From NCBI GenBank assembly GCA_902543295.1, contig CACBXW010000001.1, forward strand, positions 186,001 through 250,000: a DNA stretch of 64,000 bases, read 5' to 3'. The notes beneath the pieces are model-generated. The model ran no database searches. It had not been told where the DNA came from and worked only from the letters and a program-made list of their open reading frames with translations. Below are positions 1 through 64,000 of this stretch, one piece after another; the stretch's first letter is position 1, and each line of letters starts with the position of its first letter. The DNA is from an uncultured Pelagibacteraceae bacterium. GTDB lineage: Bacteria; Pseudomonadota; Alphaproteobacteria; Pelagibacterales; Pelagibacteraceae. Made by a program: the position numbers and the translations under genes.

Positions 1-1581
1 CTATCTTTAGACATGTCAACTATAGTACCAACTATTTCTGGACCAAAACGTCCACAGGATAAAGTTCTACTTACTAACGCATCATCAAATTTTAAAAAAG
101 TATTTTCAGAAATTACAAAAAAAGAAGAGCCAAATATTTATGATGTTGAAAAAGAAGATTTTAAAATAACCGATGGCGATGTGTTAATTGCTGCAATCAC
201 TTCTTGTACTAATACTTCCAATCCAAGTGTACTAATTGGAGCAGGTTTACTAGCAAAAAATGCAATTGAAAAAGGTTTAATGACTAAGCCTTGGGTAAAA
301 ACATCTTTGGCACCTGGATCACAAGTAGTTACAGATTATCTAGAAAAAGCTGGGCTAAATATTTATTTAGATAAGTTAGGTTTTAATTTAGTTGGTTATG
401 GATGTACAACTTGTATTGGTAATTCAGGTCCATTAGCCGATAATATCTCAGATTCCATAAAAAATAATAATATTTATGCTGTCTCGGTTTTATCTGGAAA
501 CAGAAACTTTGAAGGAAGAATTTCACCTTTAATAAAAGCAAATTATTTAGCGTCTCCGCCATTAGTCGTTGCTTATGCAATAGCAGGAACTATGAGATTT
601 GATTTGTATAAGGATCCATTAGGTAAAGATAAAGATGGTAAAGATGTTTTTTTAAAAGATATATGGCCATCTAACAAAGAAATAGAAGAAACATTGAGAA
701 ATTCATTAAATGCAGAAATGTTTATAAAAAGATACTCAAATGTTTCTCAAGGACCAGAACAATGGCAAAAAATTAAAACAGAGGAAACCAATATTTATAA
801 TTGGGAAGATAATTCAACGTACGTAAAAAAACCTCCGTTTTTTGACAACCTTCCTGATAAACCAGAAGGATTTAAAGAAATTAAGGATGCAAGACCACTA
901 TTAATATTGGGTGATAGCATTACCACTGATCATATTTCACCTGCTGGATCAATTCAAAAAGATAGTCCAACTGGAGAATATTTTATGAAACATCAAATAC
1001 TTCCAAAAGACTATAATTCCTATGGAGCAAGAAGAGGGAATCATGAGGTTATGATGAGAGGAACTTTTGCAAATATAAGAATTAGAAATGAAATGGCACC
1101 TGGTACTGAGGGTGGTTTTACCAAGTTGTACCCTGAGAAAAAAGTAATGCCAGTATATGATGCGGTTGTTGAATATAAAAAAAGAGGTACCGATTTAGTT
1201 GTAATTGGTGGTAAAGAGTATGGAACTGGATCTTCTAGAGATTGGGCGGCCAAAGGAACCAAACTTTTAGGTGTAAAGGCTGTTTTTGCAGAAAGTTTTG
1301 AGAGAATTCATAGATCAAATCTTATAGGAATGGGTATACTACCATTACAGTTTAAAGATGGAATAAATAGAACTAATCTAAAATTAGATGGCTCAGAACT
1401 ATTTTCTATTATTGACTTAGAAAAAGGCATAGATCCTAGAGATGAAGTTGATGTTGAAATCAAATATGTCTCTGGAGATATCAAAAGAATTAAAATGTTA
1501 AGTAGAATAGATACTAAGAACGAATTAGAGTATTACAAAAATGGTGGAATTTTACAATATGTACTTAGGAACATGATTTAA
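1..1581 (+). CDS. acnA: Aconitate hydratase A, C-terminal part (cut by window start)
   Basis: TCA-cycle enzyme that isomerises citrate to isocitrate in the cytoplasm with a 4Fe-4S cluster. The frame is open from base 1; the first codons read LSLDMSTIVP, which corresponds to the interior of AcnA, so the ATG at 13 is not the true start. About 526 of the usual ~890 residues are present. Seen: the cluster-ligand segments SCTNTS and GCTTCIGNSGPL, then the swivel-domain motifs GDSITTDHISPAG and GKEYGTGSSRDWAAKGT. The stop overlaps the next start by one base (TAATG), so the downstream membrane-protein gene is probably co-transcribed. The family call is certain; only the N-terminus is missing. Confidence 0.96.
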   Translation, partial: LSLDMSTIVPTISGPKRPQDKVLLTNASSNFKKVFSEITKKEEPNIYDVEKEDFKITDGDVLIAAITSCTNTSNPSVLIGAGLLAKNAIEKGLMTKPWVKTSLAPGSQVVTDYLEKAGLNIYLDKLGFNLVGYGCTTCIGNSGPLADNISDSIKNNNIYAVSVLSGNRNFEGRISPLIKANYLASPPLVVAYAIAGTMRFDLYKDPLGKDKDGKDVFLKDIWPSNKEIEETLRNSLNAEMFIKRYSNVSQGPEQWQKIKTEETNIYNWEDNSTYVKKPPFFDNLPDKPEGFKEIKDARPLLILGDSITTDHISPAGSIQKDSPTGEYFMKHQILPKDYNSYGARRGNHEVMMRGTFANIRIRNEMAPGTEGGFTKLYPEKKVMPVYDAVVEYKKRGTDLVVIGGKEYGTGSSRDWAAKGTKLLGVKAVFAESFERIHRSNLIGMGILPLQFKDGINRTNLKLDGSELFSIIDLEKGIDPRDEVDVEIKYVSGDIKRIKMLSRIDTKNELEYYKNGGILQYVLRNMI

Positions 1582-2225
1582 TGGATGAAGATATTGAAAT
1601 AATAAATACCCAAACACGTAATGAAAAAATTAAAAACTTTTTCATAAATAATAAAAATTCTTTAATTTCGATATTAATAATAATTATTTTGGCTTTAATT
1701 GGTTACTTTTCTTTTGAAGAATATCAATCTAGCAAAAGAGAAAAATTAGCTGATAAATACGACTTAGCTGTAATAAGATATGAAGCTGATAATAAATATA
1801 ATGTGATCCCGGATCTTAAAGAGGTGATTAATGCTAAAGACAAAACATATTCTCCTCTAGCTTTCTATTTTTTGCTAGATAACGATTTGATAAATTCAAA
1901 AGATGAAATTAACAATTATTTTGATATTTTAATTAATGATATTGGCTTGGATAAAAAGTTTAAAGAGCTAATAATCTTTAAAAAAGGCTTATATAATTCA
2001 GATTTTTCAGATGAAAATGAATTGTTAGCTATTTTTAATCCTTTAATTAAAGCGGATAGTATATGGAAACCACATAGTCTTTATATTATGGCAGAATATT
2101 ATTTATCAAAAAATCAAATGCAAAAATCAAAAGAATTTTTTGAGCAAATAGTTAGTCTTGAAAATAATAACTCTAAAATAAAAACTAAAGCTCAAAAAAG
2201 GCTAAGATCTAGTTTCAGTGAGTAG
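1581..2225 (+). CDS. Membrane-anchored TPR-like protein (YfgM/BamB-partner type)
   Basis: A 214-residue protein with one N-terminal membrane helix (about residues 24-46, rich in I and L), followed by a mostly helical soluble domain with the look of degenerate tetratricopeptide repeats (for example SLYIMAEYYLSKNQMQKSKEFF near the end). This architecture matches the YfgM/TPR_21 family, often encoded just upstream of the BamB beta-propeller lipoprotein, as it is here. It overlaps acnA by one base and the BamB-like gene by eight. A role in envelope protein handling is inferred from family and neighbour; no catalytic motif is visible. Confidence 0.7.
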   Translation: MDEDIEIINTQTRNEKIKNFFINNKNSLISILIIIILALIGYFSFEEYQSSKREKLADKYDLAVIRYEADNKYNVIPDLKEVINAKDKTYSPLAFYFLLDNDLINSKDEINNYFDILINDIGLDKKFKELIIFKKGLYNSDFSDENELLAIFNPLIKADSIWKPHSLYIMAEYYLSKNQMQKSKEFFEQIVSLENNNSKIKTKAQKRLRSSFSE

Positions 2226-3486
2226 GATAAAATTATATTTCGTATTTTTACTTTTATTATCATCTTGTGGTCAAAGTGATAAATCTGTAGAAAATACTAA
2301 CTCTAAAATTTTATTTGAAGAAATTAAACCAATTCAAGAACAATTAAATCCAAATATACAAATAAATCTTTCTAAATTAGTTAAAGACAATAGTTTTGTA
2401 AATAATATTACAAATAATAATGGAAACATTAACTTTGAGCCAACATTTGAAAAGAAGAAAACATTTAAATTCTCAAGGATTAAACAGTTTAATTCAATAG
2501 ATACAGAAATTTTGTTTATTCAAAATAACGATCTAATTTATTTTGATAACAAAGGCACAATATTCAGAATTAACGAAAATTTTGAAACTTTGTGGAAAGC
2601 AAATCATTACTCAAAGAAAGAGAGAAAACTTAATCCAATATTATATTTTAATTATATTGATAACAGACTTTTAGTTGTTGATACTTTATCTAATATTTTT
2701 TCAATAAATTTAGAAAATGGACAATTAATTTGGAAAAAAGAAAGCATTACTCCTTTTAATTCTAATGTTACTGTACAAGCAGATAAATTTATAACTGTTG
2801 ATTTTGATAATGTTATAAGATGTTTTTCTGTAATCGATGGAAATGAATTATGGAATTTCAAAACAGAAAATACATTTATTAAATCACAAAAAAAATTATC
2901 TATAGTTATTAAAGATGATAATGTTTACTCGCTTAATAATTTAGGAGATCTTACAGCTTTAAATGTTAACGATGGTAGTTTAGTATGGCAAACACCTACT
3001 CAAAGTAACGAAATATTCTTAAATGCATTTAGTCTTAAAAATTCGGAAATGATTTTAAATAATGAGACAATATATTTTTCAAATAATAAAAATGAATTAT
3101 TTTCGATTGACTCAAGAACTGGAATAGTAAAATGGAAGCAAACAGTAAACTCCAGTTTAAAACCTACGATTTCTGAAAATTATATTTTTAATATTTCTGA
3201 GGAAGGATATTTATTCGTCATTGATACAGAGACTGGAAATATAATTAGGATAACTGATGTTTTCTCAAATTTTAAAAAAAGAGAAAAAGTTAAACCAGTA
3301 GGTTTTGTTATTGCTAAGAATAAAATTTATTTGTCTACCGATAATGGAAGAATTTTGATTATCAATTTAACTAATTCTGAAACTGAAAAGGTAATTAAAT
3401 TTAATAACGAAAAAATATCGAGACCATTTATTAATAATGCTAATATTTTTTTAATTAAAAATAATGGAATTATAAAATCAAATTAA
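2218..3486 (+). CDS. bamB: PQQ-repeat beta-propeller lipoprotein, BamB-like
   Basis: A 422-residue protein with a GTG start inside the end of the preceding gene. The N-terminus is a lipoprotein signal with a lipobox ending LLSSC (Cys at residue 17), so the mature protein should be lipid-anchored and periplasmic. The body has repeated propeller blades with W-containing turns such as ENGQLIWKKE, IDGNELWNFK, NDGSLVWQTP and RTGIVKWKQT, typical of PQQ-like repeats. BamB is an accessory lipoprotein of the outer-membrane beta-barrel assembly machine. The assignment rests on the lipobox, the repeats and the TPR-type gene upstream. Other PQQ-repeat lipoproteins are possible. Confidence 0.75.
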   Translation: MSRIKLYFVFLLLLSSCGQSDKSVENTNSKILFEEIKPIQEQLNPNIQINLSKLVKDNSFVNNITNNNGNINFEPTFEKKKTFKFSRIKQFNSIDTEILFIQNNDLIYFDNKGTIFRINENFETLWKANHYSKKERKLNPILYFNYIDNRLLVVDTLSNIFSINLENGQLIWKKESITPFNSNVTVQADKFITVDFDNVIRCFSVIDGNELWNFKTENTFIKSQKKLSIVIKDDNVYSLNNLGDLTALNVNDGSLVWQTPTQSNEIFLNAFSLKNSEMILNNETIYFSNNKNELFSIDSRTGIVKWKQTVNSSLKPTISENYIFNISEEGYLFVIDTETGNIIRITDVFSNFKKREKVKPVGFVIAKNKIYLSTDNGRILIINLTNSETEKVIKFNNEKISRPFINNANIFLIKNNGIIKSN

Positions 3487-3917
3487 TGTTATTAAAATTT
3501 TTAGAAAAAATTGGAAGAAAAAAGGTAGTTTTAGATAGGGGGCCGTCTCACCCAAAATTTGATGAAGCCAAACCATGGATGAATAGATATTATTTATTAT
3601 TTAGGAATAGACCAAAATGGTTTCCATTTAATATATTAATTCATGAAATGTTGGATGATGATCATGGAGATGGAGTTCATAATCATCTATTCCCTTATAT
3701 TACAATAATTTTGAGAGGCGGTTATTGGGAAACTACTAAAAAAGGCAAGTTCTGGAGAAAACCTGGATATATTGGATTTAGATCAGCCAATGCATATCAT
3801 AGAGTAGACCTTGAGCCCGGAACAACGCCAATGACAATTTTTATCTCTGGACCATTTGGATTAAGAAAAGGACCAAGATCAGAATACGGTATCGATTTTA
3901 ATTCAAAAAAGAATTAA
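3486..3917 (+). CDS. Cupin-like small protein
   Basis: A 143-residue soluble protein. The segment HNHLFPYITIILRGGYWE, followed by a later YHRVDLEPG stretch, looks like the two metal-binding motifs of a single-domain cupin, with His residues near positions 65-67 and 104. No signal peptide is evident. It overlaps its neighbours by one base on each side, so it sits inside the acnA-to-yjbQ transcription unit. Its substrate is unknown; nothing in the neighbourhood (a BamB-like lipoprotein before, ZapE after) gives a specific role. Confidence 0.6.
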   Translation: MLLKFLEKIGRKKVVLDRGPSHPKFDEAKPWMNRYYLLFRNRPKWFPFNILIHEMLDDDHGDGVHNHLFPYITIILRGGYWETTKKGKFWRKPGYIGFRSANAYHRVDLEPGTTPMTIFISGPFGLRKGPRSEYGIDFNSKKN

Positions 3918-4972
3918 TGCAAAAAAGTTTTGTTAAAGAGTTTAAACTCTACTGCAAAAAGAAAAATTTAGATGTTAATTCTCATCAGATAAAACTCATA
4001 AAAACATTAGAAGAATATTATAAATTAAACTACAAATCATTTATCTCAAAAATTTTATCAAAAAAAAATTATAGAAAAGGCTTTTATCTTTATGGAGACG
4101 TTGGTGTTGGCAAAACTATGATATTAGATTTTTTTTTCGACTTAGTTGAAGGTAAAAAATTAAAACTTCACTTTAATGAGTTTATGCTTAGCTTTCACGA
4201 CTTTGTACACCAATCCAAAGATAAAAATGATGAAAATAAATTAAGTAAATTTGTTAAAAAATTAAAATCGAAAGCAAAATTAATATATTTTGACGAGTTT
4301 CAAGTTACAAATATAGTAGATGCAATGATACTTGGAAAATTATTTGATGAAATATTTAAAGAAGATTTAAAAATTATTGTAACTTCTAATATAAAAATAG
4401 AAAATTTGTACAAAGATGGGTTGCAAAGAGATCAATTCAAACCTTTTATAAAAATAATGCAAAAGCAATCATTTGAATATGAATTAAATATAGATGATGA
4501 TTATAGAAAGTCCAAAGGTAATAAAACTCAAAGATATTACTCACCTTTAAATCAAGAAAACAATTTTAAAATAAACAAATTATTTAGAGTGATGACTAAA
4601 GATAAGGTTTTAAAAGAAAAGATTTTAAATATTAAAGGAAGAAAATTTATTTTAAAAAATTTTTATGATGGAATTGTTCGATTAACTTTTAAAGAAGTAT
4701 GTGATAAAAATTTAGGATCAGAGGATTATATAAAAATAGTAAAAAATTGTTTTTTTATAGTTATGGAAAATGTACCAGCGTTTAATGATTTAAATTCAAA
4801 TCAACAACAAAGATTTATTACTTTTTTAGATATCGTGTATGATCAAAATATACCTATGGCCATTAGTGCAGAACAAAATATTGATAAACTCACATCATCA
4901 AGGTTATTGGAAAAACCATTTAAGCGTACAATTAGCCGATTATATGAACTAACATCTAAAAAGAATTTATGA
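3917..4972 (+). CDS. zapE: AFG1/ZapE-family ATPase
   Basis: A 351-residue AAA-type ATPase. Walker A is GDVGVGKT at residues 60-67, and Walker B is LIYFDE at about 122-127 followed by FQVTNIVDAMILGKLF, the signature of the AFG1/ZapE family. In bacteria ZapE associates with the division machinery; in mitochondria AFG1/LACE1 acts in protein quality control. Length fits the family (about 350-390 residues). It overlaps the cupin gene by one base and yjbQ by four (ATGA). The family call is firm; the physiological role in this organism is inferred from homology. Confidence 0.9.
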   Translation: MQKSFVKEFKLYCKKKNLDVNSHQIKLIKTLEEYYKLNYKSFISKILSKKNYRKGFYLYGDVGVGKTMILDFFFDLVEGKKLKLHFNEFMLSFHDFVHQSKDKNDENKLSKFVKKLKSKAKLIYFDEFQVTNIVDAMILGKLFDEIFKEDLKIIVTSNIKIENLYKDGLQRDQFKPFIKIMQKQSFEYELNIDDDYRKSKGNKTQRYYSPLNQENNFKINKLFRVMTKDKVLKEKILNIKGRKFILKNFYDGIVRLTFKEVCDKNLGSEDYIKIVKNCFFIVMENVPAFNDLNSNQQQRFITFLDIVYDQNIPMAISAEQNIDKLTSSRLLEKPFKRTISRLYELTSKKNL

Positions 4973-5388
4973 GACAAGAATTTTTTAATCTTGAACTTAA
5001 AACAAATGGTCAAAAATTATATGAATTTACCGATCAAACGATAGACTGGATAAATAAAAATAATTTTAATAATGGTATTTTAAATTTAAGCATACAGCAC
5101 ACTAGTGCATCTTTAATTGTTCAAGAAAATGCTGATCCTGATGTTCAATCAGATTTAATTAATTATTTTGATAAAATTGCTCCAATGGATAATAAATTAT
5201 ATATTCATACAATAGAAGGTAAGGACGATATGCCAGCTCATATAAAGTCAGCGTTAACTAACAATCAAATATCCCTCAGTATAAAAAACAAACAACTTTT
5301 GCTGGGAACTTGGCAAGGAATTTACCTTTTTGAACATAGGTTGGCTTCTACAAAAAGGCTGATTATTCATCATTTTATTGGAGATTAA
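4969..5388 (+). CDS. yjbQ: YjbQ family protein (UPF0047)
   Basis: A 139-residue protein matching the YjbQ/UPF0047 family in length and in motifs: LSIQHTSASLIVQENADPDV in the middle, MPAHIKSAL after it, and LGTWQGIYLFEHR near the end. Members are often annotated as secondary thiamine-phosphate synthase because one member can substitute weakly for ThiE, but the native function is uncertain. The start overlaps the zapE stop (ATGA). Its stop shares four bases (TTAA) with the stop of the convergent photolyase gene, leaving no room for a terminator between them. Confidence 0.9.
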   Translation: MRQEFFNLELKTNGQKLYEFTDQTIDWINKNNFNNGILNLSIQHTSASLIVQENADPDVQSDLINYFDKIAPMDNKLYIHTIEGKDDMPAHIKSALTNNQISLSIKNKQLLLGTWQGIYLFEHRLASTKRLIIHHFIGD

Positions 5389-6803
5389 TTTTTTAAAGTT
5401 TGAAATGCTTTGAGAGCTGCATTTCTGGCTTCTTCATGTACAACTATTGGAGAAGGGTAATCAGAACCAATTTTAGTTTTTATAGCTTCTTGATATTTTG
5501 TTTCCATTTCCCATGGTTTATGAATAAATTTACTTGGAACTCTCTCAAGTTCAGGTACCCATTTTTTTACATACAAACCTTGTTTATCAAATTTTTCACC
5601 CTGCAATATAGGATTAAAAATTCTAAAATAAGGGGCTGCATCTGCACCACAGCCAGCAACCCATTGCCATTGTGCAACATTGTTTGCTTCATTAAAATCT
5701 AACAAACAATTTCTAAAATGTTTTTCACCTTCTTTCCAATTAATTCTTAAATGTTTTACAAGAAAAGAACCAACTACCATTCTAATTCTATTATGCATCC
5801 AACCTGTTTCATAAAGTTGTCTCATCCCAGCATCAACAATTGGGTATCCAGTCATACCATTTTTCCAAGCTTTCAAATTTTTTGCATTTTTATCCCATGG
5901 AAATTTATCAAATTCTTTTCTTAAATTACCTTTTAGCATTTCAGGGAAATAATTAATTAAACTATGTGAAAATTCTCTCCAGCCTAATTCATTTAGATAT
6001 TTTTTAACACTAATATTTTTTGATTTATATTTATAACATTTGTCCCAAACGTTACTTACATGTATTTGTCCATTTCTAATGAATGGCGAAAGTTTTGATG
6101 AACCATTTATAGCTGGATAATCTCTGTCAACTCCATATTTCAACATTCTATTTTCAACAAACTCATTTAAATATTTTTCGGATTGTTTTTCTGTTGGGTC
6201 CCAATATTTTTCAAATTTTTTATACCAATTTTTCTTTGGTAAAATTTGATCTGGAACATTATTATTTTTGAATAATTTTATTTTGCTCTTAACTTTTTTT
6301 ACTTTTAATGTTTTGTTTGGGATACTATCCAAGTAAATTTGCTCTCCAACTCTCCAAAATGGACTATAAACTTTATAAGGGCTTCCATCATCTTTTGTAA
6401 CATTATTATACTCATTAAGAACATTTCCTTTAAAGCATTTTGAAAGTATTTTGTTTTTTTCAAAAATTTTAATGAGATCATTATCTAACTTTAATTGAGA
6501 TGGCTCATATATTTTATTCCAAAATATAGAAATTCCTTGTTTGCCTTTGACTTTACTAAAAAAAGTTATCTCATCAGAAAATACTAATTCTAATTCAATA
6601 TTGTATTTAATTAATTCATCTTTAAAATTAATTAAAGATTTATTTACCCACCATTTTTGAGCTTCTCTAACATCATCAAAATTTTCCTTGTTATAAATAT
6701 ATAATGCTGTGACAGTATCGTAATTATTTGTTGCATAAGATAATGCAGTATTATTTTTTATTCTAAAATCGTCTCTTATCCAAACAACAGCTTTTTTTGA
6801 CAT
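5385..6803 (-). CDS. phrB: Deoxyribodipyrimidine photolyase (class I CPD type)
   Basis: A 472-residue light-driven repair enzyme for UV-induced cyclobutane pyrimidine dimers. The N-terminus AVVWIRDDFRIKNNTAL is the antenna-binding Rossmann domain of the photolyase/cryptochrome family. The C-terminal half carries the FAD-binding helices: GYPIVDAGMRQLYETGWMHN, then RMVVGSFLVKHL, and a Trp-rich NNVAQWQWVAGCGADAAPYFR segment containing electron-transfer tryptophans. Length is normal. It is the last gene of a minus-strand run and lies 5 bases after the ammonia-lyase-like gene. Photolyase suits a sunlit surface-ocean organism. Confidence 0.95.
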   Translation of the reverse strand: MSKKAVVWIRDDFRIKNNTALSYATNNYDTVTALYIYNKENFDDVREAQKWWVNKSLINFKDELIKYNIELELVFSDEITFFSKVKGKQGISIFWNKIYEPSQLKLDNDLIKIFEKNKILSKCFKGNVLNEYNNVTKDDGSPYKVYSPFWRVGEQIYLDSIPNKTLKVKKVKSKIKLFKNNNVPDQILPKKNWYKKFEKYWDPTEKQSEKYLNEFVENRMLKYGVDRDYPAINGSSKLSPFIRNGQIHVSNVWDKCYKYKSKNISVKKYLNELGWREFSHSLINYFPEMLKGNLRKEFDKFPWDKNAKNLKAWKNGMTGYPIVDAGMRQLYETGWMHNRIRMVVGSFLVKHLRINWKEGEKHFRNCLLDFNEANNVAQWQWVAGCGADAAPYFRIFNPILQGEKFDKQGLYVKKWVPELERVPSKFIHKPWEMETKYQEAIKTKIGSDYPSPIVVHEEARNAALKAFQTLKN

Positions 6804-6808
6804 ATAAT

Positions 6809-7942
6809 TTACTTTCTGCCTTTAGATAGCAATTGTTTATAAAGTTTTACATCTGCATTACCTTCGCATCCAATAACTAAAACGTTAGATTTTTCGTTAA
6901 GATTTATTAATTTCTTTGTTTTAGGATTATTACAGAGACTTATAAGACTGATAATTCCTGGTGTAGCACATTCACCACCTATTATTGATCTTTTACTCAG
7001 TTTCTTGTCTTTAAGCATTGCAACAGTTTTAGGAACTTTTGAGTCATTTACAGTGACACAACAATTACTAGCCTTTTTTAATACATGCCAAGGTATGAGA
7101 GACATTTCATTGCATGACATACCACCCATTATACTTTCTTTTTTTATTTTAATTTTTTTTAAACTTTTGTTTTTTATGCTTTGAAGTACACAATCAGCTC
7201 CATCAGGTTCAACTATTATTATTTTAGGAATTCTCTTGAAATATTTTGCAACTCCTGCAACTACACCTGCTGCCATGCCACCAACGCCAGCTTGAAGGAA
7301 TATATGTGTAATATAATGCGTAGTTTGTTTTGAAATTTCTTTAATCATAATTGAATAACCAGCCATAGTTAGCAAAGGAACATAACTATAATTCTTCGTA
7401 GATACATCTTGAACAATATTCCAATTATTCTTTTTTGATAATTTTTTACACTCGTTTAATGAGTTTTCGTAATTACCTTTTACTCGAATTACATCAGCTC
7501 CAAATTTTTCAATTTCTTTTACTCTTGCTTCACTTACATATTGACTAACAAATATTTTACATTGTAAACCCAATCTTTGAGCGCCCCAAGCAACTGATCT
7601 ACCATGATTCCCAGCTGTTGCAGATGATATTATTATATTTTTTTTCCTTTTAGATATTTTTTCTACAGCATATGCTCCACCTAAAGCTTTAAATGATTTT
7701 AAATGAAATCTTTTCGACTCATCTTTGTAAAAAATATTATTAAGTTTTAAATTTTTGTTTAGTTTCTCTAATTTTAATAATGGTGTTTTTTTATAGTTTT
7801 TCCACTTAGATATAGAATTAAACGCGTCAGTGATTATTTTTGACGAAATGATATTTAAAATATGGTTTCGATTAAAATTATAATTTTTATTCGATATAAA
7901 TTTTGTAAGTTTCCATTTTCTATAACTATCAAAGCTTTTCAC
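6809..7942 (-). CDS. PLP-dependent ammonia-lyase, diaminopropionate ammonia-lyase-like
   Basis: A 377-residue fold-type II PLP enzyme (tryptophan synthase beta superfamily). The Schiff-base lysine is K85 in SFKALGGAYA, a motif close to that of diaminopropionate ammonia-lyases, which turn 2,3-diaminopropionate into pyruvate and ammonia. ATAGNHGRSVAWGAQRLG and LQAGVGGMAAGV provide cofactor and phosphate contacts. It starts two bases after the GmaS-like gene ends, so it is part of that transcript. The true substrate is not certain: threonine-dehydratase-like or other amino-acid lyase activity is possible. The neighbourhood of ammonium and methylamine genes fits a deaminating role. Confidence 0.75.
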   Translation of the reverse strand: MKSFDSYRKWKLTKFISNKNYNFNRNHILNIISSKIITDAFNSISKWKNYKKTPLLKLEKLNKNLKLNNIFYKDESKRFHLKSFKALGGAYAVEKISKRKKNIIISSATAGNHGRSVAWGAQRLGLQCKIFVSQYVSEARVKEIEKFGADVIRVKGNYENSLNECKKLSKKNNWNIVQDVSTKNYSYVPLLTMAGYSIMIKEISKQTTHYITHIFLQAGVGGMAAGVVAGVAKYFKRIPKIIIVEPDGADCVLQSIKNKSLKKIKIKKESIMGGMSCNEMSLIPWHVLKKASNCCVTVNDSKVPKTVAMLKDKKLSKRSIIGGECATPGIISLISLCNNPKTKKLINLNEKSNVLVIGCEGNADVKLYKQLLSKGRK

Positions 7943-7943
7943 T

Positions 7944-9269
7944 TTAACAGTCTAGAGTATTCTGTCTTTCCCATTTTGTAATTGGTTTGGACTTATCAAA
8001 TTTTTCGTTATCATTAAAATCTTTTAATTCAGAAGTCCTTAACTTGACATAACTTTTAATTACTTCTTTTCCAAATGCTTTATTCATTTCTTTATTATTT
8101 TCAATTTTATCAAGAGAATCTTTTAGTTCATTTGGTAATTTAGAAAGGTTTGGATATTTTTTATAATCCTCATACATATTACAAAAAAGAGGTTTGCCAG
8201 GATTAATTCTTTTATTTAATCCCTCCATTCCTGCAGCTAATACACTAGCTTGAAGTAAATAAGGATTTGCGGATCCATCCATAAGTCTTAATTCAAATCT
8301 TCCTGGATCAGGAACCCTTATCATATGTGTACGGTTATTTCCTGTATATGATATACTGCTTGGAGACCATGTGGCACCAGATTTTGTTGGTGCAGCATTT
8401 ATTCGTCTGTAACTATTTATTGTTGGATTAAAAAAAGTAGATAAGGATGAAGCATGTTTCATGATGCCTCCCAAAAAGTTATAAGCTGTCTTGCTTAGCC
8501 CAAGCTTATCATGTTTATCAAGAAAGATATTTTTCTTTCCTTTCCATAAAGAAATATGTGCATGACATCCGTTACCAGTTAAATTTTCAAAAGGTTTTGG
8601 CATAAATGTTGCTCTCAAATCATGCTTTTCTGCAATAGTTTTAACCATAAATTTAAAAAAAGTGTGTCTATCAGCAGTTTTTAGACAATCTGAATAATCC
8701 CAATTCATTTCAAATTGCCCATTAGCATCTTCGTGGTCATTTTGATAAGGACCCCATCCCATTTCAATCATACAATCACAAATTTCTTTTATAAGCTCAT
8801 ATCTTCTCATTAATGAAGACTGGTCATAACAAGGTTTAGATTGAGTATCTCTATTATCAGCAATTGTGTTCCCATCAGTAGAAATCAAAAAATACTCACA
8901 CTCCACACCTGACTTCATGCTGTATCCCAATTCAGATAATTTTTTTATTTGTTTTTTTAACATCACTCTTGGTGAAGCATCGACTGGTTTACCATTCATC
9001 CATAAATCCGAAGCCAACCAACCAACTTCTTTATTCCATGGTAGTTGAATTAAACTGTCAGGATCAGGTATTGCAAACATATCAGAGTCAGCTGGCGTCA
9101 TATCTAACCAAGCTGCAAATCCAGCAAATCCAGCACCATTTACTTGCATATCTTTTATCGCATGAGCAGGAACCAATTTTGATCTTAATACACCAAATAA
9201 ATCTACGAAACTTATTAAAAAATATTTAATTTTTTTTTGTTTTGAAATTTTAAATAAATTTTTTGCCAT
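7944..9269 (-). CDS. gmaS: Type III glutamine synthetase family; likely gamma-glutamylmethylamide synthetase
   Basis: A 441-residue ATP-dependent ligase of the glutamine synthetase fold. The segments YFLISFVDLFGVLRSKLVPA, GAGFAGFAAWLDMTPAD, NDHEDANGQFEMNW and GNGCHAHISLW are as I recall them in GmaS proteins of marine methylamine users. GmaS condenses methylamine with glutamate to gamma-glutamylmethylamide, the first step of indirect methylamine oxidation. Length fits (about 435-445). It lies between the ammonium-transporter genes and the ammonia-lyase-like gene, in the same region as Tmm, Tdm and MgsABC-like genes, which supports GmaS over a plain type III glutamine synthetase (often called glnT). 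The substrate cannot be proven from sequence alone. Confidence 0.75.
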   Translation of the reverse strand: MAKNLFKISKQKKIKYFLISFVDLFGVLRSKLVPAHAIKDMQVNGAGFAGFAAWLDMTPADSDMFAIPDPDSLIQLPWNKEVGWLASDLWMNGKPVDASPRVMLKKQIKKLSELGYSMKSGVECEYFLISTDGNTIADNRDTQSKPCYDQSSLMRRYELIKEICDCMIEMGWGPYQNDHEDANGQFEMNWDYSDCLKTADRHTFFKFMVKTIAEKHDLRATFMPKPFENLTGNGCHAHISLWKGKKNIFLDKHDKLGLSKTAYNFLGGIMKHASSLSTFFNPTINSYRRINAAPTKSGATWSPSSISYTGNNRTHMIRVPDPGRFELRLMDGSANPYLLQASVLAAGMEGLNKRINPGKPLFCNMYEDYKKYPNLSKLPNELKDSLDKIENNKEMNKAFGKEVIKSYVKLRTSELKDFNDNEKFDKSKPITKWERQNTLDC

Positions 9270-9286
9270 CTAATAACGTAACACAA

Positions 9287-9451
9287 TTATTTAAAAAATG
9301 ATAAAAAGAAATCTTTGTAATAAATTAAATTTACACCAATAATAATTAATATTGCTATAATTACTCCATACTTTGCTTTTGGCCATGCAAGACGTGCCAT
9401 TTTGCTAGGAGTTTTATTTTCATTTTGATTATTTTCTTCAGAATTTTGCAT
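9287..9451 (-). CDS. Small single-pass membrane protein
   Basis: A 54-residue peptide: a polar N-terminus rich in N, E and K, then one hydrophobic helix (VIIAILIIIGVNLIYY) and a short tail. The ATG at 9451 is preferred over the upstream GTG at 9469, because the GTG lies inside an intrinsic terminator hairpin. The ATG falls directly after the terminator's T-run with no visible Shine-Dalgarno sequence, so translation may be weak, leaderless, or initiated further in at an internal Met. Function is unknown. Its place between amt and gmaS suggests a nitrogen-related membrane role, which is only inference. Confidence 0.5.
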   Translation of the reverse strand: MQNSEENNQNENKTPSKMARLAWPKAKYGVIIAILIIIGVNLIYYKDFFLSFFK

Positions 9452-9452
9452 T

Positions 9453-9489
9453 AAAAAAAAAGAGGGCACAGTATTTCATGCGCCCTCTT
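9453..9489 (-). terminator. Intrinsic terminator after the amt operon
   Basis: On the minus strand a hairpin with arms AAGAGGGC and GCCCTCTT, inner pairs GCA/TGT-like, and a short loop is followed by a run of nine T. This is a textbook Rho-independent terminator. It ends the transcript of the ammonium transporter and its 73-residue partner. The next gene's ATG (9451) is directly after the T-run. Confidence 0.9.
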
Positions 9490-9496
9490 AAAAGTT

Positions 9497-9718
9497 TTAA
9501 CCGTCTGTTATATTGCTTTTCCAGTCGTTAGCACTTGGTTTTTTTCTGACAATTGCATTCATCTTACCATCTTCTTGTTTAGATGAAATAATATGCCAGC
9601 CAACCCAAATAAGAATTGCTATTATAACTAGCACTCCTTCCGAACCAACACCTGGATAGACAGATCCTTGTACCTCAGAGGCACTTAAATGATCTATCCA
9701 ATTTGATACTGTTGCCAT
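9497..9718 (-). CDS. Small membrane protein co-transcribed with the ammonium transporter
   Basis: A 73-residue protein with one membrane helix (GVLVIIAILIWVGWHIISS) and a polar, positively charged C-terminal tail. Its ATG is preceded by a perfect AGGAGG at good spacing, an unusually strong ribosome site for this sequence, and it begins 13 bases after the amt stop; a strong terminator follows. Tight coupling and strong translation suggest a protein made in amounts comparable to Amt, perhaps an accessory or regulatory subunit. No family is recognised, and the function is unknown. Confidence 0.75.
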   Translation of the reverse strand: MATVSNWIDHLSASEVQGSVYPGVGSEGVLVIIAILIWVGWHIISSKQEDGKMNAIVRKKPSANDWKSNITDG

Positions 9719-9731
9719 TTACATACCTCCT

Positions 9732-11132
9732 TTATCTACTGGCCGAGACTACAGCTTTTTCGTCTTCTTTAGCCTCTTCCATAATTGTATAGTCAAGTCC
9801 TGCAAGTTCTACTTCTCTTGGTATTCTTAATTTACCCATTCCGTGAAGAACTTTTGCAATTATATATCCAGGAAGCATACCTAGTACAAAAAACATTATT
9901 ATTGCACCGATAAACATTCCAAGAGGATTAATTGCTGCATAATTAGTTCCATCCCACATAGCTCCAACACTGTATCCAGATGAAGGATAACCATTTAAAA
10001 CGAAACCACATATCACAAGACCAACAAATCCAGCGTAACCATGAACAGCTACTGCTCCAACTGCATCGTCGATTTTATATTTTTTCTCGACCCAGTAATG
10101 CATTTTGTAAGCTATAACTACTCCGATCATACCGATTATCATTGATTGTATTGGATGATATAAATCATTACCTGCAGATGCACATATTATTCCCGCAAGT
10201 CCTGATGAATAAGTCCAGAAAGGATCTCCCTTCGAGACCACATACCCTGCTAACAACCCTCCAGATAACGACATTAAAAAGTTCATCGTTATTCCACTAA
10301 GTGTGGTGGGAGTTAGGTAGATGTTCGTTGCAGTAAAGAAAGTTACACCTTCCATACCATATTCAGGTCCAAGATCATAAATCGGAACATTACATGCAGC
10401 GTAAAAGCCCCAAAAACCTGTATAGATTAAGAATAATCCAACAGTCACTAACCAAGGATTTCTTGGTCCAATGTTTCTCGGTTCTCCGCTAGATGAAAAT
10501 TTTCCAATTCTTGGTCCTAAAACAATTAGAACACCTAAGGCAAAACCTCCGGCAATTGCGTGAATTACTCCCGAAGCATAAGCATCGTGATATCCTAATA
10601 TTTTTAACATCCATCCATCAAAATGCCATCCCCATGAAGCATCTATTGTCCAGAAAACAGATCCAATTGCAATTGCAAGTATTCCAAATGCAAAAGTAGT
10701 TATCCTTTCAATAACCGCTCCAGATACAATTGAAGCTGCAGTCCATGAAAATAATAAAAAGGCTGCCCAGAAGACACCCATTATATGATCATTAAGATTT
10801 ACGGCCATCAATGCATTTGTAGGATTAGCAAGATCATTTCCACCAAATCCACCTCCAAGAACTAGACCAGTACTTTCGGTCATAATCGAAGGAGCTAATC
10901 CGGGTCCTGTTGGAAATGCCCAGTATATCCACCAACCAAAGAAAAACCATGTGACTGTTACCAGTGGTATCAGCATTGTATTTTTCATAAGAGTGTGTTG
11001 GTGATGTTTGTAACGAGATGCCCCAACTTCATACATACAGAATCCCACGTGGATCAAAAACATAAGAACCACAGTTACCCAATAGTAAAATTCTGTAAAT
11101 AAGGTTGTGAGAGCACCTAATTGATCAGTCAT
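9732..11132 (-). CDS. amt: Ammonium transporter (Amt family)
   Basis: A 466-residue polytopic inner-membrane protein with about 11 hydrophobic helices. Amt motifs are visible: MYEVGASRYKHHQHTLMKNT near the N-terminus, HAIAGGFALGVLIVLGPR containing a pore-type His, and VGAVAVHGYAGFVGLVICG, which should hold the second pore His. Amt proteins conduct ammonium/ammonia into the cell. It is followed by a small membrane protein with a strong ribosome site and then a terminator. The leader has an AGGAGAG ribosome site adjoining an inverted repeat (11144-11160). No glnK (PII) gene is next to it. Confidence 0.95.
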   Translation of the reverse strand: MTDQLGALTTLFTEFYYWVTVVLMFLIHVGFCMYEVGASRYKHHQHTLMKNTMLIPLVTVTWFFFGWWIYWAFPTGPGLAPSIMTESTGLVLGGGFGGNDLANPTNALMAVNLNDHIMGVFWAAFLLFSWTAASIVSGAVIERITTFAFGILAIAIGSVFWTIDASWGWHFDGWMLKILGYHDAYASGVIHAIAGGFALGVLIVLGPRIGKFSSSGEPRNIGPRNPWLVTVGLFLIYTGFWGFYAACNVPIYDLGPEYGMEGVTFFTATNIYLTPTTLSGITMNFLMSLSGGLLAGYVVSKGDPFWTYSSGLAGIICASAGNDLYHPIQSMIIGMIGVVIAYKMHYWVEKKYKIDDAVGAVAVHGYAGFVGLVICGFVLNGYPSSGYSVGAMWDGTNYAAINPLGMFIGAIIMFFVLGMLPGYIIAKVLHGMGKLRIPREVELAGLDYTIMEEAKEDEKAVVSASR

Positions 11133-11143
11133 ATTTCTCTCTC

Positions 11144-11160
11144 CTATTAATAGTTAATAG
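11144..11160 (-). promoter_or_regulatory. Inverted repeat at the amt ribosome-binding site
   Basis: On the minus strand CTATTAA-CTA-TTAATAG is a perfect inverted repeat with 7-base arms. Its last bases run into the AGGAGAG ribosome-binding site of amt, about 12 bases before the ATG. It could be a protein-binding site or a weak RNA hairpin that affects initiation. AT-rich DNA yields short palindromes by chance, so this is tentative. Confidence 0.35.
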
Positions 11161-11248
11161 ACTCTATGAAATTTTTTTTACGCTGACAATTTTATTTTAT
11201 TTATAAAAAGTAGAAGTTAATAATTATTTTATCAACTTGAAATTGAAA

Positions 11249-11659
11249 TTAGAATTTTAAATATGCTTTTTTAAGGTCAACCAGAGGATGATTCGGGGAC
11301 ATTTGAAACTTTACCAATAATTCTCTAGCTATCATATCTCTATCCTGCTGATTATTAGGTAATTTTATTTTACTTGGTATCGTTACCCAACCGTTAGCAT
11401 TTCTATCGAATACAGCAGGTCTATTTTCTTCATATCCCATATGAACATCTTCTAACCAATTAAGATCATCCCAACCCATAGCTTCTATATATTTTTTTAA
11501 AAATGGAGTGAGTCGACTATAGTCAGGCAAAAGATTAACGTCATATCGATAGCCAATTGTTTGGCCAATCATTTTTTCTCTAGCAGTCTCTTTTTTCTTT
11601 CCTAATTGACCTTTGATCTCTTTTGATTTGACTTTTTTCTTACCTTTTTTCTTTGGCAT
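11249..11659 (-). CDS. Conserved hypothetical protein after the MgsC-like gene
   Basis: A 136-residue soluble protein with a strongly basic N-terminus (MPKKKGKKKVKSKEIKGQLG) followed by an acidic and aromatic body (YIEAMGWDDLNWLEDVHMGYE). No signal peptide, membrane helix or known catalytic motif is seen. It begins 8 bases after the MgsC-like gene and ends the operon that starts at the FAD oxidoreductase, so it may be an accessory factor of that pathway. No family is recognised. Confidence 0.7.
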   Translation of the reverse strand: MPKKKGKKKVKSKEIKGQLGKKKETAREKMIGQTIGYRYDVNLLPDYSRLTPFLKKYIEAMGWDDLNWLEDVHMGYEENRPAVFDRNANGWVTIPSKIKLPNNQQDRDMIARELLVKFQMSPNHPLVDLKKAYLKF

Positions 11660-11667
11660 ATTTGCTA

Positions 11668-13059
11668 TTAGATTTTATGGAAATCTTTAACTCCTACTGT
11701 ATGATTTGTTCCTGCAAGAGGCACTTTAGCTAAAGCAGACGCCTCCATTGTTAATGCAGCCATATCTTCTGGTTCTAGCGAGTGAATATTTGTTTTTCCA
11801 CATGCTCTAGCCAACAATTGAGCCTCCAATGTCATCGCATGCAAGTAATTATAAACTCTTAATGCTGCATCATCAGGATTTAATCTTTTTCTTAATTTTG
11901 GATCTTGAGTAGCAACTCCTACTGGACATCTACCGGTATGACAGTGATAGCAATGACCTGCGGGAACACCCATTTCTTTTTCAAAATTAGATTCTGGTAT
12001 TTCTTTATTGCAATTTAATGCCACCATTGCGCCTGTTCCGATTGCAATTGCGTCTGCACCAAGTGCTAAAGCTTTAGCCATATCTGCTCCATCTCTAACA
12101 CCACCTGCATAAATTAAAGTTACCTTTCCAGTTTTACCTACATCATCCAAAGCTCTTCTTGCTTCTCTAATTCCTGCTATTCCTGGGATACCTGTGTTTG
12201 CAGCTGCAATGTGTGGTCCAGCACCTGTTGAACCTTCCATTCCATCAAGATAAATTGAATCTGGATCGCATTTTGCTGCCATCCTTACATCATCATACAC
12301 TTTAGCTGCTCCAAGTTTTAATTGAATTGGCACCTTGTTTTTTGTTAATTCTCTAAGCTCTTGAACTTTTAAAGCTAAATCATCTGGACCCAGCCAATCA
12401 GGATGTCTTGCTGGAGATCTTTGATCAATACCCGCAGGTAGCGATCTCATTTCTGCAACTTGGTCAGTAACTTTTTGACCCATCAAATGACCACCCATTC
12501 CAACTTTTTGTCCTTGTCCAATAAATACCTCAATTCCATCAGCTAGTTGTGCATGGTGTGGGTTAAAACCGTATCTTGATTGTATGCACTGATAAAACCA
12601 TTTTTCTGAATATCTTCTCTCATCTGGTATCATTCCACCTTCACCAGAACATGTTGCGCTACCAGCCATTGTAGCACCTCTAGCTAATGCAGTTTTTGCT
12701 TCATAAGATAAAGCTCCAAAACTCATTCCCGTAATGTAAACTGGAATATCAAGTTCAATTGGATTTTCACATCTTGGACCAATAATAGTTTTGGTCTCAC
12801 ATTTTTCTCTGTAACCTTCAATAACAAATCTTGTTAATGTACCTGGCAAGAAAACTAGATCATCGAAAGTAGGTATCTTTTTCATCAAAGCCATTCCTCT
12901 CATTCTGTATCTTCCTAATTCCGCTTTGATATGTATGTCGTCCATAACTTCTGGAGTAAAAATAGCGTTGTGTCCTAACAAACTTTTGTTTCTTGAAGCT
13001 ATTCCATTACCATTAGAATGTCCGTTTGACTTTCCATTACCATTTTTTTTCTTTGCCAT
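11668..13059 (-). CDS. mgsC: Glutamate-synthase-like FMN/iron-sulfur subunit (GlxD; MgsC-like)
   Basis: A 463-residue protein matching the FMN-binding (alpha/beta barrel) domain of glutamate synthase. Seen: YITGMSFGALSYEAKTALA, the barrel phosphate-binding region IYAGGVRDGADMAKALALGA, and the 3Fe-4S cysteine motif CYHCHTGRCPVG. In the N-methylglutamate pathway, MgsABC moves the methylamino group of gamma-glutamylmethylamide to make N-methylglutamate. In SAR11 annotations the same set is often named glxBCD. It starts one base after the MgsB-like gene. Subunit architecture is firm; the exact substrate is inferred from context. Confidence 0.85.
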   Translation of the reverse strand: MAKKKNGNGKSNGHSNGNGIASRNKSLLGHNAIFTPEVMDDIHIKAELGRYRMRGMALMKKIPTFDDLVFLPGTLTRFVIEGYREKCETKTIIGPRCENPIELDIPVYITGMSFGALSYEAKTALARGATMAGSATCSGEGGMIPDERRYSEKWFYQCIQSRYGFNPHHAQLADGIEVFIGQGQKVGMGGHLMGQKVTDQVAEMRSLPAGIDQRSPARHPDWLGPDDLALKVQELRELTKNKVPIQLKLGAAKVYDDVRMAAKCDPDSIYLDGMEGSTGAGPHIAAANTGIPGIAGIREARRALDDVGKTGKVTLIYAGGVRDGADMAKALALGADAIAIGTGAMVALNCNKEIPESNFEKEMGVPAGHCYHCHTGRCPVGVATQDPKLRKRLNPDDAALRVYNYLHAMTLEAQLLARACGKTNIHSLEPEDMAALTMEASALAKVPLAGTNHTVGVKDFHKI

Positions 13060-13914
13060 TTAAATTGCTCCTTTTTTTTCTGTAGGTTCAAGAGCATCGT
13101 AATTCCAAAGTTTTTTTCCTGCTACAACTTTGGTCATCTTAGAAACATCGAAGTTTTCTCCGATCTCCGCAACCTTTAATTTTCTTTTAAGCCAGTCTTG
13201 ATCTGAATCAGTTAACTCAGCTTCGACAGCATCACTACCAAATGATCCAATTTTTCCACCTACAAAAATTGTCCCATCATACATAGAGTCTCCTAAATTT
13301 ATTCCAACGTCTCCAAGAATAATAATTCGCCCTCTCTGCATCATAAAACCTGTAAAAGCACCAGCATCTCCGCCAATAATTATTGTTCCACCTTTTTGAT
13401 CAATTCCTGTTCTGGCACCTACGCTTCCTTTGCATATCAGATCTCCACCTCTAATTGCCGCACCAAAACATGAACCTGCATTTTTTTCAATTACTACTTT
13501 TCCTGCCATCATATTTTCTGCACATGACCATCCCACTCTTCCATTAATTCTAACAATAGGACCATCCATTGATCCACATCCAAAGTATCCTAAGCTACCT
13601 TCAAATATTAAATTTAATTTATTGAGGATTCCAACTCCCAAACTATGTTTCCCTTGAGGGTTTTTTATTACAATTGTTCCGTATCCATCTTTCATTAATT
13701 CATCAATTTTTTTATTTGCTTCACGACAATCCATGTTCTTAACGTCAATTTCAGTTCTTTTGTTAAAATCTACATCATATGTCCCAAAGTAATAAAAATT
13801 CTCAGCCTCATCTGGATTAAAAAATTTTTGTTGTGTTTTTCCAGTTAAGACTTCTGTATGAAGTCCCATTGATTGAGCTTTACTTTTTTTTTCTGATGTT
13901 TTTAAATTTGCCAT
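13060..13914 (-). CDS. mgsB: Glutamate-synthase-like GXGXG subunit (GlxC; MgsB-like)
   Basis: A 284-residue protein made of the right-handed beta-helix domain found at the C-terminus of glutamate synthase large subunits. The G-rich repeats GDLICKGSVGARTGIDQKGG, GDAGAFTGFMMQRGRIIILG and GGKIGSFGSDAVEAELTD are its hallmark. It forms the structural spine between the amidotransferase and FMN domains. It overlaps the MgsA-like gene by 13 bases and abuts MgsC. Splitting glutamate synthase into three polypeptides is characteristic of the Mgs/Glx sets. Confidence 0.85.
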   Translation of the reverse strand: MANLKTSEKKSKAQSMGLHTEVLTGKTQQKFFNPDEAENFYYFGTYDVDFNKRTEIDVKNMDCREANKKIDELMKDGYGTIVIKNPQGKHSLGVGILNKLNLIFEGSLGYFGCGSMDGPIVRINGRVGWSCAENMMAGKVVIEKNAGSCFGAAIRGGDLICKGSVGARTGIDQKGGTIIIGGDAGAFTGFMMQRGRIIILGDVGINLGDSMYDGTIFVGGKIGSFGSDAVEAELTDSDQDWLKRKLKVAEIGENFDVSKMTKVVAGKKLWNYDALEPTEKKGAI

Positions 13915-14843
13915 ACTTTAACTTCTCCATCAAAAGGATCATAAGTTTCGATTTCTTGTGGTAATATTGATCTTATTGCAATTTCCTCTGACCCCATTGC
14001 AACTAAATCATCAGACTCATACAATACTAGTGGTTTTGCAGCCATTGTATCTTTCGCCATTCCTAAACTATCTTTTGTAGCAACAAAATAAGTAAATACC
14101 CCATCTAAACCGACGAGAGATTCTTTCATTCCCTCTTCTAATGTAGCTCCATTTCTCATTTTTTCTGCAAGATATACAGCGATTAATTCCGAGTCACATT
14201 CTGACATAAATCTCATGCCCTTGTTTTCCAATACTCTTCTATTATTCCAATAGTTTGTTAATTGTCCATTATGAACGACTGACACATCGCTAAAAGGATA
14301 ACCCCAAAATGGGTGAGCAGATTTAATATCCACTCCTGACTCTGTTGCCATTCTAGCATGACCAATTGCATGTGTCCCGACAACTTTATCTAAATTATAT
14401 CTGTTACAAACTACTTCAGCATTTCCTAAATCTTTAATTACTTCTAGAGATTTTCCCATAGATAATATTTCTACACCTTCAACACTTTCTATTTTTTGAG
14501 AAAATTCCATTAAATCTTTGTCATATTGAATTTCATATCGCAATGAATAAGGAAGAATTCTATCCTCTTTTATCACTTTAGCGCCTAGCTCAGAAAGATA
14601 AGAATCAACAATTTTTTTTCTTTCGTCATAAACTGATACATCTTCTTTTACTGAAGAACTTCCCTCTGCAACATTTTCACCAACCTTAAATCGCATGATG
14701 AAATTTTGACCGTCAGTTTTTCCGTATAGAGCGTATCCAGTTGAATCTTCTCCTCTATGCTTTAATGCTTGAAGCATACCCTGAAGTTCAAAACCAACGT
14801 TTGAAGTATTTCCTCTATGAATTAATCCTGCAATCCCGCACAT
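13902..14843 (-). CDS. mgsA: Class II glutamine amidotransferase subunit (GlxB; MgsA-like)
   Basis: A 313-residue Ntn-hydrolase amidotransferase. The protein begins MCGIAGLIHRGN, so Cys2 is the N-terminal nucleophile once Met is removed. HAIGHARMATESGVD and HNGQLTNYWNNR are the conserved amide-binding segments, as in GltB and PurF. It supplies ammonia or methylamine equivalents to the MgsC-like subunit. It is the first of three consecutive genes that together reconstitute a glutamate-synthase-like enzyme, starting 17 bases after the second glutamine-synthetase-like gene. Confidence 0.87.
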   Translation of the reverse strand: MCGIAGLIHRGNTSNVGFELQGMLQALKHRGEDSTGYALYGKTDGQNFIMRFKVGENVAEGSSSVKEDVSVYDERKKIVDSYLSELGAKVIKEDRILPYSLRYEIQYDKDLMEFSQKIESVEGVEILSMGKSLEVIKDLGNAEVVCNRYNLDKVVGTHAIGHARMATESGVDIKSAHPFWGYPFSDVSVVHNGQLTNYWNNRRVLENKGMRFMSECDSELIAVYLAEKMRNGATLEEGMKESLVGLDGVFTYFVATKDSLGMAKDTMAAKPLVLYESDDLVAMGSEEIAIRSILPQEIETYDPFDGEVKVWQI

Positions 14844-14860
14844 ATAATTTCCTTATTAAA

Positions 14861-16330
14861 TTATGGTAAACAATCCAGATAAGTATCAAGATCCCATTGT
14901 GTTGTTGCACCCAAGAATTTTTCCCACTCATCTCGTTTGTACCAATTAAATACTTTATACATTTCATCTGGCATTGATGATTTTATTACCTCATCTTCCG
15001 CCAATCTATCTAAAGCTTCACCTAAACTTAGTGGAAGTTTTTTAACATCTTTACCAGCTTTTTGAGCTTCGTATATATTTCTAGACTCTGGTTTAGCTGG
15101 TTTCATTTTTTTAGATATTCCCTCATCACAAGCTTTAAGTAATGCTGCACCTAATAAATATGGGTTATGCATAGAGTCAACTGATCTGTACTCGAATCTA
15201 CCTGGAGCAGATACTCTTAGACCACATGTTCTATTTTGATAACCCCAGTCAGCATAAACTGGTGCCCAAAAACCTTGATCCCATAATCTTCTATATGAGT
15301 TCACTGTCGAAGAACCGATTGCTGTTAAAGCTGGCAAGTGTTTCATTATCCCTGCAATTGATTGTAATCCAATCTTTCCAGGCAATTGCATATCCTTAGT
15401 ATCTGGCATGAAAGTATTAGTTCCACCGGATACATAGCTAAAGACTTCTTCTACACCTGGAAGTTTTTTGTTACCCAATTTGTTTACTGATACTTTTCCA
15501 CCTTTCCACAAAGACATGTTGGTATGACATCCACTTGCTGAAACTCCCATAAATGGTTTAGTCATAAAGCAAGCTATAAGATTATGTTCTCTTGCTACTT
15601 GAGCACAAATTTGTCTATACGTAGATAATCTATCAGCATTTCTTAAAACATTATCAAATGTCCAATTAAGCTCTAATTGACCAGGAGCATCTTCATGGTC
15701 ACCTTGGATCATATCAAGACCCATCGCTTTTGCGTATTCAATAACCTTCATAAACACAGGTCTTAATGATTCAAATTGATCAATATGATAACAGAAAGGT
15801 TTTGAGAAACCTTGTCCAGTTGGAGTTCCGTCAGGATTTTTTGTTAACCACATCATTTCAGGCTCTGTTCCAACTCTTAATTCTAATCCATGTTTCTTTT
15901 TGAACTCATTCATGAAAATTCTAAGATTACCTCTGCAGTCACTTGTTAAATGACCACCTGGATTTTTTCTTTCTTCTCTATTTCTAAAACATGTAACAAA
16001 AACTCTTCCAACTCTCTTATCCCAAGGCAATTGAACAAAAGTTTCTGGATCAGGTATTCCTACCAATTCCATAGCCTCTGGACCATAACCAATATAATTA
16101 TTATGACGATCTAAAAATAAGTTTGCTGTTGCTCCATAAACCAATTGAAAACCTTTTTCTGCAGTTCTTTCCCAGTGGTCTGCCGGTATTCCTTTTCCAA
16201 CAACTCTTCCAGTTACTGAAATAAATTGATAATAGATATAAGTAATTCCTAATTCGTTTATTTTTTCTCTAACTTTTTTGACGAGTTTAGCTCTACCTGG
16301 TTGGTTTACGTGTTTTTCAAGATCCGTCAT
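14861..16330 (-). CDS. Second glutamine-synthetase-family ligase (uncertain substrate)
   Basis: A 489-residue protein of the glutamine synthetase fold, longer than and clearly different from the GmaS-like protein at 7944-9269. Motifs include GTEPEMMWL, QGDHEDAPGQLELNWTF, ASGCHTNMSLWKGG and the nucleotide/substrate region RVSAPGRFEYRSVDSMHNPY. The ribosome site AGGGGGAAG lies directly before the ATG. It sits between an FAD oxidoreductase and the GlxB/C/D set, so it could make a gamma-glutamyl-amide used by that set, either as the true methylamine ligase or for another amine. Known GmaS proteins are nearer 440 residues, which is why that name is placed on the other gene. Confidence 0.75.
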   Translation of the reverse strand: MTDLEKHVNQPGRAKLVKKVREKINELGITYIYYQFISVTGRVVGKGIPADHWERTAEKGFQLVYGATANLFLDRHNNYIGYGPEAMELVGIPDPETFVQLPWDKRVGRVFVTCFRNREERKNPGGHLTSDCRGNLRIFMNEFKKKHGLELRVGTEPEMMWLTKNPDGTPTGQGFSKPFCYHIDQFESLRPVFMKVIEYAKAMGLDMIQGDHEDAPGQLELNWTFDNVLRNADRLSTYRQICAQVAREHNLIACFMTKPFMGVSASGCHTNMSLWKGGKVSVNKLGNKKLPGVEEVFSYVSGGTNTFMPDTKDMQLPGKIGLQSIAGIMKHLPALTAIGSSTVNSYRRLWDQGFWAPVYADWGYQNRTCGLRVSAPGRFEYRSVDSMHNPYLLGAALLKACDEGISKKMKPAKPESRNIYEAQKAGKDVKKLPLSLGEALDRLAEDEVIKSSMPDEMYKVFNWYKRDEWEKFLGATTQWDLDTYLDCLP

Positions 16331-16397
16331 TCTTCCCCCTTTGAATTTTCAGATCAAAAAGGTAACTGAAAAAAAAACGTTTGTCTACTTAGATAAA

Positions 16398-17726
16398 TTA
16401 GCTCCAAGGAAACGGACTGTTCGATGTCGGATGAAGTTTTCCTTTTTCATATCTATCGAACCTAAACGGTTTTAATAATTCACTTTCATGACCTAAAATT
16501 TCTTGTGCAACAAGGTGACCAACACCTATCATTTTATAACCATGATTTGCATCTGCAATCATGTAAACATTTTCAAAAAATCTATCGAATATTGGGAATG
16601 AATCTGGAGTTAAACAACCCAATCCTCCTGATGGTCCCTTTCTATACAGATGAGATTTACCAACAAAACGTTTTTGAATATGTGCAAGTGCTGAAGTCCA
16701 CATATCAGAAAATTTATCAGTAGTTTGATATTCTGGAGAATCTATCCCATACGGATCAACATTAACTTCATCAAAATGTTTTTGAACAATGTAAGGTGAT
16801 GTTCCACCTTGAACTCCCAATCCTTCAATATCAGGTTTATAATAAATACCCCATAAGTCTTCTGTAATTATTTTACCATCTTTGTCAGAATAAAGTGGCG
16901 CATCTGTATCAACATGAATTACTGGAGGCGGTTTACCTTCATTAGTTTTTAAACAATCTGCATCCACACCCAATACACCTTCTTGTAAAAACCAGTACTT
17001 CCACATTTCAACTTCATGCATTTTTCCATTTTTAGCATCTTTTATGTTTGTAGTTTTTGGTAACTCCAACATATTCCAAAAATCTCTTACCCATGGTCCT
17101 GCTCCAATAACTACCTGATCACAATCAATTGTACCTTTATCTGTAACCACGCCAGTAATTGCATTGCTGTTGCTCCCTCTTTTAAAACCTGTAACCTTTA
17201 CTCCTTTATGAACGTTTACACCGTTTGAATTTGCTTTTTTCTCCAGTGCTTTAATTGAGTCCTTATTAAATGCATATCCACCTTTTTTTTCATGCAAGAC
17301 TGATGTAATACCTTTTGCTTGCCAATCACTAAAAATTCCTTGCATATATTTCATGCAATCTTTTTCACCTTCTATAAATTCTGATTCATATCCAATAGCT
17401 TTTTGTTGTTCATAAATACTTGCAACATCTTTATGCATTACTTCCGGAGAAATTTGCATATAGCCAACAGCATTATATTTAAATGCCTCTGGATCACTTT
17501 CCCAAACACTAACTGAATGAGCCATTAATTCTCTCATTGCTGGTTGAAAATAATTATTTCTAACAACTCCACATGCAATTCCACTTGCACCTGCAGCAGT
17601 GTCTTTTTTTTCTAAGACAACTACATCGTTTGGATTTTTATATTTTTCGGAAAGTTTCCAAGCAGTACTTAACCCGTGAATTCCTCCACCAATTATTACA
17701 ACTTTTGCTTTTGTCGGTAACGACAT
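16398..17726 (-). CDS. FAD-dependent amine oxidoreductase (DAO/SoxB-like, possible MgdA-type)
   Basis: A 442-residue flavoprotein of the D-amino-acid-oxidase/sarcosine-oxidase-beta superfamily. KVVIIGGGIHGLSTAWKLSE is the FAD-binding Rossmann motif, AGASGIACGVVRNNYFQPAM follows it, and MIADANHGYKMIGVGH closes the FAD domain. Such enzymes oxidise N-methyl or secondary amines. Lying upstream of a glutamine-synthetase-like enzyme and the MgsABC-like set, it could oxidise N-methylglutamate. However, the usual partners MgdB, MgdC and MgdD are not adjacent; a four-subunit set resembling them lies at 38261-43358. The substrate is inferred. Confidence 0.8.
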   Translation of the reverse strand: MSLPTKAKVVIIGGGIHGLSTAWKLSEKYKNPNDVVVLEKKDTAAGASGIACGVVRNNYFQPAMRELMAHSVSVWESDPEAFKYNAVGYMQISPEVMHKDVASIYEQQKAIGYESEFIEGEKDCMKYMQGIFSDWQAKGITSVLHEKKGGYAFNKDSIKALEKKANSNGVNVHKGVKVTGFKRGSNSNAITGVVTDKGTIDCDQVVIGAGPWVRDFWNMLELPKTTNIKDAKNGKMHEVEMWKYWFLQEGVLGVDADCLKTNEGKPPPVIHVDTDAPLYSDKDGKIITEDLWGIYYKPDIEGLGVQGGTSPYIVQKHFDEVNVDPYGIDSPEYQTTDKFSDMWTSALAHIQKRFVGKSHLYRKGPSGGLGCLTPDSFPIFDRFFENVYMIADANHGYKMIGVGHLVAQEILGHESELLKPFRFDRYEKGKLHPTSNSPFPWS

Positions 17727-17815
17727 GAAAGAACTTTAATTTTTTAGCAAAGGAAAGAATATAATAATTTTTATATATAATTTATATAAATTCTAAATAT
17801 TTATTAGATTTTTAA

Positions 17816-18166
17816 TTAAAAACTCAAATTTTTGAGAGTTTTCAAATATTCGTTAAATTCATTAACAAAATTCTGTGTGGGTAAAACGTACTTTTTTCTA
17901 TGGTCATTTCCGGTTTTCTCGAGGTAAAAAAATTCTTTATCACAAGCTTCTTTGATCATGAGTGCAGATTTGGGTCTAGAGGTTTTGAAAAGTCTAGTCT
18001 TAAGTTCTTCGACAGATAAGTTTTCATTTAATTTATAGGAATTCATCACAATCAACATCATGTGATAATGTGAAGGAGACTTTCTGAAAAAGTAATTACT
18101 GGATGTATGGGACAGTTTCATTTGATCTTCCCAAAATTCCAGTAAATCCTTTGATGATTTTGACAT
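17816..18166 (-). CDS. MarR-like winged-helix protein
   Basis: A 116-residue soluble protein. LSVEELKTRLFKTSRPKSAL resembles a helix-turn-helix, followed by a probable wing FFYLEKTGNDHRKKYVLPT, which is close to the DxRxKxxxxT wing pattern of MarR regulators. It is shorter than typical MarR (about 140), and the N-terminal dimer helix looks reduced. The start overlaps the tdm stop by one base, so the gene is co-transcribed with TMAO demethylase and may regulate that locus; palindromes suited to a dimer lie in the tdm-tmoX intergenic region. DNA binding is inferred from the motif, not shown. Confidence 0.6.
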   Translation of the reverse strand: MSKSSKDLLEFWEDQMKLSHTSSNYFFRKSPSHYHMMLIVMNSYKLNENLSVEELKTRLFKTSRPKSALMIKEACDKEFFYLEKTGNDHRKKYVLPTQNFVNEFNEYLKTLKNLSF

Positions 18167-20505
18167 TAAGATTTTACACGTGTTTTTTGAGGATCGTAAT
18201 GCGGGAAACCAACAATTTTAGCAGGTATTCTTTTTTGATGTCCATCAATTTTACCGACTTCAACGTTCATACCTATTTCTGAATGACCTACATCAATTCT
18301 GCACAAAGCAATATTTTTATTCAAAGTAGGAGATAGACATCCGCTTGTAACTACGCCAACTTGGGATCTTCCAATGTGAACGCAATCACCGTGATTAGCT
18401 TTTTCTTTGCCTACAAGTTCTAATCCAACTAATTTCTTTTGTGGATTTTCTTTTCTCTTTATTAATGCTTCTTTACCAATGAAATCTGCTGTTTTTGTTT
18501 TTAAAGGAACCGTAAATCCAACACCAGCTTCAAAAGGGTCAACTTGGCCGTCAAATTCATTACCAAATAATATTAGTCCAGCTTCAATTCTTAATAAATC
18601 TAATGCTCCAAAACCAGCAGGTATTATTCCTTCATCTTTGCCAGCTTCCATAAGCACATCCCAAACTGCTGGTGCATCTGAAGGGTGACACCATATTTCG
18701 TATCCTAACTCGCCTGTGTATCCAGTTCTAGAAACCATTAATGGAATTCCACTAAGTTCTTTTACTCTACAGATTGTAAACCTAAACCATTGTAATTCTG
18801 AAATAGAAGGTTGTGTTGGTGGAGTAAAAATAAACTTTTCTAAAATTTTTCTACTGTTAGGTCCTTGTAGAGAAATATTATTTATTTGGTCAGTAGAGTT
18901 TTTAACTAAAACATTAAATTTTTTCTTTTTTGCTTGTTCTTTTAACCATTCACCTGCGTATTCATCACCACATACCCATCTAAATCCATGATCACTCATT
19001 TTTAACAATGTTCCATCATCAAACATAGAACCATTTTCATAACACATCGAAGAATAAACAATTTGTCCAACTGACAATTTTTTAACATTTCTTGTTAAAG
19101 TATAGTCCATTAATTCTTCTGCATCTGGACCTAATATTTCAAATTTTCTTAAAGAAGATAAATCAATTAAAACTGCTTTTTCTCTACACGCTGTATATTC
19201 ATTTATTACTCCGTGTTTAGTGTAATCATTGGGCAGCCAATATCCTCTAGCATCAACAAAATTTCTTGTTAACTTTGAAGTTCTTTCATGAAATCCTGTA
19301 TTTTTTGTTAGTTTTAATTCTGAGTCTGGTTTCATTCTAAATGCAAAAGATTTTGTAAATTCTCTTTTTTTTTCGTAAGTTCTAACAAAAATATCTGTAG
19401 GGTTCCATGAATTACATGGATCTATATCACTTGGACAGGCTGATGTTCCGCAGGTTAAATCTTTTAAAGCTCTTAATATTACATAATCTCCAGGTCTAGC
19501 AAATGACTCATCAGAAAGTACGGTATTTAAGCCTCCTGCTGAAGTATTAAAAAATAAATTTATAGCGTGCCATCCCTTTTGTCTATTAACCCCAAAATTT
19601 TCCATAGCACCACTTAAGTTATCTGAGCAATTTGGATGCCCAAAATAACCAGCATCTTCGTAATACTTCGATGTACAAGCAAGATTAAAAGTGTCATGTC
19701 TACCAACAGTATCTCTTATTACTTCTACTAAAGGCTCATGGTCTGTATCATAAAATTTTGAATACAATCCTGGTCCTGGAAATGTATTTCCCATAAAGGT
19801 CCTGGTTGTTTGCCAATCTAAACCTTTTTCAATACCTTTACCCAATTTAGCTGTATCAAAAGCAACAAAATCTGAACATTGTCTACCAGTTGGACAAATT
19901 ATTTGAATATAATCTCCTTCTTTAACTTCAAAAGAAATCGCTGATTGTTTTGCAATATTTTTTTCGTCTAGAGGATCAAAAATTGGATCTGGAATTATTC
20001 TATGTTCTTTATAGTCAACAATATTATTTCTTTTAATAAATAAAGTTAATTCTGTAGGAGGATTTTGTTCATGAACCAACATATCATTACCAGGTGCAGA
20101 AAAAATGCAATAACATTTATCTTTTGAACTTATTTTAATTTTTTCTCCTGGTGGAGTGTCTTTATCAAAAAGGATTGAGGATTTAGATTTTGCAATTTTA
20201 AGATTTCTTTTTTCTAATTGGCGCAAAGCAATTTTCGAACTTTCTTCGTTTCTATTTAAAATTTTAATTATATCATTTTCTGATTTAGATGATTTTAAAT
20301 TTAAAATTGATGGATCTGAATTTCCATCAGAATTAAAAACAACTATTTCACAAATTTGATTTCCTTCATTATTAATAATTTCAATTTCATCATCCGGAAA
20401 AACCTGAACTCCTGTTAATCCACCGCCATTAACTACATATCTTTCAACCCCAGGTGGCAAAACATTTAAACCAGGTTCATTTATTCTTAAATTTTCTTCT
20501 AACAT
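18166..20505 (-). CDS. tdm: Trimethylamine-N-oxide demethylase (aldolase)
   Basis: A 779-residue two-domain enzyme that splits TMAO to dimethylamine and formaldehyde, which can be captured on tetrahydrofolate. Residues about 180-370 are a DUF1989-type metal domain with CPTGRQCSDFVAFD and a Cys-rich CGTSACPSDIDPCNSWNP that should hold the zinc site. From about 405 to the end is a GcvT/aminomethyltransferase-type folate domain, with VCGDEYAGEW, SRTGYTGELGYEIW and a terminal FPHYDPQKTR. Domain order and length match characterised Tdm. It is transcribed divergently from the TMAO-type importer at 20647, which strongly supports the call. It overlaps the MarR-like gene by one base. Confidence 0.93.
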   Translation of the reverse strand: MLEENLRINEPGLNVLPPGVERYVVNGGGLTGVQVFPDDEIEIINNEGNQICEIVVFNSDGNSDPSILNLKSSKSENDIIKILNRNEESSKIALRQLEKRNLKIAKSKSSILFDKDTPPGEKIKISSKDKCYCIFSAPGNDMLVHEQNPPTELTLFIKRNNIVDYKEHRIIPDPIFDPLDEKNIAKQSAISFEVKEGDYIQIICPTGRQCSDFVAFDTAKLGKGIEKGLDWQTTRTFMGNTFPGPGLYSKFYDTDHEPLVEVIRDTVGRHDTFNLACTSKYYEDAGYFGHPNCSDNLSGAMENFGVNRQKGWHAINLFFNTSAGGLNTVLSDESFARPGDYVILRALKDLTCGTSACPSDIDPCNSWNPTDIFVRTYEKKREFTKSFAFRMKPDSELKLTKNTGFHERTSKLTRNFVDARGYWLPNDYTKHGVINEYTACREKAVLIDLSSLRKFEILGPDAEELMDYTLTRNVKKLSVGQIVYSSMCYENGSMFDDGTLLKMSDHGFRWVCGDEYAGEWLKEQAKKKKFNVLVKNSTDQINNISLQGPNSRKILEKFIFTPPTQPSISELQWFRFTICRVKELSGIPLMVSRTGYTGELGYEIWCHPSDAPAVWDVLMEAGKDEGIIPAGFGALDLLRIEAGLILFGNEFDGQVDPFEAGVGFTVPLKTKTADFIGKEALIKRKENPQKKLVGLELVGKEKANHGDCVHIGRSQVGVVTSGCLSPTLNKNIALCRIDVGHSEIGMNVEVGKIDGHQKRIPAKIVGFPHYDPQKTRVKS

Positions 20506-20537
20506 TTTAAATCAATGATTACTTATGTTTAAGAATA

Positions 20538-20551
20538 AATCAGTACTGATT
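20538..20551. promoter_or_regulatory. 14-bp palindrome near the tdm promoter
   Basis: AATCAGTACTGATT is a perfect palindrome about 33 bases before the tdm ATG, in the region shared with tmoX. An AT-rich -10-like stretch (TATATATACAAT, minus strand) lies just upstream of it, so the palindrome would fall near the tdm transcription start, an operator-like position. The CAGTACTG core is GC-containing and less likely by chance than pure AT palindromes. The binding protein is unknown; the co-transcribed MarR-like protein is a candidate. Confidence 0.45.
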
Positions 20552-20584
20552 AATTGTATATATAAATTTTAGTACCAACTTTTG

Positions 20585-20613
20585 TTGACTGTGAGATTAA
20601 ATTTAAGGATACT
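20585..20613 (+). promoter_or_regulatory. Candidate promoter of tmoX
   Basis: TTGACT (one mismatch to the -35 consensus) is separated by 17 bases from GATACT (two mismatches to the -10 consensus). This would give a leader of roughly 25-27 bases ending in the strong GAGAGGAG ribosome site of tmoX. The spacing is ideal, but AT-rich sequence makes weak matches common, so this is a moderate call. Confidence 0.5.
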
Positions 20614-20619
20614 TACTTA

Positions 20620-20633
20620 CTTAATATATTAAG
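20620..20633. promoter_or_regulatory. 14-bp palindrome in the tmoX leader
   Basis: CTTAATATATTAAG is a perfect palindrome between the candidate -10 box and the ribosome site of tmoX. It could be an operator at the transcription start or a short leader hairpin. It is purely AT apart from the ends, so chance occurrence is more likely than for the palindrome at 20538. Confidence 0.35.
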
Positions 20634-20646
20634 AGAGGAGAAATAA

Positions 20647-21591
20647 ATGAAGAAAATACTATCTTTACTCTCAGCTATAGTAATTACTGTAGTAAGCTTT
20701 GCAGGAATATCTAACGCTGACAGTAAAAAACCCATAGTGATCCCAACTCATAACTGGTCAAGTCAAATTGTTATGGCCTATGTTATTGGTGGAATCTTTG
20801 AAAGCATGGGTAACAATGTTAAATATGTAAATGCTGACTCTCAAGCGGTTTACGAGTCAATTAGAATTGGTGATGTAACTATATCCCATGAGGTATGGGA
20901 ATCTGCTTTCGGTAAGTCATTTACAACAGCTTTAGACAAAGGTGGTTTGTTAGACTGGGGTGATCATGAAGCAAGAACTCTTGAGGATATGGGATATCCA
21001 AACTGGGTTGTTGAAAAAGGTCTATGTCCAGGTCTACCAGATTGGACAGCTCTAAAAAATCCAGACTGTGCAAAAAACTTTACAACACCTGACTCTCCAG
21101 ATGGAAAAGGAAGAATGTTGGAAGGACCACAAACTTGGCATGGTGACTTAATCCCTCAAAGGATTGATGCTCTAGGCTTAGGAGATTTATGGTGGGTTAA
21201 GTTTGCTGGAGGTGCTGATGCACTTTGGGCAGAGTTAGCAGCTGCTGAAAAAGAAGGAAGAGGAACAATAATTTTCAACTGGACACCAAACTTTACTGAT
21301 GGTGCTGGTTTTACATTTATCGACTTCCCTCCATACACAGCTGGTTGTAGACCAGCAGATGGTGGTGATGGAAAATGTGGTTCTCCGGATGGTTATTTGA
21401 AAAAAGCAGTTCACGAAGATTTTCCAAAAACTCATCCAGATGCAGCAGCAGCGTTCAAAAAATTGTCATTCTCAACAAGTCAAATTGGTGCAATGGCAGC
21501 TTTAGTAGACGTTGACAAAATGACTCACGAAGATGCAGCTAAAAAATGGTTAGCTGATAACGAGTCAACTTGGAAAGCTTTCCTTAAATAA
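20647..21591 (+). CDS. tmoX: Periplasmic binding protein of TMAO/betaine-type ABC importer (TmoX-like)
   Basis: A 314-residue protein with a Sec signal peptide (about residues 1-24, ending near SNADS) and an OpuAC/ProX-type ligand-binding fold. Trp-rich segments HNWSSQ, HEVWESAFG, DLWWVKFAGG and IFNWTPNF should form the aromatic cage that holds a quaternary or N-oxide amine. It is divergent from tdm and upstream of a matching ATPase and permease, which supports TMAO as ligand; glycine betaine or choline remain possible. A strong terminator follows, a common way to make far more binding protein than transporter. The ribosome site is GAGAGGAG. Confidence 0.85.
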   Translation: MKKILSLLSAIVITVVSFAGISNADSKKPIVIPTHNWSSQIVMAYVIGGIFESMGNNVKYVNADSQAVYESIRIGDVTISHEVWESAFGKSFTTALDKGGLLDWGDHEARTLEDMGYPNWVVEKGLCPGLPDWTALKNPDCAKNFTTPDSPDGKGRMLEGPQTWHGDLIPQRIDALGLGDLWWVKFAGGADALWAELAAAEKEGRGTIIFNWTPNFTDGAGFTFIDFPPYTAGCRPADGGDGKCGSPDGYLKKAVHEDFPKTHPDAAAAFKKLSFSTSQIGAMAALVDVDKMTHEDAAKKWLADNESTWKAFLK

Positions 21592-21613
21592 GGATAAAAG
21601 TTAAAAAATTAAG

Positions 21614-21648
21614 ATCTCCCCCAATTCTGTTGGGGGGGATTTTTTTTT
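21614..21648 (+). terminator. Intrinsic terminator after tmoX
   Basis: An 11-bp stem (ATCTCCCCCAA with TTGGGGGGGAT, one G-T wobble), a TTCTG loop and a run of nine T. A textbook Rho-independent terminator. It separates the binding-protein gene from the downstream MORN, ATPase and permease genes, which must use read-through or their own promoter. Confidence 0.93.
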
Positions 21649-21673
21649 ATAAAGATTTGTGTAAAATATATTT

Positions 21674-22051
21674 ATGAGAAAATATCTTTTTTACTTTTTT
21701 TTAAGTTTATTAATAAGCTCATCAGTTTTTGCTCGAAGCACCGGATGTAAAGAAGGTAACTGTGAAAATGGATATGGAAAATGGGTTTATACAGATAAAA
21801 CTACTTATGAAGGTGAGTGGGTAGGAACAAAAAAAAATGGCCAAGGTGTAGAAACATGGCCAAACGGATATATCTATAAAGGTGAGTTTAAAAACAGTGT
21901 TTGGAGTGGAGTTGGAACTTTAACTTTCCCAGATGGTTCTACTTATGAAGGAGAGTGGGCTAATGGTTTTATGAATGGCAAAGGAACATTTACTTGGGCT
22001 AATGGCGACCAAAAAGTAGGAATTTGGAAAAACGGTAAATTACAAGATTAA
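21674..22051 (+). CDS. Secreted MORN-repeat protein
   Basis: A 125-residue protein with a signal peptide (about residues 1-20, cut near VFARS) and four MORN-type repeats: NGYGKWVY, TYEGEWVGTKKNGQG, YKGEFKNSVWSGVG and TYEGEWANGFMNGKG. MORN repeats form an extended beta-hairpin stack, often binding lipids or proteins. Its stop overlaps the next gene's start by one base (TAATG). It lies between tmoX and the importer's ATPase gene, but nothing in the sequence shows a link to transport; this may be an insertion of an unrelated envelope gene. Confidence 0.75.
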   Translation: MRKYLFYFFLSLLISSSVFARSTGCKEGNCENGYGKWVYTDKTTYEGEWVGTKKNGQGVETWPNGYIYKGEFKNSVWSGVGTLTFPDGSTYEGEWANGFMNGKGTFTWANGDQKVGIWKNGKLQD

Positions 22052-22602
22052 TGTCGAACGAAACTTCATTTAATAAATTAAAAGGATTACCCGAGAACCT
22101 AAAACAATTTATAGGACTAATAATTTTAACAATAGTCATAATTACTTCTTTTGCTATTTTAAATAATATATTTAGCGAGGGTGATGAATTAGTTAGGAAA
22201 ATGAAATTGGAAGAAGAGAGAATTGCAAAAGAGAGAAAACTAAGTGCATTAATTTCAAAACTTCCCTCGGGTATATTAGTAACTTTTGATGGTACTGATC
22301 ATTATAAATTATCAGATGAATTGTATGAGGGAGTGTGTAATGCCACAAAGCTTATCCCCCAAAGAGCAATAATGGGTGCAAATTTCTTAAATTTTAGAGC
22401 ACACGAAATTTATACTATTAACGGCAATAAGATTGATGAAACATTTGTTGAATGGGATGCTGAAAAAAAGAAATGTTTTGCAGGTTTTACAGTTAGTGGA
22501 AATAACGTAGGAGTAGACGAAACAATTAAAGTAAGCGGTGAAGCCTTAAGTTTTTTAAGTACTGGAATTGATACAAGGGTTTATTTTATTAAAAATTTTT
22601 AA
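22051..22602 (+). CDS. Membrane-anchored hypothetical protein
   Basis: A 183-residue protein with one N-terminal membrane helix (FIGLIILTIVIITSFAIL, about residues 19-37), a short charged coiled-coil-like stretch (KMKLEEERIAKERKLSAL), then a soluble domain that contains two Cys residues (CNATK, KCFAGF). It begins at the stop of the MORN gene and so is co-translated with it. No family is recognised. Together the two genes look like a small envelope module inside the importer locus. Confidence 0.65.
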   Translation: MSNETSFNKLKGLPENLKQFIGLIILTIVIITSFAILNNIFSEGDELVRKMKLEEERIAKERKLSALISKLPSGILVTFDGTDHYKLSDELYEGVCNATKLIPQRAIMGANFLNFRAHEIYTINGNKIDETFVEWDAEKKKCFAGFTVSGNNVGVDETIKVSGEALSFLSTGIDTRVYFIKNF

Positions 22603-22666
22603 TGGAAATAAGCTTCAATTATATTGATTTTAATTTAATTAATTTTCGTATACTTTTATAAGAATT

Positions 22667-23698
22667 ATGTCTGAAGCAGTAATCAAATGCGAAGCAGTTT
22701 ATAAAATTTTTGGTGAAAACGCCAAAAAGATGCTTCAAGATTCAAATGGTAATGTTGATGCTAAAACATTTCAAGAAAATGGTTGTATAGTAGGTGTTAA
22801 CAATGCCTCTTTTGAAGTGGCAAAAGGAGAGATGCTTGTTGTAATGGGCTTATCTGGATCTGGTAAGTCAACTTTACTAAGGTGTATATCAAGATTAACA
22901 GATGCAACAGATGGAAAAATTTTCATTGAAGGTCAAGATTTATTAAATTTAAATAATAAAGAGTTAATTGAGCTTAGAAGAAACAAAATGGGAATGGTTT
23001 TCCAAAGCTTTGCTCTTCTTCCACACAAAACCGTTGTAGAAAATATAGCTTTTCCTCTTCAAATCAAAGGTGTCAAAACTGAGGAGAGCATTAATAAAGC
23101 AATGGAGATGGTTAAATTAGTTGGACTTGATGGAAGAGAAAATTATTTTCCAAGAGAACTTTCAGGTGGACAACAACAAAGAGTGGGTATTGCAAGATCT
23201 CTAGCAGTTGAACCTGATATATGGTTTTTAGATGAACCTTTTTCTGCTTTAGATCCTTTAATTAGAAAAGAAATGCAAGATGAATTTTTAAGACTTCAAG
23301 AAAAATTACAAAAAACAATTATGTTTATTACTCATGATTTTGATGAAGCATTAAAACTTGCTGATCGAATTGCAATTATGAAAGATGGTATAATTGAACA
23401 ACTAGATACACCTGCAAATATAGTTTTAAACCCAGCCACAGAATATGTAAGAAAATTTACTGAAGAAGTACCTAGAGAAAAAGTTTTATTAATTGAAGAT
23501 GTAATGGATGAATCTATATCTAATAATTTAGGTGATGTTAAAGTTTCAAAAGATGAAATCATAGAAAATGTTGCAGAAAAAATATTAACGCAAGAAAAAT
23601 CTGTAGCAGTTATAGATGAAAATAATAAAACCGTTGGTTCAATCAACCCGACAAAAATAATAAATACTGTCTTTGGCGGAAGAAAGAACGGAAAATAA
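22667..23698 (+). CDS. tmoW: ABC importer ATPase, ProV/OpuAA type (TmoW-like)
   Basis: A 343-residue ATP-binding subunit. Walker A is GLSGSGKST at 61-69, the ABC signature LSGGQQQR at 165-172 and Walker B ends WFLDEP near 190. The N-terminus has the extra loop seen in glycine-betaine-type ATPases (KNFGENAKKML-like). The C-terminal ~90 residues are a reduced CBS-like region, shorter than in ProV (~400). It lies four bases before the permease and downstream of tmoX. It should power uptake of TMAO or a related methylated amine. Confidence 0.85.
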   Translation: MSEAVIKCEAVYKIFGENAKKMLQDSNGNVDAKTFQENGCIVGVNNASFEVAKGEMLVVMGLSGSGKSTLLRCISRLTDATDGKIFIEGQDLLNLNNKELIELRRNKMGMVFQSFALLPHKTVVENIAFPLQIKGVKTEESINKAMEMVKLVGLDGRENYFPRELSGGQQQRVGIARSLAVEPDIWFLDEPFSALDPLIRKEMQDEFLRLQEKLQKTIMFITHDFDEALKLADRIAIMKDGIIEQLDTPANIVLNPATEYVRKFTEEVPREKVLLIEDVMDESISNNLGDVKVSKDEIIENVAEKILTQEKSVAVIDENNKTVGSINPTKIINTVFGGRKNGK

Positions 23699-23701
23699 AT
23701 T

Positions 23702-25855
23702 ATGGAATTTTTAAAAAAATATCCGAAAATATTTCAGTGGTTATTTCTATTAGTTGTTTTCTTTGCTCTTTGTTTTGCTATTGATGTTCCAGAAACATAT
23801 AAATTCATTAGAGGCCAAGCTGAATTCGTAAAAGACCCTAATCAAAGTAGTTATATATTTTTAGGCAAAGAAGTAAGATATTACGCCTTTGATGTTTTCT
23901 GGCGTCTTCCTCCATTACTTGGATGGTTACCAATATGGATAAATGACTCTTTGTTTTTCTTAATGAATGAGTGGATGCCAATGGAGTTTTGGAATGAGGA
24001 CACTCAAGAATTTAAAACCAGACCAATAGTTTTGCAAATTAGCAGAAATTTAACAGCTTTTATGACCTTTTTAATAGAATTAATTAGAGAAATTCTATTA
24101 GGTGGAATTGAAACAATTGTTGCCTTTACAAGTTGGGATTGGATCGATGCGAACCCTTGGGCAGAGTTACCAGGTCTACCTTGGACAATAGTTGCAGCTG
24201 GCTTTGCAATACTTGCTTATAAATTAAGTGGTATTGGACTCGCTTTATTTGCCGGTTTAACAATGGTTTACATTTCTATATTTGGACAATGGAAACCATC
24301 GATGCAAACACTCTCTTTTATTTTAGTTGCTGCGCCTCTATCTTTTATATTTGGGTTAAGTTTAGGTATTGCAGCTTATAAAAGTAAACGTGTAGAAAAA
24401 GCTCTATATCCAATTCTATTAGTTATGCAAACAATGCCACAATATGCAGTATTAGTTCCTGCACTTGTTCTTTTTGGAGTCGGTGACCACGCTGCAGTAA
24501 TTATAACTATGGTTGTTGCTGTTCCACCCATGATATTACTTACTTTACTAGGATTGAGAGCTATTCCTCCAGAAGTGATTGAAGCTGGAAGAATGAGTGG
24601 TTGTAATAATTGGCAACTAATGTCTAAAGTGCTAATTCCAACGGCCAGACGAGATATTTTAATTGGCGTAAACCAGGTTATCATGGTGTGCTTTTCTATG
24701 GCTGTTATTTCAGCCTTCATTGGAGCGAAAGGTCTAGGTTTTAATTTATTGTTAGCGCTAAATCAGCTTAATATCGGATTAGCATTAGAAGCTGGTCTTT
24801 GTATAAGTCTAATTGCAATTTTATTAGATAAAATGTCATTAGCATGGGCAAACAAGCAAGTTGATTATTTTGGCAATTTGAATTTTTTTCAAAGAAATAA
24901 AAATTTATTATTTTTTAGTATTACGGTCATAATTGGAATTTTACTCGCTTACTTTGGATCTGTTTATTTTAAAGGTGGTTACAATTATTTATTTGAAGTT
25001 CCACACAATAAAGGAATATCAACTGCTGATTTTTGGAATAAAGGTGTCGATTGGATTTTTGATACCTTCTTTGTTTATATAAAAGCATTTAATACATGGT
25101 TAATTCAAGAAGTGTTACAACCAATGAGGGCTTTGTATTTAAGGATGCCAGCTGTTGCTACATTAGTCCTAGTTGTTGGTGCAGGCTATTTAATTGGTGG
25201 AATTAGATCTGCATTAGTAGTTTGTGGTTTGACATTATTCATAGCTCTAAGCCCTTGGTGGGATAGAGCCTTAGTAACGGCTTACATGGCAACATTTGGG
25301 GTAATTGTCTCTTGTATAATTGGTTTTACGGTTGGCACATTATGTTTTCAAAATAAACATTCTGCAAAATTTATGTTAGGGGTATGTGATATATTTCAAA
25401 CATTTCCATCATTTGTTTATCTTATTCCTGTTATGATGCTTTTTGGAATAACTGACACTTCTGTTCTTATTGCTGTCATTGTTTATGCAACTATACCAGC
25501 AACAAGATATACAATTGAAGGGCTTCGAAGTGTTCCAGCAGGTTTACATGATGCAGCGACGATGTCTGGTGTAAATAAATTTCAAAGATTAACAAAAATT
25601 GAATTTCCTTTAGCATTCCCTCATATGATGCTTGGTATAAATCAAACAATAGTGTTTGCATTATTTATGGTGATTATAGGAGCATTTATCGGCACTGAAG
25701 ATTTAGGGCAATATATTTTAAAAGCTTTATCAGATAAAAATGGTGCTGGTATTGGATTAACTTTGGGTATTTGTGTAGCTTTTATAGGTTTAATTTTTGA
25801 TAATTTGATAAGAACTTGGGTAGAAAAAAGAAAAAAACATCTAGGAATTGCTTAA
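23702..25855 (+). CDS. tmoV: Double-length ABC importer permease (TmoV-like)
   Basis: A 717-residue inner-membrane protein with two permease units in one chain. Each half has a binding-protein-dependent transport loop: IPPEVIEAGRMSGCNNWQLM (about residue 290) and VPAGLHDAATMSGVNKFQRL (about residue 620). The N-terminus has an extra membrane segment and a periplasmic stretch. Fused double permeases of this kind are typical of TmoV and some proline-betaine systems; ordinary ProW is about 350 residues. It follows the ATPase after four bases and probably acts with TmoX. Substrate assignment rests on the neighbouring tdm. Confidence 0.85.
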   Translation: MEFLKKYPKIFQWLFLLVVFFALCFAIDVPETYKFIRGQAEFVKDPNQSSYIFLGKEVRYYAFDVFWRLPPLLGWLPIWINDSLFFLMNEWMPMEFWNEDTQEFKTRPIVLQISRNLTAFMTFLIELIREILLGGIETIVAFTSWDWIDANPWAELPGLPWTIVAAGFAILAYKLSGIGLALFAGLTMVYISIFGQWKPSMQTLSFILVAAPLSFIFGLSLGIAAYKSKRVEKALYPILLVMQTMPQYAVLVPALVLFGVGDHAAVIITMVVAVPPMILLTLLGLRAIPPEVIEAGRMSGCNNWQLMSKVLIPTARRDILIGVNQVIMVCFSMAVISAFIGAKGLGFNLLLALNQLNIGLALEAGLCISLIAILLDKMSLAWANKQVDYFGNLNFFQRNKNLLFFSITVIIGILLAYFGSVYFKGGYNYLFEVPHNKGISTADFWNKGVDWIFDTFFVYIKAFNTWLIQEVLQPMRALYLRMPAVATLVLVVGAGYLIGGIRSALVVCGLTLFIALSPWWDRALVTAYMATFGVIVSCIIGFTVGTLCFQNKHSAKFMLGVCDIFQTFPSFVYLIPVMMLFGITDTSVLIAVIVYATIPATRYTIEGLRSVPAGLHDAATMSGVNKFQRLTKIEFPLAFPHMMLGINQTIVFALFMVIIGAFIGTEDLGQYILKALSDKNGAGIGLTLGICVAFIGLIFDNLIRTWVEKRKKHLGIA

Positions 25856-25861
25856 TCTTAA

Positions 25862-26821
25862 ATGAAAAAAATTTTAATAATAGGCGGTGGCGCAATGGGA
25901 TCTGCATTTACTTTTCCATGTATAGATAACAAAAATGAAGTAACTATCACAGAGCCTTATAATAAAACTTTTATTAAAAATTTGTCTTCAAAAAAGAAAT
26001 ATCATTCTAGTTTAAAAATAAATTTACCAAATAAACTAAAATACAAAAAATATTCAACTGATCTATTAAAAAATAAATATGATTTGGTAGTTGTTGCGTT
26101 AAGTTTATCAGGAATAAATTTTATTAGTGAAGAATTTAAAAAATCAAATATTAAAAGTCCAATTCTTATTCTTACCAAAGGTTTGAAGTATGAGAAAAAA
26201 AAACAGAAAATTTTTACTATTTCAGAGGATATAAAGAAAACTAATAAAAATATAAACGTTTCAGTTTTAAAAGGACCTTGCTTAGCAAAAGAACTTTCAA
26301 ATAAAAAACAAACAAGTGTAATTGTTGCTAATAAAAATATCAAAACCGCAAAAAAAATTTGTAATATGATAACTACAAAATACTATTTAACCGAAACTTC
26401 GAAAGATGTTATTGGAGTTGAGATCTGTTCTTCAATTAAAAATATTTATTCAATGATTATCGGGGCTGGAGATAGTTTAAATATGTCTTCAAGTTTATTC
26501 AAAAAATCTATAAATGAGATGATATATATTACTAAATATTTTAAAGGAAAAATTGAGACTGCTCTTGGATTGGCTGGAGTTGGAGATTTATACGTCAGTG
26601 CTGCTGGAGGTAGAAATAGTAAAATGGGAAGTTATTTAGGGCAAGGCTATACATTCAAAAATGCTAAAAGAAAATTTATGCCTAATGAAACCGTAGAGGG
26701 AGAGCAACTTGCAAGAGAAATTGCTCCATTTGTAATAAAAAAAATTCAACAAAAAAAAATCCCTTTGATGACAAAATTAATTAAATCTATAATTAATAAC
26801 AAAAAATTAATATTAAATTAA
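25862..26821 (+). CDS. gpsA: NAD(P)-dependent glycerol-3-phosphate dehydrogenase-like protein
   Basis: A 319-residue cytoplasmic oxidoreductase. The N-terminal dinucleotide motif is ILIIGGGAMGSAF. LKGPCLAKEL corresponds to the conserved GPSxAxE region of GpsA, VEICSSIKNIYSMIIGAGD to its catalytic Lys region, and TALGLAGVGDLYVSAAGGRNS to the C-terminal substrate region. GpsA interconverts dihydroxyacetone phosphate and glycerol-3-phosphate. It is close to the ABC genes on both sides (6 and 2 bases), so it may work in catabolism of the imported glycosyl compound rather than, or besides, phospholipid synthesis. Confidence 0.85.
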   Translation: MKKILIIGGGAMGSAFTFPCIDNKNEVTITEPYNKTFIKNLSSKKKYHSSLKINLPNKLKYKKYSTDLLKNKYDLVVVALSLSGINFISEEFKKSNIKSPILILTKGLKYEKKKQKIFTISEDIKKTNKNINVSVLKGPCLAKELSNKKQTSVIVANKNIKTAKKICNMITTKYYLTETSKDVIGVEICSSIKNIYSMIIGAGDSLNMSSSLFKKSINEMIYITKYFKGKIETALGLAGVGDLYVSAAGGRNSKMGSYLGQGYTFKNAKRKFMPNETVEGEQLAREIAPFVIKKIQQKKIPLMTKLIKSIINNKKLILN

Positions 26822-26823
26822 AA

Positions 26824-27909
26824 ATGGCAAGTATTAAAATAGATAAAGTAAACAAGTTTTTTGGTAGCACACATGTGATCAAAGATGTTTCTCTTGATAT
26901 AAAAAGTGAGTCTTTCACAGTTCTAGTAGGCCCAAGCGGATGTGGTAAATCAACAATCTTAAGAATGATTGCTGGTTTAGAGGAAATTAATTCAGGTACA
27001 ATATCTATTGATGATAAAGTTGTAAATGATCTACCACCCAAAGAAAGAAATATTGCAATGGTATTTCAATCTTATGCTCTTTATCCTCATATGACTGTAT
27101 TTGATAATATGGCTTTTGGTTTAAAAATTGAAAAAAAATCAAAAGAAGAAATAGAGCAAAGAGTAATGGAGGCTGCTAAAATCTTACAGATAGAAGAGTA
27201 TCTTGAGAGAAAACCCAAACAATTATCTGGAGGACAACGTCAAAGAGTAGCCATTGGTAGAGCTATTACAAGAAAACCAAAAGTTTTCTTATTTGATGAA
27301 CCATTATCTAATCTAGATGCAGCATTAAGAGTACAAATGAGAGTAGAATTGGCAAAATTACATGATCAACTTAATGCAACAATGATTTACGTAACTCATG
27401 ATCAAACTGAAGCTATGACACTTGCAAATGATATTGTTGTATTGGATCAAGGTATAGTTTCACAAAAGGGATCACCCATGAACTTATATAATAATCCAGA
27501 TAATCTGTTTGTTGGTGGTTTTATCGGATCTCCAAAAATGAATTTTATAGATAGTAAAATTTTAAGTAAAAGTTCAAAGAGTTCTGAAGTAGATATAATG
27601 GGGACTGGAAAGTTAAATGTACCAAAAATTTCTGATAATACTCAAGAAGGGGATAGTATAAAAATTGGAATAAGACCAGAGCATTTGATATTAAATGCAA
27701 AAACAGATTCATTATGGGAAAGTAAAGTCTTCGTTGTAGAAAAATTAGGGTCAGGAACATATTTATATTTAGAGAAAGAGGGAGATCCTCTTGTTGTACA
27801 AACTGATGGAGACACAAATATTAAAGTAGGTGACACTGTTAAAATAGGTTTTGATCCATTTCGTTGCCATTTATTTGATAATAAAGGTATTTCTTTTAAA
27901 AATTCTTGA
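26824..27909 (+). CDS. ugpC: Sugar/osmolyte ABC importer ATPase (UgpC/MalK type)
   Basis: A 361-residue ATPase of the MalK/UgpC group. Walker A is GPSGCGKST at 36-44, the signature LSGGQRQR at 134-141 and Walker B is FLFDEP near 155-160. The C-terminal ~120 residues form the regulatory OB-fold (TOBE) region, with IGIRPEHLIL and a terminal VKIGFDPFRCHLFD. Length and layout are standard. It lies before the binding protein and two permeases at 28022-31845, with which it should form one importer. Confidence 0.9.
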   Translation: MASIKIDKVNKFFGSTHVIKDVSLDIKSESFTVLVGPSGCGKSTILRMIAGLEEINSGTISIDDKVVNDLPPKERNIAMVFQSYALYPHMTVFDNMAFGLKIEKKSKEEIEQRVMEAAKILQIEEYLERKPKQLSGGQRQRVAIGRAITRKPKVFLFDEPLSNLDAALRVQMRVELAKLHDQLNATMIYVTHDQTEAMTLANDIVVLDQGIVSQKGSPMNLYNNPDNLFVGGFIGSPKMNFIDSKILSKSSKSSEVDIMGTGKLNVPKISDNTQEGDSIKIGIRPEHLILNAKTDSLWESKVFVVEKLGSGTYLYLEKEGDPLVVQTDGDTNIKVGDTVKIGFDPFRCHLFDNKGISFKNS

Positions 27910-28021
27910 ATCAATCTCAGGTAGTATTGTTTAAATTACATACTTGTTATTCTTCTTTTAAATGTCCATTATGTGTTAATTTTTAAATAACTTTAGAAAA
28001 CAAGAAAAAAGAGGGGAATAT

Positions 28022-29350
28022 ATGTTTAAAAATATATTAATAACAATCTCTGCAATAGCTTTTGTTTTTAATTCAATTGCATTTGCAGATATCAAATTCT
28101 GGACGACAGAAACTCAACCAGCAAGGATGGCTAAACAAGAAGAGATGGCAAAAGCTTTTGAAGCCAAAACTGGAATTGGAGTTGAAGTTATCCCGATTGA
28201 TGAAAAAGATTTAGGAACAAGAGCTACTGCAGCAGCTGCAGCAGGAGATCTTCCTGATGTAATTTATCATACATTGCAATATGTATTGCCATGGGCAGAA
28301 GCGGGAATTTTAGACGTTGATGCAAATAATGATATCGTTAACTCACTTGGAAAGAAAACTTTTGCTCCAGGTGCTTTAAAGATGGCTAAAAAAGGTGGCA
28401 AAATTGCAGCCGTGCCAGTAGATGGCTGGACACAAATGGTTGTATACAGAAAAGATTTATTTAAAGCTGCTGGTTTAGAACCACCGACGACTTATGCAAA
28501 CATCGAGAAAGCAATAGATGCTTTATCTAGTAATGATATGTTTGGATTTGTTGCAGCAACTAAAACTGACGAAAACTTTATGAGTCAAGTTTTAGAACAT
28601 GTCATGCTTGCAAACGGTGTAAATATTGTAAAAAAAGGTGGAACAAAAAAACAAGGAAGAGCTTTAAAGAATTCTTTACAGTTTTATAAAAAATTAGCTA
28701 AGGCTAGCCCTCCAGGAGAACTTTATTGGAAACAATCAAGAGAACTTTATTTCGCTGGTAAAACTCCTATGATAATATGGTCACCATTTATCATGGATGA
28801 ATTAGCTGGTTTAAGAGACTCAGCTCCACCAACAATTAACAGTGATCCTACATCACCAGAATTAGCATCTAAAACTGGTTTTATAACTAATTTTAGTGGA
28901 CCAAATAATGTAAAAGGCGCAGCTTGGGCGGATGTTAGATACTTTGGTGTAACCGCAGATGCAGATACAGATGAGGCTAAGCAGTTTATTCTTTATTCAA
29001 TGGATGAAGGATATACAAGCACTTTATCTATAGCACCAGAAGGTAAGTTCCCTGTAAGAAGAGGTAATGCAAGTGATCCAAATGCATTTACAACAGCATG
29101 GAGTAAACTGCCTGTTGGAGTTGATAGAAAAGCTCCTTTAACAGATCTATATTCAGCAGATGTAATAAATAATATTGTTGCAGGTTTAGATACTGCTAAT
29201 AGATGGGGTGTTAAAGAAGGTGAACTATCTAGAGCATCTAAAATTATTAACAATAAGTTTATAAATAGAATCACTAGACAATATATTGACGATCAATTGA
29301 CGCTAGATGAAGCAGTAGATGAAATTAATACTGTACTAGCTAGCTTCTAG
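28022..29350 (+). CDS. Carbohydrate-type ABC binding protein
   Basis: A 442-residue periplasmic protein with a Sec signal peptide (about residues 1-23, ending FAFADIKFW). The fold is family 1 sugar-binding: IKFWTTETQPARMAKQEEMA at the start of the mature chain, DVIYHTLQYVLPWAEAGIL in the hinge region, and DGWTQMVVYRKDLFKAAGLE. A GAGGGGAA ribosome site precedes the ATG, and a strong terminator follows the stop, as with tmoX. The neighbouring GH63 hydrolase suggests a glycosyl-glycerate or glycosyl-glycerol ligand, which is inference. Confidence 0.88.
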   Translation: MFKNILITISAIAFVFNSIAFADIKFWTTETQPARMAKQEEMAKAFEAKTGIGVEVIPIDEKDLGTRATAAAAAGDLPDVIYHTLQYVLPWAEAGILDVDANNDIVNSLGKKTFAPGALKMAKKGGKIAAVPVDGWTQMVVYRKDLFKAAGLEPPTTYANIEKAIDALSSNDMFGFVAATKTDENFMSQVLEHVMLANGVNIVKKGGTKKQGRALKNSLQFYKKLAKASPPGELYWKQSRELYFAGKTPMIIWSPFIMDELAGLRDSAPPTINSDPTSPELASKTGFITNFSGPNNVKGAAWADVRYFGVTADADTDEAKQFILYSMDEGYTSTLSIAPEGKFPVRRGNASDPNAFTTAWSKLPVGVDRKAPLTDLYSADVINNIVAGLDTANRWGVKEGELSRASKIINNKFINRITRQYIDDQLTLDEAVDEINTVLASF

Positions 29351-29365
29351 TAATTTAAAAAATTA

Positions 29366-29402
29366 AAAAAAGCGGGTAATATTAATTATCCGCTTTTTTT
29401 TT
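29366..29402 (+). terminator. Intrinsic terminator between the binding protein and the permease
   Basis: A 12-bp stem (AAAGCGGGTAAT with ATTATCCGCTTT, one G-T wobble), loop ATTA and nine T. The ATG of the permease at 29403 is the base directly after the T-run, so the permease must be translated from read-through RNA without a normal leader, or from an initiation site further in. Confidence 0.92.
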
Positions 29403-30662
29403 ATGAGTTCAAAACTTGCAAAAATTGAAAAAAGAACAGCTTATCTTTTAATATTACCATCAGTTCTTTTAGTATTTTCTATAATTTTATTTCCAATATT
29501 TTCTAATATTTGGATAAGTTTTAAAAATGTAGAGCTCAAAGATTTAAGAATTCCTGAACCAAGAGCAAAAAAATTAGTAAAATCAATTAATGATAATCCA
29601 AATCAAATAAAAGTAATTTATAAATTAAGAAATAGTTCTCTTACACAAGAAATTACTAATGTAAAATTTAAAGATAAATATCCAGATGATATCGAACCGA
29701 TAAGTTTAAATAATAAATGTCAATTTAAATCAAATTTACTTAAGTGTGAGTTAGGTAATTGGCCAAAAAAATATCGAGAAAATTTAGAAATAGTATTTCA
29801 AAATATTAATAATAAAGAAATTTCCAAGAAGGAACTAAAATCTTATAAGCCTAAACTATCAGGTAAGTCACAAAATATATTATTAACTTATGAATTTACA
29901 CTAAATAATTTCAAAAAAGTAATTAAAGACAAAGCTTTTATAGATCTATTATCAACAACTTTTTATTACACTTTTTTTGGAACCATAGGTGCAATAGTTT
30001 TTGGAATTTTAGCTGCACAAATGGTAAATCAAAAATTTTTTGGAAGAACATTTATGAGAAGTGTCCTTTTATTTCCTTATGTTGCCCCAGTTGTTGCTCT
30101 TGCTTATACCTGGGAACTTTTACTTGATCCAACAAGCGGAACTTTGAATAATTTATTAATTAACTATCAAATTATTGATAGACCAATAAATTTACTAGGA
30201 CAAAAATATGTAACTTTAAACATACTTGGTTTTGATTTTAAATTGAGGCTAGCATTAACAACTGTAATTATTTTTGAAATTTGGAGATATTTTCCTTTAG
30301 CATTTTTATTTATTCTTGCTCGTCTTCAAGCAGTTCCAAAAGAGTTGTATGAAGCAGCTGATGTTGATGGTGCAAATCCTATCCAAAAATTTCTTAATAT
30401 TACTTTGCCCCAGATATTAGCAGTGATTTCAATTCTATTTATGATTAGATTTATTTGGAATTTTAATAAATTTGAAGACATTTTCTTACTCACTGGCGGG
30501 GCATCAGGTACAAGAACATTGCCAATAAATGTATATCAACAAGGTTTTTCAATCGGGGACATTGGTATGGGTTCTGCAGTTTCTATTGTGATTGTAGTGT
30601 TTCTATTAATTTTTATGTTTATCTATTTTAAACTTTTAGGAAAAAGAGCTGATGAAAATTAA
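29403..30662 (+). CDS. Carbohydrate ABC permease, MalF type, with large periplasmic insert
   Basis: A 419-residue membrane protein. The first helix (about 14-37) is followed by a polar region of about 130 residues (roughly 40-175) before the permease core, resembling the MalF P2 loop that contacts the binding protein. The core has the ATPase-contact loop EAADVDGANPIQKF and five more helices. The ATG lies right at the terminator T-run with no ribosome site; an alternative internal start would remove the first helix and is unlikely. It overlaps the next permease by 11 bases. Confidence 0.87.
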   Translation: MSSKLAKIEKRTAYLLILPSVLLVFSIILFPIFSNIWISFKNVELKDLRIPEPRAKKLVKSINDNPNQIKVIYKLRNSSLTQEITNVKFKDKYPDDIEPISLNNKCQFKSNLLKCELGNWPKKYRENLEIVFQNINNKEISKKELKSYKPKLSGKSQNILLTYEFTLNNFKKVIKDKAFIDLLSTTFYYTFFGTIGAIVFGILAAQMVNQKFFGRTFMRSVLLFPYVAPVVALAYTWELLLDPTSGTLNNLLINYQIIDRPINLLGQKYVTLNILGFDFKLRLALTTVIIFEIWRYFPLAFLFILARLQAVPKELYEAADVDGANPIQKFLNITLPQILAVISILFMIRFIWNFNKFEDIFLLTGGASGTRTLPINVYQQGFSIGDIGMGSAVSIVIVVFLLIFMFIYFKLLGKRADEN

Positions 30663-31845
30663 AAATATATTTACTTATTGCTTTATCTCGTCTTTGTTTT
30701 TGTTTTCATTAATTTGTATTTGGAAAATCTTAGTTACATTACAAGGAATTGAATTAACAAATTTTAATTTTAATAAATTATTTATATTTGGAATAATTCT
30801 TTGTGCAATAAATCTTCTTATTGGGAAAAAATTAAATTTAAATATTAAAATAATTTTACTAGCACTTTTATTTTCTATCTTTGATTATTTCATCTCAACA
30901 AATTTACCTATTTGGTATAGTTTTGGCATATTCTTAATTTCATTATTTTTTTTCAATAATATAAAAGATTACGACAAAAACTTTTTGTCAAAAAATCATT
31001 CCTCTCAAAAATTATTCTTTAATTTTTTAACATTATTTGGAATTATACTTTTCTCTTTTGTAATTCTTTTCCCTTTTTATATGATGTTAGTTACAAGCTT
31101 TAAAACCCAAGCATTGTTATTATTGAACCCATTAGACTTTAGTATTAACTTTGCACAAGGATTGCCAGAGTTGTTCAAATCTTACTTTATAGTGTTCAAA
31201 GATTATAATTTTGGAAGATATATGTTAACGAGCACAATAGTCTCCTTAGGCACAGTCATTATAACATTAATATTTGCAATACCAGCTGCTTACGCGGTTG
31301 CAAGACTTAATTTCTTTGGAAAAAATTTTTTATCAACATCCATATTGATAATTTATTTGTTTCCAGCGATAGTTTTAGTGATACCTTTGTATACAATTTT
31401 TAGTCAACTTGGTTTAAGAAATTCTATTGAGGGTTTGTTAATAGTTTATACAGCTACAACCTTACCTGTAGCAATTTATATGCTGCAAGGTTACTTTAAA
31501 AGTATACCAAAAGAATTAGAAGAAGCAGGGATAATAGATGGTCAAAATTGGCTTGGTATAATTTTTAAAATTATACTCCCACTTAGTTTACCTGCAATAT
31601 CATCAGTAGCTTTGTATGTATTTATGATTGCTTGGAATGAATTTTTGTTTTCATTAATGTTTTTAGACCGGCCAAATACATTCACATTATCAAGAGCTAT
31701 TCAGTTTCTGAATGTTGGAGCTGAAACACCTAGACAATATTTGATGGCAGGGTCTGTAGTAGTAACTTTGCCTATTTTAATAATTTTTGTTTATTTTGAA
31801 AAATATTTAGTAAGTGGTCTTACTGCAGGAAGTGTTAAAGGATAA
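30652..31845 (+). CDS. Carbohydrate ABC permease, MalG type, with extra N-terminal helices
   Basis: A 397-residue membrane protein. The last ~270 residues are a standard MalG-type permease, beginning around FPFYMMLVTSFKTQ and containing the ATPase-contact loop EEAGIIDGQNWLG. The first ~110 residues add about four hydrophobic segments not needed for the family, so the protein is about 100 longer than usual. It overlaps the MalF-type gene by 11 bases and the GH63 gene by one (TAATG). It should complete the importer of the preceding genes. Confidence 0.88.
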   Translation: MKIKNIFTYCFISSLFLFSLICIWKILVTLQGIELTNFNFNKLFIFGIILCAINLLIGKKLNLNIKIILLALLFSIFDYFISTNLPIWYSFGIFLISLFFFNNIKDYDKNFLSKNHSSQKLFFNFLTLFGIILFSFVILFPFYMMLVTSFKTQALLLLNPLDFSINFAQGLPELFKSYFIVFKDYNFGRYMLTSTIVSLGTVIITLIFAIPAAYAVARLNFFGKNFLSTSILIIYLFPAIVLVIPLYTIFSQLGLRNSIEGLLIVYTATTLPVAIYMLQGYFKSIPKELEEAGIIDGQNWLGIIFKIILPLSLPAISSVALYVFMIAWNEFLFSLMFLDRPNTFTLSRAIQFLNVGAETPRQYLMAGSVVVTLPILIIFVYFEKYLVSGLTAGSVKG

Positions 31846-33104
31846 TGCAAAATAAAGTAGAAGAGGCAAAAAAAATATTATTAGGTAACAGAAAAAATGG
31901 TTACACACTTCCTACTAATAACAAATTATATCCTGCTCAATGGAATTGGGATTCAGCTTTTATAGCTCTTGGCTATTCTTACTTTAATTTAGATTTTTCA
32001 ATTATAGAAATTGAAACTTTGCTTAATGGTCAGTGGGACGATGGTATGGTACCCCACATTCTTTTTCATGAAAAAGACACATCTTATTTTCCAAATCACA
32101 CAACTTGGCAATGTGGAAAAAATATACCTTCTTCTGGTATTACTCAGCCACCAGTTTTAGCCAGTATTTTGAGAAAAATTGTTGAAAAAAAAAAACTAAA
32201 TAATGATCAAAACTCAAGAATAATTAAAGTAATCAAAAAAATTAAAAATTATCATGATTGGTTCATAAAATTCAGAGATCCTAATAAAACGGGCCTTGTA
32301 TCTATATTACATCCTTGGGAAAGCGGGTACGATAATTCACCAATTTGGGATCAGCCAATGAGCAATATCAAAGTAGATAAAGACCTTAATTATAAAAGAA
32401 GAGACCTTGAAGTTTCAAACGCTGATGAGAGACCTTTAAAAACTGATTATGATAGATATGTAACTTTAAGAGATCAATTTAGGGATTTTCAGTATGATCC
32501 ACATAAATTGTATGAGATTTCTGATTTTAATGTAGTAGATGTTGGATTTAATGCTTTATTTTTGAGAGCAAATAAAGATCTACTTACCTTAGCTAAAAAT
32601 TTAGATTTAAATTTCGATGATTTAAATAATTTTATATCCAAAACTGAAAATCAAATATTAAAATTATATGATGATAATATTAATGATTTTGTCTCAAAAG
32701 ATTTAAAAACTAATTTGAATATCGTTGTTCCATCAATAACAAATTATTTTACTTTATTTGCAAATTTAGAAAATGATCAATTAAATAAAAAAATTATTAA
32801 TAATTTAAAAAATCATAATATTAATGACAATTACTATTTCTCAACAATAAAACCAAATCATCCTTCATTTGAAGAAAAAAGATATTGGAGAGGTCCAATA
32901 TGGATAAATTGTAATTGGTTGATTTATCAAGGACTTATTAAAAAAGAGCCAGAATATGCAAATGAAATAAAAAAAAAAACTTTAGAATTAATTGAAGAAA
33001 AAGGTTTTCATGAATATTACAGTTATAAAGATGGATCAGTTATGGGCGCAAATAATTTCTCATGGACTGCAGCTTTATATTTAGACCTGATTCTTGAAAA
33101 TTAG
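31845..33104 (+). CDS. GH63-type glucosylglycerate/mannosylglycerate hydrolase
   Basis: A 419-residue cytoplasmic (alpha/alpha)6-barrel glycosidase. Conserved pieces match glucosylglycerate hydrolases as I recall them: YPAQWNWDSAFIALG, WDDGMVPHILF, SSGITQPPV, HPWESGYDNSPIWD (candidate acid D163), RYWRGPIWINCNWL and GFHEYYSYKDGS (candidate base E390). These enzymes release glucose or mannose from the osmolytes glucosylglycerate or mannosylglycerate. It is co-transcribed with an ABC importer, so it probably degrades what that importer brings in. Other glycosyl-osmolytes such as glucosylglycerol cannot be excluded. Confidence 0.82.
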   Translation: MQNKVEEAKKILLGNRKNGYTLPTNNKLYPAQWNWDSAFIALGYSYFNLDFSIIEIETLLNGQWDDGMVPHILFHEKDTSYFPNHTTWQCGKNIPSSGITQPPVLASILRKIVEKKKLNNDQNSRIIKVIKKIKNYHDWFIKFRDPNKTGLVSILHPWESGYDNSPIWDQPMSNIKVDKDLNYKRRDLEVSNADERPLKTDYDRYVTLRDQFRDFQYDPHKLYEISDFNVVDVGFNALFLRANKDLLTLAKNLDLNFDDLNNFISKTENQILKLYDDNINDFVSKDLKTNLNIVVPSITNYFTLFANLENDQLNKKIINNLKNHNINDNYYFSTIKPNHPSFEEKRYWRGPIWINCNWLIYQGLIKKEPEYANEIKKKTLELIEEKGFHEYYSYKDGSVMGANNFSWTAALYLDLILEN

Positions 33105-33113
33105 ATTAGATTT

Positions 33114-34448
33114 TTAGTTTTTATTTAGAAATGTTTCAGAGGAGTCGTCCATTGCTTTTGCCCAAGCTGTATGATGAACAGGAGCTACTGACCCTGTTAC
33201 TGGAGATGAAAAAGATTTATTTCTATACGTTGATATATCTTCAACCTTATGATGTTCCCATTCTTTAAAATGTTTTCTGATTAGTTCAAAATCTATTTTT
33301 GGATAATCTGACATCTCATGTAATTCTTTTGTGTATTCAGTCTGAAAATCAATCATCTGATCAGGATTTTCTAGTTTTTCTTCTAAAGCAACCCATTTAT
33401 TAATATCTTTTTCAATATCCCCTTCATTTGGCATATTTATTTTCCCCATTATAACATCTCTTGCGTACCAAGCTTGGCAATCAAACATATTGAATGTATG
33501 AAACTGATCTTGCATTCCCAGATACAAAAGTTTGTGATTATCCTGCCAAACAACACCTTTGTATAATTTTGGAGGATAAAGTCTGTTTCTTGTTTTAAGT
33601 TTTAAATTTTCTTCCAAGAAAGGAAAATGATGCAGGTAACCAGTACATAGTATTATTACATCTGCATCCTGTTCCGTGCCATCTTTAAAAATTGCTTTTT
33701 TTCCCTCTAATCTATCTAAATAGAATACTTCCTTCATTCCTTCAGGCCATTTAAAACCCATAGGATTATGCCTGTAGCCAATTGTTACACTTTTTGCTCC
33801 ATATTTATTGCATTGAAGCGCAATATCTTCAGCGGAATAACTGCTTCCTAAAACTATAATATTTTTTCCTCTAAATTCTTCTGCATCTCTAAAATCATGT
33901 GAGTGCATTATTCTTCCAGGAAATGAACTCATACCTTTATATTCAGGTATAAAAGGAACTGAAAAATGACCAGTGGACACTACAACGTAATCAAAATGAT
34001 CAGTTAAAATTTTATCATTTTCTTTATCTTGATAGCTAACTTCAAATTTATCTGATTTAAAAACTGTATTAACTACTCTTGTATTAAATTTAATTTTATT
34101 TCTTAAATTTCCTTTACTTACTCTACTAGTGATATAATCATAAAGTACTTCTCTAGGTGGGAAAGAAGGAATTGGCTTTCCAAAATGTTCATCAAAAGAA
34201 TAATCTGCGAATTCAAGACACTCTTTAGGTCCATTTGACCAAAGATATCTATACATACTATTATGAACTGGATCTCCATATTGGTCAGATCCTGTTCTCC
34301 AGCTATAATTCCAAAGACCTCCCCAATCACTTTGTTTTTCGAAGCAAACTATTTCAGGTATTTTGTCTCCTTTTTTCTCGGCATGTTCAAAAGCCCTGAG
34401 TATTGATAACCCACAAGGTCCAGCACCGATAATAGCGACTTTAGTCAT
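33114..34448 (-). CDS. tmm: Trimethylamine monooxygenase (bacterial FMO)
   Basis: A 444-residue flavin-containing monooxygenase that oxidises trimethylamine to TMAO with NADPH and oxygen. FAD motif: VAIIGAGPCGLSILRAFEHA at the N-terminus. NADPH motif: NIIVLGSSYSAEDIALQ near residue 195. The FMO fingerprint is HSHDFRDAEEF, and VVSTGHFSVPF and ILCTGYLHHFPFL are conserved. The whole chain closely resembles marine Tmm as I recall it, including FNMFDCQAWYARDVI. Divergent from the iron alcohol dehydrogenase. With Tdm and the TMAO importer it completes trimethylamine entry. Confidence 0.95.
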   Translation of the reverse strand: MTKVAIIGAGPCGLSILRAFEHAEKKGDKIPEIVCFEKQSDWGGLWNYSWRTGSDQYGDPVHNSMYRYLWSNGPKECLEFADYSFDEHFGKPIPSFPPREVLYDYITSRVSKGNLRNKIKFNTRVVNTVFKSDKFEVSYQDKENDKILTDHFDYVVVSTGHFSVPFIPEYKGMSSFPGRIMHSHDFRDAEEFRGKNIIVLGSSYSAEDIALQCNKYGAKSVTIGYRHNPMGFKWPEGMKEVFYLDRLEGKKAIFKDGTEQDADVIILCTGYLHHFPFLEENLKLKTRNRLYPPKLYKGVVWQDNHKLLYLGMQDQFHTFNMFDCQAWYARDVIMGKINMPNEGDIEKDINKWVALEEKLENPDQMIDFQTEYTKELHEMSDYPKIDFELIRKHFKEWEHHKVEDISTYRNKSFSSPVTGSVAPVHHTAWAKAMDDSSETFLNKN

Positions 34449-34524
34449 GATAATTTTTCCTCTACAATTAAAATTATAAATATATTGTACTAAGAAAAAT
34501 AGAAAAATTAAATATTATTTTAAT

Positions 34525-35682
34525 ATGAAAACTAATTGGAATTATCCTACTACAATTTGGGTTGGAGAGAACAGAATTCAAGATTTAGGTCTAGCATGTA
34601 AAAATCTAAAAATCGATAAACCATTATTTGTCACAGATAAGGATTTAATTAATCTAAAAATGGTTCAAGATATTATTTTAGATTTAAAAAAAACCTTTAA
34701 TCATCTTCAAGTTTTTTCAAATTTTTCAGGTAATCCTGTAGGCGAGAATGTGGACGAGGGAGTGGGGGAGTTTAAAAAATTAGGTTGTGATGGAGTTATT
34801 GCATTTGGTGGTGGCAGCGGTCTTGATGTAGGTAAAGCTATTGCTTTTATGACAGGACAGTCTAGACCAATATGGGATTTTGAAGATATAGGTGATTATT
34901 GGAAAAGAGCAGATGAAACTAACATTGCACCTATCATTGCTGTACCCACTACAGCAGGGACAGGATCAGAAACTGGAAGAGCATCAGCTATAATCAATAA
35001 AGAAACAGGTATAAAAAAAATTATTTTCCACCCAAAATTTTTACCTTCAATTGTAATTTTAGATCCTAATTTAACTTTAGATCTTTCTCCAAGATTGACT
35101 GCAGCGACAGGTATGGATGCTTTGGCACACAATTTAGAAGCTTTTTGTGCACCAGGATTCCACCCTATGGCTGATGGAATTGCGATTGAGGGAATGAAGT
35201 TAATTAAAAATTCATTAATTAAAGCAGTTAAGAACGGTAAAGATTTAAATGCTAGAGCAGAATTATTAGCTTCAGCTAGTATGGGTTCTACCGCTTTTCA
35301 AAAAGGGCTGGGTGCCATTCATTCTTTAAGCCACCCTATTAATGCACAATTTAATGTTCACCACGGTTTATCAAATGCTATCTTTATGCCTTATGTATTA
35401 ACTTTTAACAAAGATATGATTGAAAAAAGGATAATTTCTATATGTGATTATCTCGAACTCGATAAAAGTTTTGATAGTTTTTTAAAGTGGATTTTAGAAC
35501 TAAGAAAAGAATTAAATATACCGCATAAATTATCAGAAATTGTTGATGTAAATAAAATAAATTTAGAGCAGTTATCAGTTATGGCATTAGAAGATCCTTC
35601 AACTTCTACCAATCCAAGAACAATGAGTAAGGATGACATGAAAGCACTTTATGAACATAGTATTTCAGGTAAATTATTTTAA
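34525..35682 (+). CDS. Iron-type (group III) alcohol dehydrogenase
   Basis: A 385-residue cytoplasmic dehydrogenase. GGGSGLDVGKAIAF is the NAD(P)-binding motif. GMDALAHNLEAFCAPGFHP and HSLSHPINAQFNVHHGLSNA hold the metal-binding Asp and His residues of the family. Length is normal. It is divergent from tmm with a 76-base gap and overlaps the amidotransferase by one base, so the two are a unit. It may oxidise an alcohol or reduce an aldehyde; the setting suggests a C1 or osmolyte-derived substrate, but this cannot be read from the sequence. Confidence 0.88.
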   Translation: MKTNWNYPTTIWVGENRIQDLGLACKNLKIDKPLFVTDKDLINLKMVQDIILDLKKTFNHLQVFSNFSGNPVGENVDEGVGEFKKLGCDGVIAFGGGSGLDVGKAIAFMTGQSRPIWDFEDIGDYWKRADETNIAPIIAVPTTAGTGSETGRASAIINKETGIKKIIFHPKFLPSIVILDPNLTLDLSPRLTAATGMDALAHNLEAFCAPGFHPMADGIAIEGMKLIKNSLIKAVKNGKDLNARAELLASASMGSTAFQKGLGAIHSLSHPINAQFNVHHGLSNAIFMPYVLTFNKDMIEKRIISICDYLELDKSFDSFLKWILELRKELNIPHKLSEIVDVNKINLEQLSVMALEDPSTSTNPRTMSKDDMKALYEHSISGKLF

Positions 35683-36464
35683 TGAAAAGAATTCTGATAG
35701 TTGAAGGTAACCTTAGAGAAGAAAATCAAAGCTTTACTGATGGTGGAATTAAAACTCATACTGAAAGTTTAAAAGACAGTATTAGTTATTTTACAGATCA
35801 ATTAGATATTGATGTTGTTAATCCTTCATCAGATGAAAATATTAATGAAGTAGCTAAAGATTTAACTAAATATCATGGAATGATATGGGGTGGTAGTAGT
35901 TTAAATATTTACAATGATACTCCAGAAATAAGAAGACAATTAAACTTTATGAGGGAATGTCAAAAGAATATAAAAAATATATTCGCAATATGTTGGGGAA
36001 TGCAAGTTGCTGTGACCGTTGCTGGCGGTGAAGTAAAGAAATGCCCTAATGGCGCTCACAGGGGAATAGCTCACGACATAGAAATAAACGAAAATGGTCT
36101 TAAACATCCGCTTTATAAAAATAAAAATAAAAAATTTAATACCCCTGCATTTAATTTTGATGAAGTTGTAAAATTACCTGAGGGCTCTACATTACTTTCA
36201 TCAAATCCAATAAATAAAGTCATGGGTATAAATTTTAATGTTGGTTCAACGAATATATGGGGAATACAATATCACCCAGAAATAACTTATGCCAAAATGA
36301 TAAGCTTAATTCATTTTAGGAGAGATCGACTTTTAGAAAAAAAAGCATTTATTGACCAAATGGAAATAGACTCTCATATAAAAATTATAGAAGATGAAAA
36401 TAAAATTTCAAATAAAGATGCAAGGATGAGAGAATTAGAAAACTGGCTAAATAATTTAAATTAG
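35682..36464 (+). CDS. Class I glutamine amidotransferase-like protein
   Basis: A 260-residue protein with the GATase-I fold. The nucleophile is C104 in [10 protein letters not shown], with H198 and E200 in YHPE completing the triad. No synthase domain is attached, so it is not GuaA itself; it is closer to stand-alone GMP-synthase-like amidotransferases and gamma-glutamyl hydrolases. Since nearby genes make gamma-glutamyl amides of methylamine, it might hydrolyse a gamma-glutamyl compound. It overlaps the alcohol dehydrogenase by one base, and its stop shares four bases with the convergent fhs stop. Confidence 0.8.
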
Positions 36465-38140
36465 AACAAGCCTTCTATTTCACCTTTTTCATTAAGCTTA
36501 ATAGAGTCTGCTGCAGGAACTCGAGGAAGTCCTGGCATTGTCATGATGGCTCCGCATATAACAACAATAAATTCTGCACCTGAAGATAATCTTACTTCTC
36601 TAATTGGTAATGAATGGCCTGTTGGAGCACCTTTTGCATTTGGATCAGTAGAAAAACTATATTGTGTTTTTGCTACGCATATAGGTAAATTTCCATAACC
36701 CGCTTCTTCAAAAGATTTTAATTGATCTTTTATTTTACTGTCAGCAACAACTTCGTTTGCTCGGTAAATTTCTTTCGCAACAGTTTCAACTTTCTTTAGT
36801 AAAGGTGTTTTTTCATCATATAAAAATTTAAAATTTGCTTTTTTTTGATCAATTAAATCTACAACATGTGTGGCAAGTTCTTTTGTTCCTTCACCACCAT
36901 TTGACCAATGAGTACATAAAGTAGCTTTAACTCCCATATTATCACAAGCATTTATTAACTCTTTTACTTCATTATCAGTATCGGCAACAAAATGATTAAC
37001 AGCAACCGCTACCGGTAAACCAAATTTTTTTACGTTTTCAATGTGTCTTTCCAAATTTACCAAACCTTTTTTTAACGCGTCTACATTTTCATTTTTTAAA
37101 TCACCTTTAGCTACACCGCCGTGCATTTTTAATGCTCTAATTGTTGCAACAATAACTACACACTCAGGTTTTAAATTTGATTTTCTACATTTAATATCTA
37201 AAAATTTTTCCGCTCCTAGGTCTGCTCCAAATCCAGCTTCAGTTACAACATAATCAGCTAGTTTTAAACCTGCTTTAGTTGCTATTACAGAGTTACAACC
37301 GTGCGCAATATTTGCAAAAGGACCACCATGAATAATTGCTGGATTATTTTCTAAAGTTTGAGTTACATTAGGTCTAATTGCTTCTTTCAACAAAACAGTC
37401 ATTGGTCCATGAGCATTTAAATCTTTTGCAAAAATAGGCTTTCTATCTCTAGTATAAGCAACTGTAATATTACCGATTCTCTTTTCCAAATCTTCAAGAT
37501 CATTTGCTAAACAAAAGATAGCCATTATCTCTGATGCTACTGTAATATCAAAACCATCTTCTCTTGGAAAACCATTCGCAACTCCACCCAAATTAATATT
37601 GATAGATCTTAAAGATCTATCATTCATATCCATAACTCTTCTCCAGACTACTCGTCTTACATCTATGTTTAATTTATTTCCCCAATAAATATGATTATCA
37701 ATTAACGCTGACAATAAGTTGTGAGCAGATGTAATTGCATGGAAGTCTCCTGTGAAATGTAAATTGATTTGTTCCATTGGAACAACTTGAGCATATCCTC
37801 CACCTGCTGCCCCACCTTTCATTCCAAATGAGGGACCTAAACTAGGTTCACGTAAACACACTATAGAATTTTTACCAATTTTATTTAATCCATCATTTAA
37901 ACCAACTGACGTAGTAGTTTTTCCTTCACCTGCAGGAGTTGGTGTAATAGCAGTAACTAAAATTAATTTTCCATTTTGTTTATCTTTTAAACTATCTAAA
38001 TATTCTAAATTTACTTTAGCAATATGACGTCCCATAGGACTAAAAGCACTTGGTTCATCTGGAACATTAATTTTACCCAAAATCTCATTTATGGGTTTCA
38101 TTTTTGCTTCTCGTGCAATTTGGATATCTGATTTTGACAT
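36461..38140 (-). CDS. fhs: Formate--tetrahydrofolate ligase
   Basis: A 559-residue enzyme that joins formate to tetrahydrofolate with ATP, giving 10-formyl-THF. [19 protein letters not shown] is the nucleotide-binding loop, and [20 protein letters not shown] and [15 protein letters not shown] are classic Fhs segments. Length is standard (about 555-560). It is transcribed toward the amidotransferase with no spacer. It connects C1 units released by TMAO, sarcosine and dimethylglycine breakdown to the folate pool, either for biosynthesis or, run in reverse, to release formate and ATP. Confidence 0.97.
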
Positions 38141-38260
38141 AAATCTAATTACTTATTAATGAGCAGAATTACTATCCTTTTTTGTCACGTATTTAAACAT
38201 CTAAAAAATATATATAAAAAAAATTAGCAAAACTTATATTTAATTTTATAAAACTTACGG

Positions 38261-39517
38261 ATGCAGAAATATTCAGTATTTAGTCTAATCAAAAACGCTT
38301 TCTCCAATCACCAAAATTGGGAAGTTGCTTGGAAAGATCCAACTCCAAAAAGTGAATATGATGTAGTCATCATCGGAGGTGGAGGACACGGTCTTGCTAC
38401 TGCATATTATTTAGCAAAAGAACATAATATTAGAAATGTAGCTATCATTGAGAAAGGCTGGATTGGTGGTGGAAATGTTGGTCGAAATACAACGATCATA
38501 AGATCAAATTTTATGTACGATGCTAATGCAAGGTTTAATGAATTTGGAATGGATTTATGGAGAAACTTAAGTCAAGAACTGAACTTTAATGTGATGTTTT
38601 CTCCAAGGGGAATAATAAACTTAGCCCACTCTGATGCTCAAATGAACGCATATGCTCGTAGAGGAAACTCTATGAGATTAAATGGAATAGATGCAAAGTT
38701 ATTGGATAGAGACGAAGTTAAAAAATTAATTCCAATGGCTGACTTTAGTGATGAAGTACGTTTTCCAATTTTTGGAGGCTTAATGCAACCAAGTGCTGGT
38801 ACCGCAAGACATGATGCTGTTGCTTGGGGTTATGCGCGTCAAGCAGATGATATGGGTGTAGATATAATTCAACATTGTGAGGTCACTGGTTTTGATGTTG
38901 TTAACGGAAAGATAAAAGGAATTAGAACTTCAAGAGGAGATATTAAAGCAAAAAAAGTTGGATTATGTGTTGCTGGTAGCACAAATATATTAGCTGAAAA
39001 ATTAAATATGACACTGCCAATAGAAACTCACGTACTACAAGCTTGTGTTTCAGAACCTGTAAAACCATTATTAGACGGAGTAGTAACTTTTGGTGCAGGC
39101 CACTTTTATATAAGTCAATCAGATAAAGGTGAGATGGTAATGGGTGGTGATCTTGATGGATATAATAGTTATGCTCAAAGAGGTAACTTGCCAACTATAC
39201 AACATGTCTTGACAGGTGGCTTAGCTTTGTTTCCATTTTTAAGTAGATTAAAAATGTTAAGGACATGGGGAGGGATCATGGATATGTCTATGGATGGTTC
39301 TCCAATAATTGATAAAACACATATTGAAGGTTTATATTTAAATTGTGGATGGTGTTATGGAGGTTTTAAATCAACCCCTGTTTCAGGTTGGACATTTGCA
39401 CACACAATTGCGCAAGATAAAGTTCATGAATTAAATTCAGAATTAAGATTAAATAGATTTTCTACAGGTCATCTTCTAGATGAAAAAGGTTTAGGAACTA
39501 AAACCTGGATTGGTTAA
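38261..39517 (+). CDS. soxB: Sarcosine oxidase beta subunit (SoxB; MgdA homologue)
   Basis: A 418-residue flavoprotein, first of four subunits. MQKYSVFSLIKNAFSNHQNW is the usual SoxB start, and YDVVIIGGGGHGLATAYYLA the FAD motif (about 33-52). ARDUOUS-type covalent-FMN regions are present in outline, and GLYLNCGWCYGGFKSTP is a conserved C-terminal segment. The heterotetramer oxidises sarcosine to glycine and passes the methyl group to tetrahydrofolate. The same four-subunit design is used by N-methylglutamate dehydrogenase (MgdABCD), so either substrate is possible. The other subunits follow with 3 bases or less of spacing. Confidence 0.9.
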   Translation: MQKYSVFSLIKNAFSNHQNWEVAWKDPTPKSEYDVVIIGGGGHGLATAYYLAKEHNIRNVAIIEKGWIGGGNVGRNTTIIRSNFMYDANARFNEFGMDLWRNLSQELNFNVMFSPRGIINLAHSDAQMNAYARRGNSMRLNGIDAKLLDRDEVKKLIPMADFSDEVRFPIFGGLMQPSAGTARHDAVAWGYARQADDMGVDIIQHCEVTGFDVVNGKIKGIRTSRGDIKAKKVGLCVAGSTNILAEKLNMTLPIETHVLQACVSEPVKPLLDGVVTFGAGHFYISQSDKGEMVMGGDLDGYNSYAQRGNLPTIQHVLTGGLALFPFLSRLKMLRTWGGIMDMSMDGSPIIDKTHIEGLYLNCGWCYGGFKSTPVSGWTFAHTIAQDKVHELNSELRLNRFSTGHLLDEKGLGTKTWIG

Positions 39518-39520
39518 AAA

Positions 39521-39790
39521 ATGTTATACATCAAATGTCCTTATTGCGGTTTAAGAGCACAAAAAGAATTTTCATATGGAGGTGATGCAACTGTAAAAAG
39601 ACCTAATATAAATGAAGAAGTATCAAGTGAAGATTGGGATAATTTTGTTTATATGAGAAAAAGTCCAAGAGGTAAACATATAGAGTTATGGCAACATATA
39701 GCAGGATGTAGACAATGGATTAAGGTGCAAAGAGACACCGCTACACATGAAATTTTCCAAACAGCAAAAGTCACAGAAGAAATAAGATGA
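39521..39790 (+). CDS. soxD: Sarcosine oxidase delta subunit (SoxD)
   Basis: An 89-residue zinc-binding subunit. The ligands C6, C9 (KCPYCG), H59 and C63 (HIAGC) are all present at the positions expected for SoxD, and FSYGGDA and WDNFVYMRKSPRGKHIELWQH are family hallmarks. It starts three bases after soxB and overlaps soxA by four (ATGA). It stabilises the heterotetramer with SoxA. Confidence 0.93.
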   Translation: MLYIKCPYCGLRAQKEFSYGGDATVKRPNINEEVSSEDWDNFVYMRKSPRGKHIELWQHIAGCRQWIKVQRDTATHEIFQTAKVTEEIR

Positions 39791-42783
39791 GCCAACCATT
39801 TAGATTAAATAAAGAGGGATTAATTAATCGAAACAAAAAAATATCTTTTACTTTTAACGGAAAAAAATTATTTGGATATGAGGGAGATACAATTGCATCT
39901 GCTTTGATTGCAAATGGAATACATTTAGTTGGTAGAAGTTTTAAATATCATAGACCAAGAGGTTTTTTTGGAGCAGGAGTAGAGGAACCAAACGCAAAGC
40001 TTCAAGTAGAATTCAATGGTCATTCAGAGCCAAATGTTAATGCAACAGAAATGGAACTCGTTGAAGGTTTGTCCGCAACGAGCCAAAATTGTTGGCCATC
40101 AGTTAATTTTGATGTCGGTGCAATTAATAATTTTTTAAAAATGTTTTTCCCTGCCGGGTTTTATTACAAAACATTTATGTGGCCTAAAAGTTTCTGGTAT
40201 AAAATTTACGAACCTTTCATAAGAAAAGCTGCAGGTTTAGGGGTTGCTTCAATAGAAAAAGATAAAGAAAGATACGAACATAAATTTGAGTATTGTGATC
40301 TACTAGTTACTGGATCTGGGCCATCTGGATTAGCAAGCGCCTATGCTGCTGCAAAAAATGGAGCAAAAGTAATTTTAGCTGAGGATAAACCAAGATTTGG
40401 AGGAACACTTTTAACCGACGATGTAAGCATCGATAATTTATCAGGAAAAGATTGGGCAGAAAAAATAATTAGTGAATTAAAATCTATGCCTAATGTCACT
40501 GTAAAAAATAGATCTCAAGTTTTTGGTTACTATGATCATAATATGCTGGTTATGTTTGAGAGAGTTAGTGATCATTTAGAGAAAAAATCAAAATTCACTC
40601 CAAGACAAAGACTTTGGTATATTAGAGCCAAAGAAACAATTTTATCAACTGGTTCAATTGAAAGACCAATTGTATTTGGAAACAATGATACTCCAGGAAT
40701 TTTTTTATCAGCAGCTGCAAAAGAATATATGAAAGTCTATGGAGTTTTAGTAGGAAAAAAACCTTTAATATTTACTAATAACGATAGTGCATATGAAACA
40801 GCTTTAGAGTTCAAAAAAAATAATGTTGAACCAATTATATTAGATACTAGAGAAGAACATTCATCAGAATTAATCGATGAAGCTAAATCAAAGGGAATTG
40901 ATATAAGATTTTCCCACGGTGTTATCGTCGCTAATGGATACAAAAAAGTTAAATCTGCAAAAATTGGTAAACTAAATAAAGATAAAAATTCTTTTGAGAA
41001 AATTGAAACTGTTGATTGTGATTGTATTTGTGTATCTGGATTTTGGACTCCATCTGTTCATTTAGCGTCACAATCAGGAAATAAACTTAAGTATGAAGAA
41101 AAAATTGATGCATTTATTCCAGATAAGAAAAAACAACATGAGACATCAGTCGGTGCAGCAAATGGATCATTTACATTAGAAGAAAGTTTAAAACATGGTT
41201 TTGAAAATGGTTCAAATCTTTCCGCAAAAATTACAGAGACTAAAAAAGAAATCTCAATTCCAAATGTAAATGAAAAAAAATACGGAGCTCATGATAAATT
41301 TTGGTGTATGCCGTTACCTAAAAATGAAAATCCAAAAAGATTTGTTGACTTTCAAAATGATGTATCTGTCTCTGATATAGAAATCGCACTAAGAGAAGGT
41401 TACAGATCAATAGAGCACGTCAAAAGATATACAACTCTTGGAATGGCAACAGATCAAGGCCGTACAAGTAATTTAAATGGTCTTCAGTTGGTATCTAATA
41501 TAGAAAATAAAATAGTTCCTGAAGTGGGACACACAACATTTAGACCACCTTTCACACCAATTACAATCGGGACAATAGTTGGTCGTGAAGTTGGTATGGA
41601 ATATATGCCGACTAGAAAAACTCCAATGCATGAATGGCATGAGAAAAATAATGCTGTATTTGTTGATGCAGGTGCTTGGAAAAGACCTCGATATTATAAG
41701 CAAGGAAGTGAAACTTTATTTGAAGCTTCAAAGAGAGAGGCAAAAAATGTTAGAGAGAATGTTGGTATATGCGATGTAACAACATTAGGAAAAATTGATA
41801 TTAAAGGTCCAGATGTGGCAGAATTTTTAAATAGAGTTTATACAAATGCTTGGATGAAATTACCTGTTGGAAAAGCAAGATATGGATTGATGCTTAGAGA
41901 AGATGGAATTGTCATGGACGATGGAACAACAACAAGAATTTCTGAAAATCATTATCATATGACAACAACAACTGCACAAGCTGCAAATGTTTTATCTCAC
42001 TTAGAATATTATCTTCAAATTGTTTGGCCAGAATTAAATGTAAATGTTGTCTCTACAACTGAGCAATGGGCAGGGGCTGCAATTGCTGGACCTAAATCTA
42101 GAGAAATGTTATCAAAATTATATCCGGACTTAGACGTATCAAATGAAGCTTTGCCTTTTATGGGCTATAAAGAATCAGAATTTTTTGGTGTTCCATCAAG
42201 AATTTTTAGAATTTCATTTTCTGGCGAGCTTGCATATGAGATTAATGTCAAATCAGATCATGGTATGTTCATGTGGGAGAAAATGATGGAAGTAGGAAAA
42301 GAATTTGGAAATCAGCCTTACGGAACTGAAGCTTTATCAACATTAAGAATTGAAATGGGACACGTTGCAGGACCAGAATTAGATGGACGAACAATTCCAT
42401 CAGATGTTTCATTAAATGGATTAGTTTCAAAGAAAAAAGATTTTATTGGCAAAAATTCTTTAGGAAGAGAAGCATTTAATGTTGAGAGCAGACAAAAAAT
42501 TGTCGGACTTATTCCAATTGATAGAAAGTCTAGTATTCCTGAAGGATCTCATATTGTTCAAGATCAGAATGCAAAATTACCTAATCCTAAACTTGGTCAC
42601 GTTTCTTCTTCTTGTTGGAGTGTAGAAAATAATAATCCATTTTCTCTAGCAATTATGAAAGATGGAAAAAACATGATAGGTAAAAAGTTTTTTGCGGTAT
42701 CACCATTAAAAAATAAATCAATTGAAGTAGAAGTTATATCTTCACATTATGTTGATCCTGAAGGAAAAAGAGTTAGATCATGA
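39787..42783 (+). CDS. soxA: Sarcosine oxidase alpha subunit (SoxA)
   Basis: A 998-residue subunit. The N-terminus has a small 2Fe-2S-ferredoxin-like fold without cluster (SFTFNGKKLFGYEGDTIASA). The middle is an NAD-binding Rossmann region, YCDLLVTGSGPSGLASAYAA at about 168-187, followed by the catalytic connection. The last ~380 residues are a GcvT-type tetrahydrofolate domain (VGICDVTTLGKIDIKG, RISFSGELAYEINV). Folate binding lets the enzyme trap the methyl group as methylene-THF. Standard length. It overlaps soxD and soxG by four bases each. Confidence 0.94.
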   Translation: MSQPFRLNKEGLINRNKKISFTFNGKKLFGYEGDTIASALIANGIHLVGRSFKYHRPRGFFGAGVEEPNAKLQVEFNGHSEPNVNATEMELVEGLSATSQNCWPSVNFDVGAINNFLKMFFPAGFYYKTFMWPKSFWYKIYEPFIRKAAGLGVASIEKDKERYEHKFEYCDLLVTGSGPSGLASAYAAAKNGAKVILAEDKPRFGGTLLTDDVSIDNLSGKDWAEKIISELKSMPNVTVKNRSQVFGYYDHNMLVMFERVSDHLEKKSKFTPRQRLWYIRAKETILSTGSIERPIVFGNNDTPGIFLSAAAKEYMKVYGVLVGKKPLIFTNNDSAYETALEFKKNNVEPIILDTREEHSSELIDEAKSKGIDIRFSHGVIVANGYKKVKSAKIGKLNKDKNSFEKIETVDCDCICVSGFWTPSVHLASQSGNKLKYEEKIDAFIPDKKKQHETSVGAANGSFTLEESLKHGFENGSNLSAKITETKKEISIPNVNEKKYGAHDKFWCMPLPKNENPKRFVDFQNDVSVSDIEIALREGYRSIEHVKRYTTLGMATDQGRTSNLNGLQLVSNIENKIVPEVGHTTFRPPFTPITIGTIVGREVGMEYMPTRKTPMHEWHEKNNAVFVDAGAWKRPRYYKQGSETLFEASKREAKNVRENVGICDVTTLGKIDIKGPDVAEFLNRVYTNAWMKLPVGKARYGLMLREDGIVMDDGTTTRISENHYHMTTTTAQAANVLSHLEYYLQIVWPELNVNVVSTTEQWAGAAIAGPKSREMLSKLYPDLDVSNEALPFMGYKESEFFGVPSRIFRISFSGELAYEINVKSDHGMFMWEKMMEVGKEFGNQPYGTEALSTLRIEMGHVAGPELDGRTIPSDVSLNGLVSKKKDFIGKNSLGREAFNVESRQKIVGLIPIDRKSSIPEGSHIVQDQNAKLPNPKLGHVSSSCWSVENNNPFSLAIMKDGKNMIGKKFFAVSPLKNKSIEVEVISSHYVDPEGKRVRS

Positions 42784-43358
42784 AAAATGTTTCTGCACTA
42801 GAAAATATTCATAAACATGGATTGTTTGGCAATCACGATAGTAAAGATGAGCTAATAAATATTAGAGAAATCAAAGATGTTTTGATTTATCAAATTGTTA
42901 AATATAAAAAATCTTCAATTAGTATTGATAAAATAAAAATAGATAATTTAAATTTACCCGAGACACTTTTGGTTTCTTCAAATAAAAATACAAGAATTTT
43001 ATGGATGGGACCTGATAATTGGTTAGTCGTTTCAAAAAATAAAGAAATAGAAAAATCTATTTTAGAGAACTTAAGTCATGATGATTTTGCATTAACAGAT
43101 CTATCTCATTCAAGAACAATACTGGAATTGGAAGGTTCATTAGTAGATGAAGTATTGAAAAAAGGTTGTCCGTTAAATTTAGATGGTCTTGATGAAGGAA
43201 AATGTTCTAATTCTGCTTTTCATGCAATTACAATAACTATTGATTTTATAAGTTCAAATCCAAGAAAAGTTAGAATGTTTGCTTTAAGAAGTTTTGGTGA
43301 ATCTCTTTATCATTCAATAACTGATGCTTGTTTAGAATTTGGATATAAAGCTGAATAA
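42780..43358 (+). CDS. soxG: Sarcosine oxidase gamma subunit (SoxG)
   Basis: A 192-residue subunit that caps the tetramer. ILWMGPDNWLVVS, FALTDLSHSRTILELEG and LKKGCPLNLD match SoxG. The start overlaps soxA (ATGA). Only three bases separate its stop from that of the convergent transporter gene, so there is no terminator hairpin between them. Confidence 0.9.
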   Translation: MKNVSALENIHKHGLFGNHDSKDELINIREIKDVLIYQIVKYKKSSISIDKIKIDNLNLPETLLVSSNKNTRILWMGPDNWLVVSKNKEIEKSILENLSHDDFALTDLSHSRTILELEGSLVDEVLKKGCPLNLDGLDEGKCSNSAFHAITITIDFISSNPRKVRMFALRSFGESLYHSITDACLEFGYKAE

Positions 43359-43361
43359 AAA

Positions 43362-44978
43362 TTATTCTGAAGTTTTAAATTTAGTTTTTTGAATAATAAC
43401 CACAAACACAATTGGAATTATTAAAGTTATTAGTGTTACTGTTATCAACAAAATACCTAGATCTGAATAATCGGCAGTGGTAAGAATAGCGTTTGTTACC
43501 TTATCTTTTACCTCTCTAGTAATAACATAAATTTCATTCAAATATTTAGTCCCCAAAGCACTTGCTGATAAAGCAAGATTTGTAAAAGATGCGAATACTG
43601 CAAAGAAAGTTGCTTTTAAGTGTGAAGGCGCATTTTTAGCAATCCATGCAAGTAAAGGTATCATTGAGACTTGTCCCAAAGGTGACTCGAGTGCAGTATT
43701 TAATATTGCAATAAACTTGGCATCAACAACTCCATTAGTAATTGATGATGTCCAATTGTGAAATCCATAATACATACCAACACTTGGTAAAAATAAAATT
43801 GCACCTGCAATGGATAAAACCACTATTATTCTAGCTATTGAGTTGTTTGCCATAAATGGTCTTAATAAGATAATCCCTACAAGGGTTAAAACTGAAGCAA
43901 TAAGTGATAACACTGAAAAAAATTGTTCATTGAATTCAAGTACATCAATTTCAAACCAAGATAAGCCTGGACCAGGTCCTGGCATTGCTCTAAAAATAAA
44001 AATTATTATTGCTGTGCCTACAACAGTTAGTCTTAAATCCTGAGGAAGTTCTTTAACTAATTTGTTCATTAAAAATAGAATAATTGCCATTGAACCTACA
44101 AAAACAATTTCTTGAGCAAAAGACACTTTGAATGATCCAATACCTAAAGTGAAGATAACAAAAACCAAGCTTCCACCTAATATCCACCAGTTAACTTCAG
44201 TTTTCTTTGAGGGAGCATAATCTTGGTCACCCTCTAAACCTTGTTCAATAAGCTTTCTTTTCTTTTGATTTTTTAGATATGAAGCAAGAAATATTCCTAG
44301 CACAGATACAATTGGAATAATTAAAGCATATATATAAATTGAACCGTATAAACTTATCTTATCTGCTTGTTCAAGTTCGTCTACTCCTTTAAAGAGAATT
44401 ACATTAGCTAAAGCAACTAAAACAGTTCCACCAATTATTGCAAATCTTCCAAGAGTTTGCATTGTTGTATGCATAAGTTTGATTTCATCTCTCGAAAATT
44501 TATTTCCGCTGTCATCAACTAAAGGAACTGCTTCTACAGTCATAGCATCAGCCACAACATCTTGCACAACATAACCAATCGGAGCAAGTAAAACACTGAT
44601 CACAAACCATGTTTCTACTGAAAAAATTGATGACATCCATTCAGTATGAATTATTAAACCGTACATTATAATTAAACTTAATGAGATTAAGGATGCTCCT
44701 ACAAAAACCATGTAATTTTTTTTATTCCAGATTAGATCAACAAGATGACCTAAAGGCATCTTCAATGCCCATGGAATTCCAGCCCAAAAACCCAGTCCAG
44801 CAAGAAAAGCAGCAGATAAGTTTAGATAGTCTTTGACAAAAAAAGTTCCAACAATACCTGTTAGTCCTGAAATACCAGCAGCAAGATAAATCATCAATGG
44901 TGGTAGATAGGTCCACTTAAACTGTCTTCCTAAATCTATTAAAGTACTATCTATAAATCTCAAAATTTTATTACTCAT
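43362..44978 (-). CDS. Multi-pass transporter, major-facilitator/BT1 (folate-biopterin)-like
   Basis: A 538-residue membrane protein with about 12-14 hydrophobic helices. FWAGIPWALKMPLGHLVDLI followed by NKKNYMVFVGA resembles the loop between helices 2 and 3 in MFS and BT1-type folate/biopterin carriers. A charged central loop (ASYLKNQKKRKLIEQGLEGD) divides two halves. It lies back-to-back with soxBDAG and near fhs, which use folate. The folate-transport idea rests on faint family resemblance plus context; the substrate is open. Confidence 0.6.
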   Translation of the reverse strand: MSNKILRFIDSTLIDLGRQFKWTYLPPLMIYLAAGISGLTGIVGTFFVKDYLNLSAAFLAGLGFWAGIPWALKMPLGHLVDLIWNKKNYMVFVGASLISLSLIIMYGLIIHTEWMSSIFSVETWFVISVLLAPIGYVVQDVVADAMTVEAVPLVDDSGNKFSRDEIKLMHTTMQTLGRFAIIGGTVLVALANVILFKGVDELEQADKISLYGSIYIYALIIPIVSVLGIFLASYLKNQKKRKLIEQGLEGDQDYAPSKKTEVNWWILGGSLVFVIFTLGIGSFKVSFAQEIVFVGSMAIILFLMNKLVKELPQDLRLTVVGTAIIIFIFRAMPGPGPGLSWFEIDVLEFNEQFFSVLSLIASVLTLVGIILLRPFMANNSIARIIVVLSIAGAILFLPSVGMYYGFHNWTSSITNGVVDAKFIAILNTALESPLGQVSMIPLLAWIAKNAPSHLKATFFAVFASFTNLALSASALGTKYLNEIYVITREVKDKVTNAILTTADYSDLGILLITVTLITLIIPIVFVVIIQKTKFKTSE

Positions 44979-44981
44979 AAA

Positions 44982-45422
44982 TTATTCTGTTAAATTTAAT
45001 AATATTAATCCATTTTGTTTAGTTTCTTTACACCAAAGTTCATAACTTTCACAAACTCTCCACAAATGATCAAATGCTCTTTGAGATAATTCCAACGGAA
45101 AGTGACTTTTTGCATAATATAATTTTGGGATTTTCATTAATTGTTTAATCATAGTATCTTTTTGTATTTGTAAAAGTCTTATAGTTTCTTGATTAATCTT
45201 TTTTTTTGTAGATTTATCTACGTAGTCATTGCTCTCAAGTTCTTTAAACCACTTATCATGAAAATTTCCTGAACTAATTTCATTATAATCATCTGATGCA
45301 ATAAATATTTCAAAAGCTTGAATATTAGTTAAATTAGGGTTCTTAATTTTGATTTCATATATCTTTTGATAAATGATTTCGGCAACATATAATACAAATG
45401 GTCTCGATTTATCAGTTTCCAA
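44982..45422 (-). CDS. Hypothetical protein (TTG start)
   Basis: A 146-residue, probably helical and soluble protein, beginning METDKSRPFVLYVAEIIYQK with the TTG read as Met. The TTG is chosen because a perfect GAGGAG lies six bases upstream and overlaps the stop of the GNAT gene; the upstream in-frame ATGs lie inside the GNAT gene and would give a Leu/Lys-rich extension of poor quality. The body is rich in charged helices (IKNPNLTNIQAFEIFIASDD). No family is recognised. The next gene on this strand (the transporter, 43362-44978) begins right after its stop. Confidence 0.6.
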   Translation of the reverse strand: METDKSRPFVLYVAEIIYQKIYEIKIKNPNLTNIQAFEIFIASDDYNEISSGNFHDKWFKELESNDYVDKSTKKKINQETIRLLQIQKDTMIKQLMKIPKLYYAKSHFPLELSQRAFDHLWRVCESYELWCKETKQNGLILLNLTE

Positions 45423-45432
45423 ACTAAACTCC

Positions 45433-45903
45433 TCAAATATCCACTGAATAATAGCATGAATTAGGATCATTTTTATAGTGCGCAAAAGGCCCACACTCTT
45501 CGAAACCAAAACTTTTAAAAAGTTTTCTAGCAGGTGCAAAAAAATCACCTGCACCAGTTTCGACACTTAGTTTAGTGATTCCTATTTGTTTTGATTTTTC
45601 AATAAGATGTGAAATTATTTTTCCACCATATTTTTTATTTCTAAACTTATCTGAAACTCTTATAGATTTAAATTCTCCATGTGTTTCATCAAATAATTTT
45701 AAAGCCCCACAACCAATTAATTCATTATTTTCCCACAAACTCCAGAATTTTATACTTGGATCCTTTAATCCAGGTATATCTAATACATGCGAACTCCCCT
45801 CAGGAGAAACTGATCTCAATTCAATAAAATGCTTAGTTAGCAACTCATTTACTTGCGGATCATCAAAATTATTTTCTATTGATTTCATAGTTTTGAAAAA
45901 CAT
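45433..45903 (-). CDS. GNAT-family N-acetyltransferase
   Basis: A 156-residue acetyl-CoA-dependent transferase. The acetyl-CoA-binding motif is visible as IRVSDKFRNKKYGGKIISHL (R/Q-x-x-G-x-G/A variant), followed by KLSVETGAGDFFAPARKLFK and FGFEECGPFAHY, the typical end of this group. Related to PhnO/yjdJ-type small acetyltransferases. The substrate is unknown. The ATG at 45903 is used; Met6 is an alternative. Its stop overlaps the ribosome site of the downstream gene. Confidence 0.87.
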   Translation of the reverse strand: MFFKTMKSIENNFDDPQVNELLTKHFIELRSVSPEGSSHVLDIPGLKDPSIKFWSLWENNELIGCGALKLFDETHGEFKSIRVSDKFRNKKYGGKIISHLIEKSKQIGITKLSVETGAGDFFAPARKLFKSFGFEECGPFAHYKNDPNSCYYSVDI

Positions 45904-45939
45904 ATAATCTAAATTTAGATTAAACCAAGAAAATTAAAT

Positions 45940-46563
45940 ATGTGTGGAAGATACGTAATAACTAGCCCCGTTACAAAAACAAAAAAACTTGTTAAGTCAG
46001 CTATACAAGTTGAAGATAATGAAAATTATAATGCACATCCATTTCAAAAATTACCTGTAATTAAAAAATATAATAATGGAAATACTCTAGAAAATTTAAA
46101 ATGGGGATTAGTGCCTAGCTGGGCTAAGCAAAAAGATTTTAAACCTTTAATAAATGCAAGACTAGAAACTATAGATGAAAAAGTGTCTTTCAAAAAATTA
46201 ATTCGACTACATAGATGTGTAGCTGTAGCAGATGGTTTTTATGAATGGAAAAGAGAAAAAGAAAATAAAACACCTTATTATTTTTTAAGAGAGGATAAAA
46301 AGCTTATGTATTTAGCGGCTATTTATGACAATGATCAATTTTGTTTAATAACCGAGGATGCAGATGAAAATATTAAAGAAATACACCATAGACAACCTGT
46401 TATAATTAATGAAAATGATGTTAATAGATATTTAAATCTTGAATTAACAGGATCGAGTTTTCTTAAAGAGTGTAAAAAAACAAAATTAAACTTTCATGAA
46501 GTTTCAAAGGAAGTTAATAAACCTACAAACAATAATATTTCTTTGATACAAACTATATCTTAA
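45940..46563 (+). CDS. yedK: SOS response-associated peptidase (SRAP, YedK/HMCES)
   Basis: A 207-residue protein that forms a covalent thiazolidine link with abasic sites in single-stranded DNA, protecting them during replication. The protein starts MCGRYVIT, exposing Cys2 as the DNA-crosslinking residue. WGLVPSWAK, NARLETIDEK, RCVAVADGFYEWK and the His in HHRQPVII are the expected active-site segments. Normal length. It is a single plus-strand gene between a GNAT gene and purK, whose stop lies two bases away. Confidence 0.95.
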   Translation: MCGRYVITSPVTKTKKLVKSAIQVEDNENYNAHPFQKLPVIKKYNNGNTLENLKWGLVPSWAKQKDFKPLINARLETIDEKVSFKKLIRLHRCVAVADGFYEWKREKENKTPYYFLREDKKLMYLAAIYDNDQFCLITEDADENIKEIHHRQPVIINENDVNRYLNLELTGSSFLKECKKTKLNFHEVSKEVNKPTNNNISLIQTIS

Positions 46564-46565
46564 AA

Positions 46566-47609
46566 CTATTTTTCTATAGTTGTTAAATGCCCCATTTTTC
46601 TTTTAGATTTAACTTCTTTTTTTAAATAATCATAAAAAAATTCATTTTCTTTAAATTTTTTATTTTTATATTCTAATATATCCTCACCGATCAAATTAAG
46701 CATTTTTGCATTATAAATTTTTTTTGTTTCTAATTTTTCAAGTCCACATACAGCTCTGATATGATTTTCAAATTGGCTAATGTTGTGTGAATTTATAGTT
46801 AGATGTCCAGAATTATGTACTCTTGGTGCAACTTCATTAGCATATAAATTATTATTTTTATCTATAAAGAATTCAACGCACATAGTACCAATATAATCAA
46901 GCTCTTCAGCCACTATTTTTGCCCAGTTCAATGCTTTATTTTTAATTTCATCACTTATATCAGCGGGAATTTTGGAGTGTTTTAAAATCTGGTCTTCATG
47001 ATAATTTTCAATTGGATCATAAATTTCATATTTTTGGTGACCAAATCTTGTAACCACTACTGAAATTTCTTTTTTTAAACTTACTATCTTTTCTAAGATG
47101 TAGCCTTTTGAAAAATCAAAATCTTCATTTAAATCATTTACATTATTTATTTTATATTGGCCCTTTCCATCATAACCAAGTGTACAAGTTTTCAATAAAC
47201 CAGGTATTAATCTATCGTTTATTTTTATATCATCTAAATTGTTAATACTTACAAACTGTGTTGTAGTTATATTATTTTTATTCAAAAACTCTTTTTCAGT
47301 CATTCTATTTTGAATTAATTTATTTATTTCGGGGCTTGGTAATACAGATTTGGTTTCATTAATTTTTTTCAATATATCATATGGGATATTTTCAAACTCA
47401 TAAGTAACAAGATCAACTTTTTCTAAAAAGTTATTGATAATATTTATGTCTTGATAATCTCCATAAATAAATTCATCTGCAAAATTGATTGCGGGTGCAT
47501 CTTTATCATCTGATAAAATAACCGTTTTAATATTAAGTTTTTTTGCTGCAGATGCTAATAGACTTCCTAATTGTCCTCCACCTATTATTCCTAGATCAGG
47601 TTTAGACAT
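46566..47609 (-). CDS. purK: N5-carboxyaminoimidazole ribonucleotide synthase
   Basis: A 347-residue ATP-grasp enzyme of purine synthesis; converts AIR, ATP and bicarbonate to N5-CAIR. LGIIGGGQLGSLLASAAKKL is the N-terminal motif, and GYDGKGQYKI and NEVAPRVHNSGHLTI are hallmark ATP-grasp and substrate segments. Somewhat short of typical (~355-360) but complete. It follows purE by three bases in the usual purE-purK order. Confidence 0.95.
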   Translation of the reverse strand: MSKPDLGIIGGGQLGSLLASAAKKLNIKTVILSDDKDAPAINFADEFIYGDYQDINIINNFLEKVDLVTYEFENIPYDILKKINETKSVLPSPEINKLIQNRMTEKEFLNKNNITTTQFVSINNLDDIKINDRLIPGLLKTCTLGYDGKGQYKINNVNDLNEDFDFSKGYILEKIVSLKKEISVVVTRFGHQKYEIYDPIENYHEDQILKHSKIPADISDEIKNKALNWAKIVAEELDYIGTMCVEFFIDKNNNLYANEVAPRVHNSGHLTINSHNISQFENHIRAVCGLEKLETKKIYNAKMLNLIGEDILEYKNKKFKENEFFYDYLKKEVKSKRKMGHLTTIEK

Positions 47610-47612
47610 TAA

Positions 47613-48107
47613 TTACTTTGGTTTTTTTTTTACTTTTGAAGTTTGTTTTTTTCGCCAATTTAAAAGTGTTTTTTTTACATTGTTATCATACGTAGCTATA
47701 ATTGAAGCAGCATATAAACCAGCATTGATTGCACCATCTTCTCCAATAGCAACTGTGCCAACAGGAATTCCTTTAGGCATTTGAGCAATTGATAGAAGGC
47801 TATCTAAACCTTTTAACTTTTTACTTTCAATAGGAACACCTATGACTGGAATTCTAGTTATTGCAGCAATCATACCAGGTAAATGTGCTGATCCTCCGGC
47901 CCCAGCAATAATAATAGAAATATTATTATTTTCTGCTTTCTTTGCATAGGTATAAAGTCTATCAGGCGTTCTGTGTGCAGAGACGATATTTTTCTCATAA
48001 TTAACTTTTAAAATCTTAAGAACTTTTTCACAATTTTTCATTGTTTTGTAATCAGACTGACTGCCCATTACAATTGATACTTTATGTGATTTTTTTTTGT
48101 ATTTCAT
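47613..48107 (-). CDS. purE: N5-carboxyaminoimidazole ribonucleotide mutase
   Basis: A 164-residue class I PurE that turns N5-CAIR into CAIR. VSIVMGSQSDYKTMKNCEKV, SAHRTPDRLYTYA and GAGGSAHLPGMIAAIT are the conserved pieces, with the catalytic His in the AHRTP motif. It is the first gene of purEK, divergent from the dipeptidase gene. A short Lys-rich tail is present. Confidence 0.96.
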   Translation of the reverse strand: MKYKKKSHKVSIVMGSQSDYKTMKNCEKVLKILKVNYEKNIVSAHRTPDRLYTYAKKAENNNISIIIAGAGGSAHLPGMIAAITRIPVIGVPIESKKLKGLDSLLSIAQMPKGIPVGTVAIGEDGAINAGLYAASIIATYDNNVKKTLLNWRKKQTSKVKKKPK

Positions 48108-48211
48108 GAAACCAATATCAATTTACAGATATTTCCCTTAAATTGCAATTTTTAGCTAAGGACAGTTTAAGTTAGTGACAATCATAATAATAATAATAGT
48201 GTATACCAAAT

Positions 48212-49180
48212 ATGAATTATCGAATTGATAATCTTCAGTATTGTAAATGGTCTAGAGAAATCTTTGAAATAAATAATAAAGCTGGATTAAATGCGGTTCA
48301 CGTAACGTTAGTTTATCATGAAGACTATGATGAATTACAACAAAGAATACATGAGTGGAATAAACATTTTGAAGAAAATAAAGATCTTATATTTCTAGGC
48401 AATAACTACAATGATATTACAAAAGCAAAAGAAGAAAACAAAACTGCAATTTTTTTTGGATTTCAAAATTGTTCTCCAATTGAAGATGACATAGGTCTTA
48501 TAGAAAAAGTACACTCACAAGGTTGTCGATTTATGCAATTAACTTATAACAACCAATCATTATTAGCTACTGGATGTTATGAAAAAAATGATAGCGGAGT
48601 TACTAATTTTGGAAAAGAGGCTATTAAAGAAATGAATAGAGTAGGCATCGTTGTTGACATGTCTCATTCAGCAGAGAAAAGTACACTTGATGCAATTGAA
48701 ATTAGCCAAAAACCTATTGCGATCACTCATGCAAATCCAACTTTTTGGTTTGAAGCGAAAAGAAATAAATCTACAGAATTATTAAAAGTTTTATCCGATA
48801 GTGGAGGAATGTTAGGGTTATCATTGTATGCTCATCATTTAAAAGATGGAACGAATTGTAAAATAGAAAGTTTTTGTGAAATGGTTGCAAGAACAGTTGA
48901 AATTATGGGTATTAATAATGTTGGTATAGGATCAGACTTATGTTTGAACCAACCAGACAGTGTAGTTGAGTGGATGAGAAATGGAACATGGTCAAAATCA
49001 AAAAATTTTGGTGAAGGCAGTAAAGATAAACCTGGTTTTCCAAAACAACCAGATTGGTTTTTGGATGCAAGAGGATTTAATAATATAAACACAGAACTAA
49101 AAAATAAAGGTTTTCACGAAGAAGAGATAAATAAGATACTTGGCAATAACTGGTTTAATTTTTATAAAGGAATTAATTAA
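48212..49180 (+). CDS. Membrane dipeptidase family (peptidase M19)
   Basis: A 322-residue metalloenzyme of the renal-dipeptidase type. VVDMSHSAEKSTLDAIEISQ and PIAITHANPTFWFEAKRNKS hold the metal-binding His residues, and GIGSDLCLNQPD holds the later Asp. The usual N-terminal H-x-D is not plain: the chain begins MNYRIDNLQYCKWSREIFEI, so the first metal ligands may be changed. No signal peptide, so cytoplasmic. It overlaps the 550-residue unknown by one base, and a four-gene operon follows. The substrate (dipeptide, D-amino-acid derivative, or other amide) is unknown. Confidence 0.85.
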   Translation: MNYRIDNLQYCKWSREIFEINNKAGLNAVHVTLVYHEDYDELQQRIHEWNKHFEENKDLIFLGNNYNDITKAKEENKTAIFFGFQNCSPIEDDIGLIEKVHSQGCRFMQLTYNNQSLLATGCYEKNDSGVTNFGKEAIKEMNRVGIVVDMSHSAEKSTLDAIEISQKPIAITHANPTFWFEAKRNKSTELLKVLSDSGGMLGLSLYAHHLKDGTNCKIESFCEMVARTVEIMGINNVGIGSDLCLNQPDSVVEWMRNGTWSKSKNFGEGSKDKPGFPKQPDWFLDARGFNNINTELKNKGFHEEEINKILGNNWFNFYKGIN

Positions 49181-50832
49181 TGCAAGTTCCTCTAAGAGAT
49201 CCTAAAATTGTAATGAAACTCTCTAGACTTGGATCGTTTCATCAATCTAAATTATCTTTTCTAAGATCATTTTTAAATGAGTTCAAAGATTGGAAATATA
49301 ACAGAGATTTGTTTGACTTGAATGATAGGGGATATGGAGTTGCTATATATTCATTTTCAAAAGATAAAAAAACATATTCTTTAGTTTGTTTTGCTAATGA
49401 GCTTAAAGATGAGGAAAGATCTGATAGAGTAATAGCAACTAAATGGGATGCTGCATTTGCTTTGTATGATGGCATTCCTTCAAAACTTGATATAGATAGA
49501 CTTTCACAAAATGTCCCTAAACAAGAAGTTGGTAGACTTTCTTATAAAGAACTAACTCTTTCAAGAGCAAATAGGTCAGTTAGAGCATTTAATTATGTGG
49601 TTGAGTGTTTATCAAAAGGTATCCAGCCAAATACTAATGAGCTTTCAAAAGTTGGATATTTGTACAGAACAACCGCCGTATATGGCTCAGGAAAATTTGG
49701 ATTAGCAGACAGGTTTAGAATTAGAAATAGAGATGAAATAAATGGTCCTTTTAGATTGGAAATGATGTTAGTTTACCTTGTAAGACAATTCACTTTTGAT
49801 CAGGTCAATCATATAGCAAAACATAAAAATCCTAAAGACGCTGTAGAATTAGACTTGGATATTTGCAGAAATTTAGGAATTGGAAATTCAACTGGATTAG
49901 GAATGGCACCATTTATTGTTAACCATCCTTCATTGTTAAATAATTGGATTCTAGCTAAAGAGAAAGCTTTAAAAAAAATAAGAGAAATAGAAAAAGTATC
50001 AGAAGAAGAATTTAAAATTTTTTACAACTGTTTAACAAAATCTTTAAAAAATGTGACTTCATGGAATACTGATAGCGAATATCAAAAGAAAAAAATTGAG
50101 AATTTAATTAATGATTTACAAAATTTAATCAATTATTTGAAAGATAATATTGATAAATCAAATTTTTATATATTTGACAAATTATATAACTGGGCAGAGG
50201 AAAATTTATCTGAAGAAGGAGTTGAGTATTTAGTTTCTATAATGATGGAGCCATATAATCAAATAACTGATCCTTTAATTTCTCAAATGAGTTCAGACGA
50301 GGATAAAAGTTTTAATATACCTGTAGACAGAACTATAAATGACCTAAGAGAAATAATTGAGAAAAATTATTCAGATATTTTAAAAATTGATTTTTCGAAA
50401 AATGAAAATAATAAAAAATTTTGGTTCATATCAAAAAATAAAGAAGAACCTAGGATTGGAGATCGGTTCGAAGATAATGGTTCAGAACTCGAACAGCCTA
50501 CGGCTATTGCTAGAGATATAAAAAAACTTTATGAAACTATTTTTAATTTAAAAAACAGCTTAAAGATTGGTAATTTTCTAGTACAGAACAATGATTTAAG
50601 ACATATTGTAAGAAGAGTGTTTATAACAGAGAAATATCCATATTCCGAAATTCAAGATAACACCATTGGCTCAAAATTAGTTCCTATTGATATGTTAAGA
50701 CTTAAACTATCTTTTTTTGGGGCGGTAAAGTTTGATCCAAGATCTGACAAATGGTTAAGGATTTGTATGTTTCAAGGAGCTCCATTACCAAATGAACTAA
50801 ATTCATTTAATCAATATTGGATATATAACTAA
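49180..50832 (+). CDS. Large conserved hypothetical protein
   Basis: A 550-residue soluble protein that I do not recognise. No signal peptide or membrane helix. The N-terminal half has an ordered look, with YGVAIYSFSKDKKTYSLVCF, SDRVIATKWDAAFALYDGIP and LGIGNSTGLGMAPFIVNHP. The middle (about residues 265-340) is a Lys/Glu-rich helical region with coiled-coil character, and the end (RFEDNGSELEQPTAIARDIK, FGAVKFDPRSDKWLRICMFQ) is again compact. It overlaps the M19 gene by one base and is followed after eight bases by a DUF3726 gene, so these are surely co-transcribed. No function is claimed. Confidence 0.75.
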   Translation: MQVPLRDPKIVMKLSRLGSFHQSKLSFLRSFLNEFKDWKYNRDLFDLNDRGYGVAIYSFSKDKKTYSLVCFANELKDEERSDRVIATKWDAAFALYDGIPSKLDIDRLSQNVPKQEVGRLSYKELTLSRANRSVRAFNYVVECLSKGIQPNTNELSKVGYLYRTTAVYGSGKFGLADRFRIRNRDEINGPFRLEMMLVYLVRQFTFDQVNHIAKHKNPKDAVELDLDICRNLGIGNSTGLGMAPFIVNHPSLLNNWILAKEKALKKIREIEKVSEEEFKIFYNCLTKSLKNVTSWNTDSEYQKKKIENLINDLQNLINYLKDNIDKSNFYIFDKLYNWAEENLSEEGVEYLVSIMMEPYNQITDPLISQMSSDEDKSFNIPVDRTINDLREIIEKNYSDILKIDFSKNENNKKFWFISKNKEEPRIGDRFEDNGSELEQPTAIARDIKKLYETIFNLKNSLKIGNFLVQNNDLRHIVRRVFITEKYPYSEIQDNTIGSKLVPIDMLRLKLSFFGAVKFDPRSDKWLRICMFQGAPLPNELNSFNQYWIYN

Positions 50833-50840
50833 AGTAATTA

Positions 50841-51449
50841 ATGAGAAGTTATAGTGAAATTGACACGATTGTTAAACGCTCAACAAAAGCGAAAGGATTC
50901 TCCTGGGGAGTTGCAGAAGAAATAGGAAAGAACATCAAGCAACTCGAGTTATTTGGTTTACCAGGTATAAAAAACATAAACCAATATTTTAAGATTTTTA
51001 ATAATGAGAAGTTTGAAAATTGCCAATCTTTTAACAAAAGCAACAGACCTCAAAACTTTTATTGTCCAATTAAACTTGGATTAAGTTTTTTTGATCAATC
51101 TATCTCTATCCAAGAACTAAATGATATAGAAATTGAAAAAATGGCTTACCCATTGATATTTTTGCCGTTTGTCAGCAGATCTTCGGAAATAACGGGAAAG
51201 AGAATTTTTTTAAAGATAGATCAAAAAGAATTTTTATTAAATTTCAATCAATCAATTTATTCAAATTATTTAAGTAGTGAGGTTGTAGAAAAAGCTGATG
51301 TAATTAAAATCCAATTCTTAGAAAACAAGAATAATTTTTCCGAAGAAGATTGGAAAGAATTAACAAAATTATCTGAAAACACATTTGTAGAAGAAACATA
51401 TGAGTTAAAACAAAAAACCGCAGGAGCAGGATTAACAGATAATGACTGA
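50841..51449 (+). CDS. DUF3726 family protein
   Basis: A 202-residue soluble protein. The start RSYSEIDTIVKRSTKAKGFSWGVAEEIGKN is characteristic of DUF3726 proteins as I recall them, which have no known function. The rest is a mixed alpha/beta chain with an acidic tail. It starts eight bases after the 550-residue gene and overlaps the 55-residue zinc-ribbon gene by eight bases. The context (dipeptidase, large unknown, zinc ribbon) suggests these act as one system. Confidence 0.7.
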   Translation: MRSYSEIDTIVKRSTKAKGFSWGVAEEIGKNIKQLELFGLPGIKNINQYFKIFNNEKFENCQSFNKSNRPQNFYCPIKLGLSFFDQSISIQELNDIEIEKMAYPLIFLPFVSRSSEITGKRIFLKIDQKEFLLNFNQSIYSNYLSSEVVEKADVIKIQFLENKNNFSEEDWKELTKLSENTFVEETYELKQKTAGAGLTDND

Positions 51450-51609
51450 TAACTTTGAATATAAATCAGACAATTCAGATAATAATGAATTAAATGATAT
51501 TTGTGATGAATGTAAAAAAGAAGATGAGACAGTAACTCAAAATTTAATACTCACAGGATATAAACTTTGCAACTCCTGCAGAACATCAAAAACTTTATTT
51601 CCACTTTAG
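51442..51609 (+). CDS. 55-residue zinc-ribbon protein
   Basis: A very small ORF starting inside the end of the DUF3726 gene. The acidic, Asn-rich start (MTDNFEYKSDNSDNNELNDI) is followed by CDEC at residues 21-24 and CNSC at 43-46, an ideal four-Cys zinc-binding pair separated by 18 residues. The overlap with the upstream gene and the two CxxC pairs argue for a real gene. Its stop shares four bases with the convergent Yip1-type gene. Function is unknown; a small partner or regulator of the DUF3726 operon is plausible. Confidence 0.7.
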   Translation: MTDNFEYKSDNSDNNELNDICDECKKEDETVTQNLILTGYKLCNSCRTSKTLFPL

Positions 51610-52151
51610 ATATTCGTACTAATAGGCAATGAATTAATTTTTGTCATTACAAATGAAATTGTCAAAAAAGAAATAATCAAAAAAGACAAAAATACAATTC
51701 CAAATGCTTTTAAATTAGATTTTAAATTTAAAATATGTCTTGTCGCAATGATTAATGAAGCAAAAATCCAAAATTGAGTAAGAAAAATAATTAAAAGAAC
51801 AAGTTCTGGTGTAACTGCAAAAAATCTTATCAGGCCTGGAGCGTGTGCGTACCCAACTGCTATAAGAACCCTTTTAAATGGAATTTTTCTATCTTTATCA
51901 GGAAAAATTTTAACGCCAATTACAAATATAAAAATTGCCCAAACCAGCCATGTTAATAAAGCCGTTAAACCAGATATACCAACTGATGTTTTTACAATCG
52001 TATTAGCTGCAACTGCTCCAGCAACCCCATCTAAAATCATAATTAGAATTGCAAAATAAATTCCAGCTTCTCCATAATATCTTGGAGTTCTATAAAGAGT
52101 TTTATCAAGCTTTAATGATTTAAAAACAATATCTAAAAACTGAGCAAACAT
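51606..52151 (-). CDS. Yip1-domain membrane protein
   Basis: A 181-residue protein with about five hydrophobic helices. The first part RTPRYYGEAGIYFAILIMIL and the loop GYAHAPGLIRFF are typical of bacterial Yip1-like proteins, whose role is poorly known. Its ATG overlaps the stop of the upstream 35-residue peptide gene (TAATG), and its own stop overlaps that of the zinc-ribbon gene. Confidence 0.8.
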   Translation of the reverse strand: MFAQFLDIVFKSLKLDKTLYRTPRYYGEAGIYFAILIMILDGVAGAVAANTIVKTSVGISGLTALLTWLVWAIFIFVIGVKIFPDKDRKIPFKRVLIAVGYAHAPGLIRFFAVTPELVLLIIFLTQFWIFASLIIATRHILNLKSNLKAFGIVFLSFLIISFLTISFVMTKINSLPISTNI

Positions 52152-52258
52152 TAATTATCTTTATTTTTTTTTTGTGCTTTATATGAAACGATTAATGGGA
52201 ATATTATTAGTGCAATAGCGATTATAATGCAAATAACTATGAAAAAAGTTTTCGTCAT
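52151..52258 (-). CDS. 35-residue single-pass membrane peptide
   Basis: A tiny ORF, MTKTFFIVICIIIAIALIIF followed by a short PLIVSYKAQKKNKDN tail: one membrane helix with a positively charged cytoplasmic end. Its stop overlaps the Yip1 start by one base, which supports translational coupling. The hairpin at 52260-52286 ends one base before its ATG, so a normal ribosome site is lacking or folded away. Possibly a leader peptide or partner of the Yip1 protein. Confidence 0.45.
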   Translation of the reverse strand: MTKTFFIVICIIIAIALIIFPLIVSYKAQKKNKDN

Positions 52259-52259
52259 A

Positions 52260-52286
52260 TTTAGGGGGAATTAAATTCCCCCTAAA
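52260..52286. terminator. Perfect inverted repeat after the DmdA-like gene
   Basis: TTTAGGGGGAATT and AATTCCCCCTAAA are perfectly complementary arms of 13 bases around a single A. With flanking A and T runs on its plus-strand right side it looks like a strong hairpin; on the minus strand it follows the stop of the DmdA-like gene by about ten bases. The minus-strand T-run after the stem is missing, so termination would be imperfect; it may stabilise the 3' end or limit read-through into the 35-residue gene. Confidence 0.65.
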
Positions 52287-52296
52287 AAAATTTTTA

Positions 52297-53652
52297 TCAC
52301 TTATTAACTACTTCTCTTGTATTTGCGTTGTAAGATTCTGTAAATGGAACATCAACTACAACTGCATCGACCGGTTCTCCAGGTTTATCAGAATATTTTT
52401 CTGGTAGGTGGACTTTAAATTTCGATCCAACCTTACCCTTTGGAAAACCATTTGCATTTAGCGTGCCATCAAATGGAACGTATCCCATGGCAATATTTTT
52501 CCCTTTTTCTGGGTGATACCAAGGAGAAGTTATAAATCCTACAGGCTCACTGCCGTTTTCTGAAATTAACCAAAAATCTGGAGCATATTCTTCAATAGGT
52601 TTTCCTCCTAATTCAAGTCCAACTAATTGAAGTTTGTAAGGTTTATGACCTGCTTTTAAATCAGCTTTCATTTTCTCGAGAGCTTTTTTACCAATGTAAT
52701 CTGCTTTTTTGTTCCATTCACCTTTACCAGATAAAGAAACTTGATATCCAAGATTACATTGAAATGGATTATGCTCATGATCCATATCTTGTCCCCATGA
52801 AAGAATTCCAGCTTGTATCCTTCTATGGTGTGCAGGAGCAATTACCATTAAGTTATGTTTTTTACCTGCTTCAAGAACAGCATTCCACATATCTTCGGCA
52901 TATAAAGTTGCTTCTCTTAAATATATTTCAAATCCAGACTCGCCTGAAAAACCTGTTTGAGAAATTATACAACTTCTTCCACCAACTTTTGCAGAAGCCA
53001 ATCCATAAAAAGGCATGTTATCAATATCAACTTCACTTCCACAAAGATCTTTCATCAAAGCTTTTGCTTTAGGACCTTGAATTTGTACAGGACAAGCATC
53101 TATTTCATTAATTTGAACATTAAACCTTTCATCTGCATTTACTCCTTGCAGATATAATCCTATATCACTATCTGATAAACTAAACCAAAATTCATCTTTA
53201 GAAATTCTTAAAAGAATAGGATCATTTAATACTCCTCCATAAGAATTACACAAAATTACATATCTTCCTCTCATTGGAGAAATTTTTGTAGCATCTCTTG
53301 TAATTACATAATCAACAAATTTTTCTGCATCTGGTCCTTTAACTTGTATTTGTCTTTCAACTGCAACATTCCACATTGTTACATGGTTTTTAATTGCTTC
53401 GTACTCAACCATTGCACCACCATCTTCAGGTTTAACATAACCTCTTGGATGATAAATTCTGTTATAAACAGTTGCTCTCCAACATCCTGCTTTCATAGAT
53501 AAATGCCAGTATGGAGATTTCCTTACTCTTGTTGATATTAGCATCTCAACTTTAGTAGGTCCGCTTTGCCTTAAATTGTATGGTACTTTTCTATCAGACT
53601 GATCTACTGATGTTGTATGTCTTAGTTTACTATAGTCAAATTCATTAGACAT
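52297..53652 (-). CDS. GcvT/DmdA-superfamily folate-dependent demethylase (unassigned)
   Basis: A 451-residue protein of the aminomethyltransferase/DmdA family, which moves methyl groups from S, N or O compounds onto tetrahydrofolate. VERQIQVKGPDAEKFVDYVI, RDATKISPMRGRYVILCNSY, FWFSLSDSDIGLYLQG and SQTGFSGESGFEIYLREA resemble DmdA in the same order. It is about 80 residues longer than Pelagibacter DmdA (about 370), with an N-terminal extension before the TRVRKSPYWHLSMKAG region. It overlaps a MetF-like gene by eight bases, so the acceptor product is probably 5-methyl-THF. DMSP demethylase itself is not supported; the substrate is open. Confidence 0.8.
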   Translation of the reverse strand: MSNEFDYSKLRHTTSVDQSDRKVPYNLRQSGPTKVEMLISTRVRKSPYWHLSMKAGCWRATVYNRIYHPRGYVKPEDGGAMVEYEAIKNHVTMWNVAVERQIQVKGPDAEKFVDYVITRDATKISPMRGRYVILCNSYGGVLNDPILLRISKDEFWFSLSDSDIGLYLQGVNADERFNVQINEIDACPVQIQGPKAKALMKDLCGSEVDIDNMPFYGLASAKVGGRSCIISQTGFSGESGFEIYLREATLYAEDMWNAVLEAGKKHNLMVIAPAHHRRIQAGILSWGQDMDHEHNPFQCNLGYQVSLSGKGEWNKKADYIGKKALEKMKADLKAGHKPYKLQLVGLELGGKPIEEYAPDFWLISENGSEPVGFITSPWYHPEKGKNIAMGYVPFDGTLNANGFPKGKVGSKFKVHLPEKYSDKPGEPVDAVVVDVPFTESYNANTREVVNK

Positions 53653-54373
53653 AGTTATTCTCCTTCAACCACTTGTTAGTTTCCTTCAAGCCGCCGAATG
53701 TATAAATGTGGAAATAATCAGTATGCGATTTAACTTTCCCAATTAAATCATTAGGGTCTTTAGGTTTCAATAAATCTAACGCCTTACTAAAATTAGATTT
53801 AAGAAAGTTAATGGAATTTTTTGCCCCTACAATATTAGCAAATTTAATTAAGCTAGATATTTTCATTGGCCCAGTTATTCCAACATGAACTGGTATTGTT
53901 TGTTTTGAGATAAAATCTATAATAGGCTGAGTATCCATTAGCCATTGTGTAACTATATAATCAGCATAAGGCTTTTTATCTATCATAGCTTTTTCTAAAT
54001 CAGAGTCGGATATATCAGGACTCCCCTCGGGATGTCCAGCAATTCCAATCTTGATACCATCAAAAAACCCTGTCTCTAACATTTGATATGAGCTATCAAA
54101 TTTTCCGATCGGGTCACGACTTCCACCTATCACCAAGACCTGCTTAACACCCAAATCTTTACATCTAGAAACATAATCTTTTAGCTGATTTTCATCATTT
54201 ATTGACCTTGCTGGGAAGTGAGGAACTGGATTAAATCCCTCTTTAACTAAATCTCCAGATTGTTGAGCAGTCTCTTTATAATCACCTCCAGGTAGCATTG
54301 TAACATAAACATCTTTTACCTTAGGCAACGTACTTAAATCAGTTTTAGGACCTATTTCTAAAGAAAAATTCAT
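53645..54373 (-). CDS. metF: Methylenetetrahydrofolate reductase-like protein
   Basis: A 242-residue protein of the MetF barrel family, shorter than E. coli MetF (296). EIGPKTDLSTLPKVKDVYVT stands where the N-terminal strands begin, and HFPARSI, VLVIGGSRDPIGKF, GIAGHPEGSPD and YIVTQWLMDTQPIIDFISKQ match family segments for folate and FAD binding. As partner of the DmdA-like enzyme it could run in the 5-methyl-THF to methylene-THF direction. It is the first gene of its unit, divergent from egtB. A truncated or clade-specific variant is likely. Confidence 0.82.
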   Translation of the reverse strand: MNFSLEIGPKTDLSTLPKVKDVYVTMLPGGDYKETAQQSGDLVKEGFNPVPHFPARSINDENQLKDYVSRCKDLGVKQVLVIGGSRDPIGKFDSSYQMLETGFFDGIKIGIAGHPEGSPDISDSDLEKAMIDKKPYADYIVTQWLMDTQPIIDFISKQTIPVHVGITGPMKISSLIKFANIVGAKNSINFLKSNFSKALDLLKPKDPNDLIGKVKSHTDYFHIYTFGGLKETNKWLKENNYV

Positions 54374-54477
54374 AACTAAATTCTTAATTATTTTATATTC
54401 CGTGTCTATAAAAATATTAAACAGCTGAACACATTGTAACCCATTGTCATGATCCGAAAATTTAATTAAATTTAGTT

Positions 54478-55695
54478 ATGGAAAATAAATTATCTCAAAT
54501 TACAGAATTATTCTCCAAAACAAGACAGCAAACGCTATCTCTGTGCGAGAACTTAGAGGCTGAGGATATGGTCATACAGCCCAGCAAAAATGTTAGCCCA
54601 CTTAAGTGGCATCTTGGTCACACCACATGGTTCTTCGAAAAATTCATCTTGTCTGAATTGGATGAAAGTTACAAACCTTTTAACAAGGATTATAATTACA
54701 TATTTAACTCGTATTATAATTCTGTAGGTGAGTTTAATCCTAGAAATAAGAGAGGTTCACTAAATAGACCGCTATTAAAAGATGTAGTTAATTACAGACA
54801 TTATGTAACTGAAAATATTATTGAATTTTTAAAAAGAACAAAAAATAACAGAACATCATTTTTAGTTGAACTAGGTTCAAATCACGAACAACAGCATCAA
54901 GAATTAATGTTAATGGATATTAAAAATATTTTTTACAACAATCCATTGATGCCGACTTATAATTCTAACGACGATAAACCAACTGCAAAACAGGAAAATG
55001 AATTGACATTAGAAACTAGTAAAAAATTTAAATATGGAAACAACGAGGATATTTTTTGTTACGATAATGAATTACCAGTATCAGAAACACAATTAGATCC
55101 TTTTAAAATACATTCATTTGTAACTAATGGAGAGTGGAAAGAATTTATTAGTGATGGTGGATATAAAAACCATGAGTATTGGTTATCTGATGGATGGGAT
55201 TTTGTAAATAATAACAAATTAGAAAAACCAATGTATTGGATAGATAATAATAATTATTTTACATTAAACGGTGTAAAAAAAATTGATAAAGAAAAGCCAG
55301 TTTCTCATATAAGTTTCTATGAAGCGGATGCTTTTGCAAGATACAAAAACAAAAGATTACCAACTGAATTTGAACTAGAGTATTTTTTAAAACAATCTGA
55401 GAAAAAAGGTAATTTTTTAGAGAATAAAATTTTTCATGAAGTAGAAGAAAAAGCAGACGATGTTTATGGAAATTTATGGGCTTGGACAAATAGTAATTAC
55501 ACACCTTACAAAAAATACAAACCATATGAAGGAAATCTAGGAGAATATAATAATAAGTTCATGTGTAATCAGTTTGTCCTAAAAGGTGGCTCACATTCTA
55601 CATCTATTAATCATGTCAGAGCATCTTATAGAAATTTCTTTTACCCAAGTGATACTTGGCAGTTTTGTGGTGTCAGACTAGCTGATGACATCTAG
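54478..55695 (+). CDS. egtB: Ergothioneine-type sulfoxide synthase (EgtB family)
   Basis: A 405-residue non-heme iron enzyme. The N-terminal DinB-like domain has the iron ligands H48 (WHLGHTTWFF) and H136 and H140 (NHEQQHQE). The C-terminal formylglycine-enzyme-type domain ends GNLWAWTNSNYTPY, FVLKGGSHSTS and HVRASYRNFFYPSDTWQF, closely matching EgtB as I recall it. EgtB joins hercynine (trimethylhistidine) with a thiol in the presence of oxygen. Its thiol donor (cysteine or gamma-glutamylcysteine) cannot be read. It overlaps egtD by one base. Confidence 0.9.
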   Translation: MENKLSQITELFSKTRQQTLSLCENLEAEDMVIQPSKNVSPLKWHLGHTTWFFEKFILSELDESYKPFNKDYNYIFNSYYNSVGEFNPRNKRGSLNRPLLKDVVNYRHYVTENIIEFLKRTKNNRTSFLVELGSNHEQQHQELMLMDIKNIFYNNPLMPTYNSNDDKPTAKQENELTLETSKKFKYGNNEDIFCYDNELPVSETQLDPFKIHSFVTNGEWKEFISDGGYKNHEYWLSDGWDFVNNNKLEKPMYWIDNNNYFTLNGVKKIDKEKPVSHISFYEADAFARYKNKRLPTEFELEYFLKQSEKKGNFLENKIFHEVEEKADDVYGNLWAWTNSNYTPYKKYKPYEGNLGEYNNKFMCNQFVLKGGSHSTSINHVRASYRNFFYPSDTWQFCGVRLADDI

Positions 55696-56657
55696 TGACT
55701 AATTTAAAATTAATAAACATTAACAATCAAATTCAAGATGATAAAAAATTAATCTTACAAGGATTATTAAATAAAAAACAAAAATATTTACTACCTAAAT
55801 ATTTTTATGATGAAAAAGGTTCGAAGTTATTTAATAAAATTACAAACCTCAAAGAATATTACCCAACAAATAAAGAGTTAGGAATACTAGGTAACTTACA
55901 AAAAGAAATAAGAAAGAAATTACCAATTAATTCAACAATTGTAGAATTTGGTAGTGGCTCAAATAAAAAAATTAATAAATTTATAAAATTATTAAGTGAA
56001 CCCAAAGAATACATTCCTATAGATATTAGTAAGGAATATTTGTTTGAAAATGCATCAATAATAGCAAAAAAATTCTCAGATTTAAAAGTAACGGCAATAT
56101 GTGCAGATTTTAGTCAGACAAATAGATTAAATAAAATTTTAAAAAATAAAAAAAAAATAGTCAGTTTTTTTCCTGGATCGACCATAGGAAATTATTTACC
56201 TAAAAATGCAAAAAAAATACTAAAAAATTTTTCAAAAATTATAGGCAAAAATTCTTATTTAGTAATTGGGGTAGATTTAACAAAAAATAAGAAGACCCTT
56301 GAAAATGCTTACAATGATAAATCGGGAGTTACAGCTAAATTTAATAAAAATATATTAAATGTAGTAAACAAAATTTGTAATTCAAATTTTCAAACTAAGA
56401 ATTTTGATCATAAAGCATTCTACAATTTAAAAAAAAATAGAATTGAAATGCATCTTATTTCAAAAAAAAATTTCACGTTAAAAATTAATAAAAAGAATAT
56501 CAAATTTACTAAAAACGAAACTATTCATACTGAAAATTCTCACAAATATTCAAAAAATAATTTTGTTAAATTAGTTAATAAATCAGGCTTTAAAGTCTTA
56601 AAACATTTTACAGATAAAAAAAATTATTTTGGAGTTTTTTTATTAAAAGTGAAGTAA
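55695..56657 (+). CDS. egtD: Histidine N-methyltransferase (EgtD family)
   Basis: A 320-residue SAM-dependent enzyme that trimethylates histidine to hercynine. The start is GTG, overlapping the egtB stop (TAGTG). LPKYFYDEKGSKLFNKITNL, EYYPTNKELGIL and VEFGSGSNKKINKFI are characteristic of the family, and SFFPGSTIGNYL and VIGVDLTKNKKTLENAYND follow. Very Lys-rich. With egtB this gives two of the core ergothioneine enzymes; EgtE (the C-S lyase) is not next to them. Confidence 0.9.
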   Translation: MTNLKLININNQIQDDKKLILQGLLNKKQKYLLPKYFYDEKGSKLFNKITNLKEYYPTNKELGILGNLQKEIRKKLPINSTIVEFGSGSNKKINKFIKLLSEPKEYIPIDISKEYLFENASIIAKKFSDLKVTAICADFSQTNRLNKILKNKKKIVSFFPGSTIGNYLPKNAKKILKNFSKIIGKNSYLVIGVDLTKNKKTLENAYNDKSGVTAKFNKNILNVVNKICNSNFQTKNFDHKAFYNLKKNRIEMHLISKKNFTLKINKKNIKFTKNETIHTENSHKYSKNNFVKLVNKSGFKVLKHFTDKKNYFGVFLLKVK

Positions 56658-56665
56658 GTTTTATT

Positions 56666-57295
56666 ATGGCTCAAAAAGACGTAGGTAACAAAATTCCCAT
56701 CTATAAGCTAAAAGACACTGATGAAGTAATGAAATATTATGATGAGTGGGGAGATGGTAATAAATATGATAAGGATATGGTCGATTGGAATTACACAGGA
56801 CCAAAAGAAACAACAAAAGTATTTTCAGAATTTCAAAAAAACAAAGATGCAAAAATTTATGATGCTGGTTGTGGAACTGGATTGGTAGGTGTTGAGTTAA
56901 AAAAATATGGTTTTAAAAATTTTTATGGGGCAGATCTTTCAAAAAAGTTATTAGAATTAGTACCAAATAATCTTTATAAAAAGCTTGAACAAGTAGACTT
57001 AAATAAACCCATTAATAAAAAAGATGACGAATACGACTCTGTTATGTGTGTTGGTACATTTACTTTTGGACATGTAAAGCCACCAGCTTTGGAAGAATTT
57101 ATCAGGATTACAAAGAATGATGGATTTATCTGTTTTACTATTAATGAGGGAATACATGAAGAATATGGTTTTGATAAAAAAATTGAACAACTTAAAGAGC
57201 AAAATAAATGGAAAGAAATAAAATTTTTTAAATCAGATTACATTGCGAGCAAAGATGTAAATGCTTGGTTAGGGTTATATCAAGTGATAAAATAA
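56666..57295 (+). CDS. Class I SAM-dependent methyltransferase
   Basis: A 209-residue methyltransferase. The SAM-binding motif is KIYDAGCGTGLVGVELKKYG at about residues 67-86, with the acidic loop GADLSKKLLE after it and DSVMCVGTFTFGHV as motif IV/post-II region. The N-terminus (KDTDEVMKYYDEWGDGNKYD) resembles small-molecule methyltransferases of the Williams-Beuren/WBSCR27 type. It lies nine bases after egtD and four before the Rieske oxygenase. The substrate is unknown. Confidence 0.82.
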   Translation: MAQKDVGNKIPIYKLKDTDEVMKYYDEWGDGNKYDKDMVDWNYTGPKETTKVFSEFQKNKDAKIYDAGCGTGLVGVELKKYGFKNFYGADLSKKLLELVPNNLYKKLEQVDLNKPINKKDDEYDSVMCVGTFTFGHVKPPALEEFIRITKNDGFICFTINEGIHEEYGFDKKIEQLKEQNKWKEIKFFKSDYIASKDVNAWLGLYQVIK

Positions 57296-57298
57296 ACC

Positions 57299-58474
57299 AT
57301 GTCAGAAATTTACAATATTATAGATAAACAAAAGTTAGATATTGTATCTAAACCAATTAGTGAAGCTCATGGTTTACCAAATGAATGTTACATCAGTAAA
57401 GAATATACTTTAATTGAAAGAAAAAAATTATTTGAAGATAAGTGGATCATCATTGGAGTTGGAAGTTCTATTCCAGATGAAGGTGATGTGAAACCAATTG
57501 ATTTACTTGGAATACCCTTACTTATTGTTAGAACAAAAAATAAAGAAATAAAAGTTTTTCATAATATTTGTAGTCATAGAGGAGTTAAATTAGTTAAAGA
57601 AGCTGGCAAAATTAGAAATGTCATGAGATGCTTATATCATTCATGGTCTTATGACTTAGAAGGAAAATTAATTGCTACACCTCATATAGGAGGCATGAAT
57701 ATTCATCAAACACCTGAATTTGATAAATCAAAAAGTAATTTAAAAGAGATAAGATCATATATTTGGTTAGATCTAATTATGATTAATATTAATAACAATG
57801 AAATTTCATTTGAGGATTACATTAGTCCTTTAAGTGAAAGATGGGAAAAATTTTGGCCATTGAAAGATAGAGATTTAATTTATCATGCAAACGACTATGG
57901 TTATTTTAAATTAGATGCAAAATGTAATTGGAAGTTTGCAATTGAAAATTATTGTGAAAGCTATCATTTGCCTTGGGTTCATCCAGGATTAAATTCTTAT
58001 TCAAAATTAGAAGATCACTATCATATTCAAGGTCTTCCAAATCGTTTCGCCGGACAAGGAACAGTGGTCTATAATCCAAGGTTTGAAGGAAAAGAAAAGT
58101 TCCCATGCTTTCCTAGTTGGCCTAAAGATAAGGAAAATATAGCTGAGTATGTAGCGCTATTCCCAAATGTAATGTTAGGAATTCATAAAGATCATTATTA
58201 TGCTTATTGGTTAGAGCCAGTCAATCATGAGTATACAATAGAACATATGGAAATTTATTATGTTGGAGATGAAGCAGCAAATTCAACAAAGTATAAATCT
58301 CTAAGACAAAAAAATCACAAACAATGGGAAGATATTCAAAAAGAAGATGTAGATATAATTCAAAGTATGCAAATAGGTAGAAACTCTCCAGCTTATAATG
58401 GTGGTAATTTTTCTCCAAAGATGGACAATCCAACTCATCACTTTCATAAGTGGGTTGCTGGTAATTTAATTTAA
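57299..58474 (+). CDS. Rieske non-heme iron oxygenase, alpha subunit
   Basis: A 391-residue oxygenase. The Rieske 2Fe-2S ligands are C91-x-H93 and C111-x2-H114 (CSHRG, CLYHSWSYD). The mononuclear iron site is E220, H223 and H228 in NYCESYHLPWVH, with a further acidic ligand nearer the C-terminus. Related enzymes act on choline, glycine betaine, carnitine and stachydrine, or aromatic rings. It has no adjacent reductase, though a 2Fe-2S ferredoxin gene lies 3 kb downstream. Substrate unknown; a quaternary amine such as hercynine or a betaine is a reasonable guess. Confidence 0.87.
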   Translation: MSEIYNIIDKQKLDIVSKPISEAHGLPNECYISKEYTLIERKKLFEDKWIIIGVGSSIPDEGDVKPIDLLGIPLLIVRTKNKEIKVFHNICSHRGVKLVKEAGKIRNVMRCLYHSWSYDLEGKLIATPHIGGMNIHQTPEFDKSKSNLKEIRSYIWLDLIMININNNEISFEDYISPLSERWEKFWPLKDRDLIYHANDYGYFKLDAKCNWKFAIENYCESYHLPWVHPGLNSYSKLEDHYHIQGLPNRFAGQGTVVYNPRFEGKEKFPCFPSWPKDKENIAEYVALFPNVMLGIHKDHYYAYWLEPVNHEYTIEHMEIYYVGDEAANSTKYKSLRQKNHKQWEDIQKEDVDIIQSMQIGRNSPAYNGGNFSPKMDNPTHHFHKWVAGNLI

Positions 58475-58489
58475 AGCTAAAACCTAAAA

Positions 58490-58900
58490 ATGAAAATTAT
58501 ATTAATTATGGGTCTACCAGGAGCAGGCAAAACAACTTTAGCTGATGAACTTGCTCCTTTATTGAATGCAAAAAGATTAAATGCAGATGAAGTAAGAAAA
58601 GCAGCAAACGATTGGGATTTTTCAGAAGAGGGAAGAACAAGACAAGCAAAAAGAATGGCTGACTTTGCATTACAATTAAAAAATGAAGGAAATTATGTGA
58701 TTGCAGATTTTATTTGCCCAACTCCAAAAGCAAGAAGTTTATTTCCTGCGGATTATGTAGTTTGGGTAGATACAATAAAAGAAGGTAGATTTGATGACAC
58801 TAATAAAATGTTTGTTAAACCAGAAAAATATAATTTTCATGTTACCACACAAGATGCTAAGTCTTGGGCACCAAAGATTTTAAAGGAGATAAAAAAATGA
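58490..58900 (+). CDS. Small P-loop kinase, APS-kinase-like
   Basis: A 136-residue P-loop protein. Walker A GLPGAGKTTLADEL at about residues 7-20, then LNADEVRKAANDWDFSEEGR and RMADFALQLKNEGNYVIADF, which follow the plan of adenylylsulfate kinase (CysC). It is about 60 residues shorter than CysC, and the DFICPTPKARSLF region replaces the usual sulfate-specific segment (FISP-xxxR), so APS may not be its substrate. It overlaps the nucleotidylyltransferase gene by four bases (ATGA), which argues that the two act on one small molecule. Confidence 0.75.
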   Translation: MKIILIMGLPGAGKTTLADELAPLLNAKRLNADEVRKAANDWDFSEEGRTRQAKRMADFALQLKNEGNYVIADFICPTPKARSLFPADYVVWVDTIKEGRFDDTNKMFVKPEKYNFHVTTQDAKSWAPKILKEIKK

Positions 58901-59271
58901 CGTATCAATGGGATAACAAAAAACCAACAGCCCAAATGTTAGGAAGATGGCAGCCGTTTCATGATGGTCACTATACTCTATTTAAGGAAATTATAAAAAA
59001 AACAGGACAAGTATGTATTCAAATTAGAGATGTACAAGGTGTTGATGATAACCCATTTGATTTTGAAACTGTCAAAAAAAATATTGAGGAAAAACTTAAT
59101 CCAGAGTTTGAGGGAAGGTTCAAAATTATGCTTGTCCCTAATATTACAAATATTTGTTATGGAAGAGGTGTTGGATATAAAATTGAAGAAATAGTTTTGC
59201 CTGAAGAAATTCAAAAAATTTCAGCAACTAAAATTAGAGCTAAGATGAGAGAAGAAGGTAAATTAAAATAA
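58897..59271 (+). CDS. Nucleotidylyltransferase-like protein (HxGH superfamily)
   Basis: A 124-residue protein. The ATG at 58897 is preferred over one at 58864 because it overlaps the kinase stop (ATGA) and is preceded by AAAGGAG. GRWQPFHDGHYTLFKEIIKK holds the HDGH signature and ISATKIRAKM the ISxTxxR motif, both of adenylyl- and cytidylyltransferases. Together with the upstream kinase it may phosphorylate and then nucleotidyl-activate a small molecule. The acceptor is unknown. Confidence 0.78.
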   Translation: MTYQWDNKKPTAQMLGRWQPFHDGHYTLFKEIIKKTGQVCIQIRDVQGVDDNPFDFETVKKNIEEKLNPEFEGRFKIMLVPNITNICYGRGVGYKIEEIVLPEEIQKISATKIRAKMREEGKLK

Positions 59272-60045
59272 GTGACTGTAAAAATAAATAAATTATCATC
59301 TGGCGTTAAAAGAGTTTTAATTAATGATCCAAAAACTTATAATTCATTATCCTACAAAACTCTTTCATCTTTATTAAAGGCATTCAAAAAATTAGATAAT
59401 GATAAAGAAACAAGGGTCATTATTCTAGAAGGAGCTGGAAAAGGATTTAGTGCAGGCCATAACTTAAAAGAGGTAAGAGGTATAAAAAATAGATCTAATC
59501 ATCTAAAACTTTTTAAACTTTGTTCAAAACTTATGATGCAAATTGTAGAGGGAAACAAACCAGTCATAGCGAAAGTACATGGAGCAGCTTATGCAGCAGG
59601 ATGTCAATTAGCTGCCAGTTGTGATCTTGCATATAGTACGAACTCAGCAACGTTTGCTACGCCCGGAGTAAAAATTGGATTATTTTGCAGTACACCAATG
59701 GTTGCTGTCAGTCGAAAAATTAGCAGAAAAAGAATGATGGAAATGCTACTTACCGGTGATCCAATTAGCGCAAAATATGCAAAAGAAATTGGATTAATAA
59801 ATGATCATTACAGTCCAAAAACTTTGAATAAAAAAGTTTTAGATATTGCAAAAAAAATATCTTCAAAATCAAATTTAACTATCAAAATAGGTAAAAAGGG
59901 TTTTTATAAACAATTAGAAATGCCCCTTAACAAAGCTTATAATTATACAAGTAAGATGATGACACTTAATATGTCATCTTATGATGCCAAAGAGGGTATA
60001 AGTGCATTTATCGAAAAAAGAAATCCAAGTTGGAAAAACAAATAA
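59272..60045 (+). CDS. Crotonase-fold protein, ECHDC3-like, catalytic Glu missing
   Basis: A 257-residue enoyl-CoA hydratase-superfamily protein with a GTG start right after the preceding stop. The oxyanion-hole region GKGFSAGHNLKEV is present. In classical hydratases two Glu residues act; here the first is replaced by Gln (AAGCQLAASCD) and the second by Gly (FATPGVKIG). ECHDC3-type proteins share these changes. So it is probably not an ordinary enoyl-CoA hydratase; CoA-ester binding or another reaction is more likely. It is within the Rieske-kinase run. Confidence 0.85.
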   Translation: MTVKINKLSSGVKRVLINDPKTYNSLSYKTLSSLLKAFKKLDNDKETRVIILEGAGKGFSAGHNLKEVRGIKNRSNHLKLFKLCSKLMMQIVEGNKPVIAKVHGAAYAAGCQLAASCDLAYSTNSATFATPGVKIGLFCSTPMVAVSRKISRKRMMEMLLTGDPISAKYAKEIGLINDHYSPKTLNKKVLDIAKKISSKSNLTIKIGKKGFYKQLEMPLNKAYNYTSKMMTLNMSSYDAKEGISAFIEKRNPSWKNK

Positions 60046-60105
60046 CCATTAAGTTGAAGTCACTTAAAAAAAAGATTAAGTTGTAATTAAAGGAGAAAAT
60101 CAATC

Positions 60106-61458
60106 ATGGATGGATGTTGTGGTCCTGGATACGCTAGTCCTGCAGAAGCGATAAAAGCACCAAAAGAAAAACTTTTATATACTATAGCTATTTACACAGG
60201 GACAGGAATACAAAAACCAGACTACTTAGCAACAGTCGATGTTGATCCTCAAAGTCCTACTTATTCTAAAGTAATTCATAGACTTGAAATGCCAGGTATT
60301 GGTGATGAATTGCATCATATGGGATGGAATGCATGTTCTTCTTGTCATGGCGACTCAAAAATGAGCAGAAAATATTTATTAGTTCCAGGTGTTAGATCAA
60401 ATAATATTTATGTTGTTGATACTGCATCTGATCCTAGAGCTCCAAAAATACATAAAGTAGTAGATGGATCTGAAATAAAGAAAAAAACTAATTTATCAGG
60501 ACCACACACAGTTCATTGCTTAGGTTCTGAAATTATCATTTCTTTTCTTGGAGACGCTCGAGGAGAAGCGCCAGGAGGATATTTACATTTAAATAAAGAT
60601 TTTGAAATTGTAGGTAGGTGGGAAAATTCAATGGGAGACATACCTTTTAGTTATGACTTCTGGTACCAGCCAAGACATAATGTAATGGTTAGTTCTGAGT
60701 GGGCTGCCCCAAATACTTTCATGCCTGGATTTGATTTAGAGGAAGTTGGTCATTTGAAATATGGTAGACGACTTCATGTTTGGGATTTTAAAAAAAAAGA
60801 GCCAGTTCAAACAATGTATTTAGGTGAAGATGGTTTAATACCATTAGAAGTAAAATTTATGCATAATCCTGATAGTAGCCATGGATTTTGTGGTGCAGCG
60901 CTAAGTGCAAATGTAATTCATTTTTGGAAATCAAAAGATGGAAAATGGGAATGGGAAAAAATAATCGATGTTGAAAATGAACCTCATCCTGATTGGCCAA
61001 TCCCAGTGCCTGGAGTTATGTCAGCGATATTAGTTTCTATGGATGATAAATATCTCTATATAAATAATTGGCTTCATGGAGATATGAGACAATACGATAT
61101 TTCAGATCCACACAAACCAAAATTAACTGGTCAAGTTTGGATGGGTGGATTATTAGGAAAGGCTCCAGAAGTAAATGGCGTTAAAATTGCTGGTGGACCC
61201 CAAATGTATCAATTATCTTTAGATGGTAAAAGGATGTATGTAACAACATCATTATTTTCTACTTGGGATAATCAATTTTATCCTGAAATAAGAAAGCAGG
61301 GTGGAGTAATGATTATGATTGATTGTGATGTTGAAAATGGGGGAATGAAAATTAATAAAGATTTTATTGTTGATTTTGGTAAAGAACCAAATGGACCTAG
61401 TAGATGCCATGAGAGTAGATATCCTGGTGGAGATTGTACAAGTGATATCTGGCTATGA
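60106..61458 (+). CDS. mtoX: Selenium-binding protein 56 family / methanethiol oxidase
   Basis: A 450-residue beta-propeller protein. It starts MDGCCGPGYASPAEA and contains NACSSCHGD, WYQPRHNVMVSSEWAAP, FMHNPDSSHGFCGAALSA and SRCHESRYPGGDC, all hallmarks of SBP56/MtoX. Such enzymes oxidise methanethiol to formaldehyde, hydrogen peroxide and hydrogen sulfide. No signal peptide is present, whereas characterised bacterial MtoX is periplasmic, so a cytoplasmic site is inferred. An AAAGGAG ribosome site lies upstream. The stop overlaps the ferredoxin start by four bases (ATGA). Confidence 0.9.
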   Translation: MDGCCGPGYASPAEAIKAPKEKLLYTIAIYTGTGIQKPDYLATVDVDPQSPTYSKVIHRLEMPGIGDELHHMGWNACSSCHGDSKMSRKYLLVPGVRSNNIYVVDTASDPRAPKIHKVVDGSEIKKKTNLSGPHTVHCLGSEIIISFLGDARGEAPGGYLHLNKDFEIVGRWENSMGDIPFSYDFWYQPRHNVMVSSEWAAPNTFMPGFDLEEVGHLKYGRRLHVWDFKKKEPVQTMYLGEDGLIPLEVKFMHNPDSSHGFCGAALSANVIHFWKSKDGKWEWEKIIDVENEPHPDWPIPVPGVMSAILVSMDDKYLYINNWLHGDMRQYDISDPHKPKLTGQVWMGGLLGKAPEVNGVKIAGGPQMYQLSLDGKRMYVTTSLFSTWDNQFYPEIRKQGGVMIMIDCDVENGGMKINKDFIVDFGKEPNGPSRCHESRYPGGDCTSDIWL

Positions 61459-61820
61459 CGAAGATTACAATCTCAAACAGAAATAATAGAGCATTTGAAG
61501 TAAGTGGAAAAAAACCTTTATTAAATGAATTAAGAGATCAAGGGGTTGATCTTCCTTACGGATGTCAGTATGGGGGATGTATTACATGTGCAGCTAAACT
61601 AATTAATGGAGAAGTGGATCAACGTTCTCAAGTTGCTTTAAATAACAGACAAATAAATGATGGATATATTATTTTATGTGTTGCTAAAGCAAAAACAGAT
61701 TGCACAATTGAGATAGGAGTTGAAAGTCATGATAAATTGTATCGAAATCCTTTCCTAGACCCTTTAGAACCTCATGAATTAAAAGCAGATATCGCGAGTA
61801 AAAAGGAAGAAAAAAAATAA
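61455..61820 (+). CDS. 2Fe-2S ferredoxin, plant type
   Basis: A 121-residue iron-sulfur protein. Ligands C37, C42, C45 (GCQYGGCITC) and C75 (IILCVAKA) fit C-x4-C-x2-C and a distal Cys. The chain has an extra C-terminal tail of ~30 residues. It overlaps mtoX by four bases. It may carry electrons for MtoX or the Rieske oxygenase upstream, which has no reductase beside it; both are inference. Confidence 0.92.
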   Translation: MTKITISNRNNRAFEVSGKKPLLNELRDQGVDLPYGCQYGGCITCAAKLINGEVDQRSQVALNNRQINDGYIILCVAKAKTDCTIEIGVESHDKLYRNPFLDPLEPHELKADIASKKEEKK

Positions 61821-61822
61821 AG

Positions 61823-62272
61823 ATGAACCACAATGAACCTTATAGCGCTGAATATTTAAAAGATATATTAAGCTCAGTTAAGACAATTGCTATGGTTGGT
61901 GCTAGCCCAGACAAAACCAAATTTAGCTATGGTGTATTAAGAGTTTTGCACGAAACTGGTTATGACATGATACCTGTAAATCCTAAACCAGGTATAAAGG
62001 AAATTAGAAATTTAAAAGTTTATCCAAATTTATCTGCTATCGATAGACCTGTTGATATGGTCGAAGTATTTAGAAAATCCGAGGATCTTTTTGGAATTGC
62101 TGAAGAGGCAATATCAATTGGAGCAAAAGTATTATGGGGACAAATCGGTGTAATTAATCATGATGCAGCAAAAATTGCTGAAGATGCAGGTTTAAAAGTA
62201 GTTATGAATAGATGTCCAAAAATTGAACTCTTCAGACCATTTTGGAAACCGCGACTAGATCTTAAAATTTAA
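61823..62272 (+). CDS. CoA-binding domain protein (paralogue 1)
   Basis: A 149-residue stand-alone CoA-binding domain of the succinyl-CoA-synthetase type. IAMVGASPDKTKFSYGVLRV is the glycine-rich nucleotide/CoA motif, and VDMVEVFRKSEDLFGIAEEA and LWGQIGVINHDAAKIAEDAG complete the Rossmann-like fold. Such proteins are common and poorly defined. It starts two bases after the ferredoxin gene and is followed by a close paralogue. Confidence 0.88.
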   Translation: MNHNEPYSAEYLKDILSSVKTIAMVGASPDKTKFSYGVLRVLHETGYDMIPVNPKPGIKEIRNLKVYPNLSAIDRPVDMVEVFRKSEDLFGIAEEAISIGAKVLWGQIGVINHDAAKIAEDAGLKVVMNRCPKIELFRPFWKPRLDLKI

Positions 62273-62280
62273 ATCAAATT

Positions 62281-62706
62281 ATGGATACAACACTTTTAGA
62301 TGAAAAAATAAAAGAACTATATTTAAGTTATAGGACGATAGCAATTGTTGGAGCAAGCCCAGACTCAAAAAAAACTTCCAATATAATAATGAAATATTTA
62401 AGAAATACAGGTTACAAAGTTTTTCCAGTTAATCCAGTAACAGATAATAAAATTATACATGGTGAACCAGTTTATAAAAAACTAACAGATATTAAAGATC
62501 ATGTTGGAATTGTTAATGTTTTTAGACCTAGTGAGGAGGCTGAGGAAATAGCAAAACAAACAATAGAAATTGGTGCAAATGTATTGTGGTTGCAAATAGG
62601 AATTCACAACGAAAATGCAGCTAAATTAGTCTCTCAAAATAAAATTTATTATATCTCTAATAAATGTATTAAAAACGAATACGATAGATTATTCAAAACT
62701 ATATAA
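62281..62706 (+). CDS. CoA-binding domain protein (paralogue 2)
   Basis: A 141-residue protein of the same family as the preceding gene, with IAIVGASPDSKKTSNIIMKY, VGIVNVFRPSEEAEEIAKQT and LWLQIGIHNENAAKLVSQNK in matching positions. The pair is a tandem duplication that has diverged (roughly one-third to one-half identical by eye). It begins eight bases after paralogue 1. The role is unknown; a CoA-linked step near mtoX and the crotonase is possible. Confidence 0.87.
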   Translation: MDTTLLDEKIKELYLSYRTIAIVGASPDSKKTSNIIMKYLRNTGYKVFPVNPVTDNKIIHGEPVYKKLTDIKDHVGIVNVFRPSEEAEEIAKQTIEIGANVLWLQIGIHNENAAKLVSQNKIYYISNKCIKNEYDRLFKTI

Positions 62707-62772
62707 TATCAAATTATTAAGTGTGATATTAAGACCTTTTATTTCATTTTAAATTTAAGATAAATTTAAAAT

Positions 62773-63234
62773 ATGAGATTCAAAATTTTTTTTTTTTTAA
62801 TTACATTTTTTTATTTTAATTCTTCATTTGCCGATGTTTTAAAACCAAGTGTGAATATAGATCCAAAACAAGTTGTTTTAATTCAATTAAAGGCGTTAAT
62901 GAAAAATGACAGTCCATATAAAGATAGAGGGATTGAGCAAACATGGGAATTTGCACATCCAAATAATCAAAGAATGACAGGTCCATTAGATAGATTTAAA
63001 AGAATGTTAAAAGGGGCTTCATACTCGATGCTGATTGATCACAAAGAAAATACAGTAACTGAAATTTACAAATCAAGTACAATGGCAACTTATGAAGTTG
63101 TTGTCTTGGATAAGGACAAACAATATTTTAAATTTAAATGGAAAGTTGAAAAGAATAATAAAGAAGGCAATCTTTTAGATTGCTGGCTAACAACAGCAGT
63201 TTCACAACCAATACCAATGGGATCATCAATATAA
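62773..63234 (+). CDS. Secreted DUF4864-like protein
   Basis: A 153-residue protein with a signal peptide (about residues 1-20, cut near SFADV). IEQTWEFAHPNNQRMTGPLD and RFKRMLKGASYSMLIDHKEN are typical of DUF4864, a family of unknown function. Its stop overlaps the next gene's start by one base (TAATG). Probably periplasmic. Confidence 0.75.
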   Translation: MRFKIFFFLITFFYFNSSFADVLKPSVNIDPKQVVLIQLKALMKNDSPYKDRGIEQTWEFAHPNNQRMTGPLDRFKRMLKGASYSMLIDHKENTVTEIYKSSTMATYEVVVLDKDKQYFKFKWKVEKNNKEGNLLDCWLTTAVSQPIPMGSSI

Positions 63235-63437
63235 TGAAAAAGCCTCCAATGTATATTAGGTATGCAATTCTAATGTTTATATTATGCTTTCCAACAATTT
63301 CATCCACTCAACTTGGATGGTATTTTTGGGGAAGTGAAGTTGGGATTAATATTGGCATGGTAGTAGGTACAATTTCCGTAATAGTTGCCGCTTATTTAAT
63401 GTTCAGAATGGGCTGGCGTGACGCAGATGATGAATAA
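63234..63437 (+). CDS. Small two-helix membrane protein
   Basis: A 67-residue protein starting MKKPPMYIRYAILMFILCFP; the ATG at 63234 overlaps the DUF4864 stop, which is why it is preferred to an upstream Met within that gene. Two hydrophobic helices (AILMFILCFPTISS; INIGMVVGTISVIVAAYLMF) and an acidic end GWRDADDE. No family is recognised. Translational coupling suggests a partner of the DUF4864 protein. Confidence 0.7.
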   Translation: MKKPPMYIRYAILMFILCFPTISSTQLGWYFWGSEVGINIGMVVGTISVIVAAYLMFRMGWRDADDE

Positions 63438-63483
63438 TAGAATTTTGTTTCGTTAGTAATTAAAATTTAGTAGGAATCTGATA

Positions 63484-64000
63484 ATGAAATCCAAAGCAAA
63501 AGTTGTTGTAGTTGGTGGTGGAGTAGTAGGGGTTAGCGCACTCTATCACTTAGCAAAAAAAGGTTGGTCAGATGTTGTTTTAATTGAAAGAAAGGAACTA
63601 ACTTCAGGCTCAACTTGGCATGCAGCTGGCTTATTGCCACTATTTAATATGAGTTATTCTGTGGGACAACTTCATAAGTATGCTGTCAATTTGTATAAAA
63701 CTTTAGAAGAAGAGACAGGCAAGAATGTAGGTTTCAGCGTTGTATCTAATATTAGATTAGCAAGCACTAAAGATAGAATGGATGAATACTTTCAATACGC
63801 TGGAGTTGCTCAAACAATAGGTGTTGATGTAAAATTTTTAACTCCAGATCAAGTTAAGGAAATATGGCCATTATGTAATACATCAGATTTAGTTGGTGCA
63901 ATACAACACCCTGAAGATGGATATATTCAACCAGCAGATTTAACTCAAGCACTTGCAACAGGTGCAAGAAATAGAGGAGCAGAAATTTATAGAAATACAA
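63484..64000 (+). CDS. Dimethylglycine/sarcosine dehydrogenase, N-terminal part (cut by window end)
   Basis: The first 172 residues of an FAD-dependent amine dehydrogenase. KVVVVGGGVVGVSALYHLAK is the FAD motif, and GSTWHAAGLLP holds H46, the likely site of covalent FAD attachment in dimethylglycine and sarcosine dehydrogenases. No stop occurs before base 64000; the full family chain is about 800-850 residues with a C-terminal folate domain. It converts dimethylglycine to sarcosine, or sarcosine to glycine, feeding one-carbon units to folate. It fits upstream of the SoxBDAG step. Confidence 0.88.
   Translation, partial: MKSKAKVVVVGGGVVGVSALYHLAKKGWSDVVLIERKELTSGSTWHAAGLLPLFNMSYSVGQLHKYAVNLYKTLEEETGKNVGFSVVSNIRLASTKDRMDEYFQYAGVAQTIGVDVKFLTPDQVKEIWPLCNTSDLVGAIQHPEDGYIQPADLTQALATGARNRGAEIYRNT

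Follow-up and report, generated by a model that had tools for sequence, protein, structure and literature searches.

An M19-U550-DUF3726 module of SAR11 bacteria, probably a reduced form of the homarine catabolic operon

The window, a stretch of 64,000 nucleotides from a SAR11 genome, carries a four-gene operon that is probably the SAR11 form of the operon for catabolism of homarine (N-methylpicolinate). Three of its genes, encoding an M19-family amidohydrolase homologue, a 550-aa protein of unassigned fold, called here U550, and a DUF3726 protein, constitute a conserved module, and the fourth, encoding a small zinc ribbon, was added locally within SAR11 as an accessory of the window's group. 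The gene set and its conservation, the betaine transporters and, in three Roseobacters, the linkage to an N-methylglutamate dehydrogenase (Mgd) type of heterotetramer were observed directly; it is from this gene content, these transporter types and this linkage, which together point to homarine catabolism, that the substrate is inferred. The features discussed are as follows:

38261-43358, + strand: soxBDAG-type heterotetrameric N-methyl amino acid oxidase/dehydrogenase (NCBIfam, sequence reading, tree), with open reading frames at 38261-39517, 39521-39790, 39787-42783 and 42780-43358, all +
48212-49180, + strand: M19-family amidohydrolase homologue, 322 aa (Pfam Peptidase_M19, conserved columns, alignment with PDB 2i5g)
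49180-50832, + strand: U550, conserved protein of 550 aa, fold unassigned; candidate first-step (pyridinium-ring) enzyme with DUF3726 (homologues; no Pfam or PDB match)
50841-51449, + strand: DUF3726 protein, 202 aa, steady partner of U550, with an Ldh_2-like N-terminus (PF12525, hhalign)
51442-51609, + strand: two-CxxC zinc-ribbon protein, 55 aa, accessory in the window's SAR11 group (SAR11 loci, CxxC pairs)

The tight packing of the four genes, already pointed out in a preliminary description of this DNA, agrees exactly with the open reading frames and the junction lengths: all lie on the + strand, and the successive junctions are a 1-base overlap (M19/U550), an 8-base gap (U550/DUF3726) and an 8-base overlap (DUF3726/zinc ribbon). 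The order and adjacency of M19, U550 and DUF3726 are kept in all 80 SAR11 loci compared, which are the best 80 of 543 and include many near-copies, and their clustering therefore exceeds chance. A search through 385 genomes sampled from the class Alphaproteobacteria revealed U550 homologues in 53. Of the 58 places listed in that search 49 were taken; left out were the place of the window itself, a further fragment of genome G386 that falls within an included stretch, and seven places that are fragmentary (G104, G114, G117 twice, G124 twice, and G128). Together with 13 plasmid loci hand-picked from 168 records and six loci from the window's order, they make up a set of 68 loci, in which M19 is present in 61 and DUF3726 in 65, the latter immediately 3' of U550 in 64 as scored by stop positions. 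In addition, the presence or absence of U550 and DUF3726 is concordant in 40 of 41 genomes of the SAR11 order. Scanning of viral contigs gave no relatives of U550. Thus, the conserved set that had been predicted in Roseobacter and other alphaproteobacteria does recur there, as a unit of three of the four genes; M19, U550 and DUF3726 are co-conserved, and in the loci examined only SAR11 of the window's family have the zinc ribbon.

The zinc ribbon gave only a sub-threshold match to ZZ in Pfam (E 0.0091). It is present in 79 of 80 Pelagibacteraceae loci (the best 80 of 543; the one miss, L035, is a contig end), in 13 of 14 same-genus loci and in three of four others of that genus. Two loci of the genus, L003 and L176, do not have it, nor do the SAR11 loci of other families or any non-SAR11 locus examined. 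The preliminary description took the tight coupling of unknowns with the zinc ribbon as a sign of a defined but undescribed process, which can be pictured as a four-protein process with the zinc ribbon at its centre. The overlapping reading frames and the two CxxC pairs, both present in 92 of 93 readings, speak for such a role, but the other three genes mostly persist where the zinc ribbon is absent (SAR11 of other families, L003, L176, Roseobacter and rhizobia), and we regard this reading as very improbable. That the zinc ribbon helps to define the operon is not supported.

A larger operon surrounds the module in several Roseobacters and rhizobia, also encoding a LysR regulator, an aldehyde dehydrogenase (ALDH), an Ldh-family oxidoreductase and a betaine transporter. 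The arrangement LysR-ALDH-M19-(BCCT)-U550-DUF3726-Ldh is found in Ruegeria TM1040, Phaeobacter inhibens P66, Aliiroseovarius, Pararhizobium and Aminobacter, as well as in one Mesorhizobium, where DUF3726 and U550 form a single fused gene; P. inhibens DSM 17395 and Sulfitobacter carry the same operon minus Ldh. The operon ALDH scores best against the 2,5-dioxovalerate and alpha-ketoglutaric semialdehyde dehydrogenases, with scores below their cut-offs, which is consistent with a C5 semialdehyde substrate. The SAR11 loci are reduced to M19-U550-DUF3726 with no adjacent LysR, and in the window ALDH and Ldh are likewise not adjacent. Two genomes of the SAR11 order, G038 and G027, have genes for Ldh (51 and 53%) and ALDH (37 and 36%) convergent to U550-DUF3726. 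Close homologues of the operon enzymes were not all found in the window genome, the best match to Ldh being 34% identical, of a type also found in genomes that do not contain U550, and the best matches to ALDH 31-33%; the operon itself has no ALDH partner. With ALDH and Ldh missing from the neighbourhood and the search for close homologues negative, the local pathway in the window's SAR11 is incomplete on present evidence.

Across the 68 loci ALDH was recorded in 24, Ldh in 26, LysR in 15 and a BCCT or betaine ABC transporter in 21. ALDH was thus not seen in 44 and Ldh not in 42 of the U550 stretches, some of which end at a contig edge, and it follows that some parts of the U550 family are likely to act on other substrates. 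The deep U550 branches (L109-L113, L206, L209-L211) have no operon-type ALDH or Ldh, their ABC transporters are not annotated as the betaine type, and in L110 and L112 an IclR regulator lies beside U550; with such other regulators and transporters, the substrate is probably not a single one throughout the family. It could accordingly be argued that the module degrades some other cyclic N-methylated compound draining to N-methylglutamate, such as trigonelline, N-methylproline, stachydrine or N-methylpipecolate, with homarine as one substrate among several. By our reasoning, N-methylproline could reach N-methylglutamate via a semialdehyde and ALDH, and on a Pseudomonas plasmid the alpha subunit of a Rieske-type dioxygenase, an enzyme type that serves in stachydrine demethylation, is encoded about 7 kb from U550. 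However, that stretch aside, the alphaproteobacterial operon stretches that were read show no annotated Rieske demethylase, and SAR11 U550 falls outside the deep branches, grouping with the operons that contain ALDH, Ldh and a betaine transporter; in the U550 tree the SAR11 copies lie inside a 40-row clade with the Roseobacter operons (support 100/99). For the window's operon we consider this alternative unlikely and homarine the more probable substrate.

The M19 protein belongs to its sequence superfamily (PF01244 Peptidase_M19, E 1e-70, 238.8 bits, cut-off 26) and shows 52-58% identity with its counterparts in the Roseobacter and Mesorhizobium operons. Its first metal-binding motif had been described earlier as altered, and the change goes further than was then seen. 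The metal-ligand positions of M19 enzymes, which we take from renal dipeptidase, are HxD, Glu, His and His. HxD is absent from all nine aligned subfamily members in which the N-terminus is present (ten were aligned; L104, which starts late, was not scored), and Gln85 occupies in all ten the position at which the alignment with a canonical dipeptidase has Glu. His152, His173 and Asp242 are retained in the window protein, so that both His ligands are left of a catalytic set that is not complete. The nearest solved relative, the M19-type amidohydrolase of PDB 2i5g (E 1.7e-58), exhibits in the alignment the same loss of HxD and the same Gln for Glu; it is presumably PA5396, for which the literature search gave no confirmation. 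A plain operon for peptide recycling, with a membrane dipeptidase as its core, would agree with the M19 family name and the sequence family, but the subfamily has no HxD, has Gln for Glu, and has ALDH, Ldh and betaine transporters as partners, and we attach next to no weight to this reading.

U550 has no match in Pfam at E<=0.1 (best E 0.35) and none in PDB (best E 0.81), and fifteen of its homologues gave in Pfam two single-member matches, of E 0.053 and 0.08. Thirty-five columns are invariant across 15 diverse U550 sequences, and between the window protein and U550 of the Roseobacter and Mesorhizobium operons identity is 46-48%. DUF3726 is a member of PF12525 (E 8.3e-18, 64.5 bits, cut-off 22.1); no paper in the literature searched contains the term DUF3726. 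AlphaFold2 models built on SAR11-only alignments were poor for U550 (pLDDT 48.3) and, for DUF3726 (pLDDT 35.7), too poor to bear on descent from Ldh_2. In hhalign the DUF3726 family aligned with the operon Ldh family at Prob 68.6 (E 4.6e-5); as controls, eight unrelated families stayed at Prob 0.0-1.7, and three reversed families gave 0.1. The N-terminus of DUF3726 aligns start to start with that of Ldh_2 (PF02615, malate/L-lactate dehydrogenase), but DUF3726 has about 200 aa as against about 335, and no catalytic region is recognised in it; the window protein has no Ldh_2 match in Pfam. The haloarchaeal partner in L109 matches both families, with a score just under the Pfam cut-off (36.2 vs 38.8 bits). 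To judge from these profiles, DUF3726 may have arisen by decay of an Ldh-family N-terminus. The DUF3726 profile also matched the U550 alignment (Prob 98.6), but this match was rejected, since it came from C-terminal extensions in L101, the fusion, and L211; it fell to Prob 0.5 with rows trimmed to the ends of the window protein and to 0.4 without these two loci.

On three named Roseobacter plasmids the module is adjoined by genes for a heterotetramer that groups with the N-methylglutamate dehydrogenases, nesting among Mgd references linked to gmaS/mgs or dmm. The split between Mgd and sarcosine-oxidase references, labelled Mgd and Sox by their gene neighbours and not by assays, has support of 99/100 and 100/100; glyA or purU also lie beside some Mgd references. 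One heterotetramer tree carries a long-branch warning (L203, L222), and in both trees the SAR11 rows have an unusual letter make-up. Genes for N-methylglutamate metabolism, gmaS and the mgs type, are present in the window, as is the soxBDAG-type heterotetramer listed above, in which soxB and soxA are above the NCBIfam cut-off, soxG is below it, and soxD was assigned by reading the sequence alone. In the unrooted tree the alpha subunit of this heterotetramer, which sits on a long SAR11 branch, is placed towards the sarcosine-oxidase references and does not group with the gmaS/mgs-linked Mgd references. Of 26 U550 genomes, 14 contain close relatives of it, as do five same-genus genomes that lack U550. 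Given this position in the tree and only a loose match to the distribution of U550, these genes are not supported as the operon's Mgd; they are a possible candidate for a downstream step.

Homarine is a phytoplankton osmolyte quickly drawn down by a model Roseobacter, as a passage of PMC12817926 relates; a homarine catabolism pathway (Nat Microbiol 2026) is cited in a passage of PMC13390433, which states that Mgd takes part in it. We infer the substrate, the order of the steps and the role of each protein as follows. Homarine would be taken up by a betaine-type transporter, and U550 and DUF3726 would attack the N-methylpyridinium ring, which opens with C6 split off. The modified M19 protein may then hydrolyse the resulting C-N bond (amide or N-formyl-like), releasing one carbon, probably as formate; ALDH would oxidise the C5 semialdehyde, the Ldh-family enzyme would reduce the methyl-imine to N-methylglutamate, and Mgd would convert the latter to glutamate and a folate-bound C1 unit. 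In the window's SAR11 the ALDH, Ldh and Mgd steps would need unlinked genes. More tentatively, with somewhat less than even confidence, we propose that U550 and DUF3726 together make up a two-subunit enzyme, structurally a new family, with the N-methylpyridinium ring as its target. In this view DUF3726 would be an Ldh_2 N-terminal domain that has been remodelled and is not catalytic, M19 would be a hydrolase with an altered metal site, specialised for the ring-opened product, and other cyclic betaines would be the substrates of those sister branches that have other transporters. Cells of SAR11 rank among the most numerous in the ocean. If the assignment is true, the operon is a marker for homarine consumers, and U550 and DUF3726 are singled out as the pair whose chemistry remains to be worked out.

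The module's pathway may work like that of trigonelline, TgnABCD, in which an N-methylpyridinium carboxylate is opened oxidatively, followed by an aldehyde dehydrogenase and amide hydrolysis; the flavin-dependent monooxygenase of that system was, however, not noticed among the conserved genes on reading the loci. The homarine operon of the 2026 study is reportedly named homABCDER and is said to be a conserved multi-gene set with LysR, present in Rhodobacterales and SAR11. Five genes and LysR are also what the Roseobacter operon comprises here, which fits that name, and the link to Mgd, seen here beside three Roseobacter operons, and the taxonomic spread including SAR11 are shared as well. The process earlier called undescribed would thus be the published catabolism of homarine, to which gene content, transporters and the Mgd link appear to point; new here are the changes at the M19 site, the Ldh-like N-terminus of DUF3726, and U550 as a protein with no match in Pfam or PDB. 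Compared by gene number and context, the conserved set with LysR of the hom type is present on the Roseobacter plasmids, and the SAR11 form is reduced, in the window to M19-U550-DUF3726 and the zinc ribbon.

The M19-U550-DUF3726 operon, which ends in a gene for a 55-aa zinc ribbon protein with two CxxC pairs, is a real and conserved unit. The four reading frames, with the coordinates and overlaps claimed in the preliminary description, all match the ORF reading of the window, whose genome assembly comprises 1.31 Mb in 17 contigs. At least 80 relatives of U550, the 550-aa protein, are listed in Pelagibacteraceae, with 75–100%, mostly 93–100%, identity, which places the window in SAR11. Among the best 80 of 543 SAR11 loci, a highly redundant set, the M19-U550-DUF3726 order holds in all 80 and the zinc ribbon is found in 79; owing to this redundancy, 41 genomes of SAR11 relatives provide a fairer test. 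U550 is present in 26 and DUF3726 in 25 of these, concordantly in 40 of the 41, and in the sole exception, G008, the U550 match spans just residues 1–383. In three SAR11 loci (L040, L066, and L093) the zinc ribbon gene is separated from the Yip1 gene by ca. 3.4–4.1 kb of additional DNA.

U550 is carried by 53 of 385 genomes sampled from the class. DUF3726 immediately follows U550 in 64 of 68 loci examined (49 from this sample, 13 from plasmids, and six from the window's order), and M19 is the next gene upstream of U550, in the same orientation, in 45 and lies anywhere in the stretch in 61. The exceptions for DUF3726 include a natural U550-DUF3726 fusion in Mesorhizobium 131-2-1 (L101) and a locus cut by a contig end (L197); L211, whose U550 is extended by 310 residues at the C-terminus, gives no more than a weak DUF3726 match (E 0.2), and in L209 no DUF3726 was seen after U550.

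Outside SAR11, where the preliminary description had proposed to look for the same gene set, it was found in Roseobacter and other alphaproteobacterial plasmids within a larger operon: LysR, aldehyde dehydrogenase (ALDH), M19, U550, DUF3726, and an Ldh-family oxidoreductase. Some plasmids have a BCCT betaine transporter between M19 and U550, and in some the operon is followed by BCCT or glycine-betaine ABC genes. The set of P. inhibens DSM 17395 and that of Sulfitobacter have no Ldh. On a Pseudomonas plasmid it is divided into two divergent arms, with no Ldh within the stretch read and a Rieske-type dioxygenase alpha subunit ca. 7 kb away, and on a haloarchaeal plasmid U550 and a partner protein adjoin a BCCT transporter and an ALDH, no M19 being found in the stretch. 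Near U550 in the 68 loci there are ALDH (24), Ldh (26), LysR (15), a betaine transporter (21), and a sarcosine oxidase (sox)-type alpha subunit (10). In G038 and G027, from another family of the SAR11 order, Ldh and ALDH are convergent to U550-DUF3726; Ldh matches that of Aliiroseovarius at 51% and 53%, respectively, and the values for ALDH are 37% and 36%.

SAR11 U550 falls into a 40-row clade with Roseobacter operons (support 100/99), its neighbours being two small genomes (L183, L185) with ALDH, Ldh, and a betaine ABC transporter. Since operon-type ALDH and Ldh were not seen in the stretches of the deep branches (L109–L113, L206, L209–L211), there is probably more than one substrate across the U550 family. 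The distant U550-DUF3726-like-M19 sets of L110, L111, L112, and L206, in which M19 comes after the other two genes (in L110 in two frames) and an ABC ATPase is close by, likely act on a different substrate; IclR, Rid, and FAD genes are further present in L112.

The M19 protein is a clear Pfam member, and the suspicion that its metal site is altered was borne out in the aligned subfamily. At what we take to be the canonical ligand positions, HxD is missing from all nine sequences with the N-terminus present, Gln85 replaces the Glu of canonical enzymes in 10 of 10, and His152, His173, and Asp242 are kept in the ten-sequence alignment. PDB 2i5g has the same two changes. Because of the lost HxD and the Glu-to-Gln85 change, the window M19 is unlikely to be a conventional two-zinc dipeptidase; we propose a hydrolase acting on another C–N bond. 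For U550 neither a Pfam nor a PDB relative was found, and in its conserved motifs, including YGSGKFG, GIGNSTGLGMAPF, and EEPRIG, no cofactor site was recognised. The structure models of U550 and DUF3726 were of too low quality for structure search.

DUF3726, also a clear Pfam member, matched the operon Ldh family in profile comparison with Prob 56.9, rising to 68.6 with a deeper alignment running start to start, while eight unrelated families (M19, ALDH, LysR, BCCT, OpuAC, OpuAA, SoxB, and SoxG) scored no higher than 1.7 and three reversed controls scored 0.1. The haloarchaeal partner matches both Pfam Ldh_2 (E 4.8e-9, slightly below the cut-off) and a DUF3726 profile from which it was left out (E 1e-8). 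Judged by these profiles, DUF3726 would probably be a decayed Ldh_2 N-terminal domain. A high-scoring DUF3726-U550 match was discarded as an artefact of two extended rows in the U550 alignment.

In Ruegeria TM1040, Aliiroseovarius, and P. inhibens P66 the operon adjoins a heterotetrameric complex with a sarcosine oxidase annotation, which is not in the operon stretches of DSM 17395 or Sulfitobacter. In two trees the operon-linked alpha subunits nest within the N-methylglutamate dehydrogenase (Mgd) group, parted from sarcosine-oxidase references by branches with support of 99/100 and 100/100. The references were labelled by neighbours: as Mgd where gmaS and mgs-type genes, or else dmm genes, stand beside them, and as sarcosine oxidase where glyA and serine ammonia-lyase do, or ETF and BCCT together with purU. 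These labels are not clean because glyA or purU also adjoin some Mgd references. Participation of Mgd in homarine catabolism is stated in a published paper (PMC13390433). In Pseudosulfitobacter (L224:1300-10481) an Mgd-like complex lies close to N-formylglutamate deformylase and formimidoylglutamate deiminase genes.

N-methylglutamate metabolism is present in the window, since it encodes:
7944-9269, gmaS
11668-14843, mgs-type genes
The methylated-amine island at 7944-20505 comprises gmaS (type III glutamate-ammonia ligase, over its cut-off), an ammonium transporter, mgs-like glutamate synthase parts, and a protein with the domain pair DUF1989+GCV_T, by which it resembles trimethylamine N-oxide demethylase. 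At 52297-54373 a DmdA/GcvT-like protein (239 bits against the DmdA cut-off of 410), possibly a folate-dependent demethylase, overlaps an MTHFR-like gene; the pair is near the operon in 78 of the best 80 of 543 SAR11 loci.

No close Ldh was found in the window genome (best match 34%, a type also present in relatives without U550), nor was a close ALDH (best matches 31–33%). Of its two full-length sox-type alpha subunits, that of the soxBDAG-like complex at 38261-43358 (+) lies 5 kb upstream of the operon; the idea that this complex is the operon's Mgd was not supported, its alpha subunit being on the sarcosine-oxidase side of the tree. There it forms a SAR11 branch distinct from Mgd and ordinary sarcosine oxidase references, and a formate-tetrahydrofolate ligase gene is divergent from the complex (36461-43358). 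Relatives of this subunit (at least 70%) occur in 14 of 26 U550 genomes: 13 of the 15 that belong to the window's genus and 1 of the 11 from the other family. Five genomes of the genus have such a relative but no U550 (G001, G006, G009, G017, and G021), so that the link of the subunit to U550 is loose; many of the genomes compared are incomplete.

Taken together, we consider it rather likely that the window operon is a SAR11 form of homarine catabolism, and the interesting part of it is the chemistry of U550-DUF3726. An operon homABCDER, with N-methylglutamate as the product, has reportedly been described in Rhodobacterales, SAR11, and SAR116; the term DUF3726 was not met in the literature searched, and we infer the gene match between the two operons. 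The fuller Roseobacter operon, with its five structural genes and a LysR regulator, fits the name homABCDER.
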